From positions 5,245,057 to 5,309,056 of the forward strand of contig NZ_KB913029.1 in the NCBI RefSeq assembly GCF_000384115.1: 64,000 bases of DNA. Reading direction: 5' to 3'. The position numbers and the translations under genes were made by a program. Source of the DNA: Sporichthya polymorpha DSM 43042. GTDB taxonomy: Bacteria > Actinomycetota > Actinomycetes > Sporichthyales > Sporichthyaceae. Positions 1 through 64,000 of this stretch are shown here, piece after piece. Below the pieces are notes generated by a model, which was given only the letters and a program-made list of their open reading frames with translations, was not told where the DNA came from and searched no databases. Position 1 is the first letter of the stretch. Each line of letters starts with the position of its first letter.

Positions 1-1708
1 CGTCGGTGCCGGGGTTCGCCCCGCGGGCCAGCGTGAAGCGCAGCGCGTCGGAGCCGTAGGCGTCCATCCAGTCGAGCGGGTCCACGGCGTTGCCGAAGGA
101 CTTGCTCATCTTCTTGCCGAACTGGTCGCGCACCATGCCGTGCAGGCCGATGGTGTGGAACGGGATGTCGCGGCCTGACGGAGCGTCATCCTTCATCGCG
201 TACAGGCCGAACATCATCATCCGGGCGACCCAGAAGAAGAGGATGTCGTAGCCCGTGTACAGGACCGAGTTCGGGTAGAACTTCGCGAGCTCCGGCGTGC
301 GCTCCGGCCACCCGAGCGTCGAGAACGGCCACAGGGCGGAGGAGAACCAGGTGTCGAGGACGTCCTCGTCCTGCGTCCAGCCATCGCCGCTCGGCGGTTC
401 CTCGTCCGGCCCGACGCAGACGACCTCGTCGTTCGGGCCGTACCAGACCGGGATCCGGTGGCCCCACCACAGCTGGCGGGAGATGCACCAGTCGTGCATG
501 TTGTCGACCCACGCGAACCAGCGCGGCTCGAGCTCCTTGGGGTGGATCGTCACGCGGCCGTCACGCACCGCGTCGCCCGCGGCCTGAGCCAGCGGGCCGA
601 CGTGAACGAACCACTGCAGGCTCAGGCGCGGCTCGACCACGGTCTTGCACCGGGAGCAGTGCCCGACCGAATGCAGGTACGGCCGCTTCTCCGCGACGAT
701 GCGGCCCTCGGCACGCAGCGCGGCGACGACGGCGGGCCGGGCCTCGAACCGGTCCATGCCCTGGAACGGGCCGTGCGCGGTCACGATCGCGGCCTCGTCC
801 ATGATCGGAACCGAGGGCAGGTTGTGCCGCTGGCCGATCGCGAAGTCGTTCGGGTCGTGCGCCGGTGTCACCTTCACGGCGCCGGTGCCGAACTCGGGGT
901 CGACGTGCTCGTCGGCGACGATCGGAATCTGACGCCCCGTCAACGGCAGCTCGACGGTGGTGCCGATCAGGTGCCGGTAGCGCTCGTCCTCCGGGTGGAC
1001 CGCCACTGCGGTGTCACCGAGCATCGTCTCGGCGCGCGTGGTCGCCACGACGATCGAGGCGTCCCCGTCGCCGTAGCGGATCGAGACGAGCTCGCCCGGG
1101 TCCTCCTGGTGCTCGACCTCGATGTCCGAGAGCGCGGTCCGGCACCGCGGGCACCAGTTGATGATGCGCTCGGCGCGGTAGATCAGCTCGTCGTCGTAGA
1201 GCCGCTTGAACATCGTCTGGACGGCCTTGGACAGGCCCTCGTCCATCGTGAAGCGCTCGCGCTCCCAGGCGACGCCGTCGCCGAGGCGCTTCATCTGGCC
1301 CAGGATCTTGCCGCCGGACTCGGCCTTCCACTCCCAGACCTTCTCCACGAACGCCTCGCGGCCGAGGTCGTGGCGGGAGACGCCCTCCTTGGCCAGCTCG
1401 CGCTCGACCACGTTCTGGGTCGCGATGCCGGCGTGGTCCATGCCGGGCAGCCACAGCGCCTCGTACCCCTGCATGCGGCGGCGGCGGACCAGGGCGTCGA
1501 TCAGGGTGTGCTCGAACGCGTGGCCGAGGTGCAGCGACCCGGTCACGTTCGGCGGCGGGATGACGATGCAGTACGCCGGCTTGTCCGAGTTCGCGTCGAC
1601 CTCGAAGTACCGCGCAGCCACCCACCGCTGGTACAGCGGACCCTCTACCTCCGCCGGCGTGTAGCGGGTCGGGAGGTCAGCGGCAGCGCGGGTGGTCTGG
1701 TCAGTCAC
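1..1708 (-). CDS. valS: Valyl-tRNA synthetase, N-terminal part (cut by window edge)
   Basis: Class I aminoacyl-tRNA synthetase that charges tRNA-Val in the cytoplasm. About 569 codons are visible and the gene continues beyond base 1. The GTG start at 1708 gives a protein beginning [20 protein letters not shown]. The HIGH-type motif HLGHAF follows PPPNVTGSL near residue 50, and the KMSKS motif appears as [10 protein letters not shown] near the left edge. The editing (CP1) region between them carries [18 protein letters not shown], typical of ValRS. The catalytic core is therefore complete apart from the C-terminal anticodon-binding and coiled-coil parts that lie outside. The next gene rightwards is divergent. 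Identification is firm. Confidence 0.96.
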
Positions 1709-1764
1709 GCGCGGAAGTCTACGGAGCGGGAGCCCCTCGGTCCGAACCGATATACCCAGGCAGG

Positions 1765-2322
1765 ATGGGGTGCGTGACTTCGCTCGACTATTCGCCCGCC
1801 GCCGCCCGGACCGACCTGCTCGCCCCGCCCGTGGCCGCCGCGGTCGCCGCCTGGGCCGGGCGCACCCCCGTCGACGCGATCCGGGTCGCCGAGATCGACC
1901 CGGAGCTCGCCGACACCGCCGCGTTCTGCGCCGCCTACGACGAGCCCCTGGCCGAGTCCGCGAACTGCGTCGTGGTCCACGGCCGCCGGGGCGAGACCGT
2001 GACGCCCGTCGCCTGCCTCGTCCTCGCCACCACCCGAGCCGACGTGAACGGGCTGGTCCGCAGGCACGTGAACGCCCGGAAGGCCTCGTTCGCCCCGATG
2101 GAGGAGGCCGTCGCCGACACCGGCATGGAGTACGGCGGGATCACCCCGCTGGGGCTCCCGGAGAACTACGTCCTGCTCGTCGACCCCGCCGTCGTCGCCA
2201 GTTCTCGCGTCGTCATCGGCAGCGGCCTGCGCCGGTCGAAGGTCGAGCTCCCCGGGGCCGCGGTCGCCGAGATCCCCGGCGCCACCGTCCTTCCCGGCCT
2301 CGGCCTTCCCGTGGGGGGCTGA
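1765..2322 (+). CDS. YbaK/ProX-family aminoacyl-tRNA editing protein
   Basis: A 185-residue protein of the YbaK/EbsC family, which hydrolyses mischarged tRNAs such as Cys-tRNA(Pro) or Ala-tRNA(Pro). Visible family features are the central [10 protein letters not shown] strand, a Lys in NARKASFAP, and the [10 protein letters not shown] loop followed by [12 protein letters not shown]. The ATG at 1765 lies 8 bases after a TATACC box (1751-1756), spacing that fits leaderless transcription; a GTG at 1774 is an alternative start. It is divergent from valS, so both neighbours concern tRNA charging fidelity. The exact mischarged substrate cannot be read from sequence. Confidence 0.85.
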
Positions 2323-2325
2323 GCG

Positions 2326-2730
2326 GTGCCGAAACCGAAGGTCAAGTTCGCCGACGCGGCGAACCCGACGCCGGACGAGATCCGCAAGTGGGCCGGCTGC
2401 AACGACCTGGAGCCGATGGAGGACTGGGACCTCGTCCTCGCCACCCCGGCACACGCGGGCGTCCTGATCGACCTGGTCGCGGACGAGGCCTGTCCCTCGC
2501 GGCGCTATCTGCTCGGCGCCCTCTACGTCCTGATCGGGGACGCGGTGCGGTCGGCCCACCGATCCGTCCCCGCCGCCGATCTCGAGCCGTTGATCGCGAA
2601 GGCCCGCGCGAGCGGCAACTCCTGGCTCGAGGTCTGGGCCGACCGCTCGGAGCACCTCATGGCGAACCCCGACGAGTTCGACTACGCCGCGTGGTGCGCG
2701 GGCGGCCTCGCGAAGCGGCCGATGAACTAG
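2326..2730 (+). CDS. Conserved hypothetical protein, 134 aa
   Basis: I do not recognise this protein. It begins with GTG three bases after the stop of the YbaK-family gene and is probably cotranscribed with it. It is soluble, mostly helical by composition, with no signal peptide or membrane segment. It has a helix around SRRYLLGALYVLIGDAVRS and an aromatic C-terminal part (NSWLEVWADRSEH, FDYAAWCAGG). Its last four bases overlap the end of the convergent CoA-binding gene, leaving no room for a terminator between them. Confidence 0.7.
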   Translation: MPKPKVKFADAANPTPDEIRKWAGCNDLEPMEDWDLVLATPAHAGVLIDLVADEACPSRRYLLGALYVLIGDAVRSAHRSVPAADLEPLIAKARASGNSWLEVWADRSEHLMANPDEFDYAAWCAGGLAKRPMN

Positions 2731-3212
2731 CGGGCGGACCGGCGGGAGTCGATGACGCCGGTGTCGAAGCCGGCGAGGTGGAGGCCCCCGGCGAAGCGGG
2801 CGTGTTCGATCTTGAGGCACCGGTCGGCGACGACCTGCAGGCCCGCCTCGGCGGCGCGGGCCTCGACGGCGGCGTCGGTGAGACCGAGTTGGAGCCAGAA
2901 GGTCCTCGCGCCGACCTGAATGGTGTCGGTCAGCGCCTCGTCGAGCTCGCTCGCCCGGCGGAAGACGTCGACGAGGTCGGGGACGACCGGCAGCGCGTCG
3001 AGGCTCGGGTACACCGGCCGGCCGAGGATCTCCGACGCCGTCGGGTTGACGAAGTAGACGTCGTAGTTGGTGCTCGCGAGCAGGTAGGTCGAGACGAAGT
3101 AGCTCGCCCGCGCCGGATTCGCCGAGGCGCCGAGGACCGCGACGGACCGCGTCTCACGGACGATCCGGGCCCGCTCCCCGATGGAGAGATTCGCCGCCGG
3201 GGTTCCGGTCAC
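2727..3212 (-). CDS. CoA-binding domain protein (YccU-like)
   Basis: A 161-residue Rossmann-fold CoA_binding protein. The nucleotide-binding signature is VAVLGASANPARASYFVS near residue 25, followed by VYFVNPTASEILGRPVYPSL, the usual NP...G..VYPSL stretch. The C-terminal ADRCLKIEH matches the conserved DRC.K.EH ending of this family. The GTG start at 3212 overlaps the TGA of the upstream sulfhydrylase (GTGA), so the two are translationally coupled; this family is often found beside O-acetylhomoserine sulfhydrylases. The biochemical role is unknown; a link to sulfur metabolism is inferred only from context. Confidence 0.85.
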   Translation of the reverse strand: MTGTPAANLSIGERARIVRETRSVAVLGASANPARASYFVSTYLLASTNYDVYFVNPTASEILGRPVYPSLDALPVVPDLVDVFRRASELDEALTDTIQVGARTFWLQLGLTDAAVEARAAEAGLQVVADRCLKIEHARFAGGLHLAGFDTGVIDSRRSAR

Positions 3213-4507
3213 GAGGCCACCGCCTTCTGCGCCGCGGCGAGCGCCTGGTCGAGGTCCCACAGGATGTCGTCGACGTCCTCGAGCCCGACGCTGATGCGCA
3301 CCAGGTCGCCCGGCACGCCCGCCGCCGCCAGCTGATCCTCCGTCAGCTGACGATGGGTGGTGCTGCCCGGGTGGATGACGAGCGTTCGGACGTCGCCGAT
3401 GTTCGCCAGGTGCGAGGCGAGCCGGACGTTCTCGATGAACGCCTCCCCCGCCGCGCGGCCGCCGACGACGCCGAACGAGAACACCGCGCCCGGCCCCTCC
3501 GGCAGGTAACGCTGTGCCCGCTCGTGGTGGGGGTGCGAGGGCAGCCCCGCGTAGCGGACGTAGGACACCCGCGGGTCCGCCTCCAGCCACGCGGCGACGG
3601 CCGCGGCGTTCGCGACGTGCGCGGACATCCGCTGCGGCAGCGTCTCGATCCCCTGCAGCAGCAGGAACGCCGCCATCGGCGTCAGCGCCGGGCCGATGTC
3701 GCGCAACTGCTCGGAACGGACCTGGGTCAGCCAGCCGTAGATGCCGAAGTTCCCGGCCCAGGTCAGGCCGCCGTAGCTCGGGATCGGCTCGGTCATGCGC
3801 GGGAAGCGGCCGTTGGCCCAGTCGAAGCGCCCGGACTCCACGAGAACGCCCCCGAGCGTGGTGCCGTGCCCGCCCAGGAACTTCGTGGCCGAGTGGATGA
3901 CGATGTCCGCGCCGTGCTCGATCGGCCGGCACAGGTACGGCGTCGCCATCGTGGCGTCGACGATCAGCGGCACCCCGGCGGCGTGGGCCACCTCGGCCAG
4001 GCCCGCGAGGTCCGCGACCTCACCGGATGGGTTCGACACCACCTCGACGAACAGGCCCTTGGTCGCGTCGGTGATCGCCGCCGCGTAGTCGGCCGGGTCG
4101 GTGCCCCGCACGAAGACCGTGTCGACGCCGAAGCGGCGCAGCGTCACGTCGAGCTGCGTCAGCGTCCCGCCGTACAGCGACCCGGCGGCGACGAGCTGGT
4201 CACCGGCGCCGGCGAGCGCGGCGAACGTCAGGAACTCGGCGGCCTGGCCGCTGGCGGTCGCGATCGCGCCGAGCCCGCCCTCGAGGGAGGCCATCCGCTC
4301 CTCGAGCGAGGCGACGGTCGGGTTGGCGATGCGGGAGTAGATGTTCCCGTACTTCTGCAGCGCGAACAGGCTGCCGGCGTCCGCGGTGTCGGAGAAGACG
4401 AAGCTCGCCGTCTGGTAGATCGGCACTGCCCGGGCGCCGGTGTGCGGGTCGGGCTGGGCGCCGGAGTGGATGGCACGGGTGCGGAAACCCCAGTCACGTT
4501 CGGCCAT
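3209..4507 (-). CDS. O-acetylhomoserine sulfhydrylase-type PLP enzyme (first copy)
   Basis: A 432-residue Cys/Met-metabolism PLP enzyme of the MetY type, expected to make homocysteine from O-acetylhomoserine and sulfide. The PLP lysine is in SATKFLGGHG (about residue 208) and the phosphate-binding TASGQAAEF loop is present, as is YSRIANPT near the N-terminus. It differs from its paralogue at 5745-7037 in the cofactor-contact stretch (VDATMATPYL against VDNTIPSPYL), so the two may differ in acyl or sulfur donor. It sits 37 bases downstream of metX and is coupled to the CoA-binding gene. The MetY class is firm; the substrate is inferred. Confidence 0.88.
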   Translation of the reverse strand: MAERDWGFRTRAIHSGAQPDPHTGARAVPIYQTASFVFSDTADAGSLFALQKYGNIYSRIANPTVASLEERMASLEGGLGAIATASGQAAEFLTFAALAGAGDQLVAAGSLYGGTLTQLDVTLRRFGVDTVFVRGTDPADYAAAITDATKGLFVEVVSNPSGEVADLAGLAEVAHAAGVPLIVDATMATPYLCRPIEHGADIVIHSATKFLGGHGTTLGGVLVESGRFDWANGRFPRMTEPIPSYGGLTWAGNFGIYGWLTQVRSEQLRDIGPALTPMAAFLLLQGIETLPQRMSAHVANAAAVAAWLEADPRVSYVRYAGLPSHPHHERAQRYLPEGPGAVFSFGVVGGRAAGEAFIENVRLASHLANIGDVRTLVIHPGSTTHRQLTEDQLAAAGVPGDLVRISVGLEDVDDILWDLDQALAAAQKAVAS

Positions 4508-4544
4508 GATCCCTCGTCAGCTCGGTCGCCGGGCAGCGTCCGCG

Positions 4545-5702
4545 TCAGCGTACGTCGCCGCCGCCGGCCCGGTTCGCGAGGCCGAGCGCAACGGTCTCGG
4601 CGGCGAGCGCGAAGACCTGGTCGTGCTCGATGAGAAAGCCGTCGTGCCCGTAGGGCGAGGAGATCACCCGGAGACCTTTGACGGTCCCCGGCGCCGTGGC
4701 GATCTGCTCCTGCTGCCACAGCGGGTAGAGCCGGTCGGAGTCGACGCCCGCGACCACCATCGGCACCTCGATCGAGCCGAGCGCGGCCTCCAGCCCGCCG
4801 CGCCCGCGTCCGACGTCCCAGGTGTTCATCGCGTCCGAGAGCGCGACGTAGGTGCCCGGGTCGAAGCGACGGGTCAGCTTGCCCGCCTGGTGGTCGAGGT
4901 AGGACTGGACGGCGAAGCGGCCCGGCTCCACCGGCGCGAACGGGTCCTCACCGTCCTGCGGCGCGTTGGCGAAGCGGTCCTGCAGTTCCTGCTCACTGCG
5001 GTACGTCAGGTGCGCGATCCGGCGGGCGATCTCCATGCCCCGCCAGGGCCCGCGCTCGGGCGCCGAGTCGTCGAAGTCGCCGCCGTTCCACAGCGGGTCG
5101 CCGGTGATCGCGGCGATCTGCGTGGACTGCGTCCCGATCTGGTCCCCGGTCGCCTGCGCGCCGACGGCCAGCACCAGCGCGGCCCCGACGCGGTCGGGGT
5201 ACGTGTGCGCCCACTCCAGGGCGCGCATGCCGCCCATCGAGCCGCCGAGCACGGCGGCCCAGCGCGGAATGCCGAGCGCGTCCGCGAGCCGGCGCTCGGC
5301 CTCGACCTGGTCGGTCACGGTGATGCGGGGGAACCGCGAGCCCAGCCGCCGCCCGTCCGGGCCGCGGGTGGAGGGCCCCGTGCTGCCCTGGCACCCGCCG
5401 AGGATGTTCGCCGCGACGACGAACACCTCGCCGGTGTCCAGCGGCCGGCCCGGGCCGATCAGGTCGTCCCACCACCCGCCGGTGGGGTGCCCGGGGCCGG
5501 GCTCCCCCACCACGTGCGAGTCACCGGTGAGTGCGTGCAGGACGAGGACGGCGTTGGACGCCTGCGCGTCCAACGCCCCCCACGTCTCGTAGGCCAGCGT
5601 CACCCCCGGGAGGGAACCACCCAACGTGAGGTCGAGGGGACCGAGATCCGCGAAGAGCCGGTCCCCGACGGGGTCGCCCTCCACCCAATGGGCTGCGAAC
5701 AC
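4545..5702 (-). CDS. metX: Homoserine O-acetyltransferase
   Basis: An alpha/beta-hydrolase-fold acyltransferase of 385 residues that activates homoserine with acetyl-CoA (in some relatives succinyl-CoA), the committed step of methionine synthesis. The nucleophile elbow is GGSMGG (Ser near 155), the acid lies in the GVDSDRLYP strand, and the base is His in SPYGHDGF near the C-terminus. The NILGGCQGSTGP stretch is characteristic of MetX. It lies between two MetY-type genes on the same strand, forming a complete acetylation-sulfhydrylation unit. The ATG start at 5702 leaves 42 bases to the preceding gene. Confidence 0.95.
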   Translation of the reverse strand: MFAAHWVEGDPVGDRLFADLGPLDLTLGGSLPGVTLAYETWGALDAQASNAVLVLHALTGDSHVVGEPGPGHPTGGWWDDLIGPGRPLDTGEVFVVAANILGGCQGSTGPSTRGPDGRRLGSRFPRITVTDQVEAERRLADALGIPRWAAVLGGSMGGMRALEWAHTYPDRVGAALVLAVGAQATGDQIGTQSTQIAAITGDPLWNGGDFDDSAPERGPWRGMEIARRIAHLTYRSEQELQDRFANAPQDGEDPFAPVEPGRFAVQSYLDHQAGKLTRRFDPGTYVALSDAMNTWDVGRGRGGLEAALGSIEVPMVVAGVDSDRLYPLWQQEQIATAPGTVKGLRVISSPYGHDGFLIEHDQVFALAAETVALGLANRAGGGDVR

Positions 5703-5744
5703 TGTGCTCCTGAAACCGCTGTTACGCCCGGTGTGCGGACGTGC

Positions 5745-7037
5745 TCAGGCGCCCTTGGCCGCGCGGAAGCCGGCCTCCAGGTCCGCCAGGATGTCGTCGA
5801 TGTGCTCCAGGCCGACCGCGAGGCGCACCAGGCCCGGCGTGACGCCGGTGGTGACCTGCTCGTCCGGCGTCAGCTGCGAGTGGGTCGTCGACGCCGGGTG
5901 GATGACCAGGGACCGGACGTCGCCGATGTTCGCGACGTGGCTGTGCAGCTCGAGCGCGTCGACGAAGCGACGGCCGGCCTCGATGCCACCCGCGATCTCG
6001 AAGGCGAGCACGGCGCCGACACCGCGCGGGGCGTACTTGGCCATGCGGCCGTGCCACGGCGAGGACTTCAGGCCGGCGTAGTTGACCGACTCGACCTCGT
6101 CGCGGGCCTCGAGCCACTCCGCGACCTTCTGCGCGTTGGCGACGTGGCGCTCCATGCGCAGCGAGAGGGTCTCGATGCCCTGGGCGAGCAGGAAGGCGTT
6201 GAACGGCGAGATCGCGGGGCCGATGTCGCGGAGCAGCTGCACGCGCGCCTTGATGGCGTAGGCCATCGGGCCGACGGCGTCGGTGTAGACGACGCCGTGG
6301 TAGCTCGGGTCCGGCGTCGTGAGGCCCGGGAAGCGCTCGCTGTGGGCGGCCCAGTCGAAGCGGCCACCGTCGACGATGACGCCACCGATCGCGGTGCCGT
6401 GGCCACCGAGGTACTTCGTCGCCGAGTGGACGACGATGTCGGCGCCGTGCTCCAGCGGACGGATCAGGTACGGCGAGGGGATCGTGTTGTCCACGATCAG
6501 CGGCAGGCCGGCCGCGTGCGCGACCTCGGCGACCGCGGAGATGTCGAGGATGTCGCTGCGCGGGTTCGAGACCGTCTCGGCGAAGAACAGCTTGGTGTTC
6601 GGCCGGATGGCCGCCTTCCACCCGTCCAGGTCGTCGGGCTCGACGAAGGTGACCTCCACACCGAGCTTCGGCAGCGTGTAGTGCAGCAGGTTGTACGTGC
6701 CGCCGTAGAGCGCGGCCGAGGACACGATGTGGCTGCCGGCCTCGGCGATGTTGAGGATCGCCAGCGTCTCGGCCGCCTGGCCGCTCGCCACGAGCAGCGC
6801 CGCGACGCCGCCCTCGAGCGCGGCGACACGCTCCTCCACCGCGTTCTGGGTGGGGTTCATGATGCGCGTGTAGATGTTGCCGAACTCGGCCAGCCCGAAC
6901 AGCGCGGCCGCGTGCTCGGTGTTCCGGAACGTGTACGACGTCGTCTGGTAGATCGGCAGGGCCCGCGCGTGGGTCGCCTCGTCCGGCGACTGCCCCACAT
7001 GGATCTGCTTGGTTTCGAAACTCCAGCTGTCGTTCAT
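5745..7037 (-). CDS. metY: O-acetylhomoserine aminocarboxypropyltransferase (second copy)
   Basis: A 430-residue PLP enzyme that sulfhydrylates O-acetylhomoserine to homocysteine. Its sequence looks like the classical actinobacterial MetY: QTTSYTFRNTEHAAALF near residue 35, IYTRIMNPTQ, the ASGQAAET cofactor loop, and the PLP lysine in HSATKYLGGHGTAIGG. The ATG at 7037 is preceded by a GGAGG ribosome-binding site (CTGGAGGCGCACGGACG). It is the first gene of the leftward metY-metX-metY-CoA-binding run. I looked for a SAM riboswitch in its 105-base leader and saw none. Confidence 0.92.
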   Translation of the reverse strand: MNDSWSFETKQIHVGQSPDEATHARALPIYQTTSYTFRNTEHAAALFGLAEFGNIYTRIMNPTQNAVEERVAALEGGVAALLVASGQAAETLAILNIAEAGSHIVSSAALYGGTYNLLHYTLPKLGVEVTFVEPDDLDGWKAAIRPNTKLFFAETVSNPRSDILDISAVAEVAHAAGLPLIVDNTIPSPYLIRPLEHGADIVVHSATKYLGGHGTAIGGVIVDGGRFDWAAHSERFPGLTTPDPSYHGVVYTDAVGPMAYAIKARVQLLRDIGPAISPFNAFLLAQGIETLSLRMERHVANAQKVAEWLEARDEVESVNYAGLKSSPWHGRMAKYAPRGVGAVLAFEIAGGIEAGRRFVDALELHSHVANIGDVRSLVIHPASTTHSQLTPDEQVTTGVTPGLVRLAVGLEHIDDILADLEAGFRAAKGA

Positions 7038-7105
7038 CGTCCGTGCGCCTCCAGAAGAAATTCGAGCAAGGTGGTCGAGAAACTACCCGCTCATGCTGTG
7101 GAGGT

Positions 7106-7129
7106 CCGCCCGGAATTGCAAACGGGCGG
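7106..7129 (-). terminator. Hairpin after clpX
   Basis: Perfect 7-bp stem CCGCCCG/CGGGCGG with a 10-base loop, 14 bases beyond the clpX stop codon in the direction of transcription. No T-run follows, so termination would be of the U-less type seen in GC-rich bacteria. It also lies upstream of metY. Confidence 0.4.
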
Positions 7130-7142
7130 GGTGAGACGTGTC

Positions 7143-8429
<1,287 letters not shown>

Positions 8430-8597
8430 GCGGTCCAGTCTCCTTAAGGCAGGCCAGCAGTTCAGCCGGGTTGCAGGCTTTGCAGCCGACGCTTGACGGT
8501 ACCTTCCGGCGCCCCGGAGCCACACCACCTTGAGCGGGCGAGTCGGGGCATTCCGCTGTGAGCGGACACCGTCCGCCACACCGCGCCGAACATGCCG

Positions 8598-8639
8598 GCG
8601 GGAACTGACCGAATGGTCAGTCCATCGGTCAGTTCCCGC
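8598..8639. terminator. Long hairpin between clpP2 and clpX
   Basis: Perfect 15-base arms beginning GCGGGAACTGACCGA, extendable by TGG/CCA past a bulged A, with the loop TCAGT. It lies about 40 bases after the clpP2 stop and 170 bases before the clpX start on the same strand. No U-tract follows. It could be a terminator or attenuator setting the clpX/clpP ratio, or a protein-binding dyad; sequence alone does not decide. Confidence 0.55.
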
Positions 8640-8677
8640 AGGTCAGACGTTCAGCGCGCGCGGACGGTGAGAGCGGC

Positions 8678-9334
8678 TCAGCCCTGCCCGTTGACCGCGA
8701 GCAGCGAGGTCTTGCGGGACGAGATCACGTCGTCGACGATCCCGTACTCCTTGGCCTGCTGAGCGGTCAGGATCTTGTCGCGCTCGATGTCGCGACGGAC
8801 GTCCTCGATGTCCTTGCCGGTGTGCTTGGAGATCATCTCCTCCAGCAGCGACCGCATCCGCAGGACCTCGTTCGCGATGATCTCGACGTCGGAGGCCTGG
8901 CCGCCGCCGCCCTCGAGGGCGGGCTGGTGGATCAGGATCCGCGCGTTCGGCAGCGCGAGGCGCTTGCCCGGGGTGCCCGCCGCCAGCAGGACCGCTGCGG
9001 CCGAGGCCGCCTGGCCCATGCAGATGGTCTGCACGTCGGGCTTGACGAACTGGATCGTGTCGTAGATCGCCGTCAGCGCGGTGAACGAGCCACCGGGCGA
9101 GTTGATGTAGATCTGAATGTCGCGGTCCGGGTCCATCGACTCCAGCGTCAGCAACTGGGCCATGACGTCGTTCGCGGACGCGTCGTCGACCTGGACGCCG
9201 AGGAAGATGATGCGCTCCTCGAAGAGCTTCGCGTACGGGTCGTACTCGCGGTAACCCTGGCTGGTGCGCTCGACGAACCGCGGGAGGACGTAACGCGCCT
9301 CCGGCAGATGCAGGGGCTTGTCGTTCAGGCTCAT
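8678..9334 (-). CDS. clpP2: ATP-dependent Clp protease proteolytic subunit ClpP2
   Basis: Serine peptidase subunit of 218 residues that forms the mixed ClpP1P2 barrel of actinobacteria. Catalytic Ser is in [11 protein letters not shown], His in [10 protein letters not shown], and Asp in the [15 protein letters not shown] region. The [16 protein letters not shown] stretch and a 30-residue N-terminal extension ([17 protein letters not shown]) match the ClpP2 rather than ClpP1 type. Its ATG overlaps the clpP1 stop by four bases, so the two subunits are translationally coupled. Confidence 0.96.
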
Positions 9335-9966
9335 GCGGTCCCTCCGGCCCCGGTGACGTCCCGGGCGCTGCTCACGACGTGGTCGACGAAGCCGTACTCC
9401 TTGGCCTGCTCCGCGGTGAACCAGCGGTCGCGGTCGGAGTCCTTCTCGATCTGCTCCAGCGTCTGGCCGGTGTGCTCGGCGATCTGCTGGGCCAGACGCT
9501 TCTTGGTGTAGAGCATCTGCTCGGCCTGGATCTTGATGTCCGAGGCGGTACCGCCGAGGCCGCCCAGCGGCTGGTGCATCATGATCCGCGCGTTGGGCAG
9601 CGCGTAGCGCTTGCCGGGGGCGCCGGCGCAGAGCAGGAACTGCCCCATGGAGGCGGCGAGACCCATCGCCACGGTGCCGACGTCGGGCTTGACGTACTGC
9701 ATCGTGTCGTAGATCGCCATGCCGGCCGAGACCGAGCCGCCAGGGCTGTTGATGTACAGCCAGATCTCCTTCTCGGGGTCCTCGGCCGCGAGCAACAGCA
9801 TCTGCGCGCAGAGCGCGTTCGCCATGTCGTCACGGACCTCGGAACCGAGGAAGATGATGCGCTCGCGGAGCAGGCGCTCGTAGACGCGCTCCCCCAGGCC
9901 GCCACCGTTCTCGGCGCCGCGGGCCATCTCGAGCCGGGTCAATCCATATCCGTCGGATGTGGGCAC
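9331..9966 (-). CDS. clpP1: ATP-dependent Clp protease proteolytic subunit ClpP1
   Basis: Serine peptidase subunit of 211 residues, partner of ClpP2. Catalytic Ser is in [11 protein letters not shown], His in IMMHQPLGG, and Asp in [17 protein letters not shown]. The [19 protein letters not shown] stretch is typical. It is the first gene of the clpP1-clpP2 pair. A ClgR-like box lies about 110 bases upstream with a TAGGGT -10-like hexamer between box and start, consistent with ClgR activation known for actinobacterial clpP operons. Confidence 0.96.
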
Positions 9967-10072
9967 TCGATCCTCACCTGCTTCGTGGGTCGGTCGTTCC
10001 GGCGACGATCTTCCTCGCCGCGTCGACGACCCTAATGCCCAGGGTGGCCTCGGCCTTCCCGAATCCGGCCGA

Positions 10073-10089
10073 GTTCGCTGTCAGCGCAG
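10073..10089 (-). promoter_or_regulatory. ClgR-like operator upstream of clpP1P2
   Basis: On the clpP1 sense strand the site reads CGC-TGACA-GCG-AAC, matching the CGC-N5-GCG core reported for ClgR, including the Y.A.R spacer pattern and the AT-rich right flank. The left flank (CTG) is a poorer match. It lies 107 bases upstream of clpP1 and about 40 bases upstream of a TAGGGT hexamer at 10034-10029. No clgR gene is in the window. Confidence 0.5.
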
Positions 10090-10095
10090 GGCAGT

Positions 10096-10119
10096 GCAGG
10101 GCGGGCACGCGCGCCCTGC
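10096..10119 (-). terminator. Hairpin after tig
   Basis: Perfect 8-bp stem GCAGGGCG/CGCCCTGC with an 8-base loop, starting 16 bases beyond the tig stop codon. No clear U-tract. It sits immediately before the ClgR-like box of the clpP operon and would insulate clpP1P2 from tig transcription. Confidence 0.45.
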
Positions 10120-10135
10120 GCCGAGAGCGAAAACG

Positions 10136-11608
10136 TCAGGTGCCCGGAATGGTCGGGATCGCGATGCTCGCGGCCCCGCCCGCGGGGGCGTCGCCCTCGG
10201 TCTCCTCGGCCGCGGCGAGGGTCTCGGCGACCTCGGCCTCGGTGTCCTCGGCCTCGGTGTCGTCACCCTCGCCGGCCGGCCCGACGCCGTCGACGAGGAG
10301 GTCGGACAGGTCGACCGCGTTGCCGTCGGTGTCGGTGACGACCGCGCTGGTCAGGAGGATCGCCAGCGCCTTGCCGCGGACGGCCTCGGCGACGAGCATC
10401 TGCGCCTGGCCGGCCTGGACGATCTGCTGCGCGAACTGGTCGGGGTTCATGCCCGACTGCTGGGCGCGCTCGATGAGGTGGCGGGTGATCTCCTCCTGGG
10501 TGATCGTCACCTCTTCGGTGCGGGCGATCGCGTCGAGGAGGAACTGGGCGCGCATGGCCTCGGCGGCACGCTTCTCGACGTCCGCGTCGAACTCCTCCTG
10601 CGTCTGGCCCTCGTGCTCGAGGTAGGCCTCGAGGCTCAGGCCCGCCTGGGCGAGCTGGTTGCGGATCGAGTCCTGGCGGAAGTGGACCTCGTTGTGCAGG
10701 AAGGCCTCGGGCAGCGGGATCTCGATCTGCTCCAGGAGGGTCTCCAGGACCTTGTCCCGGGCCTGGCCGCCCTGGTTCAGCTTCTTGTTGCGGGCGACCC
10801 ACTGGGCGGTGTCCGCACGCAGCTCCTCGGCGGTGTCGAAGGAGCTGGCCATCTGGGCGAACTCGTCGTCGACCTCGGGGAGCTCGCGCACCTTCACCGC
10901 GGTGACGGTGACGGTGATGTCGACCTCCTCGTCCTTGCGGTCGCCGGCGACGAGCTTGGAGGAGAAGGTCTTCTCGTCGCCCGCGGACATGCCGGTGACG
11001 GCGTCGTCCAGGCCCTCGACGAGGGTCTTCGAGCCGACGACGTAGGTCAGGCCGGTCGCCTGGGCCTCGTCGATCTTCTCGCCGTCCTTGGTGGCGCCGG
11101 AGAGGTCGAGCGTGAGGTAGTCACCGTCCTCGGCGGGACGCTCGACGGTCGTGAAGGCGGCGAAGCGCGAGCGCAGCTGGGTCAGCGCCTCGTCGATGTC
11201 CTCGTCGGTCACCTCGGCCGGGTCGACGGTGATCGCAAGGCCCTTGTACTCGGGCAGCTCGATGGTGGGGCGAACGTCGACCTCGGCGGTGAACGCGAGC
11301 TCGTCGCCGTCCTCGAACTTGGTGACGTCGACCTGCGGCTGACCCAGGACCTCGATCTCGGCGGAGGTGACCGCGTCGGCGTAGAACTGCGGGATGGCGT
11401 TGTTGACCGCCTCCTCCAGCACCGCGCCGCGGCCGAAGCGCTGGTCGATGATCTGCGGCGGAACCTTGCCCTTGCGGAAGCCCGGGACGGTCACCTGGCC
11501 GGCGATCTTCTTGTAGGCCGCGTCGAGGCTGGGCTTCAGCTCTTCGAAGGGAACCTCGACGGTGAGCCGGACCCGGGTCGGGTTCAGGGTCTCGACAGCG
11601 CTCTTCAC
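10136..11608 (-). CDS. tig: Trigger factor (ribosome-associated chaperone and PPIase)
   Basis: A 490-residue chaperone that binds nascent chains at the ribosome exit tunnel. The ribosome-binding signature is VPGFRKGKVPPQII near residue 45, followed by a central FKBP-type PPIase domain (about 150-245) and a helical C-terminal substrate domain. The last 40 residues are an acidic, Ala-rich tail. The GTG start at 11608 is preceded by TTGAGGAG and gives VKSAVETLNPTRVRLTVEVP, the usual N-terminus; upstream in-frame codons run into the tRNA terminator. It precedes clpP1-clpP2-clpX in the order seen in other actinomycetes. Confidence 0.96.
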   Translation of the reverse strand: MKSAVETLNPTRVRLTVEVPFEELKPSLDAAYKKIAGQVTVPGFRKGKVPPQIIDQRFGRGAVLEEAVNNAIPQFYADAVTSAEIEVLGQPQVDVTKFEDGDELAFTAEVDVRPTIELPEYKGLAITVDPAEVTDEDIDEALTQLRSRFAAFTTVERPAEDGDYLTLDLSGATKDGEKIDEAQATGLTYVVGSKTLVEGLDDAVTGMSAGDEKTFSSKLVAGDRKDEEVDITVTVTAVKVRELPEVDDEFAQMASSFDTAEELRADTAQWVARNKKLNQGGQARDKVLETLLEQIEIPLPEAFLHNEVHFRQDSIRNQLAQAGLSLEAYLEHEGQTQEEFDADVEKRAAEAMRAQFLLDAIARTEEVTITQEEITRHLIERAQQSGMNPDQFAQQIVQAGQAQMLVAEAVRGKALAILLTSAVVTDTDGNAVDLSDLLVDGVGPAGEGDDTEAEDTEAEVAETLAAAEETEGDAPAGGAASIAIPTIPGT

Positions 11609-11697
11609 GACGTGGTTCTCCTCAAGCTGGACTGCTGGATACGAGTTCTCGGGGACGGCCCGGACTGGCTGATCTTCCTGAGCGGGGCGGCCAGGAA

Positions 11698-11727
11698 GAG
11701 GAGCCTCGAACATCTTCGAGGCTCCTC
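11698..11727 (-). terminator. Rho-independent terminator of tRNA-Pro
   Basis: Perfect 13-bp stem GAGGAGCCTCGAA/TTCGAGGCTCCTC closing a 4-base loop, starting 15 bases after the 3' end of tRNA-Pro in its direction of transcription and followed by TTCCTGG. Confidence 0.8.
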
Positions 11728-11741
11728 GTCCCGACCTCCGG

Positions 11742-11814
11742 TCGGGGCGGGGAGACTCGAACTCCCGATCTCCTGCCCCCAAAGCAGGCGCGCTAGCCAC
11801 TACGCTACGCCCCG
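11742..11814 (-). tRNA. tRNA-Pro (anticodon UGG)
   Basis: Full cloverleaf: acceptor CGGGGCG/CGCCCCG, anticodon stem CCTGC/GCAGG enclosing TTTGGGG so that positions 34-36 are TGG, and a T-arm with GTTCGAGTC. The discriminator is A; the 3' bases continue CCGG, so CCA is not encoded. Confidence 0.95.
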
Positions 11815-11880
11815 CGGCGTGGCGGGCAGTCTAGTGCCCGCGGCCACAGTCCCAGGTCAGCGAGGGTGGAGGGACCGCCG

Positions 11881-12327
11881 ATGGGGTACACCGCCGCACC
11901 CGAGGGCTGGTGGCAGGACTTCGTGGGCGGGACCCCGGCGCGGACGGCGAAGCTCGCCGTGGTCCGGGCGGACGGGTCGCCCCAGGTCGTGCCGGTCTGG
12001 ACCGCCCTGGACCGCAGCGGCGGCCGGGACGAGATCGTCTTCACCACCGGCGCGGACACGGTCAAGGGCAAGGCGATCGCCCGGGATCCCCGCGTCAGCC
12101 TGTGCTGGGACGACGAGCGACCCCCGTTCAACTTCGTCATGATCCGGGGCACCGCGACCACCAGCGCCGACCTCGACGAGGTCCACCGCTGGGCGGGGAT
12201 CCTCGGCGCCCGGTACATGGGCCCCGACCGGGAGTCCGAGTACGCCGAACGCAACGGCGTCCCCGGGGAGCTGGTCGTCCGGGTCCGCGTCGACCACGTC
12301 GTCGCGAAGGTGGACGTCGCGGACTGA
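11881..12327 (+). CDS. PPOX-class F420/FMN-dependent protein
   Basis: A 148-residue split-beta-barrel protein of the pyridoxamine-phosphate-oxidase-like superfamily, resembling actinobacterial members that bind F420. Visible features are ARTAKLAVVRADGSPQVVPVW near the N-terminus, FTTGADTVKGKAIARDPRVSLCWDD in the middle, and VRVRVDHVVAKVD at the end. The ATG at 11881 has GGAGGGA 5 bases upstream; a GTG 15 bases earlier is less likely. An F420 requirement is plausible because a glucose-6-phosphate F420 reductase is encoded at 39.8 kb. The substrate is unknown. It ends only 10 bases before the convergent GGDEF gene. Confidence 0.82.
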   Translation: MGYTAAPEGWWQDFVGGTPARTAKLAVVRADGSPQVVPVWTALDRSGGRDEIVFTTGADTVKGKAIARDPRVSLCWDDERPPFNFVMIRGTATTSADLDEVHRWAGILGARYMGPDRESEYAERNGVPGELVVRVRVDHVVAKVDVAD

Positions 12328-12337
12328 GCCCTTGGCC

Positions 12338-13354
12338 TTAGCGCTCCGCGCCGAGGATCACGTGCTCGGCCCGGTCGCGGCCGCCGGCCTTGGCGCGGCC
12401 GAGGGCGTCGTCGGCGAGGCGCACGAGCGCCTCGACCCCGCCGACCTCGGGCACCGGGACGCCGGCGACCACGCCGAGGCTGATCGTGAGCAGCCCGTCG
12501 GGCGCGCCGTCGTGGACCAGGTCGAGCTCCTCGACCGCGACCCGGCAGCGCTCGGCCATCAGCTCGGCGCCCTTGGGGTCGGTGTCGGGGAGCAGGATCG
12601 CGAACGTCGCGCCGCCGATCCGGGCGACGACGTCGCCGCCGCGGCCGAAGCACTCCTGCAGGGCCGCGGAGACGGCCTTGATCGCGTGCTCGCCGGCCAC
12701 CGGCCCGCACTCGTCGTTGTAGGAGCCGAAGCGGTCGATGTCGACCGACATGTAGGTCAGTGGCGTGGAGTTGCGGGCGCTGCGGCGGTACTCGCGCTCG
12801 AGGAGCTCCTCGAAGTACCGGCGGTTGTACAGGCCGGTGCCCGGGTCACGGACCGAGAGCGTGCGCAGCAGGATCATTTCCTCCAGCTGGGCGCGCAGGT
12901 CCGCGAAGGCGGCCAGGTCGCCGTCCTCCAACTGGCGGGGCTTGGTGTCGACGACGAACAGGGTCCCGACCGGCTGGCCGTTGGGGGCGCGCACCGTCAT
13001 GCCCGCGTAGAAGCGGATGTACGGGGCCCCGATGACCATCGGCGAGTCGGCGAATCGGAAGTCGATCATCGCGTCGCGCACGACGAGGACGTCGCCGGCC
13101 TCGATGCAGGCGCGGGAGAACGCGTCCCCGACGTTGTCGTTCTCCTCGAGCTCCTCGACCCCGAAGACCGAGGGCAGGAACTGCTTCTCCAGCCCGACGA
13201 GGGAGAACGCCGCCAGCGGCGCCCCCGTCAAATGGGACAACAGCCGTGTGACCCGGTCGAACGAGACATCCATGTTCAGGATGGCCTCGCCGATCCAGCG
13301 CACGGCGTCCAGGCGTGCGTCGTCCGCGATCCGGGCGTGCTCGGGTGTGAACAT
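12338..13354 (-). CDS. GAF-GGDEF protein with degenerate active site
   Basis: A 338-residue cytoplasmic protein with an N-terminal GAF sensory domain (about 20-165) and a GGDEF domain (about 170-335) announced by DPGTGLYNRRYFEELL. The catalytic signature is GGATF instead of GGDEF, so the residues that bind metal and substrate are missing and cyclase activity is unlikely. The inhibitory site RxxD is kept as RGGD exactly five residues before GGATF, so the domain could still bind c-di-GMP as a receptor. There is no EAL domain or membrane segment. It diverges from the secreted gene at 13467. Confidence 0.88.
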   Translation of the reverse strand: MFTPEHARIADDARLDAVRWIGEAILNMDVSFDRVTRLLSHLTGAPLAAFSLVGLEKQFLPSVFGVEELEENDNVGDAFSRACIEAGDVLVVRDAMIDFRFADSPMVIGAPYIRFYAGMTVRAPNGQPVGTLFVVDTKPRQLEDGDLAAFADLRAQLEEMILLRTLSVRDPGTGLYNRRYFEELLEREYRRSARNSTPLTYMSVDIDRFGSYNDECGPVAGEHAIKAVSAALQECFGRGGDVVARIGGATFAILLPDTDPKGAELMAERCRVAVEELDLVHDGAPDGLLTISLGVVAGVPVPEVGGVEALVRLADDALGRAKAGGRDRAEHVILGAER

Positions 13355-13466
13355 GATGGGCCCCCCTCGACTTCTCGCCCCGAGTTGTCGGCGTTCCGGA
13401 GGGTGATCTGAAGGGGCCGGACGGAGGATTGCGCCCGGCCCGGACGATCGGGGTCAATTGCTGGCC

Positions 13467-14021
13467 ATGTCGCGTTTTCGTCCGACCCCGGCCGGGGTCG
13501 TCGCCACCGTCGCCCTGGTCGTCGCCTGCTCCGCCGGCTCGGCCTACGCCGCCACCCAGATCACCGGCAAGGACGTCAAGGACGGGTCCCTGACCGGCAG
13601 GGACGTCAAGGACGGCTCGCTCGGGCTCAAGGAACTGGCTCCCTCCGCCCGCGTCCCGGGCCCCGCCGGCCCGGCCGGGAAGAACGGCAAGGACGCGATC
13701 CAGCCGACCTTCCGCGGCAAGGGCGCCGGGTTCACCTGGAGCCCGCTCACCGGGACTCAGGGCGCCCAGTGGTGCCTCCGCAGCACCGTCACCGCCGCCC
13801 GAACCGCCGGCGCGCCCGCCGGAGCCAGCCTGCTGGACAGCGTCCTGGTCGTGACCCCGGCGGATTCCGCGACAGCCGCCCTGCTGCAGACCTTCTCCTG
13901 GTCCGCCCAGCCGACCTCCGCGACCCAGTTCACCATCAACGCCTGCAAGATCGAGCGCTCCGGCGTCGGGCCGGCGGCGGCTCCCGGCGCCGTCAACTAC
14001 ATCGCCCACCCGGCCGGGTGA
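13467..14021 (+). CDS. Secreted protein with GKDVKDGSL repeats and short collagen-like stretch
   Basis: A 184-residue exported protein. After an N-terminal signal peptide (hydrophobic VVATVALVVACSAGSAYA, cleavage near AYAA) come two copies of a nine-residue repeat (GKDVKDGSL, GRDVKDGSL) and then GPAGPAGKNGKDA, a short Gly-X-Y run. The rest (about 85-184) is a small beta-rich domain with two Cys (WCLRS and NACKIE) that may form a disulfide. The repeat and Gly-X-Y arrangement recurs in actinobacterial surface proteins of unknown function. ATG at 13467 is preferred to the earlier TTG because it places the signal peptide normally. Confidence 0.72.
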   Translation: MSRFRPTPAGVVATVALVVACSAGSAYAATQITGKDVKDGSLTGRDVKDGSLGLKELAPSARVPGPAGPAGKNGKDAIQPTFRGKGAGFTWSPLTGTQGAQWCLRSTVTAARTAGAPAGASLLDSVLVVTPADSATAALLQTFSWSAQPTSATQFTINACKIERSGVGPAAAPGAVNYIAHPAG

Positions 14022-14051
14022 CCTCGGCCGTTAGGCTGTCCCCCGCACCTC

Positions 14052-14125
14052 GCGGGTGTAGCTCAATGGCAGAGCCCCAGCCTTCCAAGCTGGTCATGCC
14101 GGTTCGATCCCGGTCACCCGCTCCA
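14052..14125 (+). tRNA. tRNA-Gly (anticodon UCC), CCA encoded
   Basis: Acceptor GCGGGTG/CACCCGC, anticodon stem CCAGC/GCTGG enclosing CTTCCAA (anticodon TCC), T-arm GGTTCGATCCC, discriminator T and an encoded CCA. An integrase remnant faces it 14 bases away, so its 3' end is the likely attachment site of a former integrated element. Confidence 0.95.
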
Positions 14126-14139
14126 CGCTCCACCGCAGG

Positions 14140-14616
14140 TCAACCCTCGAGCTCCGCGTGACCCATCCGCCGCATCAGCTCGGCCAGGCTCGCCTCGGTC
14201 GCGGCCGCGAGGGTGTTACCCGAGTGCCGCAGGTCGTGAAAGTGGAGCTCCCGGGACAGGTCGGCGCCGGCGACGGCCTTGCGCCGGATGGCGGTGAAGT
14301 TGTTGCGCCGCGGGGCCGCACCGTTCGGACCGACGAAGACGCGACCGGCGGGGCCCGGCTCGGCTAAGCGCTGCAGGTGCCAGCCCAGGTCGGGGACGAT
14401 CACGTCGGAAATGGCGACGGTGCCCCGCCCGGCGGGCTCCGGGCTCGCCTCCATTCCCCCGCCCTTGATGGGGCACGGGTTCTGGCGGATCAGGCCGTCC
14501 TCCACGGCGGTGGTCATGATCGCGCGGAGCAGCCGGTACGACTTCGCCACCGTCACCGGGCCGACGGGCGTGCAGCGGGTCCAGGTGCGCGGCCTGGGTT
14601 GCGCAGGACCGCTCAC
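14140..14616 (-). pseudogene. Tyrosine recombinase (phage-type integrase) remnant
   Basis: The 158-codon frame keeps only pieces of a tyrosine integrase. There is part of the core-binding helix (SYRLLRAIMTTAVEDGLIRQNPC) and the box II region HFHDLRHSGNTLAA...LAELMRRMGH, which contains the HxxR motif. The first catalytic Arg box (normally LR.GEL) is missing between NPCPIKGGG and VIVPDLGWHL, and the frame stops after GHAELEG, before the catalytic Tyr. The N-terminal DNA-binding domain is also absent. It points toward tRNA-Gly, the usual geometry of an integrase at its attachment site, and overlaps the DUF5615 gene by GTGA. Confidence 0.85.
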
Positions 14617-14984
14617 GCCCGCTCGATCGGAAGCCTCCGAATGCGGATCCGCATCTCGTCGATGGTCACGACAGCGCCACCACGCAGACGGTCCTCGGCC
14701 ACGCTCAACACGTCGAGGATGACGCTGGCCCGTTCCCGGGTTCGACGGTGGCCGCGTCGCAGCAGGATCACGCTGGGTCCGGCCGCTCCGCTCAGCGCGA
14801 GGAGCGTTCCGAAATCGGTGTCGGCGGTGACCACGATCCGGTCCTCAGCCAGCGCGCGGCCGAGCACCTCCGCATCGGGCGCGCCGCCCATCCCCAGGTC
14901 GAGCACGTGCGTGGCGTCGTGACCGGCACCGCCGAGCAGGCCCACGAGCCCCTGCTGCAGCGACTCGTCGACCAGGAATCTCAC
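14613..14984 (-). CDS. DUF5615-family PIN-like toxin candidate
   Basis: A 123-residue PIN-like (Mut7-C type) protein. Acidic residues expected for metal binding are visible in MRFLVDESL at the N-terminus and VVTADTDFGTLL in the middle, followed by SVILLRRG. Proteins of this family are usually encoded directly after a DUF433 protein, as here, and the pair is regarded as a type II toxin-antitoxin-like module. The GTG start overlaps the DUF433 stop (GTGA), and its own stop overlaps the integrase remnant start in the same way. RNase activity is inferred from the fold only. Confidence 0.82.
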   Translation of the reverse strand: MRFLVDESLQQGLVGLLGGAGHDATHVLDLGMGGAPDAEVLGRALAEDRIVVTADTDFGTLLALSGAAGPSVILLRRGHRRTRERASVILDVLSVAEDRLRGGAVVTIDEMRIRIRRLPIERA

Positions 14985-15211
14985 GCCGTGTGCGGCAGCG
15001 GCAGAGTGGATTGATCGACCGCGGCGGCGGCGAAGCGGAGCGCATCGCTGATGTCAGCTGCGGTCAGCTGCGGGAAGTCAGCGATGATCTCCGCCGCCGT
15101 CATCCCCTCCGCGACCATGCCCACCACGGTGGCCACCGGAATCCGCGTGCCCCGAATGCACGGGACGCCAGCCATGATCCCCGGGTCGGCCGCGATCCGC
15201 TCGAACGCCAT
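14981..15211 (-). CDS. DUF433-family antitoxin candidate
   Basis: A 76-residue protein whose sequence follows the DUF433 pattern: MAFERIAADPGIMAGVPCIRG with GTRIPV, then VGMVAEGMTAAEIIADFPQLTAADI, a helix-turn-helix-like DNA-binding region. It starts with ATG at 15211 and is coupled to the downstream PIN-like gene. It probably represses the module and neutralises its partner. Confidence 0.82.
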   Translation of the reverse strand: MAFERIAADPGIMAGVPCIRGTRIPVATVVGMVAEGMTAAEIIADFPQLTAADISDALRFAAAAVDQSTLPLPHTA

Positions 15212-15366
15212 GTCCCGCAGGGTAGTCGCTCCCGTCCAGCGCGCGCCGCAAGCAGACGGGATGAGCAGACGCAGCGATGGGCTGCCGATTACGGCTCTAT
15301 AGAGAATCAAGGCGCCGGCGCCGCCGAGGTAGGGCGCGAGCATGCGCTCGCCGGGTCCAGAACCAG

Positions 15367-15796
15367 CTACGCGCCGGGCTCCTGGCCCCACGGGTTCAAC
15401 ACCGGCACTCCTAGAAGCTCGAAGTCGGCGACGTTTCGAGTTGCGACGGCAAGACCGTGAGTCAGAGCGGTGGCAGCAAACCAGCGCGTCCCTCTCGGGT
15501 CGCGGGTCGGGAACGTGAAGCGTCGCGGCGCGTCGGACGACGTCCGAGGGTCGATCGGCAGCACTCGACCTTCGAAGGCCGCCAACAACTCCTCGTCGAA
15601 CCAGCGGCGCAGGACCGCGCCTTGGCTCTCGTCGCGGCGCTCGATGCGCGCCGATCTCGATCTCCATGACCGTGATCACGCTGACGGACAATTCGTGGGT
15701 GATCTGTCGCTCGGCCCAGGACCGGACCGGTTCGGCGATTCGCTGCCGGGACTTGCGCAACTCGCTGATCACATTGGTGTCGAGCAGGTAGCTCAC
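15367..15796 (-). pseudogene. vapC-type PIN toxin pseudogene with several frameshifts
   Basis: The product of a VapC PIN nuclease can be reconstructed only by switching frame. GTG at 15796 opens VSYLLDTNVISELRKS and runs to VMEIEIGA. Near 15646 the match moves to another frame (IERRDESQGAVLRRWFDEELL to LPID), near 15549 it returns to the first frame (DVVRRAATLHVPDPRPERDAL), and near 15480 it moves again (AATALTHGLAVATRNVADFE to the stop at 15367). All PIN landmarks (DTN, E, TRN.ADF) are present but no single frame holds them. The GTG overlaps the stop of the Phd-like antitoxin. This is a decayed toxin unless the sequence has three errors. Confidence 0.8.
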
Positions 15797-16032
15797 AGAT
15801 CAGGAGCCGTCAGCCGCAGGTCCATCCTCACGTCGGGAAGCTCGATGTCGTCGTCGGCCGACAACCAGTCGACGATGGTGCGCCGATCGACGAGCAGCCG
15901 GCGGTACTCCTGGATCGATAGCAGGACGTGCGAGGGTTCGCCGCGATCAGTGATGATCACCGGCTCGTTCGTCGCCGATCGCTTGGCGGCGCTGACATCC
16001 TGATTGAACTCGCGGGACGAGATCGTCGTCAT
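15793..16032 (-). CDS. Phd/YefM-family antitoxin
   Basis: A 79-residue antitoxin with the family start TTISSREFNQDVSAAKRSA, then PVIITDRGEPSHVLLSIQEYRRLL, which form the DNA-binding fold, and a C-terminal toxin-wrapping tail (DDDIELPDVRMDLRL). ATG at 16032 is chosen because GGGAGG lies 6 bases upstream; a GTG two codons earlier is possible. It remains intact although its partner vapC is broken, a state often seen in decaying toxin-antitoxin loci. Confidence 0.88.
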   Translation of the reverse strand: MTTISSREFNQDVSAAKRSATNEPVIITDRGEPSHVLLSIQEYRRLLVDRRTIVDWLSADDDIELPDVRMDLRLTAPDL

Positions 16033-16074
16033 GGCCACCTCCCTCCAGCTCGCTCCGGTCGGCGAGATGCGGTC

Positions 16075-16488
16075 CTAGCGTGCGAGTCGAAGCCGCTCGA
16101 CGTCCGGCCGGTCGCCGTACACGGAGTGGATGCGCTCGAAGTCCTGGTCGTCGTGCAGGACGGTCAGCCGGTGCTCGACGGCCAGGGCGGCGATCAGCAC
16201 GTCAGGCAGAGAAACGGTGCGATGAAGCTTGGCTCCGACCAGCGCCTCCATGATCTCCATCGCGATGTCCTCCGACCGCGGTGTCGCGTTCAGGGTCAAG
16301 AGCGGGGCCAAGAGATCAGTTTTCATCGCCGGCCAGTGGTTCGCGTCCCGGCTGGACACGGCGACCTCCAGCGACGTGGGAAGTCCCACCCAGACCCGGC
16401 CACGATTGATGCGCTCGAGCCAGGTCGCGTAGTCCGGCGAATGCGGCAGCTTCCAGAGCGCGGACTTGTCCACGACCCAATCGGTCAC
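16075..16488 (-). CDS. PIN-domain toxin, VapC type
   Basis: A 137-residue PIN-domain ribonuclease. Metal-binding acids expected for the fold are in WVVDKSALWKL (near residue 7), the central SLEVAVSSRD, SLPDVLIAALA and LTVLHDDQDFERI. Length and order match the VapC family. Its start overlaps the end of the antitoxin gene by four bases (16485-16488), the usual coupling. Unlike the neighbouring vapC it is intact. Confidence 0.9.
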   Translation of the reverse strand: MTDWVVDKSALWKLPHSPDYATWLERINRGRVWVGLPTSLEVAVSSRDANHWPAMKTDLLAPLLTLNATPRSEDIAMEIMEALVGAKLHRTVSLPDVLIAALAVEHRLTVLHDDQDFERIHSVYGDRPDVERLRLAR

Positions 16489-16703
16489 GACCAGGCTGCC
16501 CGCATCACGTCCTCGTCACCCAAGTCGGACGCGAGGGCGGCGGCGGCCGCAAATCGGTCCTGGCTGGCTTCGGGGCGAGCCTCACGTACATGGGTCGTGA
16601 GGACCTCGACGACGTACGCATTTCGGCTGAGCCCGTGCTGGGCCGCAATCTGGTCCAGCTTCTCGGCGACCTCGTCCGGGAGGCCACGGATGGGGAACGC
16701 CAC
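16485..16703 (-). CDS. Ribbon-helix-helix antitoxin, VapB type
   Basis: A 72-residue antitoxin. The N-terminal VAFPIRGLPDEVAEKLDQIA and SRNAYVVEVLTTHV form a ribbon-helix-helix DNA-binding domain; the C-terminal half (about 45-72) is the acidic toxin-binding part. GTG at 16703 has GGGAGG 8 bases upstream. A TGATA/TATCA dyad just upstream is a probable autoregulatory operator. Confidence 0.85.
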   Translation of the reverse strand: MAFPIRGLPDEVAEKLDQIAAQHGLSRNAYVVEVLTTHVREARPEASQDRFAAAAALASDLGDEDVMRAAWS

Positions 16704-16718
16704 GACACACCTCCCGCT

Positions 16719-16738
16719 TGATACCACTCATGATATCA
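16719..16738 (-). promoter_or_regulatory. VapB operator/promoter candidate
   Basis: Inverted repeat TGATA...TATCA spanning 20 bases, 15 bases upstream of the vapB GTG. On the gene strand it reads TGATATCA followed after four bases by TGGTATCA, and contains TATCAT, a plausible -10 hexamer. Ribbon-helix-helix antitoxins typically bind such paired words. Confidence 0.5.
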
Positions 16739-16813
16739 CCCGGCGGAGGCGGTTCTGAAGCCAGCTCCTGCAGCCGGACTCCCCCGTTCGGTCACTCGCG
16801 GGCACGCGGGCGA

Positions 16814-17035
16814 TCAGGCGAGCACTTCGATGTCCACGCCGGCCCACGAAACCCGCTGGCCCGCGCGGATCTTCTTCCCGCGCCGGGTCTCGACCTCGCC
16901 GTCCACGGTCACGTGGCCGTCGACGATGAGGAGCTTCGCCTCGCCGCCGGTGCCGCACAGCCCGGCGAGCTGGAGCAGCGACTGCAGCAGCACGAACTCC
17001 TGGCCCTCGAGGTGGAACTCCCGCGTGTTCGTCAT
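16814..17035 (-). CDS. S4-domain RNA-binding protein, 73 aa
   Basis: A stand-alone S4 domain: EFVLLQSLLQLAGLCGTGGEAKLLI, then VDGHVTVDGEVETRRGKKIRAG, the alpha-L RNA-binding motif with the typical V.VNG..E.RRGKK pattern. Small proteins of this type (YbcJ-like) bind structured RNA or ribosomes; the target is unknown. It starts 10 bases after the stop of the sortase-like gene on the same strand. Confidence 0.85.
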   Translation of the reverse strand: MTNTREFHLEGQEFVLLQSLLQLAGLCGTGGEAKLLIVDGHVTVDGEVETRRGKKIRAGQRVSWAGVDIEVLA

Positions 17036-17045
17036 CGCCCTCCGA

Positions 17046-17693
17046 TCAGCGCACCGGGGTGGCGTACCAGATCGTGCGGTGGGTCCACTTCCCCGGGCCG
17101 AGGCGCTTGCCGGAGCAGACGACGATCGCGAGCTGGTGGGCGCCGCCGCGGGCGAAGTACCGCTCGGCGGCCTCGCGGGAGCTCGCGCGGACCTCGAGCC
17201 GGTCGCTCACCTCGTAGCAGAACGTGCCCTCGTCGGAGCTGACGACGATCGACTCACCCGCGTGGAGCTCGCGGAGCAGGGCGTTGCCGAGAGCGCTACC
17301 GTCGGGCCAGGTGTGCGCATTGAACAGGGCGTTGCCCGCGCGGGCGCCGGGGCGGATGCCGCTGTCGAGGTCGAAGGCCATCACCCACCGGCCGGCCTTG
17401 GTGGTCGGCGGGGTGCCGGGGACGTCGCTCCGCTTGCGCTTCAGGGCGACGACGGGAATCTCGTCGTCGAGGTCCTCCACCGTGACGCTCGTGGGGACGA
17501 TGGGCTTGCTCGCGGTGCTGCAGTCCGGCGACAAAATCGGCGGCAGCGGGATCGGCGGGATCGGCAGCGGGAACGGGTCCGCCTTCGCCGAGCCGAGCGG
17601 CAGCAGGGCGCCGAGGACCGCGACAACGGCGAGTGCCGGCACCGCCGGGGACACCCGACGGCTCCCCCGCGCGCTCGTGCGATGCCGTGCCAC
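17046..17693 (-). CDS. Class F sortase-like exported protein
   Basis: A 215-residue exported protein. The N-terminus has a basic region and hydrophobic segment (ALAVVAVLGALLPLG) with cleavage near SAKA, then a Pro-rich spacer (PLPIPPIPLPPILSP). The rest resembles class F sortases: AFDLDSGIRPGARAGNALFNAHTW holds the His, LAIVVCSGKR the probable catalytic Cys, and THRTIWYA the Arg. If active it would anchor or cross-link surface proteins by transpeptidation. No LPXTG-type substrate is seen in the window, so its partner is unknown. Confidence 0.75.
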   Translation of the reverse strand: MARHRTSARGSRRVSPAVPALAVVAVLGALLPLGSAKADPFPLPIPPIPLPPILSPDCSTASKPIVPTSVTVEDLDDEIPVVALKRKRSDVPGTPPTTKAGRWVMAFDLDSGIRPGARAGNALFNAHTWPDGSALGNALLRELHAGESIVVSSDEGTFCYEVSDRLEVRASSREAAERYFARGGAHQLAIVVCSGKRLGPGKWTHRTIWYATPVR

Positions 17694-17825
17694 CTTCAGA
17701 CCCCCCAGGTCGTCCGCGAGCCGGCTTCCGACCCTAGGCGAGCGCCCGCCCGGTCCACCGCATCTTCGAGCCAGGTTTGATCCGGGACTGAACAGTTCTG
17801 TGCTCGCGACGGCCGATTGGTTGAC

Positions 17826-17846
17826 GTTCGGGCGGAATGTCCGAAC
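17826..17846 (-). terminator. Short hairpin after the ABC-F gene
   Basis: GTTCGG/CCGAAC stem with a 9-base loop, 16 bases beyond the ABC-F stop codon. The stem is short and there is no T-run, so this is a weak call. The remainder of 17694-17825 shows no further signal. Confidence 0.3.
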
Positions 17847-17861
17847 CCGGGCCAGGCGCTG

Positions 17862-19517
17862 TCAGACGGGCTGCTCGGTGACGCGGCCATTGTCGACGGC
17901 GATCCGGCGGTTGACCCGGACGGCCTCGAGCAGGCGACGGTCGTGGGAGACCAGCAGCAGGGTCCCGGGGAACGACTCGAGGGCCTGCTCCAACTGCTCG
18001 ATCGCCGGCAGGTCGAGGTGGTTGGTCGGCTCGTCGAGGACGAGGAGGTTGACGCCCCGGGCCTGCAGCAGCGCCAGCCCGGCGCGCGTGCGCTCCCCCG
18101 GCGACAGGCTCTCGACCGGACGCAGGACGTGCTGGGACTTGAGTCCGTACTTGGCGAGCAGGGTCCGGACGTCGGCCTCGGTCTCGTCGGGCACCTGCTC
18201 CCCGAAGGCGCGCAGCAGCGTCGCGGCACCGGTGAAGGCCGAGCGGGCCTGGTCGATCTCGCCGACGATCACCCCGGGGCCGAGCGATGCTGACCCCTCG
18301 TCAGGTTGCAGACGACTCAGGAGCAGAGCGAGCAGGGTCGACTTGCCCGACCCGTTCGGGCCAATGATCGCCACGCGGTCGGCCCAGTCCACCTGCAGGT
18401 GCACCGGGCCGAGCGTGAAGTCGCCCCGGCGGACAAGGGCACCGTTCGCGGTCGCCACGACCGCCCCGGCCCGCGGCGCGACCGCGATCTCCATCTGGAG
18501 CTTCCACTCCTTGCGGGGCTCCTCGACGACGTCGAGCCGCTCGAGCAGGCGCTCGGTCTGACGGGCCTTCGCCGCCTGCTTCTCCGTCGCCTCGGAGCGG
18601 AACTTGCGGCCGAACTTGTCGTTGTCGGTCGCCTTGCGACGGGCGTTCTTGACGCCCTTCTCCATCCAGGCCCGCTGCGTCCGCGCCCGTTCGGTGAGGT
18701 CGCCGACGCGGTCGGCGTACTCGTCGTACTCCTCGCGGGCCCGCCGCGCCGCGACCTCGCGCTCGTGGAGGTACGCGGTGTAGCCACCGCCGTAGACCGA
18801 GACCTTCTGCTGGGCCAGGTCCAGTTCGACGACCCGCGTCACGGTGCGCGCGAGGAACTCGCGGTCGTGGCTGACGACCGCAACGCCCGTCCGCAGGCCG
18901 GCGAGGAACTTCTCCAGGCGGTCGAGGCCGTCGAGGTCGAGGTCGTTGGTCGGCTCGTCGAGCAGGAAGACGTCGTAGCGGGCCAGCAGCAGGGCGGCGA
19001 GGCTGACCCGGTTGGCCTGCCCCCGCGACAGCGAGGTCATCGGGACGGTGAGGTCGACCGAGAGACCGAGGTCGGACAGCGTCGCCTCGGCGCGCTCCTC
19101 CAGGTCGGCGCCGCCGAGAGCCATCCAGCGTTCGAGGGCGACGCTGTACGCGTCCTCCGCGGGGACGCCGTCCACCGGACGGCCCTCCGCGAGCGCGGCG
19201 CTGGCGGCGTCGAACGCCGCCTGCGCGGCGGCGTTGCCGGTGCGCCGGGCGATCAGGTCCCCGACGCTCTCTCCCGGGACCGCCGCCAGCTCCTGCGGCA
19301 GGTAACCGACGTTCGCAGTTGCCGGGGAGAGCGTGACCTGTCCCGCGCCGGGCGGGATCAACCCGGCGAGCATGCGGAACAGCGTCGACTTGCCCGCCCC
19401 GTTCGCCCCGACGACGCCGACGACGTCGCCGGGGGCGATGGTGAGGTCCAGCCCCGAGAAGAGGGTCCGGTCCCCGTGGGCGGCGGCGAGACCGCGGGCG
19501 ACCAGGGTGGCGCTCAG
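17862..19517 (-). CDS. ABC-F family ATPase (duplicated ABC, ribosome-associated type)
   Basis: A 551-residue soluble protein with two ATPase domains and no membrane segment. Walker A motifs are GANGAGKST and GPNGSGKST, signatures [12 protein letters not shown] and [12 protein letters not shown], and Walker B/D-loops [10 protein letters not shown] and [10 protein letters not shown]. The two halves are joined by a charged linker (about 245-330). ABC-F proteins act on ribosomes in translation or antibiotic protection. The family N-terminus SATLVARGL follows a CTG codon whose last two bases belong to the cyclophilin TGA (CTGA overlap). No ATG, GTG or TTG occurs nearby in frame, so a CTG start is proposed, with GGAGAGG 10 bases upstream. 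Confidence 0.9.
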
Positions 19518-20017
19518 GCTGCGGGCACCTCTCCGCAGTCGACGATCTCGACGGGGGCCTTGGTCGCGCCGCTCTGCGAGCCCTGCGTCTCCATGGCGTC
19601 GAGCGTCTCCTCGCCCGAGACGAGCGCGCCGAACACGACGTGCTTGCCGTCGAGCCACGGGGTCTGCTCCGTGCAGATGAAGAACTGCGAGCCGTTGCTG
19701 TTCGGGCCGGCGTTGGCCATGCTCAGCGTCCCGCGGCCGGTGTGCTTGAGCGTGAAGTTCTCGTCCGCGAACTTCTCGCCGTAGATGCTCTTGCCGCCCC
19801 GGCCGTCGCCGCGGGTGAAGTCACCGCCCTGGCACATGAAGCCCGGGATGATCCGGTGGAACTTCGAGCCCTTGAACCCGAAGCCGTGCTCACCGGTGCA
19901 GAGCGCGCGGAAGTTCTCCGCGGTCTTGGGCACCACGTCGGAGTGGAGTTCGAAGACCAGCCGGCCGGCGGGCTGCCCGCCGATCGCGATGTCGAGGAAG
20001 ACGTTGTTGGAAGCCAT
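19514..20017 (-). CDS. Cyclophilin-type peptidyl-prolyl isomerase
   Basis: A 167-residue cytoplasmic cyclophilin A-like isomerase. It has the full signature [20 protein letters not shown], then [13 protein letters not shown] and [10 protein letters not shown] with the Trp that binds cyclosporin in eukaryotic homologues. The close likeness to eukaryotic-type cyclophilin A, rather than the longer secreted bacterial type, is notable. It follows the secreted liv-operon gene by 24 bases and overlaps the ABC-F start. Confidence 0.94.
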
Positions 20018-20041
20018 GTCCCGAAGGCTAGGGCACCGACG

Positions 20042-21394
20042 TCAGCGCGAGCGCGTCCGCCCGGGCACCGCGCCGAACCGCGCGACCAGGACGACCACCC
20101 CGGCCAGGAGCAGCGGGGCGTAGAGCCACTCGCCCCGCGCGCCGGTCGGACTCCCGCTCAGCGCGACGCCGAGAACCTTCGGCAGGGCCTGCCCGGCCAC
20201 GACCTCCCCGACCGGGACGAGCGCGCCGTCCGCACCCAGCTGGAGCACCGCCGACGGGACCGCCGCCGCGTCCGCGGCAAGTCCCGCGGGCAGTGCGGCG
20301 GTCAGTGCGGCGGGCAAGCGGTCGTCCAGCGACGGAACGATCGCGGTGTCGGCGACGCCGTCCGAGACGGCGGCCCCGTCCGTCGCGGCGGCCGTGCCGG
20401 AGCCGGCCGCTCCCGCCGCCGTGCCGAACCCGATCCTCGCGACGCCCGCGCCGACGGAGGCCCGGCCGAGCACGTAGGTGACCGTGAAGGTGCCGGCGCC
20501 GCTCGGGCTGTCCTGGGTGGTCGTGACCATCAGACCGCCGATCGAGTACGTCGTTCGGCCGGTCTCGTCCTTGTCGGTCACCACCGGCGCGAGCTCGAGC
20601 GCGATGCCGGCTGCGTTGAGGGCGCTGTTCGCCCCGGCGATCGCGTCCTCGCTCGACATGCCCTGGCCGAGGTAGCGGAACCCGCTCTGGTCGAACCCGA
20701 ACTCCTGGCCGTTCACGGCGAACCGGCCGAACGTCTTGCTCTCGACCTGCGCGGTCCGCCCGACGGTCTGCTTGATCGAGGCGATCGCGGTCGAGTGCCC
20801 CACCTCGAGCGGTCCGCTGACGAAGCCGGACGAGCTCCCCGACGCGACGGCGGACACCGTGGTGCCGGTGCTCTCCGTCGTGGCGTTCGCGGTCTGCTGC
20901 TGGTTCGGCGCCGGGATGCTCCCCGGGGCGCCGTAGGACGCCGACGAAGACGCCCCGTCCTGGGCGCTGCGAGACTCGATGCGGCCGAAACCGAAGTCCT
21001 CCGAGGCTTCCGGCGTGCCCGTCGAGGAGGTCGAGATGTAGCCGGGCAGGACGGCGAACGGGATCTGCAGGTCGGGGGCTCCGAACTGGTTCGGGATCCC
21101 GTTGAGTGTCCCCGGCAGGTACTGCACGGTGTTGCCCCAGTACGGCATCCCCGCGTACCCGGTGCTCCCGCCGGAGCTCTTCGTCTCCGCCGCCGCGGTC
21201 AGGGAGCCGGCGTCGTTCTTCGGCGACACCGGGATCTCGTCGCCGTTGACCTCGAAGTAGAACGCGTCACCGCGGGCCGAGAGGTTGTAGCGCGTGTCGT
21301 CGGCCGCGGCCGGACTCGACGCTCCGAGCACCAGGGCCGACGTCCCGATCACGCCGAGCGCTCCCAGGCCGGCCACCCATCGCGACGCCCTCAT
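20042..21394 (-). CDS. Secreted, C-terminally membrane-anchored protein of unknown function
   Basis: I do not recognise a named family. The 450-residue protein has a signal peptide (GLGALGVIGTSALVLGASSPAAA), a large Ser/Thr/Gly/Ala-rich outer part (about 33-410), and a C-terminal transmembrane helix (LYAPLLLAGVVVLVARFG) followed by a short basic tail. The outer part contains an Asp-, Tyr- and Phe-rich beginning (DTRYNLSARGDAFYFEV) and a repeat-poor beta-like middle. Its ATG overlaps the livF stop (ATGA), so it is translationally coupled to the importer. A role in substrate capture at the cell surface is an inference from that coupling. Confidence 0.75.
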   Translation of the reverse strand: MRASRWVAGLGALGVIGTSALVLGASSPAAADDTRYNLSARGDAFYFEVNGDEIPVSPKNDAGSLTAAAETKSSGGSTGYAGMPYWGNTVQYLPGTLNGIPNQFGAPDLQIPFAVLPGYISTSSTGTPEASEDFGFGRIESRSAQDGASSSASYGAPGSIPAPNQQQTANATTESTGTTVSAVASGSSSGFVSGPLEVGHSTAIASIKQTVGRTAQVESKTFGRFAVNGQEFGFDQSGFRYLGQGMSSEDAIAGANSALNAAGIALELAPVVTDKDETGRTTYSIGGLMVTTTQDSPSGAGTFTVTYVLGRASVGAGVARIGFGTAAGAAGSGTAAATDGAAVSDGVADTAIVPSLDDRLPAALTAALPAGLAADAAAVPSAVLQLGADGALVPVGEVVAGQALPKVLGVALSGSPTGARGEWLYAPLLLAGVVVLVARFGAVPGRTRSR

Positions 21395-22089
21395 GACGAC
21401 AACGACCCGAGATAGCTGTTCATGATGGTCTCCTCACTGATCTCCCCGGGCTCGCCGGCAAAGCTGATCCGGCCGCGGTCGAGGATGTAGACGAAATCGG
21501 CCATGCGGAGCGCCTGACCCACGTACTGCTCGACGAGCAGCTGCGCGACGCCGCGGCGTCCGAGATCGGTCAGGTACTCGAAGATCTCCTCGACGATCTT
21601 GGGCGCCAGGCCCATCGACACCTCGTCGAGCAGGACCACGTGCGGGTTGCTTACGTAGGCGTGGGAGAGCGCGAGCATCTGCTGCTCCCCGCCGCTCATC
21701 GTCCCGGCGATCTGACGGGCCCTCTCCCCCAGTCGCGGGAACGTGGACGCCGCGATCGCGAGTCCGTGCCGGTACCGGCCCGGCGGTGACTGCAGCAGGA
21801 CGTTGTCCGCGACGGTCAGGGAGGGAAAGATCCCGCGCCCCTCCGGCACGTGGATGACGCCCTTGCGGGCGAGCTGGTGCGGCGCGGCTCCCGTGACGTC
21901 GACGTCGTCGACGATGATCTGCCCCGAGTACGGCTTCAGCAGCCCGGAGGCCACCCGCAGCAGCGTCGTCTTTCCCGCGCCGTTCGGCCCGAGCAGGGCA
22001 ACGGTGGCGTTGTTCGGCACGGTCAGCGAGACGTCCCGCAGGACCGTCCCGGTGTCGTAGCCGGCCGTGATGTTGCGCAGCTCAAACAA
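21391..22089 (-). CDS. livF: Branched-chain-type ABC importer ATPase LivF
   Basis: A 232-residue ABC ATPase of the LivF type. Walker A is GPNGAGKTT, signature MSGGEQQMLALSHA, Walker B HVVLLDEVSMGLAP, and the LivF-specific VPEGRGIFPSLTV is present. The TTG at 22089 gives [17 protein letters not shown]; it overlaps the livG end by 8 bases and has GGAGG 5 bases upstream. It pairs with LivG to power the LivH-LivM permease. Confidence 0.93.
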   Translation of the reverse strand: MFELRNITAGYDTGTVLRDVSLTVPNNATVALLGPNGAGKTTLLRVASGLLKPYSGQIIVDDVDVTGAAPHQLARKGVIHVPEGRGIFPSLTVADNVLLQSPPGRYRHGLAIAASTFPRLGERARQIAGTMSGGEQQMLALSHAYVSNPHVVLLDEVSMGLAPKIVEEIFEYLTDLGRRGVAQLLVEQYVGQALRMADFVYILDRGRISFAGEPGEISEETIMNSYLGSLSS

Positions 22090-22849
22090 CGGAGGCCTCC
22101 CCGAGGTACGCGGCCTTGACCAGGTCGCTGGAGAGGGCCTCGCGGGTCGTGCCCCTGTAGATGACCTTGCCGAAGTCGAGCACGTAGATCTGTTCGCAGA
22201 TCTCCGACACCAGCGCCATGTCGTGCTCGACGAGCAGAATGCCGTGACCGGTCTCGGCCACCCAGTCGCTGAGCACCGCACCGAACGCCTGGGTCTCGGA
22301 GACGTCCAACCCCGACGACGGCTCGTCGAGCAGGAGGAACCGGAACGGGGTGGCGATGGCCCGGGCCAGTTCCACCAGACGACGTTGCCCGGTGGACAGG
22401 TCGCCGACCACGCGGTTCGCCAGGTCGGCGATCCCGCAGCGGCCGAGTGCCTGCTCCGCCCACCCGTTGATCTGCCGCGTCTCCCGACGGGTCGAGTGGA
22501 TGAGCCCGAGCGGCCGGGAGCCGGACAGATGAGCGGCCGGCCCGCAGACGACATTCTCACGCACCGTCAGACTTTCGAACAGCTCCATGCGCTGGAACGT
22601 CCGGCCCAGGCCGTGGTGCGCCCGCCGTGAGGTCCGCAGCGCGTGCAGGTCGTGCCCGCCGAGCCGGACCGTGCCGGACCGGGGCCGGTTGCGCCCGGTG
22701 CAGGCGTTGAAGAACGTCGTCTTCCCGGCCCCGTTCGGCCCGATCAGCCCGGTGATCTGCCCCGCCCGCGCGGACAGGGAGACGTCGTCGACGGCGACGA
22801 TCCCACCGAACCGCACGGTGACGTTCGCGACCTCGAGGTCAGTGCTCAC
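22082..22849 (-). CDS. livG: Branched-chain-type ABC importer ATPase LivG
   Basis: A 255-residue ABC ATPase of the LivG type with [16 protein letters not shown] (Walker A), [12 protein letters not shown] (LivG-specific), [14 protein letters not shown] (signature) and [11 protein letters not shown] (Walker B). GTG at 22849 overlaps the permease stop (GTGA). Together with LivF it forms the ATPase heterodimer. Confidence 0.94.
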
Positions 22850-24918
22850 GATCGGGCCCTCCCACGCTGACCAGCACCGGCGCCGAGGCGTCCGCCGGCC
22901 GCACCGGGAGCGGCTCCTCCCGGTCGCCGCGGCAGTCCAAGCCCGTAGGGCTCCGCCTCGCGTTCCCGACCGCGCGGGCCACACAGCACGTTCCAGTTCA
23001 GCGCCGGCCAGATCGCGACCAGGATCGCGAGCGCGCCGAACATGACGCCGCGGTACTCGATCATGGTCGGGTGGTCGAAAGGCGGGTAGATCTTGATGAC
23101 CTGGTAGACGAACGCCGCGACCAGCGGGGACAGGATCGGCCGCCGTCCGCAGAACCCGAGCACCGCCACCATGATCAGCGAGGTGGTGTAGTCGAAGACG
23201 CCACCGGGTGAACCGCTCGCCGACTGGGTCACGCCCGCCAGGACGCCGCCACCCACACCGGCCATGAACGCCGACAGGCAGAACACCAGCACGCGCATCA
23301 CGTTGATGTTCGCCCCGTGCGCGGCCAGCGCCGTCGGCGAGTCCGCGAGCGCCCGCAGCAACGTTCCCAGCCGGCTGCGCCGGACCAGCAGGACGATCGC
23401 GGCCATCAGGAAGAACACCGCGAGCGCCAGGTAGTAGTAGTTGCGCTCGTTCTCGAAGTCGACGCCGAGCAGCGACGCCGCCCGGCCCTCGACCGGTTCA
23501 GCGGTGGCCGTGCCCGGGACGTAGAATTCGGTACCCGGCCGGGGGTGCTGCACCAGCGCGCCGACGTCGAACATGACCGGCGCGAGGTAGAAGGCCTGCT
23601 GCAGCAGGATGCCGAAACCGAACGTCGCGATCGCCACGTAGATCCCGGCCAGTCGGATCGCGGGAATCGCGACGACGGCGCCGAACGGCACCGCCACCAG
23701 GCCGCCGAGCAGGATCGCGACCGGCCAGGAGACCGTCCGCCCACCGACCACGGGGAGCCAGTCGAAGAACCCGAGCGTCATGAGCTTGCCGGAGACCGTG
23801 GCACCGATCGCCGCAAAACCCATGTGGGCCAGGGAGATCATCCCCGACATGTAGAGCAGCATCCCCAGCGACAGGAAGATGATCGCGTAGGCAAGAAAGG
23901 CGCTGTAGGTGGTGATGTCGGTCTCGCCCACCACGTGCGGCACCAGGAGCAGCACCGCAGCGAGACCGGCCAGACCCGTGCCGGTGACGCGGGGCGAGAA
24001 GCTGCGTGGGGCCTCGAACCGGCGCACGTTGCGGATGCCGCGTTCGGTGAGCAACCGCGCCGGCACGAACAGGAAGACCAGCAGGAGCACGAGGAACGGA
24101 ATGTTCCGCGGCAGGCTCTGCAGGAACAGCGAGTCGGTCTTCTGCGCCTGCGCCGGGAAGTAGTTCACCATCACGCCGATGGCGAAGGCGCCGGCCACCG
24201 TCAGTGGCAGGTTCTGGAACAGCCCCACCGCCGCGGCTCCGTAGGCCGCGATGACGATCAGCACCAGGACGTTGACCGACACCCCGAGCTTCGGGGCCAG
24301 CAGCATGCCGGAGATCGAGGCGAAGCAGGACCCCAGAATCCAGGACAGCCGGCGCACCACGGCGGGGTTGGACTTCTGCAGCGCCAGCAGGTCGGGGTCG
24401 TCCACGACCGCGGTCATGGCCTTGCCGATGCGGGTCCGCCCGAAGAACAGGAACAGACCGCCCGCCGCCGCGAGGCAGAACACCGTGACGAGCATGTCGC
24501 CGTAGGAGATGGTGACGTCCCCGAGGCGTGGCCCGTTGGTGGGGAGGAAGTCCCCGCTCTTCTTGTCCGCGGCCCCGTAGATCGCCGTCATCAACGACTG
24601 CAGCAGAACCATCAGGCCGACGGTGGCGACGACCGTGGTTACGGTCGGTGCCGAGGCCAGAAGCGACCCCAGGCGTTCGAGGACGAGCCCGCCGAGGACA
24701 CCGACGACGAGCAGGCTGATTGCGAACGCCAGCGGCCACGGCCAGTCCTGCTCGACGTACCCCTCGTAGAAGACGTACGCGGCGGTCGCCGCCAAGGCAC
24801 CGTGCGCGAAGTTGAACACGCCGGACGTCTTGTAGGTCAGCACGAGGCCGAGAGCGGCCAGGGCGTAGACGGAGCCGTCGGCGATGCCCGGCACGAGGTA
24901 GTTCAGGAACGAGTTCAC
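22846..24918 (-). CDS. LivH-LivM fusion permease
   Basis: A 690-residue membrane protein that joins both permease subunits of a Liv-type importer in one chain. The N-terminal half (about 1-300) is LivH-like ([28 protein letters not shown]); the C-terminal half (about 325-650) is LivM-like ([25 protein letters not shown]). A basic loop ([13 protein letters not shown]) separates them. The final 35 residues are Gly/Arg/Pro-rich and cytoplasmic. GTG at 24918 overlaps the stop of the small membrane protein upstream. In many bacteria LivH and LivM are separate genes; the fusion fixes a 1:1 ratio. Confidence 0.92.
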
Positions 24919-25373
24919 GGGCGGCACACCCCACAGGGCCGGCGACCCGCCCGCTCGTGGCCGGCGCGGTCGGACACGGGCCAGCCCCGGCCCTGCGCCA
25001 TCGAGCATTCCCGCCGGTGGAAGTGCACGAGACCCTCACCGGCCACGAACCCGGCCGGGTCGGCCGATCGGGTCCGGGCCGTCGCCCCCGTCACGCCAGG
25101 CGCGGCCGGTACCGGGCTCAGCAACTGGTCACGCCGGACCGCCACCCGGCGCCGGCCGTGGACCAGCAGGAGCAGGCCCGCGGCTCCGCCGAGCACGACG
25201 CCGACGGTCGCCACGGCCAGACCCGGTTCCTGGTCCGCGTAGACCTTCTCGTTCGCCACGACCGCGGTCCCGGCGAGGAACAGGACCGCGCCCAGTGCGG
25301 TGAGCACCCCGTGGACGAGGTGCGCCCGCACCGACCACAGGGGCGCGGCGACGGGAGGGCTAAGCGAGTTCAC
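24915..25373 (-). CDS. Small two-helix membrane protein with His/Cys-containing tail
   Basis: No known family recognised. The 152-residue protein has two hydrophobic segments (GVLTALGAVLFLAGTAVV and LAVATVGVVLGGAAGLLLLV) and a roughly 75-residue tail. The last 40 residues contain His and Cys in the order HFH, C, H, C..C (ending RRPCGVCRP), which might bind a metal. GTG at 25373 lies inside the 3' end of the preceding gene (14-base overlap), and its stop overlaps the permease start. Tight coupling suggests an accessory part of the importer. Confidence 0.72.
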   Translation of the reverse strand: MNSLSPPVAAPLWSVRAHLVHGVLTALGAVLFLAGTAVVANEKVYADQEPGLAVATVGVVLGGAAGLLLLVHGRRRVAVRRDQLLSPVPAAPGVTGATARTRSADPAGFVAGEGLVHFHRRECSMAQGRGWPVSDRAGHERAGRRPCGVCRP

Positions 25374-25752
25374 GGAACGCCACCGGCGTGCGGTCGCGGA
25401 CCTCGGAGATCTCGGGGACCTCGGAGATCTCGGGGATCTCGGGGATCTCACGGTCGGTCCGGGCGGCCGCCGGCGGTTCCGCCCAGCGCAGGACACCGCC
25501 GGCCAGCATCCGCTCGATCCGGTCGAGCTTGCGCCACTCGTCCCGGAGGTCGGCGGACACCCACAGCGTCACCCCGAGCGCGAGCAGGAACAGGCCACCG
25601 AGACCGCCGGAGGTGATGTACCGCGTCTGCTCGGCGAGCAGCTGTGAGTCGGCCACGCCGGCGTACCCGGCGAGCAGGCACACGGCACCGGCCACGGTCA
25701 GACCGATCGCGAGGACGCGGTCCCACTGACTTCTGAGCCAGGACAGATCCAC
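25360..25752 (-). CDS. Small two-helix membrane protein with EIPEIP repeats
   Basis: No known family recognised. The 130-residue protein has two hydrophobic helices (VLAIGLTVAGAVCLLAGYAG and LGGLFLLALGVTLWV) and a cytoplasmic-looking tail carrying repeated I/V-P/S-E units (EIPEIPEISEVPEISEV), encoded by a short GC-rich tandem repeat at about 25395-25450. It starts four bases after the stop of the receptor gene and has the same topology as the next gene, so the two may form a heteromeric accessory of the importer. Confidence 0.72.
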   Translation of the reverse strand: MDLSWLRSQWDRVLAIGLTVAGAVCLLAGYAGVADSQLLAEQTRYITSGGLGGLFLLALGVTLWVSADLRDEWRKLDRIERMLAGGVLRWAEPPAAARTDREIPEIPEISEVPEISEVRDRTPVAFRELA

Positions 25753-25756
25753 GCCG

Positions 25757-27364
25757 CTACCCCCGAGCCTTGGCTTGCGGGTCGCTGGGGGCGAGGACGT
25801 CGGTGCACACCGGCTTCGATACCGCCTTGACCCAACCCGTGTTGTCCGCGTTCGAGATCGCGGCGTACAGGCAGTACGGGACCCGCGGGTTCTGGTCCTT
25901 GCCGAACGTCAGCGGCGGCGTCAGCCCACCGAGGGTCGTCCACTGCTGACCCTGAAAGGTCCAGAGGCCCTCGAGCAGCTGCTGCGTCGTCGGGTTCTCG
26001 GCCGACAGGCCGGCGGAAGCGGCGACCAGCATCGCCCCGCTCGCCCAGCCCATGGCGGCGGTGCCACCCGAGGTGAAGCCCGGGTTGAACTTCTTGATCG
26101 AGGCCTGCCAGTACTTCTCGGCCGGCGTCGAGTTCGCGAACCACGGGAAGTGGTTCATCGGCACGTAGGCGTTGCCCAGCCACTTGTTGCCCTGCAGGAA
26201 CTGCTTCTCGTTGCCGACGCCGAGCGGGTAGGGCAAGACCTTCGGGTGGTAGCCCACCTGAGTGCACGACCGGGCGAACCGGTGCTGCGAGGCCGCGTCG
26301 AAGGACAGACCCAGTGCTTCGACGCCGGCGTTCTTGAGGTCGAGGCACTGCTGCACGTACGACGGGGCGGTGATGGAGACCTGGATCGTCTTCTTGACCT
26401 TCGCGCCCATCATCGGTGCGAGTTCCTGGAACGCGCGTTCCATCTGTTCGCACGCCCGGGGCACCTCGATGCACCAGACCTGGCCGATGTTCGGGGTCTT
26501 GAAGTGGTTCAGCGCCGCGTCGATGTAGCCGTACGCCATCGCCTGCACACTCGAGCCCTGCGGGAACATCAGAGGATTGGTGAACCACGTGTTGTTGGTC
26601 AGGTCCGAGCCCAGGATCGGCACGCCGTACTTGCGGATGACCGGGGCCACCGCGTCGACGGTGAGCAGTTGGATGTTGCCGACGAACGCCAAAACCTTCT
26701 TGTTCTGGATCATCTGCTGGACCTTCGTCGACGCCGTCGCCGGGTCGCCCTGGTCGTCGTCGACGATCAGGTTGATGCGGTGACCGTTCAGGCCGCCGCA
26801 CGCATTCTGCGAGGTCGCGAACGTCTCCAGCGCCGAGCGCACCGGCGAGAACAGCTCACCGAGGACGCCGGACAGCGTGCTGACGTTGCCGATGTTGACC
26901 GGCGAGAGGTGGGCCGGCTTGCAGACCGCCTTGCCGCCGAAGATCGGCGCCGTCTCGACCGTGCGCTGCACGGCCGCGGCGAGGCTCGATCCGGCCGCAC
27001 CGGCGGCCGCACCGGCGCCCTTGCCCTTGGATCCGCCCGTGGCGGCCGCGCCGGTCCCGGTCGCGGCCGCAGCCCCGCCCGAGCCCGTGGGCGCCGCGGC
27101 CGTCCCGGTGGCCGCGGCGCCCGTGGCGGTGTCGGCCCCGGACACCGCGGCGGCATCGGTGGCGGCCGCGCCAGAAGTGTCGGCCTGCTCCGCACCGCCC
27201 GTCAGGTCGGTCGTCTCGGCGGCGCCGGTCCCGGCATCGACGATCGCTGACGGTGCGTCAGCGCCCTCGATCGCGGATCCACCGCATCCGGCTACGAGGC
27301 TGCCCGCCACGATCACCGCGACGGCAGGCCCGAGGCCCCAGCGGAATCGTCTGCGTGTCGTCAT
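25757..27364 (-). CDS. Liv-type ABC importer receptor lipoprotein
   Basis: A 535-residue periplasmic-binding lipoprotein. Lipobox LVAGC lies near residue 27. It is followed by about 100 residues of Ala/Gly/Thr/Ser-rich linker ending SKGKGAGAAAGAAGSS, then a Peripla_BP_6-type domain from about residue 150 (INIGNVSTLSGVLGELF start region, VDDDQGDPATASTKVQQMI). Four or more Cys in the domain (AVCKP, QNACGG, VWCIE, QQCLD) suggest disulfides. ATG at 27364 has GGAGAAG 7 bases upstream. Despite the Liv class, the ligand need not be an amino acid; the adjoining P450 hints at another organic compound. Confidence 0.88.
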   Translation of the reverse strand: MTTRRRFRWGLGPAVAVIVAGSLVAGCGGSAIEGADAPSAIVDAGTGAAETTDLTGGAEQADTSGAAATDAAAVSGADTATGAAATGTAAAPTGSGGAAAATGTGAAATGGSKGKGAGAAAGAAGSSLAAAVQRTVETAPIFGGKAVCKPAHLSPVNIGNVSTLSGVLGELFSPVRSALETFATSQNACGGLNGHRINLIVDDDQGDPATASTKVQQMIQNKKVLAFVGNIQLLTVDAVAPVIRKYGVPILGSDLTNNTWFTNPLMFPQGSSVQAMAYGYIDAALNHFKTPNIGQVWCIEVPRACEQMERAFQELAPMMGAKVKKTIQVSITAPSYVQQCLDLKNAGVEALGLSFDAASQHRFARSCTQVGYHPKVLPYPLGVGNEKQFLQGNKWLGNAYVPMNHFPWFANSTPAEKYWQASIKKFNPGFTSGGTAAMGWASGAMLVAASAGLSAENPTTQQLLEGLWTFQGQQWTTLGGLTPPLTFGKDQNPRVPYCLYAAISNADNTGWVKAVSKPVCTDVLAPSDPQAKARG

Positions 27365-27368
27365 GTCG

Positions 27369-29024
27369 TCACTTCTCCGAGGCGAAGACGCGCGCGACCA
27401 GGGCCGAGTTCGCGAAGTCACGGAAGACGAACCACTTGCCGTCCCGCAGTTCGATGATGTGCGCGAAGTCCGACTCGAACTCGGTCCCCTTCAACGTCCG
27501 GAACTTCAGGTGTCCGAACACCGCGAGGTGGTCACCCTGTTCGATGATCAGCTGCGGATCCATCGCGAGCACCTCCACGGAGCTGCCCACCCGCTGGAGG
27601 AACTCACCGAACCCCGCGGCGCCGTGGTACGTGCCGGCGTAGGGCACGTCGTCGGTGCCGTAGTAGTACGTCTCGATGTCCGGGTGGATGTTGGCCATCA
27701 CGGTCTCGGCGTCGCCGGCGGGGACGGCGGCGTACATCGTGCGGGTCGTCCGGACGTTGAGGCTCTCGGTCGAGGTGGGGGCGGTCATCGCAGTGCTCTT
27801 TTCGTGGAGGACGATGGGAATGCGGGTTCGGCTGTGCTGCAGGAGAGTGGCGGTCTGGGGGACGGGCTCCGACGGCCCGCGCTCCATCCGCTCGAAGCGG
27901 TCGAACAACGCGCCGACCATGACCTCGACCTCGAGGGTCGCCAGCGGGGCGCCGAGGCAGTAGTGGATGCCGAGGCCGTAGGTCATGTGCCGGTTCGCGT
28001 TCGGCCGGTCGAGGTCGAAGCGCTCGGGGTCCGGGAAGACCTCGGGGTCGTGGTTCGCGGCGGCGAAGAACAACGCCACCCAGTCCCCCGCCTTGATCTG
28101 CGCCTCGCCCACCTGCACGTCGCGGGTCGCGACGCGGAACAGCCGCTGCGGCGGGCCGGTCAGGCGCAGCGTCTCGTCGAGGAAGGCCTTGATCAGGCTG
28201 CGGTCCTCGCGCACGCGGGCCGCGGCCTCGGGGTGGTCGAGCAGCGCGTCGACGACGTTCGCGCCGAAGTACATGCTGGTCTCGCTGCCGGCGACGACCA
28301 GCGTGATGCAGAACCGGACGATCTCCTCGAAGGTCAGCTTCTCGCCGTCCGCCTCCGCGAGCAGCAGCGCGTCGATCAGGCCGTCGCCCGGTTCCTCACC
28401 GGCCGCGAGGGCCTCGGCCCGCGCCTGACAGAGCGCCACGAAGTAGCCGCCGAGCTCCAGGTTGGAGGCGTTCCGCTCCTCGCCGGTGAGGTCGGCGGAG
28501 AGCATGAACGCGTTCGCCCACCGTTCGTACTTCGGGGCGTCCGAGTCGGGAGCTCCGAAGAACTTGCACATGACGACGGCCGGGACGTGGGCGCACAGCT
28601 CGTGCACCGCGTCGATTTCCTGCCCGGCCGGCAGGTCGGCGACGAGCTGCCCGACCCGCTCGACGAGCCACGGCCGCATCGCCTCGACCCGGCTGCGGGT
28701 GAAGACGGTGTTGACGACCTTGCGGTGCGCAGAGTGCAGCGGCTGGTCGGTGTTGACCAACATCAGTGTCGGGGCGTCACTCGCCTCCTGCAGGGGGTCG
28801 CGGGAGGAGAACGTCTGGTGGTCCCGGGCCGCCTCGCGGACCTGCTCGTGCGTGAGCAGCGCCCAGGCCACCACGGGCTCGTCGACGCCGGGCACCGTTC
28901 CGGGCGGGTAGTCGACGTAGCCGGGGACCGGTGAGTACGGGCGCAGCGCCGCGTAGGCGGGATACGGATTCGCGATGACCTCGGGTGTGGCGAGGTCGGT
29001 CGCGGCGAACTCAAGAATTGACAT
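27369..29024 (-). CDS. Cytochrome P450 fused to an NTF2/SnoaL-like domain
   Basis: A single 551-codon frame with two domains. Residues 1-410 are a soluble bacterial P450: I-helix VVAGSETS, the ExxR in DETLRL, and the heme loop YGLGIHYCLG with the Cys ligand. After RIPIVLHEKSTA comes an NTF2/SnoaL-like domain of about 135 residues (TRTMYAAVPAGDAETVMANIHPDIETYYYG to the end). ATG at 29024 has GAAGGA 6 bases upstream. An internal in-frame ATG at 27788 could start the second domain alone. Such a P450 needs separate redox partners, none of which is in the window. It lies four bases before the importer receptor gene. Confidence 0.88.
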   Translation of the reverse strand: MSILEFAATDLATPEVIANPYPAYAALRPYSPVPGYVDYPPGTVPGVDEPVVAWALLTHEQVREAARDHQTFSSRDPLQEASDAPTLMLVNTDQPLHSAHRKVVNTVFTRSRVEAMRPWLVERVGQLVADLPAGQEIDAVHELCAHVPAVVMCKFFGAPDSDAPKYERWANAFMLSADLTGEERNASNLELGGYFVALCQARAEALAAGEEPGDGLIDALLLAEADGEKLTFEEIVRFCITLVVAGSETSMYFGANVVDALLDHPEAAARVREDRSLIKAFLDETLRLTGPPQRLFRVATRDVQVGEAQIKAGDWVALFFAAANHDPEVFPDPERFDLDRPNANRHMTYGLGIHYCLGAPLATLEVEVMVGALFDRFERMERGPSEPVPQTATLLQHSRTRIPIVLHEKSTAMTAPTSTESLNVRTTRTMYAAVPAGDAETVMANIHPDIETYYYGTDDVPYAGTYHGAAGFGEFLQRVGSSVEVLAMDPQLIIEQGDHLAVFGHLKFRTLKGTEFESDFAHIIELRDGKWFVFRDFANSALVARVFASEK

Positions 29025-29147
29025 CGCGCGTCCTTCGGCGTGGGGATGCGCGAAACCGTAGATATCGCCGAACGAGTCGCCCATGTCCTCACGGGAGCCA
29101 TTTGCGCCCGTGATCTATCGCCGGAGGAGCGATTTGTCCCCTGCGGG

Positions 29148-30350
29148 TCAGGCGTCGAGGAGCCGATGGATCAGCAGGGCCGCCTCGACCGCCGCGCGGC
29201 GCCCGGCCAGGGGTCGACCGAGCAGCTCCTCGGCCCGGCGGACACGCTGTTCGACGGTCTTCTCGTGCAGCGTCAACCGGGCGGCCGCCCGCTTGTGGCT
29301 CGCCCCCTCGGCGAGGTAGGCCTCGAGCGTCTCCCGCAACCGGGCGGTGGTGGCGCCGGCGCCGGCGAGGGCCCCCAGTTCGGCGGTGGCGAACCGCGCG
29401 GCGGACTCGGGATCGGCCAGCAGGGTGGACCCGAACCCCGTCGCGGCGAACGACACCAGCCGGCTGCCGGCGGCCCGGAGCGCCTGCCGCGCCTGCAGGT
29501 GCGACTCGCGGAACCCGTCGAGGCCGTAGCCGGGGTTGCCGAACGCTCCTCGGCAGTTCGGCGGGAGCACGCAGTCCTCCAGCGCCTCCAGCGCTGTCGC
29601 CCCCGGCGCCTCGACAGAGCTCACCCACCCGCAGACCGACCGGTCCGTCGCCCGCATCAGCAGGGGCTGACCGGCTCCCAGGATCTCCGCGATCTGCCGG
29701 ACGACGCCCTCCAGTGCCGCGACGTGGGCGCTGGGCTCCTCCACCGGGTCCGGCCGCAACACGACCGCGACGTGATGCCGCCGCAGTTCGTGCCGCATCC
29801 GGCGGCTCGCCTCGTCGCTGTCGACGGCCTGGCCGGCCAGGACGCCGCGGATCGCGTCCTCCGCGGCTGCGGCCTGGCTCCGCTCCCAACGGCGCCGTTC
29901 GTCCTCGTAGGCCGCGACGACGTGGACCCGGACCGCGTCGAGGTAGGTCGAGACGAAGTCGGTGGACCAGGTCACGAGCCGCTTCAACTCGTCCGGGTCG
30001 TTGACGTTCTCGAAGACGACGTCGACCCACTGGCGCCACAGCTTCGCCTGGCCGACGTGGTAGCACCGCAGCAGCGTCGGCAGCGCGACGCCCCGATGCA
30101 CCATCAGCCGCGCGAAGTCCGTGGCCTGCGCCGGCGCCTCAATCCCTTCCGGCGGGATTCCGAACCGCAATAGGGCCGCCATCGCCCCGATGTGCGCGAT
30201 CGCGTTCGTCTCGGTGGCCGCGTGCATCTCGGCGTCCTGCGGCATCTCGTGCACCGTCGCCATGATGTGCGTCGAGAGCTCGGGACCGAGGTCGGTCAAC
30301 TGCGTCGCGACCCGCGCGGCCCACTCGGAGACCTCAGCCGGCGTGCCCAT
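29148..30350 (-). CDS. PucR/CdaR-type transcriptional regulator
   Basis: A 400-residue regulator. The N-terminal 160 residues are helical; the middle resembles the GGDEF-like domain of CdaR proteins (HVAVVLRPDP to VSFAATGFG); the C-terminus is the PucR helix-turn-helix (LRETLEAYLAEGASHKRAAA, then LHEKTVEQRVRRAEELLG). PucR regulators commonly respond to catabolic substrates. It lies 123 bases upstream of the P450-importer operon on the same strand and is its likely regulator. Confidence 0.88.
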   Translation of the reverse strand: MGTPAEVSEWAARVATQLTDLGPELSTHIMATVHEMPQDAEMHAATETNAIAHIGAMAALLRFGIPPEGIEAPAQATDFARLMVHRGVALPTLLRCYHVGQAKLWRQWVDVVFENVNDPDELKRLVTWSTDFVSTYLDAVRVHVVAAYEDERRRWERSQAAAAEDAIRGVLAGQAVDSDEASRRMRHELRRHHVAVVLRPDPVEEPSAHVAALEGVVRQIAEILGAGQPLLMRATDRSVCGWVSSVEAPGATALEALEDCVLPPNCRGAFGNPGYGLDGFRESHLQARQALRAAGSRLVSFAATGFGSTLLADPESAARFATAELGALAGAGATTARLRETLEAYLAEGASHKRAAARLTLHEKTVEQRVRRAEELLGRPLAGRRAAVEAALLIHRLLDA

Positions 30351-30453
30351 GGCTGTCGAACCTACGCCCGGGCTCGGAACGAGAGAAGGATTTCCGCCGC
30401 CGTCCGGGAACTCCCCGAACCGGTCAGACGACGTCTTCAGTGGGCGGCAGTAC

Positions 30454-30491
30454 CGAGGCTCCGGGACGACGGGGTGTGTCCCGGAGCCTCG
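30454..30491 (-). terminator. Hairpin after the Tat-type lipoprotein gene
   Basis: Perfect 13-bp stem CGAGGCTCCGGGA/TCCCGGAGCCTCG with a 12-base loop, starting 6 bases beyond the stop at 30498. It insulates the pucR-type gene downstream. Confidence 0.65.
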
Positions 30492-30497
30492 CCGCCA

Positions 30498-31628
30498 CTA
30501 CTCGTCGCCGTAGTCCTCGCCCGTGTCGCTGTACGGGGCGTAACTCGGCGAGGAGAGCCGGTCGTCGCCGTAGCGAAGGTGCGGGGCACGGTTCGTGACC
30601 GGCCAGAAGGAAACCTCGTACCGCTCCCCCGACCGGCCCTCCACCTCGTCGTAGCCGTTGTCCGGCACCCGACCGGAAGCGAGGACGCGCACCCGGTAGA
30701 GCCCCGGGCGCGCCGGCACGAAGGCGTTCTCCGCCCACCACAGCCCCAGCGGGCCGAAGGCGTGCAGCGGCTCGGTGATCTCGAAGGTCTCCTCCTCGCC
30801 GACGTCCCAGTCGCCGAGTCCCTCGGACAGGGGAGCCGGAGCCGCGGCGAAGGCACGCACCGTCAGGTCGACGTTGCCCCAGCTGACGCCGGTCCGGATC
30901 ACGACCGCACCGCCACTGACGCCGAGCACCTGCTCCTTGAGCCAGGACTTTTCGTCGACGGGGTAGGCGTCGAAGGGCGCCAGCCAGACCTGGTGCTCGA
31001 AGGCCTCAGCGAAGTGGCGGGTTCCTGCCCGCGTCGCCGTCCCGGGAGCCCTCGGGCCGGCGAGAACCTTCTGCGCCTTCGCCACCTGGCGCTCGATCAG
31101 CGCGATCGTCTCCCGTTCCGTGGGAACGGACTCCGCCACCTCGGGCTCGTCCGGCATCGACTCTGCGACCGCGAGCCAGTCCCGCAGCTCTTCGAGGACG
31201 AATGCCCACTGGGCGCGGCTCAGGACGATCGTGACCGATCGGTCCTCCGCGGGCTTCTCCCCGAGCTTCGCGAGTTGCCCCTCCGCGAGCTCGATGACCG
31301 CCGACGCTTTCGACGCCTTCGGCAACTCATCGCCCGGGTCCTCCGTCGTCACCGAGACCGTGCTCGCCAAGGCGGAGTCGACGAGGTGCCAGTTCGCGAG
31401 CGGGAGCCGGACCGGGATGCGCTCCGCCGGGTCACCCACCGGGGCCGGCCTGGCCGAGGGCGACGGCGCCCCGGCGCTGGGCGACAGCGGCGCCTCGACG
31501 ATCGGCGACCGGTCCGGACCTGCGTCGGAAGGAACGACGGAATCGCCGCCGATGCCGCAGCCAGTCAGGCCGAGGAGTGCGACGCCCGCCCCGCCGAAGA
31601 TGCGCGCGCGAAAGCTGCGTCTGTCCAC
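30498..31628 (-). CDS. Tat-type lipoprotein of unknown function
   Basis: No known family recognised. From GTG at 31628 the 376-residue product begins VDRRSFRARIFGGAGVALLG and has a lipobox (LTGC), giving a twin-arginine lipoprotein signal of normal length. A Pro/Ser/Ala-rich spacer (about 30-70) precedes a mixed domain with the charged segment TERETIALIERQVAKAQKVL and a C-terminal beta-rich part ending in Tyr/Asp/Glu-rich residues. A TTG 48 bases upstream would add a leader and is less likely. It is probably anchored to the outside of the cytoplasmic membrane. Confidence 0.72.
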   Translation of the reverse strand: MDRRSFRARIFGGAGVALLGLTGCGIGGDSVVPSDAGPDRSPIVEAPLSPSAGAPSPSARPAPVGDPAERIPVRLPLANWHLVDSALASTVSVTTEDPGDELPKASKASAVIELAEGQLAKLGEKPAEDRSVTIVLSRAQWAFVLEELRDWLAVAESMPDEPEVAESVPTERETIALIERQVAKAQKVLAGPRAPGTATRAGTRHFAEAFEHQVWLAPFDAYPVDEKSWLKEQVLGVSGGAVVIRTGVSWGNVDLTVRAFAAAPAPLSEGLGDWDVGEEETFEITEPLHAFGPLGLWWAENAFVPARPGLYRVRVLASGRVPDNGYDEVEGRSGERYEVSFWPVTNRAPHLRYGDDRLSSPSYAPYSDTGEDYGDE

Positions 31629-31698
31629 GGCCGCAGGATGACGGACCTCGGCGCGATCGGTGGTTGATCGGAGCAAGTCGGGACGTTGGTCCTCAGGT

Positions 31699-31745
31699 CA
31701 TCGTCCGGGGAATCGCGCGCTATGACGCGCCATTCCTCGGACGAT
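31699..31745 (-). terminator. Hairpin after the MpaB-type gene
   Basis: Fifteen-base-pair stem (CATCGTCCGGGGAAT against ATTCCTCGGACGATG, one G-T pair) beginning 16 bases past the stop at 31762. The 17-base loop contains CGCG repeats that may extend the stem. Confidence 0.6.
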
Positions 31746-31761
31746 GGGGCGCGTCCCGGCC

Positions 31762-32664
31762 CTACAGCGGGCGGGTGGCGAGGGTGCGTTCGAAGCGTTC
31801 GGTGGCGCGGGTGGCGCGGCGGGCCTCGTAGGCGATGTCGAGGTACTTCACCCGCTCGGGGAGGACGGCGTTGGCGCGGCCGAGGACGGTGCCGATGGCG
31901 CGGAGGCGGCGCTCGTCGAACCCGCTCCAGGACAGGCCGAGCTTGGCCCGGGCGGCGGGCGGGAGGGTCCCGACCATCACGAGCCGGTTGATCTCGCCGC
32001 CGAGAGCGCCGGCCGGCCTCCACAGCCGCCGGAGCGGGGCGGGGAGCATCGGCGGCGGGGGCGTGCGGGCCGCGAGGTCGAGGACGTCGTGCGCCGTCGG
32101 GTGATCGACGAGCGTCCGGGAGATCATGCCGTCGTAGTACGCCCAGAACGCGGCCGGCGTCGGCGGGAGCAGGTCCTCACGCACCTGAAGGATCCGGCAC
32201 ATCTGCAGGACCTCGGCGTACGCCTGCTCGAGCTGAGCCTCCGTCAGGGGACGCGGCAGAAAGTACCGCGAGTACGACGTGATCGCGTGAAAGGCCGTCA
32301 GGGGAACCCAGGCCCAGGGCTCGGCGGTCAGGGCGTGGTGCCGCTTCCCGTATGCGTCGACCGCGGACAGGTCCTTGTGCATCTCGCGCAACCGCCGGCC
32401 CTCGTCGATCGCGGTCTGCCCGCCGTAGACCCAGGTCTGCACCGAGGCGAAGCTGCGCTCCGCGCGGCCCCACGGGTCGGTGCGGAAGGTGGACCGCTGG
32501 TCGACGACGGTCCCGATCGCCGGGTGCATCACCTGCAGCACGAACGCGCTGCCGGTGACCGCGACGTAGAGCCGCTGGCCGGTCAGTTCCCAGAGGATCC
32601 CGCCGGGCTCGATGAGCTCCGGCGCAGGACGGCGCCGGGCGCCCGGGACCGTCGAGGAGGCCAT
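31762..32664 (-). CDS. Oxygenase MpaB-family protein (DUF2236)
   Basis: A 300-residue cytoplasmic protein of the MpaB/latex-clearing-protein superfamily, putatively heme-dependent. Visible signatures are LQVMHPAIGTVVDQ followed by FRTDPWGRAERSFASVQTWVYG, and AFHAITSYSRYFL in the middle. Actinobacterial members act on varied hydrophobic substrates or are uncharacterised; this one has no signal peptide, so it is not a secreted rubber oxygenase. ATG at 32664 lies 19 bases from the upstream kinase stop, so the two may be cotranscribed. Confidence 0.85.
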   Translation of the reverse strand: MASSTVPGARRRPAPELIEPGGILWELTGQRLYVAVTGSAFVLQVMHPAIGTVVDQRSTFRTDPWGRAERSFASVQTWVYGGQTAIDEGRRLREMHKDLSAVDAYGKRHHALTAEPWAWVPLTAFHAITSYSRYFLPRPLTEAQLEQAYAEVLQMCRILQVREDLLPPTPAAFWAYYDGMISRTLVDHPTAHDVLDLAARTPPPPMLPAPLRRLWRPAGALGGEINRLVMVGTLPPAARAKLGLSWSGFDERRLRAIGTVLGRANAVLPERVKYLDIAYEARRATRATERFERTLATRPL

Positions 32665-32683
32665 GTCGCGATGCTACGCGCGC

Positions 32684-34360
32684 TCAGTCGACGGGGACGG
32701 CCCAACGCAGAGACGTCCCGGCCTCGGAACCGGGCGTGGGCGAGGTGAACACGCAGGTCCCGCGGCGTCGGCGCGCCCGCTCGGCCAGGTTCGCGGTCCC
32801 GCTGCGGCGGGCCGGCTCCCCGAGCCCGACGCCGTCGTCGGTGACCTCGACGACGAGCTCCCGCGCCCCCGGGAGGTACGAGATCTCGACCCACGTGTGA
32901 GACGCCTTCGCGTGCTTGGCAACGTTGGTCAGCGCCTCACGCAGCACGGTGACGACGTCCTCGACGAGGTCCGTGTCCGCCATGACGTCGAGCGCGCCCT
33001 CGAACCGCACGGCCGGGGCGGCCTCCAGCAGCGGCGTCACCTCGCCGAGGACTTCCAGCACCCGGTCACGCAGACCCGCGTTGCCGAGCCCCAGCGGCGT
33101 CCGCATCCGGTAGATCGCACTGCGGATACCGGCGACGGTCTTCTCGATGTCGACGATGGACCGGTCGAGCCGTTCGGCGCCGGGCCCGTCACCGAGCGTG
33201 CCGAGCAGCCCCTGCAGGGACATGCCCGCCGCGAACAGCCGCTGGATGACGTCGTCGTGGAGGTCCCGCGCGATCCGGTCCCGCTCCTCGCGCAGGGCGA
33301 GCTCGTCCAGGGCCTGCCGCGCGTCGGCGAACTCGAGCGCGATGGCCGCGTGGTTGGCGAACGCCGTCGCCTGGTCGACGTCGACCTCGTCGAACGTCGC
33401 CTCCCCGGCCTGACGGGTCATCACCATCGTGCCGCGGGTGCGGCCGGCCGCGATCATCGGCACGACCAGGAGCGGCCCGATCGGCGCCGAGACCAACGAG
33501 TGCGCGACCGCCCCGCGGTTCTCGGTCTGCGCGTTGTCGACCTGCACGGGCTGACCGGTCTCGACGACCAGCCCGGAGTACGTCTTCCCCAGCGGGTACC
33601 GCTCGCCCGGGCGCTGGATCGCCAGTTCCCCTGCCGCCACCGCGATCTCCACCTCGGCGCCGTCGGCCGTCAGCAGGAGCACGTGCGTGGTGTCCGCGCC
33701 CGCGACCCAGCGCGCCTGCTCGGCGATCCCGGGCAGCGGGTCGGACGCGGTCCCGTCGAGCAAATCCCGGGTGATGTGCAGACAGGCCTGCAGCCACTCC
33801 TCGCGCTTGCGGGCCTCGAACGCGCGCCGCTCCTCGAGCTCGGCGAGCACGCGGACGTTCTCCATCGCCACCGCGGTGCTGTCGGCCAGTGCCTGCAGCA
33901 GCCGCCGCTCGGTCGCCGTCGCCTCGTGGTTGCTCGCCCAATAGACGCCGATCGCCGCGACGGACTCGGCCGCACGCACCGGTGTCATCGTCAGCGACCG
34001 GACGAACGTGGGCCGGTAGGCGTCGTGCGGGATGCGGTCGTCGACGTAGATGTCCGGGATGACGACCTGCTGCGCGTTCAACATCGCCCAGCCCGAGATG
34101 CACTGCTCCATCGGGAACTTGTGCCCGGACCACAGCGGCGCGATCGCGTCCTCGTCGACGTAGTGGCAGCGGCCGTTGTCGCGGAGGACGAAGGTGGCCC
34201 CGTCGGCGGCCGCGATCTCCCGCGCCGCGTGCCGGACGATCTCGACGACGTCGTCGAGCCCCCGGGCCCCGGCCAGGTCGCGCACGGCGTCGACGAGGCG
34301 CTCCATGCCCGCGACGTAGGAGTCGTCGGTGCGGACGTCGGTGCCGGACAGCGTCGACAT
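32684..34360 (-). CDS. Orphan two-GAF sensor histidine kinase (DevS/NarL-system type)
   Basis: A 558-residue soluble kinase. Two GAF domains (about 20-170 and 195-345) precede a HisKA_3 dimerisation domain with the phospho-acceptor His in RDRIARDLHDDVIQRL and an HATPase domain (about 455-555) with ALTNVAKHAKAS and VEVTDDGVGLGE. The architecture is that of DevS/DosT kinases. No response regulator is adjacent, so the partner is elsewhere. ATG at 34360 is preferred; the upstream in-frame extension crosses the divergent SRPBCC gene and is not conserved-looking. Ligand of the GAF domains is unknown. Confidence 0.9.
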   Translation of the reverse strand: MSTLSGTDVRTDDSYVAGMERLVDAVRDLAGARGLDDVVEIVRHAAREIAAADGATFVLRDNGRCHYVDEDAIAPLWSGHKFPMEQCISGWAMLNAQQVVIPDIYVDDRIPHDAYRPTFVRSLTMTPVRAAESVAAIGVYWASNHEATATERRLLQALADSTAVAMENVRVLAELEERRAFEARKREEWLQACLHITRDLLDGTASDPLPGIAEQARWVAGADTTHVLLLTADGAEVEIAVAAGELAIQRPGERYPLGKTYSGLVVETGQPVQVDNAQTENRGAVAHSLVSAPIGPLLVVPMIAAGRTRGTMVMTRQAGEATFDEVDVDQATAFANHAAIALEFADARQALDELALREERDRIARDLHDDVIQRLFAAGMSLQGLLGTLGDGPGAERLDRSIVDIEKTVAGIRSAIYRMRTPLGLGNAGLRDRVLEVLGEVTPLLEAAPAVRFEGALDVMADTDLVEDVVTVLREALTNVAKHAKASHTWVEISYLPGARELVVEVTDDGVGLGEPARRSGTANLAERARRRRGTCVFTSPTPGSEAGTSLRWAVPVD

Positions 34361-34549
34361 GGGCCACCAATCCGAGGAGTTCTCGCCCCTGTCGGCCACG
34401 ACGCCCGGGAGCTGAGCGAGAACCACGGTAACCGCCAGATCTCCCCAATCGGCGTCCCTGAGCCGTAATGTCCGCCTCGGCCCTGCACACAGATCCCCGG
34501 AGAGCCGACCGACCCAGCCCCCGTCCGCGCGTGTCCCAGGAGGAGCGCC

Positions 34550-35023
34550 ATGTCCGACCAGCTCAGAGTCAGCCGCGACGTCGATGCCAGCGCCGAGCAG
34601 ATCTTCGCCGTCCTGGCCGACCCCGCCCGGCACCCGGAGATCGACGGCGCCGGGATGGTCCTCGGCCTCGCGGCCGGCGGTCCGGTCTCGGCCGTGGGCG
34701 ACGAGTTCACGATGAACATGAACAACTCGATCCTCGACGACTACCAGGTGACCTCCCGCGTCACCGCCTTCGAGCCGGGCCGTCGCATCGGCTGGTCCCC
34801 GTGCGGGCTCGCGGGCGACACCCTCGACCGCCTCGGTGACATGAAGCCCGGCGGCCAGACCTTCACCTTCGAGCTCGAGCCCAACTCCTCCGGCGGGACG
34901 ACCGTCACCCAGATCTACGACTGGAGCGCGGTCGAGGACCCGCAGTTCCGCGCGCTGATGCCGTTCCTGAAGGAGGAGCACCTCGCCGGGACGCTGGACA
35001 AGCTCAGCAAGGTCGCCGGATAG
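34550..35023 (+). CDS. SRPBCC/START-like domain protein
   Basis: A 157-residue protein with the helix-grip fold: DQLRVSRDVDASAEQIFAVLADPARHPEID at the start, then a central GDEFTMNMNN strand pair, and VTQIYDWSAVEDPQFRALMPF leading to a long C-terminal helix. Proteins of this type bind hydrophobic ligands in a deep cavity. ATG at 34550 has AGGAGG 6 bases upstream. It diverges from the kinase gene across a 189-base region in which no clear operator is seen. Confidence 0.85.
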   Translation: MSDQLRVSRDVDASAEQIFAVLADPARHPEIDGAGMVLGLAAGGPVSAVGDEFTMNMNNSILDDYQVTSRVTAFEPGRRIGWSPCGLAGDTLDRLGDMKPGGQTFTFELEPNSSGGTTVTQIYDWSAVEDPQFRALMPFLKEEHLAGTLDKLSKVAG

Positions 35024-35030
35024 CACCTGC

Positions 35031-35120
35031 GCTTCACTCGCCGGAGCCGCGCCTCACTCGCCGGAGCCGCGCCTCACTCGCCGGACCGGGCGAGTAAGGC
35101 CTGTCCCCGGCGAGTGAAGC
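35031..35120. repeat. Tandem 20-bp repeat with long inverted arms
   Basis: Three near-perfect 20-base copies beginning GCTTCACTCGCCGG / GCCTCACTCGCCGG (35031-35050, 35051-35070, 35071-35090), followed by the reverse complement CCGGCGAGTGAAGC at 35107-35120, which pairs with 35031-35044. A second stem ACTCGCC/GGCGAGT lies at 35076-35095. It starts seven bases after the SRPBCC stop and may act as its terminator; alternatively it is an extragenic repeat. The rest of 35121-35280 shows nothing recognisable. Confidence 0.75.
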
Positions 35121-35280
35121 CATGTCCGGGGCCTGATCGCGGCGGTCGAGGAATGCCTCCCGGGCGGACGGGGTACGTAGCCCGCTCAGACGAAATCGGC
35201 TGCGGACTCCGGGTCCGCCGTCGCATCATGGGAGGTCACGTTGCTGACGATCGTCAGACGAGACACGCCGGGGGGGCGAG

Positions 35281-35727
35281 ATGCGAGCGTTCACACGGGG
35301 CCTGTTCCGCCAGCCGCCCAGCGACACCGAGACCGCGCACGCGATGCGGGCGCTGGCCGAGGTCTTCCTGCACTCCACGGCCGCGGAGTTCCGCTTCGGC
35401 TGGGACGGCACGGACGTCGAGCACCTCGACGAGCTCTGCGACCGCTTCGTCCTGCCCGGCCAGCGCGCAGTCACGACACGGTCCGCGATGGCAGCGCGCA
35501 TGGGCGCCTTCGTCGGCGAGTTGCTCGTCCGCAACGCGGGTGGTCGTTGGGTCTTCGACGATGCGTGCCGCACCGCGGCCGTCGAGCTCCCGAACGGGCA
35601 GCGTGTGCACCCGACCGAGCGCGTCAGTCGGCGCATCACGGTGGGTCACCACCACAGCATCGCCGAGTTCTACCGGGCCGCCCTGGCCGGTGACTCGCTG
35701 GTCTTCGCGCCGCGCCAGGCGGGCTGA
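35281..35727 (+). CDS. Hypothetical protein, 148 aa
   Basis: Not recognised. Soluble, alpha/beta by composition, no signal peptide. Notable stretches are TAHAMRALAEVFLHSTAAEFRFGWDG, a helix followed by an aromatic turn, and GAFVGELLVRNAGGRWVFDD. The C-terminal HHHSIAEFYRAALAGD contains three consecutive His. ATG at 35281 follows a G-rich stretch that could serve as ribosome-binding site. Confidence 0.7.
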   Translation: MRAFTRGLFRQPPSDTETAHAMRALAEVFLHSTAAEFRFGWDGTDVEHLDELCDRFVLPGQRAVTTRSAMAARMGAFVGELLVRNAGGRWVFDDACRTAAVELPNGQRVHPTERVSRRITVGHHHSIAEFYRAALAGDSLVFAPRQAG

Positions 35728-35843
35728 CCGGGCCGGCGAAAGCGACGCCGCAGCCTGCGCAACTGGCCATCCGCCACTTCCGCACCTATCGTCCCACCCA
35801 CGGCACCTGAAGTGCGGGTGCCGGGGCTTCGGGGTGGGCCGAG

Positions 35844-36734
35844 ATGCGCATCAGGTACGCGATTCCGGTCGTGGTGTCGTTGACACTCGCGATCGTGACC
35901 GCGGGTGCCATCGGGGCCGGGTCCTTCTACTCCGTCGCCGAGGACGCCCGGCCGCAGGTCCTCGACTACTCCTACGGCCCGGACCCGGCGCACAACCTGG
36001 ACCTCTACCTCCCGGCGTCGGCCGCCATCGCCAAGCCCGGCCAGGCGCTCACGCCGACGATCGTGTTCGTGCACGGCGGGTCGTGGACGGGCGGCGACAA
36101 GGAGGACATGCAGGAGGCCGCCCAGGCGGCCGTCGACCTCGGGTACGTCGCGATCTCGGTCAACTACCGCCTCGCCCCGGAGCACCGGTGGCCCTCGCAG
36201 CGACGGGACGTCGTGTCCGCGCTGCGGTGGATCCACTCACACGCGCCCGATCTGCACGTGGACCGGTCCCGCATCGTCGTGATCGGCTCGTCCGCCGGCG
36301 GTGAGGTCGCCGCCTCCGCCCTGACGCAGGGCGCGGGCCGCAAGCTCGCCCGCGGGCTGATCACGCTGTCCGCGCCGGTCGACTTCGCTCTGGTCGCCAA
36401 GAACACGATGCTGACGCACCTGTCCGAGGACCTCGCCGAGGCGCTCACCGAGGACCTGATCAACTGCACGCCGGAGACGTGCGAGGAGATCGCGGAGAAG
36501 CGCGCGGTGTTCACCAGGATCGACGCGGGCGACCCCCCGATGCTGATCTTCGCCGGCAACCGCGAGTGGGTGGACCCGCAGGGGGCGATCCGGCTGCACC
36601 AGGTCAACCTCGCGTCCGGCGTCCCGTCCCGGCTGATCGTCTTCGACAGCCGCAAGCACGGCATGGCCCTGTTCGACGACGCCTGGCCCATCGCCGCGGC
36701 CTGGATCGCCGAGCGCATGGCGGCGCCGCGCTGA
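35844..36734 (+). CDS. Exported alpha/beta hydrolase (esterase-like)
   Basis: A 296-residue hydrolase with an N-terminal hydrophobic segment (PVVVSLTLAIVTAGAIGAG) acting as signal peptide or anchor. The oxyanion-hole motif FVHGGSWTGGDK and YRLAPEHRWPSQ place it in the hormone-sensitive-lipase-like group. The nucleophile is in IGSSAGGEVA, the acid probably in REWVDPQG, and the base in DSRKHGMALF. It would cleave esters outside the cytoplasm; the substrate is unknown. Confidence 0.88.
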   Translation: MRIRYAIPVVVSLTLAIVTAGAIGAGSFYSVAEDARPQVLDYSYGPDPAHNLDLYLPASAAIAKPGQALTPTIVFVHGGSWTGGDKEDMQEAAQAAVDLGYVAISVNYRLAPEHRWPSQRRDVVSALRWIHSHAPDLHVDRSRIVVIGSSAGGEVAASALTQGAGRKLARGLITLSAPVDFALVAKNTMLTHLSEDLAEALTEDLINCTPETCEEIAEKRAVFTRIDAGDPPMLIFAGNREWVDPQGAIRLHQVNLASGVPSRLIVFDSRKHGMALFDDAWPIAAAWIAERMAAPR

Positions 36735-36746
36735 CCCGCGCCCATC

Positions 36747-36776
36747 CCGCCCGCGCCGATCCCGCCCGCGCTGATC
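36747..36776 (+). repeat. 15-bp tandem duplication
   Basis: Two adjacent copies of CCGCCCGCGC(C/T)GATC with one mismatch and a degenerate half copy upstream, in the 106-base gap after the hydrolase gene. No function is evident. Confidence 0.6.
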
Positions 36777-36840
36777 TCCCTGCGCCTGACCGAACCGTTA
36801 ACGTCGGAGCGCTGCGGATCGGGGCCGCGACGGTGATGAT

Positions 36841-37467
36841 GTGCGGGTGAAGCGTTGGACACTCGCCGTGGTTCTGGCGTCGCTGCTCGCGGTGGGCGGG
36901 TGCGGCGGAGCTTCCGACGACCCGGCGCAGCCGGCCGCCGCCGCGCAGGCCGAGGCCGCCCAGGCCGACCTGCCCGACCCCCACTACGCGCTGTTTCCCG
37001 ACGCGACCCCGGCCCCCGACTGGGAGCTCACCGACGTCGTCCGGATGCGCGCCGACGAGCGCGACGCCAAGCGCAAGCGCGCCGAACCGCTCGGGGCGCT
37101 GCCGGGCGTCGACTGGTACACGGAGTACGCGGGCCCGGCGACGGACGACACCGACGCCTACCTGTCACTGACCGCGTACACGCAGTCCCTGGCGGAGCGG
37201 AAGACCGAGTCGGTCTCCGAGACGTCCACCGCGACCGACGGGGAGATCAACGGGCACCCGGCGTTCTGGACGATGGACCCCGAGGACCCGGGCAGCGGCG
37301 CGGTCGTGGCCTGGGAGATCGCCCCGGGCTACACGCTCGAGCTTTTCGCCACCGGCGTGCCGCTGGACGACCTCGTCGCGATGGCCAAGACCGTGCGCGA
37401 CGCGACGGAGGCCGAGTGGGCCGCCGCCGGGGCGGACGTGCTCAGCCCGAGTGGACCGCAGGGTTGA
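36841..37467 (+). CDS. Small lipoprotein of unknown function
   Basis: No known family recognised. The 208-residue product has a lipoprotein signal (VVLASLLAVGGC) and an Ala/Gln-rich spacer before a compact alpha/beta domain. GTG at 36841 and GTG at 36847 are both possible starts. The last 26 bases overlap the convergent gene at 37442, which is unusual and leaves no terminator. Confidence 0.72.
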   Translation: MRVKRWTLAVVLASLLAVGGCGGASDDPAQPAAAAQAEAAQADLPDPHYALFPDATPAPDWELTDVVRMRADERDAKRKRAEPLGALPGVDWYTEYAGPATDDTDAYLSLTAYTQSLAERKTESVSETSTATDGEINGHPAFWTMDPEDPGSGAVVAWEIAPGYTLELFATGVPLDDLVAMAKTVRDATEAEWAAAGADVLSPSGPQG

Positions 37468-38074
37468 CCCGGCGCTGACCCTGAGCCGGCACCGCGGGCT
37501 TCGCCGGAGCGGGCCGGGCCGGAGCCGGCACGGCAGGCTTCGCCGGCGCGGGCGCGACGACGCGCTGCGGGAACAGGCGGGGCAGGTCGGTGCGGAGGGC
37601 GGGGACGATGTCCGCGACCTCGCGGCCGGTGCGGCGCAGGTAGTACCCGGCCTCCATCATCCAGTCGGTGACGGCCTTCATCAGCTCGTCCTCGACCTTG
37701 TTCTCCAGCGCCAGGTAGAGCAGCGCGGTGTCGACATGAGGCTCCGTCAGACCGACGGCGCAGCCGTCGGACATGTCTTCCGCCGTGGCGACCGAACAGC
37801 CGAGGTGGGCGTGGTTGGCGAGCTTCTCGCGCAGCGGCGCGAAGTCCTCACCCGTGAGCTCGGTGAGGACGGCGACGGCCGCCTCGGCGAGCTGGCTGGC
37901 GAGCAGCCGACTGGCGGCGCCGTCGGCGGTGCGCTCGATGCGCATCACCTCGGCGAGGATGTTGTCGACGCCCCGGCGGTGGGCGCGCAGACGCAGGCTC
38001 GGCTCCCGGTGCCGCCCCAGCTCGGGCGCGACCAGGCGGACATGCGGACCGATGTCCCTCTTCAGACCGAACAC
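37442..38074 (-). CDS. Hypothetical protein with Pro/Ala/Lys repeat tail
   Basis: No known family recognised. The first 165 residues form a helical domain with two or three Cys/His-containing segments (HAHLGCSVATAEDMSDGC). The C-terminal 40 residues are repeats of the type PAPAKPAVPA and PARPAPAKPAVPA, a flexible basic tail. No signal peptide. It diverges from the ABM-family gene at 38214. Confidence 0.72.
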   Translation of the reverse strand: MFGLKRDIGPHVRLVAPELGRHREPSLRLRAHRRGVDNILAEVMRIERTADGAASRLLASQLAEAAVAVLTELTGEDFAPLREKLANHAHLGCSVATAEDMSDGCAVGLTEPHVDTALLYLALENKVEDELMKAVTDWMMEAGYYLRRTGREVADIVPALRTDLPRLFPQRVVAPAPAKPAVPAPARPAPAKPAVPAQGQRRVNPAVHSG

Positions 38075-38213
38075 GATTCCCCCGTAAAGCCAGCTTGATT
38101 ACGACGATCCCGACATTGAGACGCGCGGGACAAGCACCGACCTGTCCACCGTCCGGCCGGTTTCGCCTCGTCCGTTCGGACGAGGGGCCTCGTTCCGGGG
38201 CACAATTCCCCGC

Positions 38214-38531
38214 GTGGAACTTCGCGTCGGGCAGGTCGTCACCGTGTTCCGGTCCCGCCTCGCCGCGGACGCCGGCGACGAGTACGTCGAGCACGCCACG
38301 CGCATCAGCGAGTTGGCGCGGACGATGCCCGGCTACGTCGAGCACAAGATCTTCACCGCGGCCGACGGCGAGCGCGTCACGCTGGTGACGTTCGCGGACC
38401 GGCCGAGCCACGACGCGTGGCGCGACCACCCCGAGCACCGGGCCGCCCAGCGCGCCGGCGTTGACCGCTACTACGAGACCTACTCGATCCAGGTCGGCGT
38501 GGTGGACCACGCCGCGCACTTCACCCGGTGA
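38214..38531 (+). CDS. Antibiotic-biosynthesis-monooxygenase (ABM) fold protein
   Basis: A 105-residue dimeric ferredoxin-like fold protein. The pattern VVTVFRSRL...ATRISELARTMPGYVEHKIFTAADGERVTLVTFADRPSHDAWRDHPEHRAAQ matches ABM/Dabb-like proteins, where conserved Trp and His lie in the last helix. GTG at 38214. Function ranges from monooxygenase to heme-degradation or ligand-binding roles, so no reaction is assigned. Confidence 0.8.
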   Translation: MELRVGQVVTVFRSRLAADAGDEYVEHATRISELARTMPGYVEHKIFTAADGERVTLVTFADRPSHDAWRDHPEHRAAQRAGVDRYYETYSIQVGVVDHAAHFTR

Positions 38532-38542
38532 TCACCCGGTGA

Positions 38543-39385
38543 TCAGCCGGTGAACGACTCCGTGCCGGGGACAAGCGTCAGACCCTTGATGCCGGAGTGC
38601 TGCTGCGCGTAGGCGAGGGCATGGGCGAGGTCGGTCAGCCCGTTGCTCCCGGGCGGCAGGGTGTTCAGCGAGATCAGGACACCCGCCGCCCGGCCGGAGG
38701 AGTCCATCAGCCCGCCGCCGGAGTCCCCCGGGACGCCGGGCGGGAGCAGGTAGACCAGGTGGTACCAGCCGGGCGGCTCGGTGCCGAGGCTGAAGCCCTG
38801 CTGCGGAGTCTCGATGCCGGCGCGCAGGCCGGAGGCGCCGTAGCCGTACACCGGCTCCCCCGCCGGCAGACCGCCGTTGTCGATCACACCGGTCGGGCCA
38901 CCGAACAGCGGCACCGACGGGTTGACCTTCGCGACCGCCTCGGCGGGGATACGGATCAGCGCGAAGTCGTTGCTCAGGCAGGTGATCTCATCGGTCTCGC
39001 GGACCTTCTGCATGGTCAGCCAGCTGCTGTAGGCCAACTCGCCGCTGACGCCGGACGACCCGAGCGAGACGCGGGTCCCGAGCGGCTGGGACGGCGACGC
39101 GCAGCCACTGCCGCTGAGCGGGCTGCCCTCCGCCGAGGTGCAGTGCGCCGCCTGGCCGATGTACACGTTCTCCGCGCGGTCGGTGAACACGAAGTTCGCC
39201 GTGCAGCCGGCGCCGCCGGCCTCGGTCCCGACGCCCGGGTAGATGGTGGCGCTCTCGACCGGGGCCCAGTTGATCCCCGGGTTGGTCCCCGGGTTGATGT
39301 GCGTCCCCGCGGAGGCGGGCGAGACCGGCAGGGCGGCGGTGGCGAGCACGACGGCGGCAGCCAGTGCGGCGGGACGGAATCGCAC
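38543..39385 (-). CDS. Secreted trypsin-like (S1 family) serine protease
   Basis: A 280-residue exported protease. GTG at 39385 has AGGAG 8 bases upstream and opens a signal peptide (LAAAVVLATAALPVSPASA). The catalytic triad is visible: His in GQAAHCTS, Asp in NDFALIRI, Ser in GDSGGGLMD. Cys residues (GCTANF, AHCTS, SGCAS, TCLSN) allow two disulfides. Actinomycete relatives act on extracellular protein. Confidence 0.9.
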   Translation of the reverse strand: MRFRPAALAAAVVLATAALPVSPASAGTHINPGTNPGINWAPVESATIYPGVGTEAGGAGCTANFVFTDRAENVYIGQAAHCTSAEGSPLSGSGCASPSQPLGTRVSLGSSGVSGELAYSSWLTMQKVRETDEITCLSNDFALIRIPAEAVAKVNPSVPLFGGPTGVIDNGGLPAGEPVYGYGASGLRAGIETPQQGFSLGTEPPGWYHLVYLLPPGVPGDSGGGLMDSSGRAAGVLISLNTLPPGSNGLTDLAHALAYAQQHSGIKGLTLVPGTESFTG

Positions 39386-39453
39386 GTGAGAGCTCCTGAG
39401 AATGTGTCCGGTTTCGGCATGGTACGTCCCGCGGCGCACCTGCCGGGCCGAAC

Positions 39454-39675
39454 TCAGCCGGAGTCGCCGGGCGGCGGGGCGACCGACAGCGGAGGCTCGG
39501 CGCGCGTCGGCGCGCTCAGGTCCGCCACCAGCGGGGTCCGGTCGGGTTCGGTGAAATCGTCGCCGGAGCCCAGGACCCAGGTTCCGACCGCGATCGCGGC
39601 CACCGTCAGCACCAGCGCGAGGACGAACGCAAGCCGGCGCAGCTCGAAGCCACCGGTCTCCTCCACGACGCTCAT
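39454..39675 (-). CDS. Small single-helix membrane protein, 73 aa
   Basis: Not recognised. It has a short cytoplasmic start (SVVEETGGFELRR), one hydrophobic helix (LAFVLALVLTVAAIAVGTWVLG) and an acidic, Pro-rich outer tail. ATG at 39675. Its frame is also open further upstream, but the predicted helix position supports this start. It lies 68 bases upstream of the protease gene on the same strand. Confidence 0.6.
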   Translation of the reverse strand: MSVVEETGGFELRRLAFVLALVLTVAAIAVGTWVLGSGDDFTEPDRTPLVADLSAPTRAEPPLSVAPPPGDSG

Positions 39676-39813
39676 GACCGCGGAACGTAGCAGCGGCTCC
39701 GGGCCCCGAACCGGAGCCCGCCCGGGGCCTTCCCGATCCTTTACCTGCTCTTCCGACAGCCCTGGAGCACACGCCGTGACACCTCGCTGCCGGGTGGTCG
39801 CTAGGTTTCCGTC

Positions 39814-40818
39814 ATGGCGATCGCAATCGGGTACAAGGCGTCGGCGGAGCAGTTCGGGCCGCGGGAACTGGTCGAGTTCGGCGTGGCGGCGGAGCGGTAC
39901 GGCTTCAACTCGGCCGTCGTGTCCGACCACTACCAGCCGTGGCGGCACAACGGCGGGCACGCGCCGTTCTCGCTGGCGTGGATGACCGCCGTCGGTGAGC
40001 GGACCGAGCGCATCACCTTGGGTACGTCGGTGCTCACCGCGACGTTCCGCTACAACCCCGCGGTGATCGCGCAGGCCTTCGCGACCATGGCCTGCCTCTA
40101 CCCGGGTCGGGTCATGCTCGGCCTGGGGACCGGTGAGGCGCTGAACGAGATCGCGGTCTCCGGCATGGAGTGGCCGGAGTTCAAGGAACGCTTCGCCCGC
40201 ATGCGCGAGGCCATCGACCTGATGCGCCGGCTGTGGACCGAGGATTCCGTCGACCACTCCGGCGAGTACTACACCACCGTCGGGGCGACGGTGTACGACA
40301 AGCCGGAGCAGCCGATCCCGATCTACGTCGCCGCGGGCGGCCCGGTCGTGGCCCGCTACGCCGGCCGCGCCGGGGACGGGTTCATCTGCACCTCCGGCAA
40401 GGGCATGGCCCTCTACCAGGAGGAACTCGTCCCCGCACTGCACGAGGGCCTGGAGAAGGCCGGCCGGTCGATGGACTCCCTCGACCGCATGATCGAGGTC
40501 AAGCTCTCCTACGACCATGACGCCGAGTTCGCCCTCAACGCGACCCGCTTCTGGGCGCCGCTGTCGCTGACCGCCGAGCAGAAGCACTCGGTCTCCAGCT
40601 CCCAGGAGATGGAGCGCCTCGCCGACGAGCTGCCCATCGAGCAGGTCGCGAAGCGCTGGATCGTCGCCTCCACCCCCGACGAGGCCGTCGAGGGCATCCG
40701 CCCCTACATCGAGGCGGGCTTCACCAACCTCGTCATCCACTTCCCCGGCGCCGACCAGGTCCGCTTCATGGAGCAGTTCTCCGCCGACGTCATGCCCCGC
40801 CTCCGCGAGCTCGGCTAG
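39814..40818 (+). CDS. fgd: F420-dependent glucose-6-phosphate dehydrogenase
   Basis: A 334-residue luciferase-like TIM-barrel enzyme that oxidises glucose-6-phosphate and reduces coenzyme F420, the main source of reduced F420 in actinomycetes. It is closely similar in recall to mycobacterial FGD1: [16 protein letters not shown] at the start, [17 protein letters not shown] holding the Asp/His/Trp of the active site, [10 protein letters not shown], and FICTSGKG with the phosphate-binding Lys. The C-terminal [19 protein letters not shown] and [11 protein letters not shown] are also conserved. A perfect palindrome begins two bases after its stop. Confidence 0.96.
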
Positions 40819-40819
40819 C

Positions 40820-40877
40820 TGTGAAAAAAGGGTGACACCCCTTACTGCGCAGTAAGGGGTGTCACCCTTTTTTCACA
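40820..40877. repeat. 58-bp perfect palindrome, copy 1 (bidirectional terminator-like)
   Basis: Two 29-base arms with no spacer. The arm reads TGTGAAAAAA, GGGTGACACCCC, TTACTGC. It contains A-runs on the left and T-runs on the right, so both strands would give a hairpin followed by a U-tract. The inner 46 bases (40826-40871) recur unchanged in copy 2 at 45192-45247. It lies between the ends of convergent fgd and the truncated panE frame, whose stop codon lies inside it. Confidence 0.92.
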
Positions 40878-41277
40878 ACTGCGCTGCCGCGGCGCGGGCG
40901 GAGGGCTCGAGGACGGCGTGGACGGTCCGGGTGACGGCCGCGACACGCTCGGCGGGGGCGACGCCGCCGTTCTGCAACGAAACGACGAAGCCGTCCGGCC
41001 CCAGCAGCGACTTCAGCGCCGGCAGTGCCCCGTCGATCGCGTACGCCTTCACCGCCAGCAGGACGACGTCGTGAGCGCCGAGCTCACCCGGGTCGTCGCT
41101 CGCGCGCACTCTCGACAGGTGCAGGTTCCCGCGCGGGCTGTGGATCTCGATGCCGTTCGTCCGCAGCGCCGTCAGCTGCGCGCCGCGGACGAGAAAGCCG
41201 ACATCGTGCCCCGCCGCGGCCAGCCGCGCACCGAAGTAGCCGCCGACGCCGCCGGCGCCCACGACTCCGATGCGCAT
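40873..41277 (-). pseudogene. Truncated ketopantoate reductase (panE-like) N-terminal fragment
   Basis: Only the first 134 codons of an approximately 300-residue 2-dehydropantoate 2-reductase remain. The Rossmann motif GVVGAGGVGGYFGARLAAAG, FLVRG, VLLAVKAY and VSLQNGGV are intact, but the catalytic C-terminal domain is missing. The frame is interrupted exactly at the right edge of palindrome copy 1, which supplies the TGA stop. It belongs to a leftward run with rpiB and the Rv2466c-like gene. Catalysis is not expected. Confidence 0.85.
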
Positions 41278-41300
41278 TCTGACGGCCCTTCAGGTCCGCG

Positions 41301-41807
41301 TCACGTCAGGAGTTCGGGGTGCGCGCTCTCGGCCTCCTCGCCGGGGAGCGGCGGAAGCTCGTGCGTCTTCTCGTAGTCGGCGAGCATGCCGATGCGGCGG
41401 TTGTGCCGTTCCTCGTCGCTGTAGGGGGTGTCGAGGAAGACCTCGAGGAAACGGGCGGCCTCCTCGAGCGTGTGCATGCGCGCACCGATGCTGATGACGT
41501 TGGCGTTGTTGTGCTGCCGAGCGAGCGAGGCGATCTCCTCGCTCCAGACCAGCGCGGCCCGGATGCCCGGGACCTTGTTCGCCGCCATCTGCTCGCCGTT
41601 GCCCGATCCGCCGAGGACGACGCCGAAGCTGCCCGGGTCCTGCGCGGTGCGGGCCGCGGCGGCCAGGCAGAACGGCGGGTAGTCGTCCTGGGCGTCGTAG
41701 ATCGTCGGGCCGCAGTCCACCGGCTCGTGCCCGGTCTCCTCCAACCACCGCAGCAGGTGGTCCTTGAGCTCGAAGCCGGCGTGGTCGGACCCCAGGTAGA
41801 CGCGCAT
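41301..41807 (-). CDS. rpiB: Ribose-5-phosphate isomerase B
   Basis: A 168-residue enzyme interconverting ribose-5-phosphate and ribulose-5-phosphate in the pentose phosphate pathway. Signatures are VYLGSDHAGFELKDHL at the start and VVLGGSGNGEQMAANKVPGIRAAL in the middle, plus HNNANVISIGARMH. It lacks the catalytic Cys of E. coli RpiB (Gly-Ser-Gly-Asn here), as in mycobacterial RpiB. It precedes panE' and follows the Rv2466c-like gene. Confidence 0.95.
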   Translation of the reverse strand: MRVYLGSDHAGFELKDHLLRWLEETGHEPVDCGPTIYDAQDDYPPFCLAAAARTAQDPGSFGVVLGGSGNGEQMAANKVPGIRAALVWSEEIASLARQHNNANVISIGARMHTLEEAARFLEVFLDTPYSDEERHNRRIGMLADYEKTHELPPLPGEEAESAHPELLT

Positions 41808-41840
41808 GGCGCGAGTCTGCCAAACAAGCCCAGTCGGGCG

Positions 41841-42482
41841 TCAGGCCGCCCGGTCGTGCAGGGGCGCGGCGCCGGTGTCGAAGCGCGGACCCTCGTCGCG
41901 GGTCCGCTTGAGCTCGTAGAACCCCGGCGTGGACGCGACCAGCACGACGCCGTCCCAGAGCTTGCCGGCGTCCTCACCGGCGGGGGCCGGGGTCACGACC
42001 GGGCCGAAGAACGCGGTGCCCGCGACGCGGATGATCGGGGTGCCGACGTCCAGCCCGACCAGGTTCTGGCCCTCCTCGTGGGAGGCGCGGACCTTCTCGT
42101 CCCAGCTCTCGTCGTCCCAGGCCTCGATCAGGTCGGCGGGCAGGCCGACGGCGGCGAGTGCCTCGGCGACCGTCCCCTGGTCGCGCTCGCGGTCCTCGTG
42201 GTGGAAGCGGCGGCCGAGTTCGGTGTACAGGCCGGGGACCACCTCGTCGCCGTGCCCGACCTGCGCGGCCATGACGACGCGGCCGATGTTCTTCCCGGTC
42301 GCCAGCAGCTTCTTGTACTCGTCGGGGATGTCACGGTCCTCGTTGAGCATCGCGAGGCTCATCAGATGGAACTTGACGTCGACGGGCCGGACCGTCTGGA
42401 CCTCCAGCATCCATCGCGAGCTCAGCCACGCCCAGGGGCAGAGCGGGTCGAACCAGAAATCGACGGTGCTGCGCTCACTCAC
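41841..42482 (-). CDS. Rv2466c-like DsbA-fold oxidoreductase with CPWA active site
   Basis: A 213-residue DsbA-fold protein homologous to mycobacterial Rv2466c, a mycothiol-dependent reductase. The N-terminus STVDFWFDPLCPWAWLSSRW carries the active-site loop as CPWA, where the family has CPWC; the second (resolving) Cys is absent. GTPIIRVAGTAFFGPV with the cis-Pro loop and the ending FYELKRTRDE are conserved. GTG at 42482 has GGAG 8 bases upstream. A monothiol mechanism with mycothiol is possible; loss of activity cannot be excluded. Confidence 0.9.
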   Translation of the reverse strand: MSERSTVDFWFDPLCPWAWLSSRWMLEVQTVRPVDVKFHLMSLAMLNEDRDIPDEYKKLLATGKNIGRVVMAAQVGHGDEVVPGLYTELGRRFHHEDRERDQGTVAEALAAVGLPADLIEAWDDESWDEKVRASHEEGQNLVGLDVGTPIIRVAGTAFFGPVVTPAPAGEDAGKLWDGVVLVASTPGFYELKRTRDEGPRFDTGAAPLHDRAA

Positions 42483-42609
42483 GGGGTACTCCGTTCCGTA
42501 GGTCCTCACCAGGTGCAACCTGCGCCCCACTCGGCGCATTCCTGTGAAAGTCCTGCCCACCCCGCGTGGAAGGATGAGCCGTCCCGTCGAACGAGTCAGG
42601 AGTTCCTCA

Positions 42610-45183
42610 GTGCCCGGCAAGAATCTGACCCGCGACGAGGCGGCGGCCCGCGCCGCCACGGTCGACGTCCACTCCTACGCGGTCGAGCTCGATCTGGTCC
42701 CGGACCCGTCGGGCGAGAACCGCACGTTCCGCTCGACGACCGTCGTGCAGTTCGACGGGCTCGTCGGCCGCGAGAACGGAACGTTCCTCGACCTGATCGC
42801 CCCGTCGGTGAGCGAGATCACCCTCAACGGCAAGGCGCTCGACCCGGCCACGCACTTCGACGGCACCCGGGTGAACCTGCCGGAGATCGCCGCGGACAAC
42901 ACGCTGCGCGTCGTCGCCGACTGCGCGTACATGAACACCGGCGAAGGCCTGCACCGCTTCCGCGACCCGGTCGACGACGGCACCTACCTGTACACGCAGT
43001 TCGAGGTCGCCGACGCCAAGCGCGTCTTCGCCTGCTTCGACCAGCCCGACCTCAAGGCGACGTTCCAGCTGACCGTCCTCGCCCCCGCGCAGTGGGCCGT
43101 GTTCTCCAACGCCGAGACCCCCGAGCCGCGACCGGTGCCGGGCCGGGACGGCTCGTCCGTCTGGGTCTTCGACGCGACCCCGCGCATGTCGACCTACATC
43201 GTCGCGCTCGTCGCCGGCGACTACCACGTCGAGCGCAGCGAGTACCGCGGTCCCGGCGACCTCGTCGTCCCGATGGCCGTCGCCTGTCGCCGCTCGCTCG
43301 CCGAGCACCTCGACGCCGACGAGATCTTCGACGTCACCCGCAAGGGCTTCGACTTCTTCCTCGAGCTGTTCGACCAGCCGTACCCGTTCACGAAGTACGA
43401 CCAGCTGTTCGTGCCCGAGTACAACGCCGGCGCGATGGAGAACGCGGGCTGCGTGACGATCCTCGAGGACTACGTCTTCCGCTCGAAGGTCACCGATGCC
43501 GCCTACGAACGGCGCGCGGAGACGATCCTGCACGAGCTCGCCCACATGTGGTTCGGCGACCTCGTGACGATGAAGTGGTGGGACGACCTCTGGTTGAACG
43601 AGTCGTTCGCGACCTACATCAGCGTGCTCTGCCAGTCCGAGGCGACGCGGTGGACCAACGCGTGGACGACGTTCGCGAACGTCGAGAAGACGTGGGCCTA
43701 CCGGCAGGACCAGCTGCCCTCGACGCACCCCATCGTCGCCGACATCAATGACCTCGACGACGTCGAGGTGAACTTCGACGGCATCACCTACGCCAAGGGC
43801 GCCTCGGTGCTCAAGCAGCTCGTGGCGTGGGTCGGACGTGACAACTTCGTCTCTGCGATCCGCACGTACTTCTCCCGGCACGCGTGGGGCAACACGACGC
43901 TGAAGGACTTTCTCGCGGCGCTCGAGGAGACCTCCGGCCGGAACCTGTCCGCGTGGTCCGCGGAGTGGCTGCAGACCTCGCAGGTCAACGTCCTGCGTCC
44001 GGTCTTCGAGCTCGACGAGCTCGGGGCGTTCCGGCAGTTCACCGTCCAGCAGAGCGCGCCCGAGGACTACCCGACGCTGCGCTCGCACCGCATCGCCATC
44101 GGCCTCTACGAACTCGTCGACGGCAAGCTCAGCCGCCGCGACCGCGTCGAGCTCGACGTCGCCGGCGCGAGCACCGAGGTCAAGGAGCTGATCGGCAAGC
44201 GCGCCGCCGACCTCGTCCTGGTCAACGACGACGACCTCACCTACGCCAAGATCCGCCTGGACCCGGCGTCGCTCGCGACGCTCGGCCGGCACATCGGTGA
44301 CATCGCCGAGTCCCTTCCCCGCGCCCTGTGCTGGTCCGCGGCCTGGGACATGACCCGCGACGCCGAGCTGCCCGCGCGTGACTACGTCGACCTCGTCCTG
44401 CGCGGCATCGGCAGCGAGACCGGCATCGTCGTCCAGCAGGCGCTGCAGCGGCAGGCGATCTCGGCCCTGTTCCTGTTCGCCGACCCCGGGTACCGCGAGC
44501 CCGGGCTGTCCCGCTTCGCGGCAGCGGCCCTGGAGCACCTGCGCGCCGCCGAGCCCGGCAGCGACAGCCAGCTCGCCTGGGCGCGCACGTTCGCCTCGGT
44601 CGCCCGGACCAACGAGCAGCTCGACCTGCTCGCCGCGCTGCTGGCCGGCGAGCCGCTCGTCCCCGGCCTCGCGATGGACGTCGACCTGCGCTGGCACATG
44701 CTCCACCGCCTGGTGTCCCGCGGCGTCGCCGGCGAGTCCGAGATCGACGCCGAGCTCGACCGCGACGACACCGCGGCCGGCCAGCGCCACGCCGCCGGCG
44801 CCCTCGCCGCCCGTCCCACGGTGCAGGCGAAGGAGGAGGCCTGGGCCTCCGTCGTCGGCGACGACAAGCTCCCGAACGCGATGCAGAACTCGATCATCGG
44901 CGGGTTCGTCCAGATCGAGCAGGGCGAGATCCTCGAGCAGTTCGTCGAGCCCTACTTCGAGGCCGTCCCGCGGATCTGGGAGGAGCGCACCAACGAGATC
45001 GCCCAGAACATCGTCAACGGGTTCTACCCGTCGTGGCGGATCTCGGCCGACACCGTCGAGCGCACCGACCGCTTCCTCGCCGAGAACTCCCCGGCCCCGG
45101 CCCTGCGCCGCCTGCTGACCGAGGCCCGCGACGGCGTCCAGCGCGCGCTCCGCGCCCAGGAGTGCGACCGCGCCGCCGGCTGA
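42610..45183 (+). CDS. pepN: Aminopeptidase N (M1 family)
   Basis: An 857-residue zinc aminopeptidase removing N-terminal residues from peptides. Substrate motif GAMENAG and zinc motif HELAHMWFGD with NESFA downstream (HExxH...E) are intact, and the C-terminal 420 residues form the helical ERAP1-like cap. GTG at 42610 has AGGAG 8 bases upstream and gives VPGKNLTRDEAAARAATVDV, the standard N-terminus. In mycobacteria this gene also lies beside rpiB and Rv2466c. Confidence 0.96.
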   Translation: MPGKNLTRDEAAARAATVDVHSYAVELDLVPDPSGENRTFRSTTVVQFDGLVGRENGTFLDLIAPSVSEITLNGKALDPATHFDGTRVNLPEIAADNTLRVVADCAYMNTGEGLHRFRDPVDDGTYLYTQFEVADAKRVFACFDQPDLKATFQLTVLAPAQWAVFSNAETPEPRPVPGRDGSSVWVFDATPRMSTYIVALVAGDYHVERSEYRGPGDLVVPMAVACRRSLAEHLDADEIFDVTRKGFDFFLELFDQPYPFTKYDQLFVPEYNAGAMENAGCVTILEDYVFRSKVTDAAYERRAETILHELAHMWFGDLVTMKWWDDLWLNESFATYISVLCQSEATRWTNAWTTFANVEKTWAYRQDQLPSTHPIVADINDLDDVEVNFDGITYAKGASVLKQLVAWVGRDNFVSAIRTYFSRHAWGNTTLKDFLAALEETSGRNLSAWSAEWLQTSQVNVLRPVFELDELGAFRQFTVQQSAPEDYPTLRSHRIAIGLYELVDGKLSRRDRVELDVAGASTEVKELIGKRAADLVLVNDDDLTYAKIRLDPASLATLGRHIGDIAESLPRALCWSAAWDMTRDAELPARDYVDLVLRGIGSETGIVVQQALQRQAISALFLFADPGYREPGLSRFAAAALEHLRAAEPGSDSQLAWARTFASVARTNEQLDLLAALLAGEPLVPGLAMDVDLRWHMLHRLVSRGVAGESEIDAELDRDDTAAGQRHAAGALAARPTVQAKEEAWASVVGDDKLPNAMQNSIIGGFVQIEQGEILEQFVEPYFEAVPRIWEERTNEIAQNIVNGFYPSWRISADTVERTDRFLAENSPAPALRRLLTEARDGVQRALRAQECDRAAG

Positions 45184-45191
45184 ACCGCCCT

Positions 45192-45247
45192 GTCAGAAAA
45201 GGGTGACACCCCTTACTGCGCAGTAAGGGGTGTCACCCTTTTCTGAC
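45192..45247. repeat. 56-bp perfect palindrome, copy 2 (bidirectional terminator-like)
   Basis: Two 28-base arms without spacer: GTCAGAAAA, GGGTGACACCCC, TTACTGC and the reverse complement. The core from AAAA to TTTT (46 bases) is identical to copy 1; only the outermost 4-6 bases of each arm differ. It lies 8 bases after the pepN stop, between convergent genes, and would terminate transcription from both sides. Confidence 0.92.
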
Positions 45248-45254
45248 GTCGCGG

Positions 45255-45280
45255 CGGAGTCGGCGCGGAGCGCGCCGGAC
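45255..45280 (-). terminator. Hairpin after the DUF5130-like gene
   Basis: GAGTC-GGCGCG stem pairing with CGCGCC-G-GACTC (one bulged G), loop GAG, directly after the stop at 45281 in the leftward direction. Next to it is palindrome copy 2. Confidence 0.45.
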
Positions 45281-45679
45281 TCAGTGAGCGGTGTGGAGCG
45301 AGGCGGGGTGCCGGGCGTGCTCGGCGAGGAGCTGGATGCCCTGGACGATGCCGCCGGCGAGGTTGCCGGCGGCGAAGGCGGTGGTCATCGTCATCGCGGC
45401 GAGGGCACAGGCGCGGTCGTCGACCCAGCGCCGAGCGCGGGAACCGGTGACGATCTCGAGGCTGCGGGAGGCGGGGTCGACGAAGACGAGGACGGTGTCG
45501 GCGGCCTCGGCGCCGAGCTCGGCGTGGCGGCGCTTGGCGGCGGCGCGGGTCGGTCCGTCGGCGGCGCCGACGTAGACCGAGAAGTTCACTCCGCTGGTGC
45601 GGCGACCCTGCTGGATGGCCTTGACGATCTCCTCGCGCTGGCGCTCGGAGAACGCCTCACCAGCGAGCACTGGTCCCAC
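45281..45679 (-). CDS. DUF5130/TPM-like protein
   Basis: A protein of about 132 residues resembling the DUF5130 family found next to pepN in mycobacteria. It has ERQREEIVKAIQQGRRTSGVNFSVYVG, a short alpha/beta start, and AADTVLVFVDPASRSLEIVTGSRARRWVDD with AMTMTTAFAAGNLAGGIVQGIQLL, as in TPM-type domains. The start is GTG at 45679 or 45670; both overlap the end of the upstream membrane-protein gene. Function unknown. Confidence 0.78.
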   Translation of the reverse strand: MGPVLAGEAFSERQREEIVKAIQQGRRTSGVNFSVYVGAADGPTRAAAKRRHAELGAEAADTVLVFVDPASRSLEIVTGSRARRWVDDRACALAAMTMTTAFAAGNLAGGIVQGIQLLAEHARHPASLHTAH

Positions 45680-46067
45680 CGCCCGGGGCGTCGGTGCCGG
45701 CGTCCGCCGGGGCACCCTCGAGCGCCGGGTCGGCGGAGCCGCTCTCGATCGCGGCCGGGCCGTCCTCGCCGGGGGCGCCGTACCACTCCGCCTCGGCCGT
45801 CCACTCCTTGCCGGGGCGGTAGCGCGGGCCGCGGATCATGTACGGGATCGAGACCGTGAGCCAGATCAGGGCCATCAGTCCGACCGGAATGCCGACGAAG
45901 ATCCCGATGATCTTGAGGTTCGAGATCCCCTCGCCGGGGTCGTCACCGTCGTCGCGCGTGAGCGCCATCGCCGGCGACGCGGCGAGCGTCGAGGACGCAA
46001 GGACAACACCGAGAACGGCAGCCCGGAACCAGGCCTTCGGAAGCGGGCGCCAGCTAGTACCGATCAC
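45657..46067 (-). CDS. Membrane protein with signal peptide and one further helix
   Basis: A 136-residue protein with a signal peptide (AAVLGVVLASSTLAASPAMA), a short acidic outer loop (TRDDGDDPGEGISN), one transmembrane helix (IIGIFVGIPVGLMALIWLTVSI) and an acidic, Ala/Gly-rich tail after YRPGKEWTAEAEWYGAPGEDG. Homologues sit beside pepN in other actinomycetes. It overlaps malQ by four bases upstream and the DUF5130-like gene downstream, so the three are cotranscribed. Function unknown. Confidence 0.75.
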   Translation of the reverse strand: MIGTSWRPLPKAWFRAAVLGVVLASSTLAASPAMALTRDDGDDPGEGISNLKIIGIFVGIPVGLMALIWLTVSIPYMIRGPRYRPGKEWTAEAEWYGAPGEDGPAAIESGSADPALEGAPADAGTDAPGGGTSARW

Positions 46068-48220
46068 GAGGTGAGACTAGCGAACGCCTGTGCGAGTGAA
46101 CGCACACGGTCGGCCACCGGCGACGGCCCCGCCAGGTCCTCCAGCAGGACCGGCCGCCCGTCGGCGTCGAGCAGCGGCAGCTGCCAGTTCGGGTACTCCA
46201 GGTAGGTGCCGGGCTGGTTGAGCGTCCGGCGGTCCCCGACGGCGTCGGCGAGGGCGACCCCGCACAGCAGCGTCGGCGTCCGGGCCAGGAAGCGGTGGAG
46301 GGCGTCGACCAGCGCCGGGATGTCCCCGACCGGCCCCGGGTCGATGCCCTCGGCCTCCAACCGGGCCCGCCAGCTCGCGACCTCGTCCCAGAGCCCCATC
46401 CACTCCTCGTCGGCGGGACGGGTGAGCAGGCCGAGCCGGTCGCGGATGCTCACGTGCTCGCCCGCGAGGTACCCGGCGCTCGGGGGCAGATCGTGCGTCG
46501 TGACCGTTCCCAGGCACAGGCGCCGCCACGCGTCGGCGGGCAGCGGCCCCACCTCGTCGCGTTCGAAGAACAGGATCGACGTCCCGAGCATCCCGCGCTC
46601 GTGGAGGTAGTCGCGCACCCACGGCTCGACCGTCCCGAGGTCCTCGCCGATGACGACGGCCCCGGCCCGCGCGGCCTCCAGCGCGAGCACGCCGACCATC
46701 GCCTCGTGGTCGTAACGGACGTACGTCCCCTCGGACGGCTTGCGCCCGGCCGGGACCCACCAGAGCCGGAACATGCCCATGACGTGGTCGACGCGGATCC
46801 CGCCGGCGTGCCGCAGGACGCCGCGGATCATGTCGCGGAACGGGGCGTACCCGAGCTCGGCCAGCCGGTTGGGCTTCCAGGGCGGCTGACTCCAGTCCTG
46901 CCCCTGCTGGGTGAACGCGTCCGGCGGGGCGCCGACGGAGACGCCGATCGCGAGGACGTCACTCAGCGCCCAGGAGTCCGCGCCCCCGGGGTGCACGCCG
47001 ACCGCGAGGTCCGCGATCACGCCGATCGGCATGCCCGCGGCGGCCGCGCGCTCCTTGACCGCGGCGAGCTGCTGGTCGAGCTGCCACTGCAACCACGCGG
47101 CGAAGTCGACGGCGTCGGTGAGCCGGGTCCGCTCGGCGGCGACGGCCTCGGTCGCGGGGTGTCGCAGCTCCTCCGGCCACGCCATCCAGGCCGGGCCGTG
47201 CTCCTCGCACAGGGCGGACCAGGTGGCGAAGTCGAGCAGGGCGACGCCCTCCCGCTCGCGGTACGCGGCGAACTCCTGCGCGCGCTCCGCGGACAGCCCG
47301 GCGCCGTGGATCAGCTTGAGCGCCGCCCGCTTCGCCGTCCATGCGACGTCGCGGTTGAGCAGCTCGTCCACGCCGCCGCGGCCCTGCAGCGGCTCTCCCA
47401 GGGCGTCGACCGCCGCGCGGACCGAGGCGTCGAGCCTCGTGTACTCCGGGATGTCCTCGACCCGCAGGTACAGCGGGCTGACGAAGCGACGGCTCACCGG
47501 CAGGTACGGCGACGGCTCGATCGGCGGGAGCGGGGCGGTGGCGTGCAGCGGGTTGATCAGGACGAAGCCGGAACCGAGCTCGGACGCCGACCACTCGGCG
47601 AAGGCCGCCAGGTCCGCGAGCTCGCCCGGACCCCAGGACCGCTCGCTGCGCACCTGGTACACCTGCGCGAGGTGACCCCAGCTGCGCCGGGGCTCGCCGT
47701 CGAGCCCGCGCAGCTCGGCGGGCAGCTCGAGCGAGGCGGGCGTGACGATCAGAGCGCTCTCGGCGCTGCGCTCACCGCTGCGGGCCGAGATCCGGTGATA
47801 GCCGAGCGGCAGGTCGTTCGGGAGCTCGAACGTGGCCTCGCCGGTGAGCACCCCGTCGACGACCGTCGGTTCGACCCAGCGGTCCACCTGGCGGACCTCC
47901 GCCCGGTCGGCCTGCTCCAGCTCGATCCACACCTCGACCGGGTCGCCGTGCGGTACGTGCACCGGGAACGTGGTCGGGCCGGCCGCGTCCTGACGCATCG
48001 TCACGACCGGTGGCAGGACGCGCCGCCAACGGTCGGCCTCGAGCTGGGCCAGGGACCGTCCGGCCGCCGCCGGGGTGGACGCCTCCCAGCCCAGCGACTC
48101 CAGCACCGCGACGATCGTCGACTCCGGGACCGCGACGTACTCGCCGCGCCAGTCCCAGTACTCGGTCGCGACGCCGCACGCGGTGGCGAGGGCGACAAGG
48201 TTCGGGGAGAGCTCGGTCAC
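46064..48220 (-). CDS. malQ: 4-alpha-glucanotransferase (amylomaltase)
   Basis: A 718-residue GH77 enzyme that moves alpha-1,4-glucan segments between maltodextrins. The catalytic TIM barrel has the nucleophile in IRVDHVMGMFRLWWVP, the acid/base in VVIGEDLGTVEP, and TTHDLPPSAGYLAG. The N-terminal 170 residues are the extra beta domain found in actinobacterial MalQ. ATG at 48220 gives MTELSPNLVALATACGVATEYWDW, the usual start. Confidence 0.95.
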   Translation of the reverse strand: MTELSPNLVALATACGVATEYWDWRGEYVAVPESTIVAVLESLGWEASTPAAAGRSLAQLEADRWRRVLPPVVTMRQDAAGPTTFPVHVPHGDPVEVWIELEQADRAEVRQVDRWVEPTVVDGVLTGEATFELPNDLPLGYHRISARSGERSAESALIVTPASLELPAELRGLDGEPRRSWGHLAQVYQVRSERSWGPGELADLAAFAEWSASELGSGFVLINPLHATAPLPPIEPSPYLPVSRRFVSPLYLRVEDIPEYTRLDASVRAAVDALGEPLQGRGGVDELLNRDVAWTAKRAALKLIHGAGLSAERAQEFAAYREREGVALLDFATWSALCEEHGPAWMAWPEELRHPATEAVAAERTRLTDAVDFAAWLQWQLDQQLAAVKERAAAAGMPIGVIADLAVGVHPGGADSWALSDVLAIGVSVGAPPDAFTQQGQDWSQPPWKPNRLAELGYAPFRDMIRGVLRHAGGIRVDHVMGMFRLWWVPAGRKPSEGTYVRYDHEAMVGVLALEAARAGAVVIGEDLGTVEPWVRDYLHERGMLGTSILFFERDEVGPLPADAWRRLCLGTVTTHDLPPSAGYLAGEHVSIRDRLGLLTRPADEEWMGLWDEVASWRARLEAEGIDPGPVGDIPALVDALHRFLARTPTLLCGVALADAVGDRRTLNQPGTYLEYPNWQLPLLDADGRPVLLEDLAGPSPVADRVRSLAQAFASLTS

Positions 48221-48229
48221 GGAGGTCCT

Positions 48230-49657
48230 CTACCAAATTTCCGGACGGCGATGCGCCCACGGCGCTGCGCGTTCGATCTGAGCGGCGAGGGCGAGCAGGT
48301 CGCCGTCACCCGCCGGGCGCCCCGCCAGCATGACGCCGAGCGGCAGCCCACCCTCCCCGGTTCCGAGCGGCAGCGACACCGCGGGGTGACCGGTGAGGTT
48401 GAAGAAGGACGTGATCGGCGTGAACGCGAACTGGGCGGCGAAGTCTGCGGCCGGGTCCTCGTCGTTGCGCAGTTCGCCGATGCGGACCGGCGGCGTGGCG
48501 AGGGTCGGGGTGAGGATCGCGTCGAACCCCGCCCACGCCCGCGCGGTCGTCCGCGCCAGCCCCTGCAGCTCGCCGATCGCACCGAGCAGGCGTGGGGCGT
48601 CCACCGACCGGCCGCGTTCGCGCAGCCAGCGGGTCAGCGGCCGCAGCCGCTCCTCCGCCCCCGGCGGCACCGGGCCGCTCGCGGCCAGCGACGACCAGAC
48701 GTCGAGAAAGTGCGGGTGGTGCTCCGCCGCCGCCGGCGGCTCGACGTCGACGACCTCGTGGCCGAGCTCGGTCAGCAGCGTCGATGCCTGCTCCCAGGCG
48801 GCCAGCACGTCGGGGTGGAACTCGGCCGCCACCAGCACTCCGGCGGCGAAGCGACCGATTCGCAGCCGCGGCGGGTCGCTTTCGGTGCGGGCCAGGAACG
48901 TCTCCCCCGGCGGGAGCGGGGCCGCCCACCACGGGTCGCCGGCGACCGGCCCGGCGACGGCGTCGACGAAGGCCGCCGCGTCGGCGACGGTCCGCGCGAG
49001 CGGCCCGTGCGTCACGAGCCCGACGGGGTCGGGCCCGAACGGCGCGTTGCTGATGCGCCCGCGGGAGGGCTTGTAGCCGACCAGTCCGCAGACCGAGGCC
49101 GGGATCCGGATCGAGCCCCCGCCGTCGCTCCCGAGCGCGATTGGGGCGAGCCCGGCCGCGACCGCCGCCGCGGCCCCACCGCTGGAGCCGCCGGCGGTGC
49201 GGGTCAGGTCCCAGGGCGTCCGGGCCGGCGGTGCGACGTCCGGCTCGGTGTAGCAGGGCAGCCCGAACTCCGGCGTGTTCGTCTTGCCGGTCATCACGGT
49301 GCCCGCGGCCCGCAGCTTCTCGATCACCGCGGCGGAGACCTGCGGGACGAAGTCGGCGAAGACCGCAGATCCCAGCGTCATGCGGACCCCGGCCACCGCG
49401 GTCAGGTCCTTGACCGGGACGCACACGCCGAACAGCGGCGGCAGGACGTCGTCCGGCCCGGCGGTCGCGATCCGCTCGTCGGCTTCCTTCGCCTGCGCGA
49501 GCGCGAGGTCCGGCGTCCGCGTCGTGAACGCGCCGACGGTGTCGGAGTGCACCTCCGCCCGCCGCAGGTAGTGCTCGGTCAGCTCGGTCGCGGAGACCTC
49601 CCGGCGGCGGATTGCGCCCGCCTGCTCGAGCGCGGTCAGGTCGTGCAGCTCGCTCAC
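48230..49657 (-). CDS. Amidase (AS signature family)
   Basis: A 475-residue amidase with the Ser-Ser-Lys triad: Lys in CVPVKDL, the cis-Ser in the [17 protein letters not shown] loop, and the nucleophile in [28 protein letters not shown] is the usual C-terminal motif. GTG at 49657. The substrate is not predictable; it could be a GatA-like paralogue acting on small amides, since no gatB or gatC is adjacent. It lies nine bases upstream of malQ. Confidence 0.92.
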
Positions 49658-49710
49658 CCCCGCGACGCTACCGGGCGATCTTGACCGCGCGGTCACGCCG
49701 CCCGGCGGGA

Positions 49711-50085
49711 CTAGTTCGATCGGACCCAGGGCGCGAGAGTCCCAGCAATGGTGGCGACGTCCAGCCGACCCTCGGCAACGGCGATGACCAGGTCGTAGCC
49801 CGAGTCGTCGTCCACCCGCAGCCGGTGGCTGTTGAGCCGGTAGCAGGTCGCGATGGCCAACCACCCCAGCCGCTTGTTGCCGTCGACCAACGGATGGTTC
49901 CGCACGATCGACTCAAGGAGCGCGGCCGCCTTCGTGTGCAGGTCCGGGTAGGCCTCCTCACCGAACACGCTCGCCCGCGGACGAGCCGCAGCGGACTCGA
50001 GCAGACCGACATCGCGGATTGCCACCGGCGCGCCCGTGAGCCGGATCAGCGCCACCAGGTCCTCGGTGTCGAGGTAGCGGGTCAC
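49711..50085 (-). CDS. Doc-family toxin (Fic fold)
   Basis: A 124-residue death-on-curing type toxin. The catalytic loop HPLVDGNKRLGW matches the HPFxDGNKR signature of Doc, which phosphorylates EF-Tu in the P1 system. The N-terminal YLDTEDLVALIRLTG and RDVGLLESAAARP are also typical. GTG at 50085 lies 10 bases after the antitoxin stop. Confidence 0.9.
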   Translation of the reverse strand: MTRYLDTEDLVALIRLTGAPVAIRDVGLLESAAARPRASVFGEEAYPDLHTKAAALLESIVRNHPLVDGNKRLGWLAIATCYRLNSHRLRVDDDSGYDLVIAVAEGRLDVATIAGTLAPWVRSN

Positions 50086-50095
50086 GGCAACGAGG

Positions 50096-50299
50096 TCACT
50101 GGCCCAGCCGGTCGAGGAGCGCCGAGTAGTGCTCGGCCTCCTCCCGGGCGTACCGCAGTACCTCGGTCTGGTGGGACAGCCGGGCGAGACGTTCCTCGAC
50201 CGCCCGCACCACCGCGTCGGTCTTCGACACGCCTTCGAGCGCAGCCAGCTCGGCGAGCGCCGCCTCCTGCTCCGCCGTCAACCGCAATGTCATCGCCAT
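50096..50299 (-). CDS. Ribbon-helix-helix antitoxin of the Doc pair
   Basis: A 67-residue antitoxin: TLRLTAEQEAALAELAALEGVSKTDAVVRAVEERL is a ribbon-helix-helix DNA-binding domain, followed by a helical tail (EAEHYSALLDRLGQ) that would bind Doc. This differs from the classical Phd partner of Doc. The start is ATG at 50299 or 50293. Two TGGTATC words 11 bases apart lie just upstream. Confidence 0.82.
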   Translation of the reverse strand: MAMTLRLTAEQEAALAELAALEGVSKTDAVVRAVEERLARLSHQTEVLRYAREEAEHYSALLDRLGQ

Positions 50300-50306
50300 G
50301 ACGCGA

Positions 50307-50324
50307 TGGTATCTCGGTGGTATC
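50307..50324 (+). promoter_or_regulatory. Direct-repeat operator candidate of the Doc antitoxin
   Basis: TGGTATC at 50307-50313 and again at 50318-50324, one helical turn apart, 8 bases upstream of the antitoxin ATG. The same word (TGGTATCA) occurs in the VapB operator at 16719-16738. Ribbon-helix-helix antitoxins bind such paired sites to autoregulate. Confidence 0.45.
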
Positions 50325-50354
50325 AACCGGGCCACAAGCTTGTCCAGGACACGC

Positions 50355-51158
50355 TCAGCGGTGCCCCCACACCTTGATCGAGGACAGCAGGAGCACGGCA
50401 ACGAGGATCGGGATCAGGACGTCGTCGGCGACGACGTCGAGCAGCAGCCCGCCGACGACGGTGCCGATGACGGAGCCGGCGGCCATCGCGACCGCGAAGC
50501 CGCGGTTCTCGCGGAGGACGGCGAAGCTGCTGTCCCGGCTGTAGCGGGCGAACGCGACGAGCATCGTCGGCAGCGAGACCGCGAGGCTGACGCTGCCCGC
50601 GAGTTTGATGTCGAGGCCGTACAGCAGCACGATCGTCGGGATCAACAGTTCTCCGCCCGCGACGCCCATCAGCGCCGCGACGACGCCGATGCCGACGCCG
50701 GCCACGACCCCCGCGACGAAGCGCGCCCCGCTGGGCAGGTCGAGCTCGGACACGGTGCCGGCGTGGTGGGCGGCGAGGACGACGGCCATGAGCACGAGCA
50801 GCACCGCGAGGACCTTGTAGAGCGTCGCGGTGCGCATGCGGATCGCCCACGTCGCGCCGATCCAGGCGCCGATCAGACTGCCCGTCAGCAGGTTGAGGAC
50901 GACGTCCCACTCGTCGCCGAGTTCACCCGGCGGAACAGCAATCAGCCGGGCGGGCAGGGCGGTCGCGACGACGACCAGACTCATCGCCTTGTTGAACACG
51001 ACGGCCGGCAGCGCCGTGAACCCGAAGAGCAGCAACAGCAACGGCAGCCGGAACTCCGCGCCGCCGAGGCCGATCATCCCACCCAGGATCCCGACCGCCG
51101 CACCCGCGACGAACGCGAGCGGCCGAGACCGACGTCCCACGGCGGCCCCCGAGCTCAC
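50355..51158 (-). CDS. TauE/SafE-type anion transporter
   Basis: A 267-residue membrane protein with about eight hydrophobic helices in two related halves: FVAGAAVGILGGMIGLGGAEF and FVAGVVAGVGIGVVAALMGVAGGEL, the duplicated GG.G.GGG motif of this family. Members move sulfite, sulfonates or related anions. It starts 29 bases after the MoeA-fusion gene and is the last gene of the formate dehydrogenase run. The cargo (sulfite, formate or metal oxyanion) is unknown. Confidence 0.85.
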   Translation of the reverse strand: MSSGAAVGRRSRPLAFVAGAAVGILGGMIGLGGAEFRLPLLLLLFGFTALPAVVFNKAMSLVVVATALPARLIAVPPGELGDEWDVVLNLLTGSLIGAWIGATWAIRMRTATLYKVLAVLLVLMAVVLAAHHAGTVSELDLPSGARFVAGVVAGVGIGVVAALMGVAGGELLIPTIVLLYGLDIKLAGSVSLAVSLPTMLVAFARYSRDSSFAVLRENRGFAVAMAAGSVIGTVVGGLLLDVVADDVLIPILVAVLLLSSIKVWGHR

Positions 51159-51187
51159 CGGTGGCTCACCGAACGCTCACCGGATGC

Positions 51188-53119
51188 TCACCGGATGCGC
51201 AGCCCGGTCTCGGCGCAGGAGTACCCGCCGAGAGCCTCGATCTCGGCCCGGAACGCCGGGTCGGCGAGGAGGTCCCACAGCGGGGCCAGCAGCGGGTCGT
51301 CGACGGCGTCGGCGCGCAGGACGAGGTCGTAGGGCTCCTGCGCGACCGGGACGAAGTCGAGACCGAACGCGCGCGCGGCGGCGCGGATCCCGAGGCCGGT
51401 GTCGACCCGGTCCCCCGCGACCGCGGCGGCCACCGCGAGGTGGGTGTGCTCCTCGCGGCCGTACCCGGCGATCGCGCTCGGGTCGATCCCGAGGCGTGCG
51501 AGTTCCTGGTCGAGCAGGACGCGGGTGCCGGCGCCGCGCTGCCGGTTCACGTACCGCAGGCCGGGCCGGGCGAGGTCGGCGATGCCACCCAGGCCGAGCG
51601 GGTTGCCCCGCGGCACGATCAGGCCCTGATCGCGGTGCACGAGCCGGACGACCGCGACCTTCGGTCCGTCGCCGACGAGGCGGTCGAGGTAGGGCAACGT
51701 GTACTCGCCGGTCTCCGGGTCGAGCAGGTGCGAGCCGGCGAGGTGGCAGAGCCCGTCGCGGATCGCGACCAGCCCGCCGAGCGAGCCGACGTTCGACGAC
51801 GCCAGCGTGATCCGCGGGTCCACCTGACGCAGCCGCGACGCGGCGATGTCGAGGACGAGGTCGTGCGAGCCGATCGCGACGACGGTCCGCCCGATCTCCT
51901 CCGCGCCCCGGAGCAGGTTGACGCGCACCTGCTCCCCCGCGTGGTGGCCCTCGATCCCGGCCGGCACGACCAGCAGGCCGTCGGCGCGAACCAGCGACGT
52001 CAGGACGCCGGCGCCGCGGGGCAGCGGCGTCGCGACGATCTCCCCGCCGACCTTCCCGAGGCGGACCCGCACCCAGTCGTCGCTCCCCAGCGTCGAGGCC
52101 AGTTTGCGGGCGAGCCGGGCGTGCACGAACGGCCGCTCGCGGGGAGCCGCGCCCTCCAGCCGCGAGAGCAGCGGTGCCGCGAAGATCTCGAACGTGAGCG
52201 CTGCCGAGACCGGGTAACCCGGCGCGCCGAGCACCGGGGTGCCCTCGCCGACCTCGGTGACGGCACCGAGCACGACCGGGTGCCCGGGCTTCACCGCGAC
52301 GCCGTGGACGGCGAGCGTTCCCGCCGCCTCGACGACCCGGGCCGTGTAGTCGTCCCGGCCGGCGCTCGACCCGGCGACGAGGACGACGAGGTCGGCCTCC
52401 GCGGCCGCCTGCCGCAGGGCCGCGATTATCCGGTCCGGGTCGTCCGGGACGACCGGCGTCGTGCGGGCCTCCCAGCCGAACTCCTTCGCCTGCTCGGCGA
52501 GCATGAGTGAGTTCGTGTCGAGGATGTCGCCCGGGCCGAGCTCGGAGCCGATCGGACGGATCTCGTCCCCGGTCGGGACGACGACGACCACCGGCTTCCG
52601 ACGGACCGTCAGTTCCGTGACGCCCGCGGCCGCGGCGGCCGCGACGTCGACGGCGCGCAGCCGGTGGCCGGTCGGGAGCAGCAGTTCGGTCGCGCTGATG
52701 TCCTCACCGATCGACCGCACGTGCTGGTACGGCGGCACGGCCGCGCGGAGCTCAGCGGCTCCGTCCGCGGTCCGGTGCACGTGCTCGCGCATGACGACCG
52801 CGTCGTAGCCCTCGGGCAGCGGGTCGCCGGTGTCGACGACGACGAAGCTCTCCGGAGCCAGCAGGACCGGGGAGGTCTCGGTGGCCGCGACGGTGTCCGC
52901 CGCCCGGACCGCGATGCCGTCCATCGCCGCGGAGTCGAACGCCGGCGAGGAGCGCCGCGCCCAGACCGGCTCGGCCGTCACCCGGCCCACGCCGTGCTGC
53001 ACCGGGACCGGCACCGCCTCGGTCAGCGCGGGACACCCTGCGGCCTCGCAGACGGCCTGCCAGGCGGCCTGCGCCTCGGCCGCCGGCACGTCGGAGAGGA
53101 AGGGGCTCGACGGCGGCAC
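51188..53119 (-). CDS. MoeA fused to a periplasmic-binding-protein-like domain
   Basis: A 643-residue two-domain protein. Residues 1-410 are MoeA-like (AMDGIAVRAADT, VPTGDEIRPIG, AGSSAGRDDYT), which inserts Mo or W into molybdopterin. The usual GLPGNP is GAPGYP here. Residues 413-643 form a PBP-like domain (SNVGSLGGLVAIRDG, HLLDPETGEYTLPYL, RQRGAGTRVLLDQ, REEHTHLAVAAAVA, GLDFVPVAQEPYDL). GTG at 53119 lies 20 bases after the kinase stop. The PBP-like domain may sense or deliver the metal; this is inference. It is the second MoeA of the cluster. Confidence 0.9.
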   Translation of the reverse strand: MPPSSPFLSDVPAAEAQAAWQAVCEAAGCPALTEAVPVPVQHGVGRVTAEPVWARRSSPAFDSAAMDGIAVRAADTVAATETSPVLLAPESFVVVDTGDPLPEGYDAVVMREHVHRTADGAAELRAAVPPYQHVRSIGEDISATELLLPTGHRLRAVDVAAAAAAGVTELTVRRKPVVVVVPTGDEIRPIGSELGPGDILDTNSLMLAEQAKEFGWEARTTPVVPDDPDRIIAALRQAAAEADLVVLVAGSSAGRDDYTARVVEAAGTLAVHGVAVKPGHPVVLGAVTEVGEGTPVLGAPGYPVSAALTFEIFAAPLLSRLEGAAPRERPFVHARLARKLASTLGSDDWVRVRLGKVGGEIVATPLPRGAGVLTSLVRADGLLVVPAGIEGHHAGEQVRVNLLRGAEEIGRTVVAIGSHDLVLDIAASRLRQVDPRITLASSNVGSLGGLVAIRDGLCHLAGSHLLDPETGEYTLPYLDRLVGDGPKVAVVRLVHRDQGLIVPRGNPLGLGGIADLARPGLRYVNRQRGAGTRVLLDQELARLGIDPSAIAGYGREEHTHLAVAAAVAGDRVDTGLGIRAAARAFGLDFVPVAQEPYDLVLRADAVDDPLLAPLWDLLADPAFRAEIEALGGYSCAETGLRIR

Positions 53120-53139
53120 GTTGCGCAGGCTACCCGCGC

Positions 53140-54234
53140 CTACCGGCGGGCGCGGTCGATCGCCTCGTCGAGCTGGTCGAGTTGTACGCCCACCGAGCCG
53201 CCGGCCGGCGGCGTCCGCAGGCCGTCCGACCCGTCGTCGCCGGAGAGCAGGAGCGCCCCGCCGAGCAGGACCGCCCCCACCACGAGCGCCGCGGCCGCCA
53301 GAGCCCCGCGCGACGGCCGCCGCCCGGCCGGAGCGTCCGGCGGCGGGTACGCCTCCGTCGGAGCGACCTCGGTCGGAGCGAGCGCCTCCGTGGGAGCCAT
53401 GGCCTCGGTCGGAGCGGGGTCGCCCACCGGCATCGCGACCGTGGGACCGGGGTCGGAATCGGGGTCGGGGGCGGGGCCCGAGGGGCGGTCGAGCAGCGCG
53501 AGGGCGTCCGCCGCCGAGCGGGGTCGCCGGGCGGGGTCGGGGTCGGTGAGGCGGTCGACGAGCGCGGCGAAGACCGGCCCCGCCTCCGCCACCCCGCACT
53601 CGCGCAGGAGGACGCCCAGCCCGTGCAGGTCGGCGACGACCGTCGGCTGCCCGCCGCGGCGCACCTCGGGGGCGAGGTACTTCTCGGTGCCGACGACGTA
53701 CCCGGTGCTGGTCAGCTTCGTGCCGTCCGCGAGGTGCGCGATGCCGAAGTCCGTGAGCCGGGCGCGTCCGTCGGCCCCGACGAGGACGTTCGCGGGCTTG
53801 AGGTCGCGGTGCAGGATCCCCGCGGCGTGGATGTAGCCCAGCGCGTCGAGCAGTTCGCGCGTCAGCGTCGCCGGGTCCCAGTCGCGGCGCCCGTCCTTGA
53901 GCCGCGCGGAGAGCGTCCCGCCCGCGACGTACTCCATCACCAGGTACGGCCGGCCGCCGTGGGCGCCGTAGTCGAAGACGCTGACCACGTGCGGGTGGGC
54001 GAGCGCCGCCGCGATTCGGGCCTCCCGCGCGAACCGCTCCACGAAGGTCGCGTCGAGCGCGAGCGTGTCGGAGATGATCTTGATCGCGACCTCGCGCTCC
54101 AGCCGCGGGTCGTGCGCCGCCCACACCGAGGCCATGCCGCCGGTCCCGATCAGCCGGGTCAGCGTGTACCGGTCCCCCAGCCGCGCGCCGACGATCACCG
54201 GTCCCGCATCGGCCGCCGCCCCCGCGTCAGCCAT
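53140..54234 (-). CDS. Transmembrane Ser/Thr protein kinase (PknB type)
   Basis: A 364-residue kinase. The catalytic domain (about 22-250) has GTGGMASVW (Gly loop), VAIKI (Lys), HRDLKPANV and TDFGIAHL, with GTEKYLAPEV in the activation segment. A Pro-rich juxtamembrane linker contains four PTEA-type repeats (about 268-290), then a transmembrane helix (ALAAAALVVGAVLLGGALLL) and only about 30 outer residues ending in a short helix (VQLDQLDEAIDRARR). ATG at 54234 overlaps the lipoprotein stop by 8 bases. Its place inside a formate dehydrogenase operon is unusual. Confidence 0.92.
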   Translation of the reverse strand: MADAGAAADAGPVIVGARLGDRYTLTRLIGTGGMASVWAAHDPRLEREVAIKIISDTLALDATFVERFAREARIAAALAHPHVVSVFDYGAHGGRPYLVMEYVAGGTLSARLKDGRRDWDPATLTRELLDALGYIHAAGILHRDLKPANVLVGADGRARLTDFGIAHLADGTKLTSTGYVVGTEKYLAPEVRRGGQPTVVADLHGLGVLLRECGVAEAGPVFAALVDRLTDPDPARRPRSAADALALLDRPSGPAPDPDSDPGPTVAMPVGDPAPTEAMAPTEALAPTEVAPTEAYPPPDAPAGRRPSRGALAAAALVVGAVLLGGALLLSGDDGSDGLRTPPAGGSVGVQLDQLDEAIDRARR

Positions 54235-54688
54235 TGCCTTTGCCCTTGCCCTTGCCTTTGCCCTTGTTCTTGCCCGGGCCCTTCGGCTTGTCCTTCGGCC
54301 CGTCCTTCTTCGGCTCCGGCTGCGTGTTGTCCTGCGGCTCCGGGTCCGGCGCGGGCGCGGGGGTCGGTGTCGGGACCGGGGTCGGGGTCGCGGTCCGCGC
54401 GATCTCCTGCTCGATCCGGTCCACCTGGGTGAGGAGCACGAGGCCGTCGGCGGGGTCGAGTTCGCCGGTGTCGGCGAGCCGGCGGATCGCGGTGCGCAGG
54501 TCCGCCACGGCCTTGCGTGCGGCTCCGGTGCGGCCGTCGGCGATCGCCGTCCGGATCGTGTCCACCCGGCCGTGCAGGGCGGCCGCGTCGTCGGCGGTCA
54601 GGGTCTCGGCCCCGGACCCGCAGCCGGCGAGCAGGACAGCGGCCAGCGCGACCGCGCCGAGTCGATGCCTTCCGCCAGGGATTGTCAC
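54227..54688 (-). CDS. Lipoprotein with helical domain and Lys/Gly-rich tail
   Basis: A 153-residue lipoprotein of unknown function. A lipoprotein signal (VALAAVLLAGC) precedes a helical domain of about 75 residues (ADDAAALHGRVDTIRTAIAD to LLTQVDRIEQEIAR). Then comes a Pro/Thr linker and a tail of KG repeats (KGKGKGKG) encoded by 6-base repeats at 54236-54275. It is coupled to the kinase gene. The helical part resembles the short outer helix of the kinase in pattern, so it may be its extracellular partner (inference). Confidence 0.8.
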   Translation of the reverse strand: MTIPGGRHRLGAVALAAVLLAGCGSGAETLTADDAAALHGRVDTIRTAIADGRTGAARKAVADLRTAIRRLADTGELDPADGLVLLTQVDRIEQEIARTATPTPVPTPTPAPAPDPEPQDNTQPEPKKDGPKDKPKGPGKNKGKGKGKGKGNG

Positions 54689-54717
54689 CCCGAGCCGATA
54701 CCCGGCGCGTCGCGCGT

Positions 54718-55953
54718 TCACGCGTGGAGGACGACCTCGACGTCCGTACCCGCGTCCAGCCCGGTGGCCGGTTCGGGGACGAGGAGGTAACCGTCGGCGC
54801 GGGCGAGGACGGACAGCAGGGCGGACGGACCGAAGATCGGTTCCGCCCGGTAGGTACCGTCCGCGTCCTCGGTCACGGACACCTGGACGACGTCGAGCCG
54901 GCCGGCGGCCGAGGGCAGGTCGCGCACAAGGCGGGCCCGGACGCGCGGGGTGGGCGGGGGCCGGTCGCACCCGGCGAGACGCCAGACCAGGGGCACCCCG
55001 AGCAGGCGGAAGACGACCAGGGCCGAGAGCGGATTGCCCGGCAGCCCGATCAGCGGGACACCCGCGCACTCGGCGAGCATCGTCGGCTTCCCCGGTTTCA
55101 GCGCGAGCCCGTGGCACCACACCTCGCCGAGGGCGGCCACGGCCGCGGCGGTCTCGTCCCGCGCGCCCACGGAGGAACCGGCGGACACCACGACGAGGTC
55201 CGCGGTGCCGAGCGCGTCGGCGAGCGCCGCCCGCAGCGCGCCCTCGTCGTCGGGAACGATCCCCGCGTACACCGGGTCGCCGCCGGCCTCGCGAACCAGC
55301 CCGGCCAGCGCACTGGCGGTGGCGTCCCGCACCTGACCAACCGTCAGTTCCTTGGTCTCCGAGGGAACCACCTCGTCCCCGGTGGAGAGAATCGCCACCC
55401 GCGGCCGGGCGTGGACGTCGACGCTCGTCACCCCGGCCGCGGCCAGCAGGCCGAGGTCCGGGGCGCGCAACGGCCGCCCCGCCGGCACGAGCGCCGCGCC
55501 CACGGCGACGTCGTCGTCCGGCTGCACGACGCCGGAGCCGGGGGCGACGGGGCGCGTGACCTCCACGGTGCCCGGCATCGTCTCGGCGGTGTACTCGACC
55601 ATCACCACGGCGTCCGCACCCGGCGGCAGCACGGCGCCGGTCGGGATCGCCGCGCAGTGCCCGGGGGTGACCGTCACCGTGGGCGCGGTGCCCATCCGCA
55701 CGGCCCCGGCGAGGTCGAGGTAGGACGGCAGGCCCTCGGACGCCCCGTAGGTGTCGGCGGCCCGGACGGCGTAGCCGTCGACCGTGGAGCGGGCGAAGCC
55801 GGGCAGGGGCGAGTCCGCGCGCACGTCCGCGGCCGGGACGCGACCGAGGGCACCGTCGAGCGGCACCGGTTCCACCGCGGTCCGCCGCTCCGGCCGGAAA
55901 CCGGCGAGCGCCTCGGCGACGGTCCGGGCGGTGAAGAACTCCCGCCCCGTCAT
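54718..55953 (-). CDS. moeA: Molybdopterin molybdenumtransferase MoeA
   Basis: A 411-residue MoeA that inserts molybdate (or tungstate) into adenylated molybdopterin. Signatures are STVDGYAVRAADT near residue 57, ILSTGDEV, SAGSSVGARDE and GLPGNPLSALVVF; the C-terminal domain IV ends DGYLLVPEPATGLDAG. ATG at 55953 overlaps the stop of the formate dehydrogenase beta gene (ATGA). It probably serves the adjacent dehydrogenase. Confidence 0.95.
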   Translation of the reverse strand: MTGREFFTARTVAEALAGFRPERRTAVEPVPLDGALGRVPAADVRADSPLPGFARSTVDGYAVRAADTYGASEGLPSYLDLAGAVRMGTAPTVTVTPGHCAAIPTGAVLPPGADAVVMVEYTAETMPGTVEVTRPVAPGSGVVQPDDDVAVGAALVPAGRPLRAPDLGLLAAAGVTSVDVHARPRVAILSTGDEVVPSETKELTVGQVRDATASALAGLVREAGGDPVYAGIVPDDEGALRAALADALGTADLVVVSAGSSVGARDETAAAVAALGEVWCHGLALKPGKPTMLAECAGVPLIGLPGNPLSALVVFRLLGVPLVWRLAGCDRPPPTPRVRARLVRDLPSAAGRLDVVQVSVTEDADGTYRAEPIFGPSALLSVLARADGYLLVPEPATGLDAGTDVEVVLHA

Positions 55954-57674
55954 CGCTCCGGTTGCCCCGCCGCGCCCTCCGGCTTCGGCTGGGGGCGCGC
56001 GGCCGCTCCCCCCTTGTCCAGACCGAGCACGCTGATCACCGGGCCGAGCGCGACCTGCCCGAGACCGCAGATGGAGGTCTTGCGCATGACCTCCTCCAGC
56101 TCGATGATCCGCGCGCGCCGCGGCCCGTCGAGCGGGACGCCCTCGTCGAGAACCCCGCGCAGGATGTCGTGGGCCTTGGTCGACCCGACCCGGCACGGCA
56201 CGCACTTGCCGCACGACTCGTTGCGGAAGAACCGCAGGACGTTGGTCGCCGCCGCGAGCTCGTCGGTGCCCTCCGCCAGGACGACCAGCGCGCCGGAGCC
56301 GAGCATCGTCCCGGCTTGAGCGGCGGTGCCGAAGTCGAGCTCGAGGTCGAGCAGGTCCGGCCCGATGAAGTTGCTCGACGCTCCGCCCGGCTGCACCGCG
56401 CCGACCCCGCGGCCGCCGGTCACGCCACCGGCCAGGTCGATCAGCTCGCGGACCGTCGTCCCCATCGGGACGCAGTAGACGTCGGGCTGCTCCACGTGCC
56501 CGGACACCGCGAAGAACTTCCAGCCGACCGCCTCGCCGCGGCCCTGGTCCTTCCACCACTGCGCACCGCGCTGGGCGATGATCGGGACGTCGGCGAAGGT
56601 CTCGACCGAGTTCATCAGCGTCGGACGACCGTGCAGGCCGTGAACGCCGGGGAACGGCGGCTTGTTCCGCGGCTCGCCGCGGTGGCCCTCCATGCACTCG
56701 ATGAGCGCGGTCTCCTCGCCCAGGATGTAGCCGCCCGGGGACACGAAGATCTCGACGTTCAGCCGACGGCCGCTGCCGCACGAGTCCGGCCCGACGACGC
56801 CGGCGGCCCGGAGCGTCTCGAGCTCCTCGCGCAGGACGTGCTCCTCGGGCCCGTACTCGTGGCGGATGAAGACCCAGCCCTCCTCGGCCCCGATGACGGC
56901 CATACCGCACAGCAGACCCTCGAGCACCAGATGCGGTTGCGTGGCGAGGATCTGACGGTCCTTGAACGTGCCCGGCTCGGACTCGTCGGCGTTGCAGATC
57001 GCGTACTTGACGGACCCCTCGGCGCCACGGACCAGGTCCCACTTCTGGCCGGTCGGGAAGCCGGCGCCGCCCATGCCGCGCAGCCCGGAGTCCTTGAGCG
57101 CGCTCACCAGGTCGTCCGGGGCGAGGTCACCGGCGAGCAGGGCGCGCAGGGTGGTGTAGCGCTCGACGATCCCGGATCCGGCCGGGTACGGGTCGTTCGG
57201 CCAGGGCTCCGACCGGGTCCTCGCGGCCGCGTGCCCGACGCCGGCATTCCGGGCGGCCGCGATCAGGTCGTCGACCTCGGTGATCGGAGCCGGGCGGGAG
57301 TTCACCGCGCACGCCGGGGCGGAGTCACAACGCCCGAGGCACGAGACCTCGACGATCTCCACGTCCTCGGCCTCGCCGTGACGCTCCCTCAGCTCCGCGA
57401 TCCGCGCCTCCCCGTCGTGCAGGAAGCACGAGAGGTCGTGGCACACCGAGACCGACACGGGCGGGGGCGGCGAGGTCCGGAAGTGCGGGTAGAAGGAGAT
57501 CAGGCCCTCGATCTCGTACCGGGGCCGACGGGCGTCGAGCGCGAGCTTCTCCAGCTCCTCGCGCGGCAGCCAGCCGAGGCGCGCCTGGATGGCGTTGAGC
57601 GCGGGGATCAGCGACGGGCCGGGGAACTTGCCCGCGCGCGCCTCGACGCCGGGGACCCGCTGCGGGGCCTTCAC
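55950..57674 (-). CDS. NAD-linked formate dehydrogenase beta subunit, NuoE-NuoF fusion
   Basis: A 574-residue fusion. Residues 1-150 are NuoE-like with a 2Fe-2S site (CHDLSC and CLGRCDSAPAC). Residues 165-560 are NuoF-like: GLRGMGGAGFPTGQKW binds FMN, SPGGYILGEETALIECMEG is the NADH region, and ESCGKCVPCRVG with SICGLG ligate a 4Fe-4S cluster. It takes electrons from the alpha subunit and reduces NAD+. In FdsABG-type enzymes the NuoE-like (gamma) part is a separate gene; here it is fused. Its start overlaps the alpha gene by four bases. Confidence 0.93.
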   Translation of the reverse strand: MKAPQRVPGVEARAGKFPGPSLIPALNAIQARLGWLPREELEKLALDARRPRYEIEGLISFYPHFRTSPPPPVSVSVCHDLSCFLHDGEARIAELRERHGEAEDVEIVEVSCLGRCDSAPACAVNSRPAPITEVDDLIAAARNAGVGHAAARTRSEPWPNDPYPAGSGIVERYTTLRALLAGDLAPDDLVSALKDSGLRGMGGAGFPTGQKWDLVRGAEGSVKYAICNADESEPGTFKDRQILATQPHLVLEGLLCGMAVIGAEEGWVFIRHEYGPEEHVLREELETLRAAGVVGPDSCGSGRRLNVEIFVSPGGYILGEETALIECMEGHRGEPRNKPPFPGVHGLHGRPTLMNSVETFADVPIIAQRGAQWWKDQGRGEAVGWKFFAVSGHVEQPDVYCVPMGTTVRELIDLAGGVTGGRGVGAVQPGGASSNFIGPDLLDLELDFGTAAQAGTMLGSGALVVLAEGTDELAAATNVLRFFRNESCGKCVPCRVGSTKAHDILRGVLDEGVPLDGPRRARIIELEEVMRKTSICGLGQVALGPVISVLGLDKGGAAARPQPKPEGAAGQPER

Positions 57675-60493
57675 GCCGTCGTCCCGACGGCCTCGACCTG
57701 GACGGCGCAGAACTTGAACTCGGGGATCTTCCCGAACGGGTCGACCTCGTCGATCGTTAGGAGATTCGCGGCGGCCTCACGGAAGTGGAAGGGAATGAAC
57801 ACGTTGCCCTGCTGCTCCCGGTGACTGATGCGGACCTGCAGTTCGATCTGGCCGCGGCGCGAACGGACCCGGGCCATGGCTCCGTGCACCAGCCCGCGGT
57901 CGGCGGCGTCCTTGGGATGCATGTAGATCTCGGCCACCGGCGCGATGGCGTCGAGCGCGAACGAGCGTCGCGTCATCGACCCGGTGTGCCAGTGCTCCAA
58001 CAGCCGGCCCGTGTTGAGGACCAGCGGGTACTCGGTGTCCGGCAGTTCCTTCGGCGGCAGCCACTGCGCCGGCACCAGGTGGGCGAGGCCGTCCTCGGTG
58101 TTGAACCGCTCGTCGAACATCACGACGGTGCCGTCGAGGTGCTCGGGGTCGGCGTTCGGGTAGAGCTTGCCGCTCGATCCCAGGTTCGCGTAGCTCAGGT
58201 TCGTGTACGAGGGCATCAACGGGACCATCTCGTCGAAGACCTCGGACGGCGAGCCGTAGTTCCAGTCGAGCCCGACGCGGCGGGCGATCTCCTGGACGAT
58301 CCACCAGTCCGCCATCGCCTCGCCCGGCGGGTCCAGCACCTTGCGGCCGAGCTGCACGCGCCGGTCGGTGTTGGTGTAGGTGCCGTCCTTCTCCAGGTAG
58401 GAGGTCGCGGGCAGGATCACGTCGGCGAACTCGGCGGTCTCGGTCAGGAAGATGTCCTGGACGACGAGGAACTCCAGCGCCGACAGCGCCTTGCGCACCT
58501 TGTTGGTGTTCGGGTCCGACAGGAACGGGTTCTCCCCGAGCATGTACATGCCCCGGACCCCGCCCTCGAGGATCGAGGAGATGATCTCGGTGACGGTGAG
58601 GCCGCGGTTGGGGTCGAGCGAGGTGCCCCACGCCCGTTCGAAGACCTCGCGCGCGGACTCCTTCGTCACGCCCTGGTAGTCCGGGTAGAACATCGGGATC
58701 AGACCCGCGTCGGAAGCACCCTGCACGTTGTTCTGGCCACGCAGCGGGTGCAGCCCCGTGCCCGGCCGCCCGACCTGACCGGTGATCGCGCACAGCGCGA
58801 TCAGGCACCGCGCGTTGTCGGTGCCGGTCGTGTGCTGGGAGATCCCCATCCCCCAGTAGATGACCGCGGACCCGGCCTCGCCCCACGCCCGGGCGACGGC
58901 CCGGATCGTGTCGGCCGGGACGCCGGTGATCTGCTCGCCCCGCTCCGGCGGGTAGTCCGCGACGGTGGCCGCGAGGGCCTCGTAGTTCGAGGTCCGCTCG
59001 GCGATGAACTGAGGGTCCGTCATGCCGAGGCGGATGATCTCGCACATCACGGAGTTGTAGAACGCGACGTCCGTGCCCGGCTTGAGCTGGACGAAGATGT
59101 CGGCGTGCTCGGACACCGTCGAGGCACGGGGGTCGACGTAGATGATCGTCGTGCCCCGCCGCCGGGCCTGCTTGAAGAACGAACTCGCGACGGGGTGGTT
59201 CGCGGTCGGGTTAGAACCGGTGATGATCGCGACGTCGGCGTTGGCGACGTCGCCGTAGGTGGTCGACACCGCACCGGAGCCGACGCCCTCGAACAGCGCC
59301 GCCACCGAGGACGCGTGGCACAGCCGCGTGCAGTGGTCGACGTTGTTGGTGCCGAAGCCGGCCCGGATCAGCTTCTGGAAGAGGTAGGCCTCCTCGTTGG
59401 AGCACTTCGCCGAGCCGAACCCGGCGATCGCTCCGGGCCCGCCGGCGGCGTGGATCTCCTGGAGCCGCCGCGCCACCAGGTCGAGCGCCTCGTCCCAGGT
59501 GGCCTCCCGGAAGTGCGGCATCACCTCGTCGTAGTCGACGAGGCCACCGGGCTTGCGGCCGCGGTCCTTCCCCGGGCGCCCGTCCTTCTGTGGCTGCGTG
59601 GCGCGCTTGCCGGTGCTCTCACCCCGGACGTCCGCGGACAGCGGACCTTTGGGGTAGGAGGAGTCGACGCGAATCAGCGGCTTCGTGAGCCGCTGGGGCG
59701 AGGCGGAGTAGTCCCAGCCGTAGCGGCCCTTGACGCACAGCCGGCTCTGCGACCCGGGCTGCGGCCGCCCCTCCGCGAACGAGATCGCCCCGCGCTCGCG
59801 GTCGACCCAGTACGTGAGCGCGCACCCGACGCCGCAGTAGGGGCAGACGGATTCGACGGCCTCGAGCTGCTCCCGCGGCCGGATCGGGATCGAGCGGATG
59901 GCCTTGTTGGTCAGCGCGCCCGTCGGGCAGGCCTGCACGCACTCGCCGCAGGTGACGCAGGAGCTCGACCCCATCGGGTCGTTGAAGTCGAACGCGATCC
60001 GGGTCGAGTAGCCCTTGCCGGAGCGGCCGATGACGTCGTTGCCCTGGATGTCGTCGCAGGCCCGCACGCAGCGGTCGCACAGGATGCACGAGTCGTGGTC
60101 GACCGCGATGACGGGGTTCGACACGTCCGTACCCCGCCCGGTGCCCACCGGCAGGTCGGTCGTCTCTCGCGCAACGCCGTACCGGTCCGCGAGCTCGAGC
60201 AGTTGATTGTCGGCCGTCGTCGTCTGCTTCGGGTCCGACTCGCGCGGGGGCTGATCGGAGAGCAGCAGCTCGGTCAGGACCGACCGGCTGCGTTCGAGCT
60301 CCGGCGTCGAGGTCTGCACCGTCATGCCGTCGTCGCACGGCCGCACACAGGCCGCCGCGAACACGCGACCCCCGGTGTCCACCACGCACATGCGGCAGAC
60401 GCCGACCGGGTCGTACCGCTCGTTGTGGCACAGGACAGGAATGTCGATCCCGGCCGACCGCGCGGCGTCGTAGATCGTCGTGCCGACCGGCAC
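57671..60493 (-). CDS. Formate dehydrogenase alpha subunit (Mo/W-bis-MGD, Cys ligand)
   Basis: A DMSO-reductase-family enzyme of at least 940 residues oxidising formate to CO2. From the N-terminus: a 2Fe-2S ferredoxin domain (CHNERYDPVGVCRMC), two 4Fe-4S sites (CILCDRCVRAC near 136, CVTCGECVQACP near 176), a 4Fe-4S site CPYCGVGC near 217, and the bis-MGD domain with Mo/W ligand Cys in DHCTRLCHA near 392 (Cys, not selenocysteine). GTG at 60493 is the first normal start, but the frame stays open upstream and encodes TVGVTIDGVPVTV, which looks like the missing first ferredoxin strand. An ATC at 60568 with GGGAGG 5 bases upstream may be the real start. Confidence 0.94.
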   Translation of the reverse strand: MPVGTTIYDAARSAGIDIPVLCHNERYDPVGVCRMCVVDTGGRVFAAACVRPCDDGMTVQTSTPELERSRSVLTELLLSDQPPRESDPKQTTTADNQLLELADRYGVARETTDLPVGTGRGTDVSNPVIAVDHDSCILCDRCVRACDDIQGNDVIGRSGKGYSTRIAFDFNDPMGSSSCVTCGECVQACPTGALTNKAIRSIPIRPREQLEAVESVCPYCGVGCALTYWVDRERGAISFAEGRPQPGSQSRLCVKGRYGWDYSASPQRLTKPLIRVDSSYPKGPLSADVRGESTGKRATQPQKDGRPGKDRGRKPGGLVDYDEVMPHFREATWDEALDLVARRLQEIHAAGGPGAIAGFGSAKCSNEEAYLFQKLIRAGFGTNNVDHCTRLCHASSVAALFEGVGSGAVSTTYGDVANADVAIITGSNPTANHPVASSFFKQARRRGTTIIYVDPRASTVSEHADIFVQLKPGTDVAFYNSVMCEIIRLGMTDPQFIAERTSNYEALAATVADYPPERGEQITGVPADTIRAVARAWGEAGSAVIYWGMGISQHTTGTDNARCLIALCAITGQVGRPGTGLHPLRGQNNVQGASDAGLIPMFYPDYQGVTKESAREVFERAWGTSLDPNRGLTVTEIISSILEGGVRGMYMLGENPFLSDPNTNKVRKALSALEFLVVQDIFLTETAEFADVILPATSYLEKDGTYTNTDRRVQLGRKVLDPPGEAMADWWIVQEIARRVGLDWNYGSPSEVFDEMVPLMPSYTNLSYANLGSSGKLYPNADPEHLDGTVVMFDERFNTEDGLAHLVPAQWLPPKELPDTEYPLVLNTGRLLEHWHTGSMTRRSFALDAIAPVAEIYMHPKDAADRGLVHGAMARVRSRRGQIELQVRISHREQQGNVFIPFHFREAAANLLTIDEVDPFGKIPEFKFCAVQVEAVGTTA

Positions 60494-60609
60494 CGTGACC
60501 GGGACGCCGTCGATGGTGACACCGACGGTCGGGACGGTCGTGGTCTCGGGCTCGTGCAGGGCGGTGATCGCAGCCTCCCGGGGCGAGGGACGGGCTCTTC
60601 TCGCGAAGC

Positions 60610-61548
60610 CTAACCGCGGATCGCGGGCTCGCCCATGGCGTCGAGTTCGTCCAGCCGACCCGAGTCGGCGGTGTCGTAGCCCCCGAGCGCCGTGATGGCC
60701 GCCCGCAGCGCCGGGGAACCGAGCGCGGTGATCAGCGGTGCCACTGCCCCGAGAGCCGCACCGGGCAGCCCCACGTCGTAGGACTCCCAGGTCAGCGGGA
60801 CGAAGTCGAGACCAAGATCGACAGCGGCCGAGCGCACGCCCAGACCCGCGTCGACGGTGCCGGTCGCGACCGCGAGCGCGACCTCCAGATGGGTCTCGAC
60901 CTCCGGGCCGTGCACGCCGTCCGGGTCCAGCCCCGCGGCGACCGCGAGCCGGTCGAAGAGGACCCGGGTGCCGGTGCCGAAACGGCGTAGGGCTACGCGA
61001 CGGCCCGTCAGATCACCGACGTCCCGGAGGCCGTCAGGGTTGCCCGGCGCCACGATCAGTCCCTGCTCCCGGCGCCAGAGATGCAGCAGGTGAGGGGCCT
61101 GATCGCGGAGCAGGCGCTGCACGAACGGCGCGTTGTAGACACCCGTGCGGTGCAGCAGATGGAGGGCCGCGCCGTCCGCCCGCCCCCGCCGCACCTCGCT
61201 GAGGCCGCCGAAGCTCCCCCGGCCGGTCAGGACCTCCAGCTCCGGCACTCCCCGCGCGACGAGATCCAGCGCCGGGTCGTCGCTGCCGACCAGCCGGAAC
61301 ACGACGTGGCCGGTCAGGAACTCCCGCGCCGCGAGCGCGGCGCCGGGTGCGACCTGGGCCCGGCGGCGTTCGTGCAGCACGAGCACGCGGGCGTCGGCCA
61401 GCTCGCGCTGCGCGCGACTGACCGTCGTGGCCGTGGTCGACCAGGAACGCGCGAGCTCGCGCACGCCGGGCAGCTCGGTCCCGGGCTCGAGCGCACCGCT
61501 CGCGACCCGCTGGGCGAGATCGACGCAGATCTCGCGGTATCGGCTCAC
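60610..61548 (-). CDS. GntR-type regulator with periplasmic-binding-protein-like sensor domain
   Basis: A 312-residue regulator. The N-terminal winged helix follows the GntR pattern (SRYREICVDLAQRVASGALEPGTELPGVRELARSW, TTATTVSRAQRELADARVL). Residues 90-300 form a PBP-like domain (GLIVAPGNPDGL, RRFGTGTRVLFDR, EVETHLEVALAVATG, GLDFVPLTWESYD) homologous to the tail of the MoeA fusion at 51188. GTG at 61548 lies 8 bases after TAGACT, consistent with a leaderless transcript; ATG at 61575 is the alternative. It probably senses molybdate, tungstate or a cofactor intermediate. Confidence 0.87.
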   Translation of the reverse strand: MSRYREICVDLAQRVASGALEPGTELPGVRELARSWSTTATTVSRAQRELADARVLVLHERRRAQVAPGAALAAREFLTGHVVFRLVGSDDPALDLVARGVPELEVLTGRGSFGGLSEVRRGRADGAALHLLHRTGVYNAPFVQRLLRDQAPHLLHLWRREQGLIVAPGNPDGLRDVGDLTGRRVALRRFGTGTRVLFDRLAVAAGLDPDGVHGPEVETHLEVALAVATGTVDAGLGVRSAAVDLGLDFVPLTWESYDVGLPGAALGAVAPLITALGSPALRAAITALGGYDTADSGRLDELDAMGEPAIRG

Positions 61549-61555
61549 GGCGACC

Positions 61556-61573
61556 GAGTCTAGAGTTGCACCC
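61556..61573. promoter_or_regulatory. Divergent promoter region of regulator and tupA
   Basis: The overlapping hexamers TAGACT (leftward) and TAGAGT (61561-61566, rightward) share a TCTAGA centre. The leftward one is spaced 8 bases from the regulator GTG, as in leaderless promoters; the rightward one leaves a short leader to tupA. A regulator bound here would act on both directions. Confidence 0.45.
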
Positions 61574-61602
61574 ATCTGAGGTAGTGCAGAAAGGCGCACC
61601 GC

Positions 61603-62445
61603 ATGCGACGGGGTCTCCCTCTCCTGCTGACCGCGGCTCTGGTCCTGCTCCCGAGCGGGTGCGGGGACGACGACGAGTCGCCGCGGAAGCTGATCCTCGC
61701 CACCACCACGAGCACGCAGGACTCCGGGCTGCTCGACGACCTGCTCCCGGCGTTCACCCGGGACACCGGGTGGGAGGTCACGACGCTGGCGGTGGGCAGC
61801 GGCCAGGCGATCGAACTGGGTCGGCGCGGCGAGGCCGACGTCCTCCTGGTGCACTCCCCCACGGCCGAGGAGGAGTTGGTCGCCGAGGGCACGACCGGGC
61901 GGCGGCTGCTCGTGATGCACAACGACTTCCTGATCGTGGGGCCGCCGGACGACCCGGCGCAGATCGGCGAGCGGAACCCCCCGGACGCGTTGACGGCGAT
62001 CGCGGAGGGCGAGGTCCCCTTCATCTCGCGCGGTGACGAGTCCGGCACTCACGCCAAGGAGAAATCGATCTGGGCGAAGGCCGGGATCGCGCCCGAGGGC
62101 TCGTGGTACTCGTCCACCGGCCAGGGCATGAGCGCGACGCTGCAGGTCGCGGCCGAACGCAACGCGTACACGCTCACCGACCGCGCGACGTTCCTCAGCC
62201 AGCGGGACACCGTCGATCTCGTCGAACTCGGTGCGGGCGGCCCGGAACTGCTGAACGTCTACCACGTCATCGAGCTGACCGAGCGCGCCGGCGACCGGGT
62301 GCAGACCGACGGCGCAGCGGCCTTCGCGGACTGGATCGTCAGCGCGACCGCGCAGGAGCTGATCGGCCGGTTCGGCGTCGACACCTACGGCGAGGCGCTG
62401 TTCACCCCGGACGCCGGACGGGACGAAGACGAGCTGGCCGCCTGA
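61603..62445 (+). CDS. tupA: Tungstate ABC importer receptor lipoprotein
   Basis: A 280-residue periplasmic-binding lipoprotein (lipobox LPSGC). The TupA signature ATTTSTQDSGLLD near residue 33 is intact, followed by VGSGQAIELGRRGEADVLLVHSP and FISRGDESGTHAKEK, the oxyanion-binding stretches. ATG at 61603 has AAAGG 8 bases upstream. Relatives bind tungstate, sometimes molybdate. Confidence 0.92.
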   Translation: MRRGLPLLLTAALVLLPSGCGDDDESPRKLILATTTSTQDSGLLDDLLPAFTRDTGWEVTTLAVGSGQAIELGRRGEADVLLVHSPTAEEELVAEGTTGRRLLVMHNDFLIVGPPDDPAQIGERNPPDALTAIAEGEVPFISRGDESGTHAKEKSIWAKAGIAPEGSWYSSTGQGMSATLQVAAERNAYTLTDRATFLSQRDTVDLVELGAGGPELLNVYHVIELTERAGDRVQTDGAAAFADWIVSATAQELIGRFGVDTYGEALFTPDAGRDEDELAA

Positions 62446-62457
62446 GCCGGGGACGCC

Positions 62458-63168
62458 GTGGACATCCTGGGCGACGGGTTCGTCGATGCCCTGCGCCTGC
62501 TCGTCACGGGCGACGAGGAAGCGTGGTCCATCACCGCGCTGACGCTGCGGATCTCACTGACCGCGACCGTCGTCGCCGTGTGCCTGGGCCTCCCGCTCGG
62601 AGCCGCCATCGCCCTCGGCCGGTTCCCCGGCCGACGCATGGTGCTCGCGATGGCCAACACCGGCCTCGGCCTGCCGCCGGTGGTGGTCGGCCTGTTCGTC
62701 ACCGTGCTGCTCTGGCGCAGCGGCCCGCTCGGCAGTCTGGGCCTGCTCTACACCCCGACGGCGATGATCGCGGCGCAGGCCGCGATCGCCACCCCCATCG
62801 TCACGGCACTGGTGGTCGCGGCGCTGGTGCAGGTCGACCCCGACTTCCTCGTCCAGATGCGCGGTCTCGGCGCCGGCCGGGTCCGCGCCTTCCTCGCGCT
62901 CCTCGACGAGGCGCGCCTGCCGCTGCTGGCCGCCGCGATGGCCGGGTTCGGCGCGGTCATCAGCGAGGTGGGCGCGGCGCAGATGGTCGGCGGGAACGTC
63001 GCCGGCGAGACGCGGGTGCTGACCACCGCGGCCGTGCTCGCGACCAGCCGCGGCCAGTTCGCGTTGGCGATCGCGTTCGGCCTGATCCTGCTGCTGATCG
63101 CCTTCGTGGTGAACCTGACGTTGGTGCTGGCCCAACAACGTGCACCCGAGCGCGGCGGTGTCCGGTGA
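62458..63168 (+). CDS. tupB: Tungstate ABC importer permease
   Basis: A 236-residue permease with five or six helices and the EAA-type loop MRGLGAGRVRAFLALLDEARLP, followed by VISEVGAAQMVGGN. TTVVAVCLGLPLGAAIALG-type helices mark the ABC permease fold. GTG at 62458 lies 12 bases after tupA. Confidence 0.92.
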   Translation: MDILGDGFVDALRLLVTGDEEAWSITALTLRISLTATVVAVCLGLPLGAAIALGRFPGRRMVLAMANTGLGLPPVVVGLFVTVLLWRSGPLGSLGLLYTPTAMIAAQAAIATPIVTALVVAALVQVDPDFLVQMRGLGAGRVRAFLALLDEARLPLLAAAMAGFGAVISEVGAAQMVGGNVAGETRVLTTAAVLATSRGQFALAIAFGLILLLIAFVVNLTLVLAQQRAPERGGVR

Positions 63169-64000
63169 GCCCCGCCCTCGCGTGCCGGGACCTGCGGGTG
63201 GAGGGCGGCGCACGGCAACTGCTCCACGTCCCCCACCTCGAGGTCGACGCCGGCACCTGCCTGGCCGTCCTCGGCCCGAACGGCGCCGGGAAGTCGACGC
63301 TCCTGCGCGCCCTGGGACTACTCAGCCGGCACCGTGTGTCCGGCGAGGTGCTGCTCGACGGCGCCCCGGCCACCCCGGCCCGCGCACGGACCGCGACGGC
63401 CGCCGTGCTGCAGCGGCCGATCCTGCGCCGGGGAACGGTCGCGGCGAACGTCGCGAGCGGTCTGCGCTTCCGCGGGGCCGGGGCGGCGGAAGCGGCCGAA
63501 CGCAGCCGGCCCTGGCTGACGGCCCTCGGGCTGGACCACCTCGCGGACCGCGACGTCCGGTCGCTGTCCGGCGGGGAGGCGCAGCGGGCGTGCATCGCGC
63601 GGGCGCTCGCGACCGAACCGGCAGTGCTCCTGCTCGACGAGCCGTTCGCCGGACTGGACGCGCCGACCCGGGCCGATCTCCTCGCTGACCTGCGGTCAGC
63701 GCTCTCGGGCCGGTCGCTGGCGGTCGTGCTCGTCACCCACGACGTCGACGAGGCCCGCGCGCTCGCCGACACCACGGCGTTGCTGATCCAGGGTCAGGTC
63801 CGCCATCACGGGCCGACGGCCGAGGTCCTCGACACCCCCGTCGACCTCGACACCGCCCGTCTGCTCGGGTTCGTCAACCACCTGCCGAGCGCGCTCACCG
63901 GGCGGCCGGGCGAGCACGTGGCGCGGCCGGAGCACTGTGTGGCCCACCGGTCTGCCGCGCCACCCGCGGCGCTCATCGTCCCCGGCGTCGTGCGCCGCCG
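63165..64000 (+). CDS. tupC: Tungstate ABC importer ATPase (cut by window edge)
   Basis: At least 278 codons of an ABC ATPase continuing past base 64000. Walker A is GPNGAGKST, the Q-loop AVLQRPILRRGTV, signature LSGGEAQRACIARA, Walker B VLLLDEPFAGLD, and the switch His VTHDVDEA. After about residue 215 a further domain begins (GFVNHLPSALTGRPGEHVARPEH), probably a MOP/TOBE-type oxyanion-binding domain. GTG at 63165 overlaps the tupB stop. Confidence 0.92.
   Translation, partial: MSPALACRDLRVEGGARQLLHVPHLEVDAGTCLAVLGPNGAGKSTLLRALGLLSRHRVSGEVLLDGAPATPARARTATAAVLQRPILRRGTVAANVASGLRFRGAGAAEAAERSRPWLTALGLDHLADRDVRSLSGGEAQRACIARALATEPAVLLLDEPFAGLDAPTRADLLADLRSALSGRSLAVVLVTHDVDEARALADTTALLIQGQVRHHGPTAEVLDTPVDLDTARLLGFVNHLPSALTGRPGEHVARPEHCVAHRSAAPPAALIVPGVVRR

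Follow-up and report, generated by a model that had tools for sequence, protein, structure and literature searches.

Does an operon that joins a cytochrome P450 gene to a Liv-type ABC importer and three proteins of unassigned family encode one dedicated uptake-and-oxidation system, as an earlier note had proposed, or is the importer more general than its enzyme? We addressed this question in Sporichthya polymorpha DSM 43042, starting from a window of 64,000 nucleotides (the whole stretch of DNA analyzed here) in which the operon lies. The uptake of bulky or poorly soluble compounds through the wall and membrane of Gram-positive soil bacteria is largely open. We conclude that the operon holds one member of a Liv-type importer family that has three dedicated accessory proteins and serves many catabolic, possibly lipophilic, substrates.

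The operon genes are as the earlier note had described them (Table 1): the gene caller recovered the whole series, and codon composition favors those operon open reading frames that the filter listed. The genes from the P450 to the secreted protein (SEC) are tightly joined, as had been claimed; read from the sequence, gaps of 4 bases separate the P450 from the receptor and the receptor from S1, and the other junctions are overlaps (S1/S2, 14 bases; S2/permease, 4; permease/LivG, 4; LivG/LivF, 8; LivF/SEC, 4). The PucR gene lies on the same strand, 63 to 123 bases upstream of the P450 and without overlap, and the P450 itself likely starts at 29024 (551 amino acids, 27369–29024), with the ATG at 29084 as the alternative. 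A chance arrangement is excluded, because the block recurs in 23 further cassettes of the same genome and at external loci. Four features had gone unremarked, namely that LivH and LivM form a single fused protein, that the P450 frame runs on into a SnoaL_2 domain (by Pfam), that the two small membrane proteins are homologous, and that S2 has an H-x3-C...C-x2-C tail.

Table 1. Genes of the P450–importer operon, in window coordinates
Feature	Coordinates	Strand	Evidence
PucR/CdaR-type regulator, 400 aa	29148..30350	minus	Pfam PF13556 3.7e-14 (HTH_30), PF17853 1e-13 (GGDEF_2)
P450 with C-terminal SnoaL_2	27369..29084	minus	Pfam p450 8.7e-34, SnoaL_2 2.2e-11
Substrate-binding lipoprotein receptor	25757..27364	minus	Peripla_BP_6 PF13458 3.7e-40, domain from residue 155
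S1, two-helix membrane protein, 130 aa	25360..25752	minus	without Pfam or NCBIfam family
S2, two-helix membrane protein, 152 aa, GTG start	24915..25373	minus	S1 homologue
Fused LivH-LivM permease, 690 aa	22846..24918	minus	PF02653 2.2e-49, two stretches
LivG-type ATPase, 255 aa	22082..22849	minus	NCBIfam LivG 5.7e-60, below cut-off
LivF-type ATPase, 232 aa, TTG start	21391..22089	minus	NCBIfam UrtE 1.5e-54, LivF 3.4e-51, below cut-off
SEC, signal peptide and C-terminal TM helix	20042..21394	minus	without Pfam or NCBIfam family

How many importers of this kind does the organism carry? The genome (5.5 Mb, one contig) was searched with the window permease, and the neighborhoods of the paralogues were gene-called and compared. 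Two paralogues are 85 and 83% identical to the window permease and many others about 40–48%. A clade of 24 permeases, the window one included, belongs to a recurrent cassette of SEC-S1-S2-fused LivHM permease-LivG-LivF plus a receptor. SEC homologues lie beside all 24, S1 and S2 together beside 22, a fused S1-S2 beside one (L059), and neither beside the last (L056; G000:C1:1632000-1649000). This last locus retains permease, receptor, and ATPases along with a shortened SEC whose C-terminal part is missing from the alignment; from its gene content, it is apparently a decaying or reduced cassette. In four more divergent systems (L065, L067, L070, and L071), a single S protein accompanies a SEC. 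S1, S2, and SEC are all missing from the four ordinary Liv systems that this genome also encodes (L064, L066, L068, and L069). Pairwise distances among permeases, S1, S2, and SEC are correlated (Spearman 0.40–0.77, with 0 of 999 permutations as high), a comparison made within a single genome, where species history is no confounder. Whole cassettes thus seem to have been copied and to have diverged as units. The description of the three as coupled unknown envelope proteins stands insofar as they have no Pfam or NCBIfam family and belong with the importer; they are not, however, peculiar to the window operon.

Is the cassette also found in other organisms? Scanning named genomes with S1 yielded 43 loci, from Sporichthya, Frankiales, Acidimicrobiia, Actinophytocola, Streptomyces, Haloechinothrix, and Nocardioides records; S1 is present at these loci by design, and the remaining parts serve as the independent test. 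Almost all contigs of sufficient length show the order SEC-S1-S2-permease-LivG-LivF; the receptor gene either flanks the series or lies within it, SEC or the ATPase genes are displaced now and then, and gene overlaps recur, mostly of 4 or 13 bases. The 62 cassette-type permeases, own and external taken together, are accompanied by S1 in 58 cases, S2 in 57, SEC in 55, and a receptor in 49; several of the absences reflect contig ends. The search for the same gene set elsewhere, which the earlier note had proposed, thus returned it in the same order both in further cassettes of this genome and at external loci, and the small proteins are clearly not absent beside homologous importers. In one Sporichthya metagenome-assembled genome (L097), a permease shares 92% identity with one of the window genome's paralogues. 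Another locus (L104) comes from a metagenome-assembled genome labeled "Acidobacteria," a taxonomic label that may be misassigned.

S1 matches occur in 27 of 296 sampled Actinomycetota and number 28 in the window genome, 13 and 32 in two genomes of the same genus, 17 and 14 in two of the same family, and 0–3 in the other sampled relatives. In a permease-first survey of a sample of 246 Actinomycetota genomes, we read 10 distant cassettes from other actinobacterial classes. Eight have one S-type protein (weakly matched in L149), five of these eight with an H...C...CxxC tail; SEC was recognized by profile in two, and in four more its slot holds a gene for 425–527 amino acids with a signal peptide and a C-terminal helix. 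The distant cassettes without an S protein (L147 and L148) are also without SEC. Given the 24 copies in one genome and this recurrence elsewhere, what seemed an odd operon belongs to a widespread, undescribed importer type.

What are the two small proteins? Neither they nor SEC have a family above cut-off in Pfam or NCBIfam, and no credible solved relative of any of the three was found by sequence, the matches of S1 being mostly to b562 fusion chains. Profiles built from S1 only and S2 only match each other with a probability of 96.7 (E 3.6e-10). Run without iteration against 977 called proteins, the S1 profile found S1 and S2 alone, and the S2 profile found S1, S2, and one SEC at E > 0.01. 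These results rule out shared topology as the sole basis of the likeness, and we regard S1 and S2 as homologous on the strength of these profiles. The earlier note's picture of two alike two-helix proteins and a secreted, anchored one is sound and, for the pair, now one of common descent. S1 has the motif QWDR ... SADLRDEWRKL, and its residues W10, D11, R12, G29, Q42, G50, A67, D68, D71, W73, and L76 are invariant in 20 paralogues. In 37 S2 homologues, only M1, H119, C123, C147, and C150 are invariant, and the window protein carries the same tail (H119, C123, C147, and C150). These four residues are a likely metal site, their number being that of the ligands in small metal sites. The S2 structure model (pLDDT 87.8) pairs two long helices with a small ordered tail; a fold search with it returned no match with E < 0.001 and no solved relative. 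Counts of Lys and Arg (the positive-inside rule) place both termini of both proteins inside, so the S2 tail is predicted to be cytoplasmic. The tail is absent from two S2 proteins of the same genome (L047 and L051) and from the S proteins of L144, L146, and L149, and so the site is not essential everywhere. A natural S1-S2 fusion (L059:5764-6708) spans the membrane with four TM helices and retains the Cys tail. Because distant actinobacteria have one S protein, often tailed, the S1/S2 pair looks like a duplication; the simplest reading of these sequences would be an ancestral single S with a metal tail that was duplicated into S1, which lost the tail, and S2, which kept it.

The AlphaFold model of SEC (mean pLDDT 72.5, 188 residues at 90 or above) comprises a confidently modeled beta-rich extracytoplasmic domain (residues ~34–320), a disordered linker (~337–421), and a C-terminal TM helix (422–441). 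Fold searches gave weak, generic barrel matches (top Foldseek rows to porins/FadL with TM-scores of about 0.1–0.2; VIA Z at most 6.2), too weak to assign SEC to a porin or lipid-carrier fold. The receptor has a VAGC lipobox, and an Ala/Gly/Thr-rich tether of ~126 residues separates the lipobox Cys from the binding domain. Where clearly measured, the tethers of cassette receptors span about 78–147 residues; those of three ordinary Liv receptors encoded in this genome reach no more than about 30. These long disordered tethers, in the main of ~80–130 residues, together with the SEC linker suggest parts made to reach through the wall. Receptor genes are also multiplied at some loci: five stand in tandem behind one permease at L058 (G000:C1:5355000-5372000, 7868–16980), as if several substrates were served, and the visible parts of two tandem receptor genes at L065:10169-13384 are identical, marking a recent duplication.

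How firmly does the P450 belong to the importer? The protein has a PF00067 domain and the haem-ligand motif YGLGIHYCLG with its Cys ligand; its nearest solved chain is 9lw0_A (E 2.2e-133), the next best including CYP125-ancestor and vitamin D hydroxylase chains, and its next best match in its own genome is 32% identical. The P450-SnoaL fusion is not an assembly error, as the 551-residue frame is intact in a second genome of the genus, G397 (L125), at 98% identity over 551 amino acids and within the same operon. P450 and SnoaL are separate, adjacent genes in three genomes (G396, G361, and G038). In the same-genus G396 (L126), PucR, P450, and SnoaL are adjacent as separate genes, with the importer absent downstream. 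Two more distant actinobacterial genomes (L127 and L128) likewise lack an importer beside the pair, and there the P450 and SnoaL genes share a four-base overlap. Orthologues at these three loci are 50–88% (P450) and 54–80% (SnoaL) identical. The PucR gene precedes the P450 in both sister genomes (L125 and L126) too, and coupling of the P450 to the cassette was seen only in the window genome and one close relative (L125). P450 and SnoaL are thus an older functional pair that, within part of one genus, underwent fusion and became attached to the cassette. On this gene-neighborhood evidence, the P450 is a local partner of the importer cassette. Judged from the fold family, a P450 that hands its product to a SnoaL-type (NTF2-fold) enzyme would be consistent with an oxidation followed by isomerization, cyclization, or epoxide opening. 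Two further genes near the operon were observed: an MpaB/rubber-oxygenase family protein just upstream (31762–32664; PF09995, 1.1e-53), also present in G397, and a putative twin-arginine lipoprotein (RRSFRARIFGGAGVALLGLTGC; 30498–31676) without a Pfam or NCBIfam match, at whose place no gene was called in G397.

Other cassettes adjoin other enzymes. Cassette-linked genes encode AMP-ligases (5 of 63 scanned), aldehyde dehydrogenases, LLM monooxygenases, acyl-CoA dehydrogenases, SnoaL proteins, SDRs, and P450s; nitronate monooxygenase genes occur at the Haloechinothrix locus and at an Actinophytocola locus, the former also with ChsH2-like OB-fold and enoyl-CoA hydratase genes. A hydrophobic substrate is plausible from the linked AMP-ligase, acyl-CoA dehydrogenase, ChsH2-like, SnoaL, and P450 genes. 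Elsewhere in the window (54718–63168), a region with formate dehydrogenase-like genes, a MoeA-like gene, and a tungstate-type ABC receptor and permease suggests, by reading only, a molybdenum/tungsten enzyme cluster.

Taken as a whole, the evidence is probably best explained by an extended Liv-type ABC importer comprising S1, S2, SEC, and a receptor, with a P450 as its partner. The tethered receptor and the anchored, probably wall-reaching SEC would capture substrate or hand it on outside the membrane, and the fused LivHM permease with LivG and LivF would carry out its import. S1 and S2 may assemble with the permease as an adjoining membrane pair with cytoplasmic termini, and the His-Cys-Cys-Cys site of S2 may bind a metal, probably Zn, and so build a cytoplasmic docking or regulatory surface. 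The lineage multiplied the whole cassette, with different catabolic genes flanking each copy; in the window operon these are the genes for PucR and the P450-SnoaL fusion under its control, which probably oxidizes the imported compound. S1, S2, and SEC may be physical subunits of the transporter. A fuller version, which we offer tentatively and regard as less likely than not, would make them working subunits of a so far undescribed, extended Actinomycetota ABC importer. In it, the tethered receptor and a wall-reaching beta protein would bring substrates of poor solubility across the thick wall, the permease would be controlled from the cytoplasmic side by a metal-binding S1/S2 pair, and about two dozen versions would be a main route for organic substrates in one lineage.

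A single dedicated P450–importer pathway, handling one hydrophobic compound and having the small proteins to itself, would draw on the four-base coupling of P450-SnoaL to the receptor and on the identical order in G397, where the fusion is so well conserved. We nevertheless consider it very improbable: S1, S2, and SEC recur in other cassettes of the genome without the window P450, and the P450-SnoaL module occurs without the importer at L126, L127, and L128. For the dedicated uptake-and-oxidation system of the earlier note, this means that the three proteins do belong with the importer and that the system is not built round the P450; the idea of one P450-centered system fails, as the 24 cassettes lie beside many different enzymes and PucR-P450-SnoaL also stands without an importer (L126).

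The three proteins could instead be envelope housekeeping factors that help to assemble the long-tethered receptor or the permease, or control their quality, and stay outside the transport cycle; they do co-occur with long-tethered receptors, and SEC and the S proteins lack a known transport family. A general factor, however, would need one copy per cell, and each cassette keeps its own diverged copy that covaries with its permease, which makes this account unlikely. For the S2 tail alone, a thiol/redox switch or another metal or haem site that gates transport, in place of structural Zn, is a minority possibility, less remote than housekeeping: the tail's CxxC, His, and further Cys are invariant, and genes for P450s, flavin enzymes, and other oxidoreductases are common neighbors, but in the model the four-ligand spacing and small ordered tail look structural, and the predicted location is the cytoplasm, a reducing place. 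The extended importer is our preferred reading.

A conserved, widespread importer type of this kind supplies concrete candidate genes, among them three uncharacterized proteins, one with an invariant metal-type motif. Many actinobacterial "branched-chain amino acid transporter" annotations may cover the import of something else, beside flanking catabolic genes. Our literature search, whose coverage was partial, turned up nothing on Sporichthya importers, on accessory subunits of Liv systems, or on P450-SnoaL fusions, and neither a paper nor an experiment on S1, S2, and SEC as transporter subunits, on metal at the HCCC site, or on lipophilic substrates; this is weak evidence of novelty.

How does the system compare with those already known? 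It resembles the Liv/HAAT ABC importers (LivJ/K-LivH-LivM-LivG-LivF; TC 3.A.1.4; including UrtABCDE) in its Peripla_BP_6 receptor lipoprotein, its BPD_transp_2 permease pair (fused here), and its LivG- and LivF-type ATPases, and it differs in the permease fusion, the three extra conserved proteins, and the receptor's tether of ~100 residues. Unlike the E. coli-type LivFGHM and UrtABCDE equivalogs, its subunits score under the NCBIfam equivalog cut-offs (LivG 202.7/362, LivF 174/441, LivM 53/366, and UrtE 184.9/285.8 bits). The regulator is like other PucR/CdaR-type proteins in having GGDEF_2 and a C-terminal HTH_30. The P450 shares its domain and haem-ligand motif with bacterial cytochromes P450 and differs from them in the fused SnoaL_2; its parts are orthologous to the P450-SnoaL pairs of L126, L127, and L128, which are separate genes with no importer beside them; the two are fused here and in G397.

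Follow-up and report, generated by a model that had tools for sequence, protein, structure and literature searches.

Rho-independent terminators that act in both directions are described between convergent genes (PMC1852404 and PMC1590033, in the portions of text available). The uptake signals of Neisseria and Pasteurellaceae are given, in the available part of PMC1852404, as approximately 9-11 nt long and generally present in at least 1,000 copies. For the loss of panE, the available text of PMC4353338 states that the ketol-acid reductoisomerase of Corynebacterium glutamicum compensates for the absent gene (Merkamm et al. 2003, cited therein), and a paper cited in the same source reports that the ketopantoate reductase activity of this organism is encoded by ilvC alone. 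In the 64,000-nucleotide stretch of Sporichthya polymorpha DSM 43042 DNA analysed here (the window), a shortened panE-like gene lies next to a long palindrome. In its full form, panE encodes ketopantoate reductase, which takes part in the synthesis of vitamin B5. We consider it very likely that this is a recently broken panE-like gene adjoining one ordinary representative of a family of bidirectional terminators that is specific to its lineage.

The panE remnant is located on the minus strand at 40873-41277. In brief, codons 1-114, from the N-terminal ApbA domain, are joined in frame to the final 20 codons of the gene, giving 134 codons followed by TGA. The stop codon, read as TCA on the plus strand at 40873-40875, lies inside a perfect palindrome and two bases from its boundary; both the 134-codon frame and the position of its stop are as the initial annotation had described them. 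The rpiB-type ribose-5-phosphate isomerase gene upstream of panE on the same strand (41301-41807, minus) is intact and scores 218 bits against TIGR02133 (cut-off 168.2). Convergent with the remnant is fgd (39814-40818, plus), encoding an F420-dependent glucose-6-phosphate dehydrogenase of 334 aa (NCBIfam TIGR03554, 573 bits, cut-off 420). Between the two lies the palindrome, perfect over 58 bp at 40820-40877 with arms of 29 and 29 nt, and extending to 40817-40880 with one mismatch. It is a probable bidirectional intrinsic terminator common to fgd and panE, and its central 38 bp (40830-40867) form the core of a dispersed family, defined here by at most three mismatches.

A protein search with the 134-aa product against 60 genomes, its own and 59 relatives, gave matches in 37 of them. 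The best two outside its own genome come from the same genus, G002 with 91% identity over residues 1-117 and G001 with 75% over residues 1-120, and both sit in frames of more than 300 aa. No match listed outside its own genome lies in an open frame shorter than 267 aa, and the full-length panE frames of G001, G002, G003 and G004 measure 315, 310, 311 and 311 aa, respectively. Among the homologues listed we found neither a short frame lacking the palindrome nor a family of stand-alone 134-aa domains.

The corresponding locus of G002 (L036) is arranged like the window, with fgd and a 310-aa panE convergent and the palindrome (about 7369-7426) between them. The DNA identity between the two is 91-93% on either side of the break in panE, and the alignment is interrupted only once, where window positions 40935-40937 join L036 positions 7510 and 8036. 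Codons 1-114 of the window gene correspond to codons 1-114 of G002, and codons 115-134 to codons 291-310. The latter (40876-40935, minus) encode the native C-terminal tail, which has been kept: the window reads VTRTVHAVLEPSARAAAAQL and G002 reads VTRTVYAVLEPFARAAAAPA, and the G001 tail, also aligned, begins VTRTVLAVLEPSARAA. At the junction (40935-40936), 528 bp of the G002 gene are absent from the window, equal to 176 codons (115-290) and thus exactly in frame. Judged against G002, the ends of the deletion share approximately 3 bp of microhomology (CCG). The stretch between tail and core is a further 24 bp shorter in the window than in G002, giving a total shift of 552 (528 + 24). Because of this shorter spacer the window frame uses the TGA on the A-tract side of the palindrome, and the stop of G002 is unused. 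As read from the alignment, the window panE is a gene with an in-frame internal deletion of 528 bp and a retained tail.

The initial annotation proposed a deletion that the palindrome had accompanied or set off, with one end at the palindrome edge; panE would thereby have lost its C-terminal half, and fgd would have come to lie beside the fragment. The first part of this stands in so far as a deletion took the C-terminal domain, as the full frames of the four relatives support, and the missing half is indeed not found between the palindrome and fgd; codons 115-290 of PanE are not encoded anywhere in the window. Palindromes can promote deletions, the stop codon does sit in the palindrome, and the 24-bp spacer difference lies at its edge. 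We nevertheless regard this origin of the deletion as extremely unlikely. The gene is not cut off exactly at the palindrome: homology to PanE runs to codon 114 and is followed by the native tail, with the break internal, and the junction lies 58 bp short of the perfect palindrome, the tail being in between. The palindrome also stands beside an intact panE in G002, and fgd neighbours panE with or without it. In G001, fgd and the 315-aa panE are convergent and 48 bp apart with no palindrome between them, and in G003 and G004 the two genes are adjacent but divergent. Since G002 carries both beside an intact panE, the palindrome and the fgd neighbour predate the deletion.

A gene end inside the palindrome is not peculiar to panE, as five gene ends in the 49 copies examined in this genome lie at most 8 nt from the core edge (according to our own gene calls). 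Changes in spacer length are likewise the rule at palindrome copies. They were found on 46 of the 54 sides of 27 copies paired with their G002 counterparts, and in 18 of the 54 by at least 20 bp, the panE side being among these 18. The breakpoints themselves gave no sign of the palindrome as an indirect promoter of the deletion.

The deletion is known from one genome of the species, which leaves room for an assembly error or for a deletion that arose solely in the cultured strain. We consider this unlikely: the assembly consists of a single contig with 99.49% completeness, the join is clean and keeps the reading frame, and the genes around it, all intact, are collinear with those of G002.

The deletion takes away the final part of the N-terminal Rossmann domain together with all of the ApbA_C domain. 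In the window protein, PF02558 (ApbA) scores 97.4 bits, over profile positions 1-113 of 150 only, and TIGR00745 scores 94 bits, under its cut-off of 141.35; the G002 orthologue reaches 234.6 bits against TIGR00745 and matches both ApbA and ApbA_C in Pfam. The catalytic lysine and glutamate, as we place them from the Escherichia coli enzyme, would presumably fall in the missing codons 115-290. ApbA_C (PF08546) has no match in the window protein and none in the whole of its genome. In a search of six genomes, G004 not among them, PF08546 gave one match each in G001, G002 and G003, always at the panE next to fgd. To judge from these profile searches, the genome has lost its only detected ApbA_C.

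The initial annotation had raised the matter of another panE in the genome, and none was found. PF02558 gives four further matches, the best with 28 bits, but with no PF08546 match these are probably other Rossmann enzymes. The genome encodes one panB, one panC and one ilvC above cut-off. The same three genes are present in G006, a member of the same class, likewise with no ApbA_C. The genome of C. glutamicum, used as a control, does match PF08546. Since activity from ilvC alone is nonetheless reported for that organism, possession of ApbA_C does not imply that a protein acts as ketopantoate reductase in vivo. In some actinobacteria, IlvC is able to reduce ketopantoate. It is plausible from this gene content that IlvC stands in for PanE, and the loss of panE may be tolerated either in this way or through uptake of pantothenate.

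With G001 as the outgroup, codons 1-113 show four non-synonymous and seven synonymous changes on the window branch and the same numbers, four and seven, on the G002 branch, with 14 changes unresolved. Between the window and G002, dN/dS is 0.123 for these codons, as compared to 0.072 for fgd, 0.063 for rpiB and 0.090 for pepN; panE has the highest value of the four genes against G001 too. The deletion looks recent, since codons 1-113 show no excess of decay. A recent deletion and continued constraint on the fragment would each account for this, and the counts are too low to tell them apart.

The latter would fit a 134-aa protein maintained as a mini-domain, the nucleotide-binding half having acquired a new role. 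The fusion is in frame, the glycine-rich dinucleotide-binding stretch is intact, and codons 1-113 carry no excess of non-synonymous change. Random deletions, however, are in frame one third of the time, and a recent deletion accounts for the absent decay. The Rossmann domain is moreover incomplete (113 of 150 positions), and no stand-alone relative of 134 aa occurs among the homologues listed, so that we judge a maintained mini-domain to be very unlikely. The panE remnant is probably a recent pseudogene with a non-functional product.

The palindrome was folded as RNA within 71 nt, giving -50.5 kcal/mol (z -12.3) on the plus strand and -53.9 kcal/mol (z -11.2) on the minus strand; on either strand, 0 of 200 shuffled sequences folded as well. 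The core is followed by tttttt on both strands, giving a stable hairpin and then a U-tract whichever way it is read. This hairpin probably ends both transcripts, as its predicted structure suggests. It should be noted that a simple terminator scan did not list the palindrome; the scan counts stems of no more than 20 pairs, and here the T-tract is paired with the A-tract. Comparison of the palindrome with known RNA families gave only a miRNA match at chance level, below its gathering score, which was rejected.

We suggest the following course of events. In the common ancestor of the window lineage and G002, a full panE and fgd converged on the palindrome, whose RNA forms a long hairpin with a U-tract from either strand and probably ended both transcripts. 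In the window lineage, a deletion of 528 bp between sites sharing approximately 3 bp, possibly by a microhomology mechanism, then removed codons 115-290 in frame. Through the separate 24-bp spacer difference the stop seen in G002 was lost, leaving the frame to end at the TGA of the terminator stem. The product is most likely a non-functional remnant, tolerated via IlvC, with panB, panC and ilvC kept, or via pantothenate uptake.

The 38-bp core occurs, with at most three mismatches, at 75 sites in the S. polymorpha genome, 37 of them perfect, and at 103 sites in G002. It was found at 0 sites in G001, G003, G004 and 16 further genomes. In an even sample across the phylum, one that does not include G001-G004, the core was present in 1 of 396 genomes, which is the S. 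polymorpha genome itself. The window holds a second copy (45192-45247, core 45201-45238), located between a gene presumably encoding an aminopeptidase-N-like protein and the next convergent gene, and the orthologous place in G002 is also occupied. No published account of this palindrome family was found in the literature searched, including by core sequence, as judged by title.

The gene context was examined for 49 of the 75 copies in the S. polymorpha genome (the first listed, with 0 or 1 mismatch) and for 51 of the 103 in G002, using our own codon-bias gene caller and not a standard one. In the former, 36 of the 49 copies lie between convergent genes and 13 between co-directional genes, with 0 between divergent genes and 0 inside genes. 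The G002 copies are divided into 33 convergent, 15 co-directional and one divergent, with two at the edges of the regions. Against a background of 129 convergent gaps in 792, the binomial p value for the S. polymorpha copies is 1e-18. Most copies are placed 10-60 nt past a stop codon. This placement at gene 3' ends, mostly between convergent genes, together with T-tracts on both strands, is the reason for reading the palindromes as bidirectional intrinsic terminators.

Several further repeats were observed around these palindromes. The motif TTWTNCACA, which we take to be a DnaA-box-like consensus, is scarce in the sequence examined and falls almost entirely within palindrome flanks: in the S. 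polymorpha genome it flanks 14 copies and occurs 17 times in 0.85 Mb, and in G002 it flanks 16 copies and occurs 18 times in 0.77 Mb; examples are found at L073 about 9862-9886 and L115 about 4059-4083. It may merely reflect a T-tract followed by CACA in a GC-rich genome. Within the sequence examined, TTTTCCACAGG is confined to palindrome flanks (7 of 7 occurrences in the S. polymorpha genome and 10 of 10 in G002). A variant palindrome has the same GGGTGACACCC arms and another centre, of the CTTTCTGGCGCCAGAAAG type (L128:9800-9837, L138:14286-14323, L148:9849-9886 and L036:12358-12395), and in G002 some copies of it stand in tandem with the main one. Several intergenic sites in both genomes (L074:15044, L096:1993 and L111:10280 in S. 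polymorpha; L125:18463 and L129:12550 in G002) carry a second palindromic repeat, which contains GAGATGACATCTC or a sequence closely related to it.

Of the 49 copies, 27 could be placed in G002, all 27 on an orthologous copy, and the other 22 were unmapped; the G002 regions were fetched around G002 copies, which favours occupied sites. The reverse comparison, starting from 56 G002 matches with at most eight mismatches, gave 29 occupied and 25 unmapped sites and two with no S. polymorpha counterpart, both of the variant-centre type. The cores of the 27 orthologous pairs show 8 differences in 1026 positions, each of them at loop position 18 or 21, and 0 in the 918 positions outside the central four. 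The flanks 11-40 nt away show 752 differences in 1620 positions, an ungapped count inflated by indels, and the choice of near-perfect copies favours identical cores, which inflates the contrast between core and flank. The small number of stem changes is partly due to the stem having to pair as RNA on both strands. One sequence at dozens of unrelated sites needs a common origin, copying or a sequence reader too. We raise, tentatively and with some doubt, the possibility that the palindrome is a lineage-specific element recognised by its sequence and not by its hairpin alone, perhaps bound by a dedicated protein or held uniform through copying or gene conversion, besides its role in two-way termination.

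The panE finding is ordinary decay of a biosynthetic gene that can probably be done without, and the palindrome family is of more interest. The loss of panE with panB, panC and ilvC kept offers a simple test case for IlvC replacing PanE. The locus also illustrates that a palindrome at a gene end may mimic the cause of a truncation; here, comparison with a close relative indicated that the palindrome came first. Young, near-identical two-way terminators, found in two species of the genus out of three, could reveal how terminators spread and how their uniformity is kept up. If a protein does bind the palindrome, the majority of copies would at the same time serve as marks between convergent operons across the genome.

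Compared with known systems, the window gene resembles PanE/ApbA proteins (PF02558 and PF08546, TIGR00745) in that its first 114 and last 20 codons align with full-length homologues of the same genus. It differs from them in having neither codons 115-290 nor ApbA_C and in falling below the TIGR00745 cut-off. The palindrome shares with bidirectional Rho-independent terminators, as far as the available accounts describe them, a GC-rich hairpin flanked by an A-tract and, opposite it, a T-tract, located some tens of bases downstream of stop codons and mostly between convergent genes. Those terminators are, in the same accounts, heterogeneous in sequence, whereas here a very long perfect stem and a near-identical 38-bp sequence recur at dozens of sites. 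DNA uptake sequences also comprise a repeated, conserved motif that serves as a terminator hairpin (available part of PMC1852404), but the palindrome family has a 38-bp core and 75-103 sites. In the 0.85 Mb examined, made up of regions picked around copies, the 11-nt arms were counted 107 times. With 75 sites, as against the approximately 1,000 or more copies expected of an uptake sequence, this candidate was rejected. The REP-like families, such as the Bor, Ype and Efa elements (PMC1590033, in the part available), are likewise species-limited, intergenic stem-loop repeats at gene 3' ends. The palindrome family is of a known kind, that of 3'-end repeat families and of terminators made from a repeated motif.
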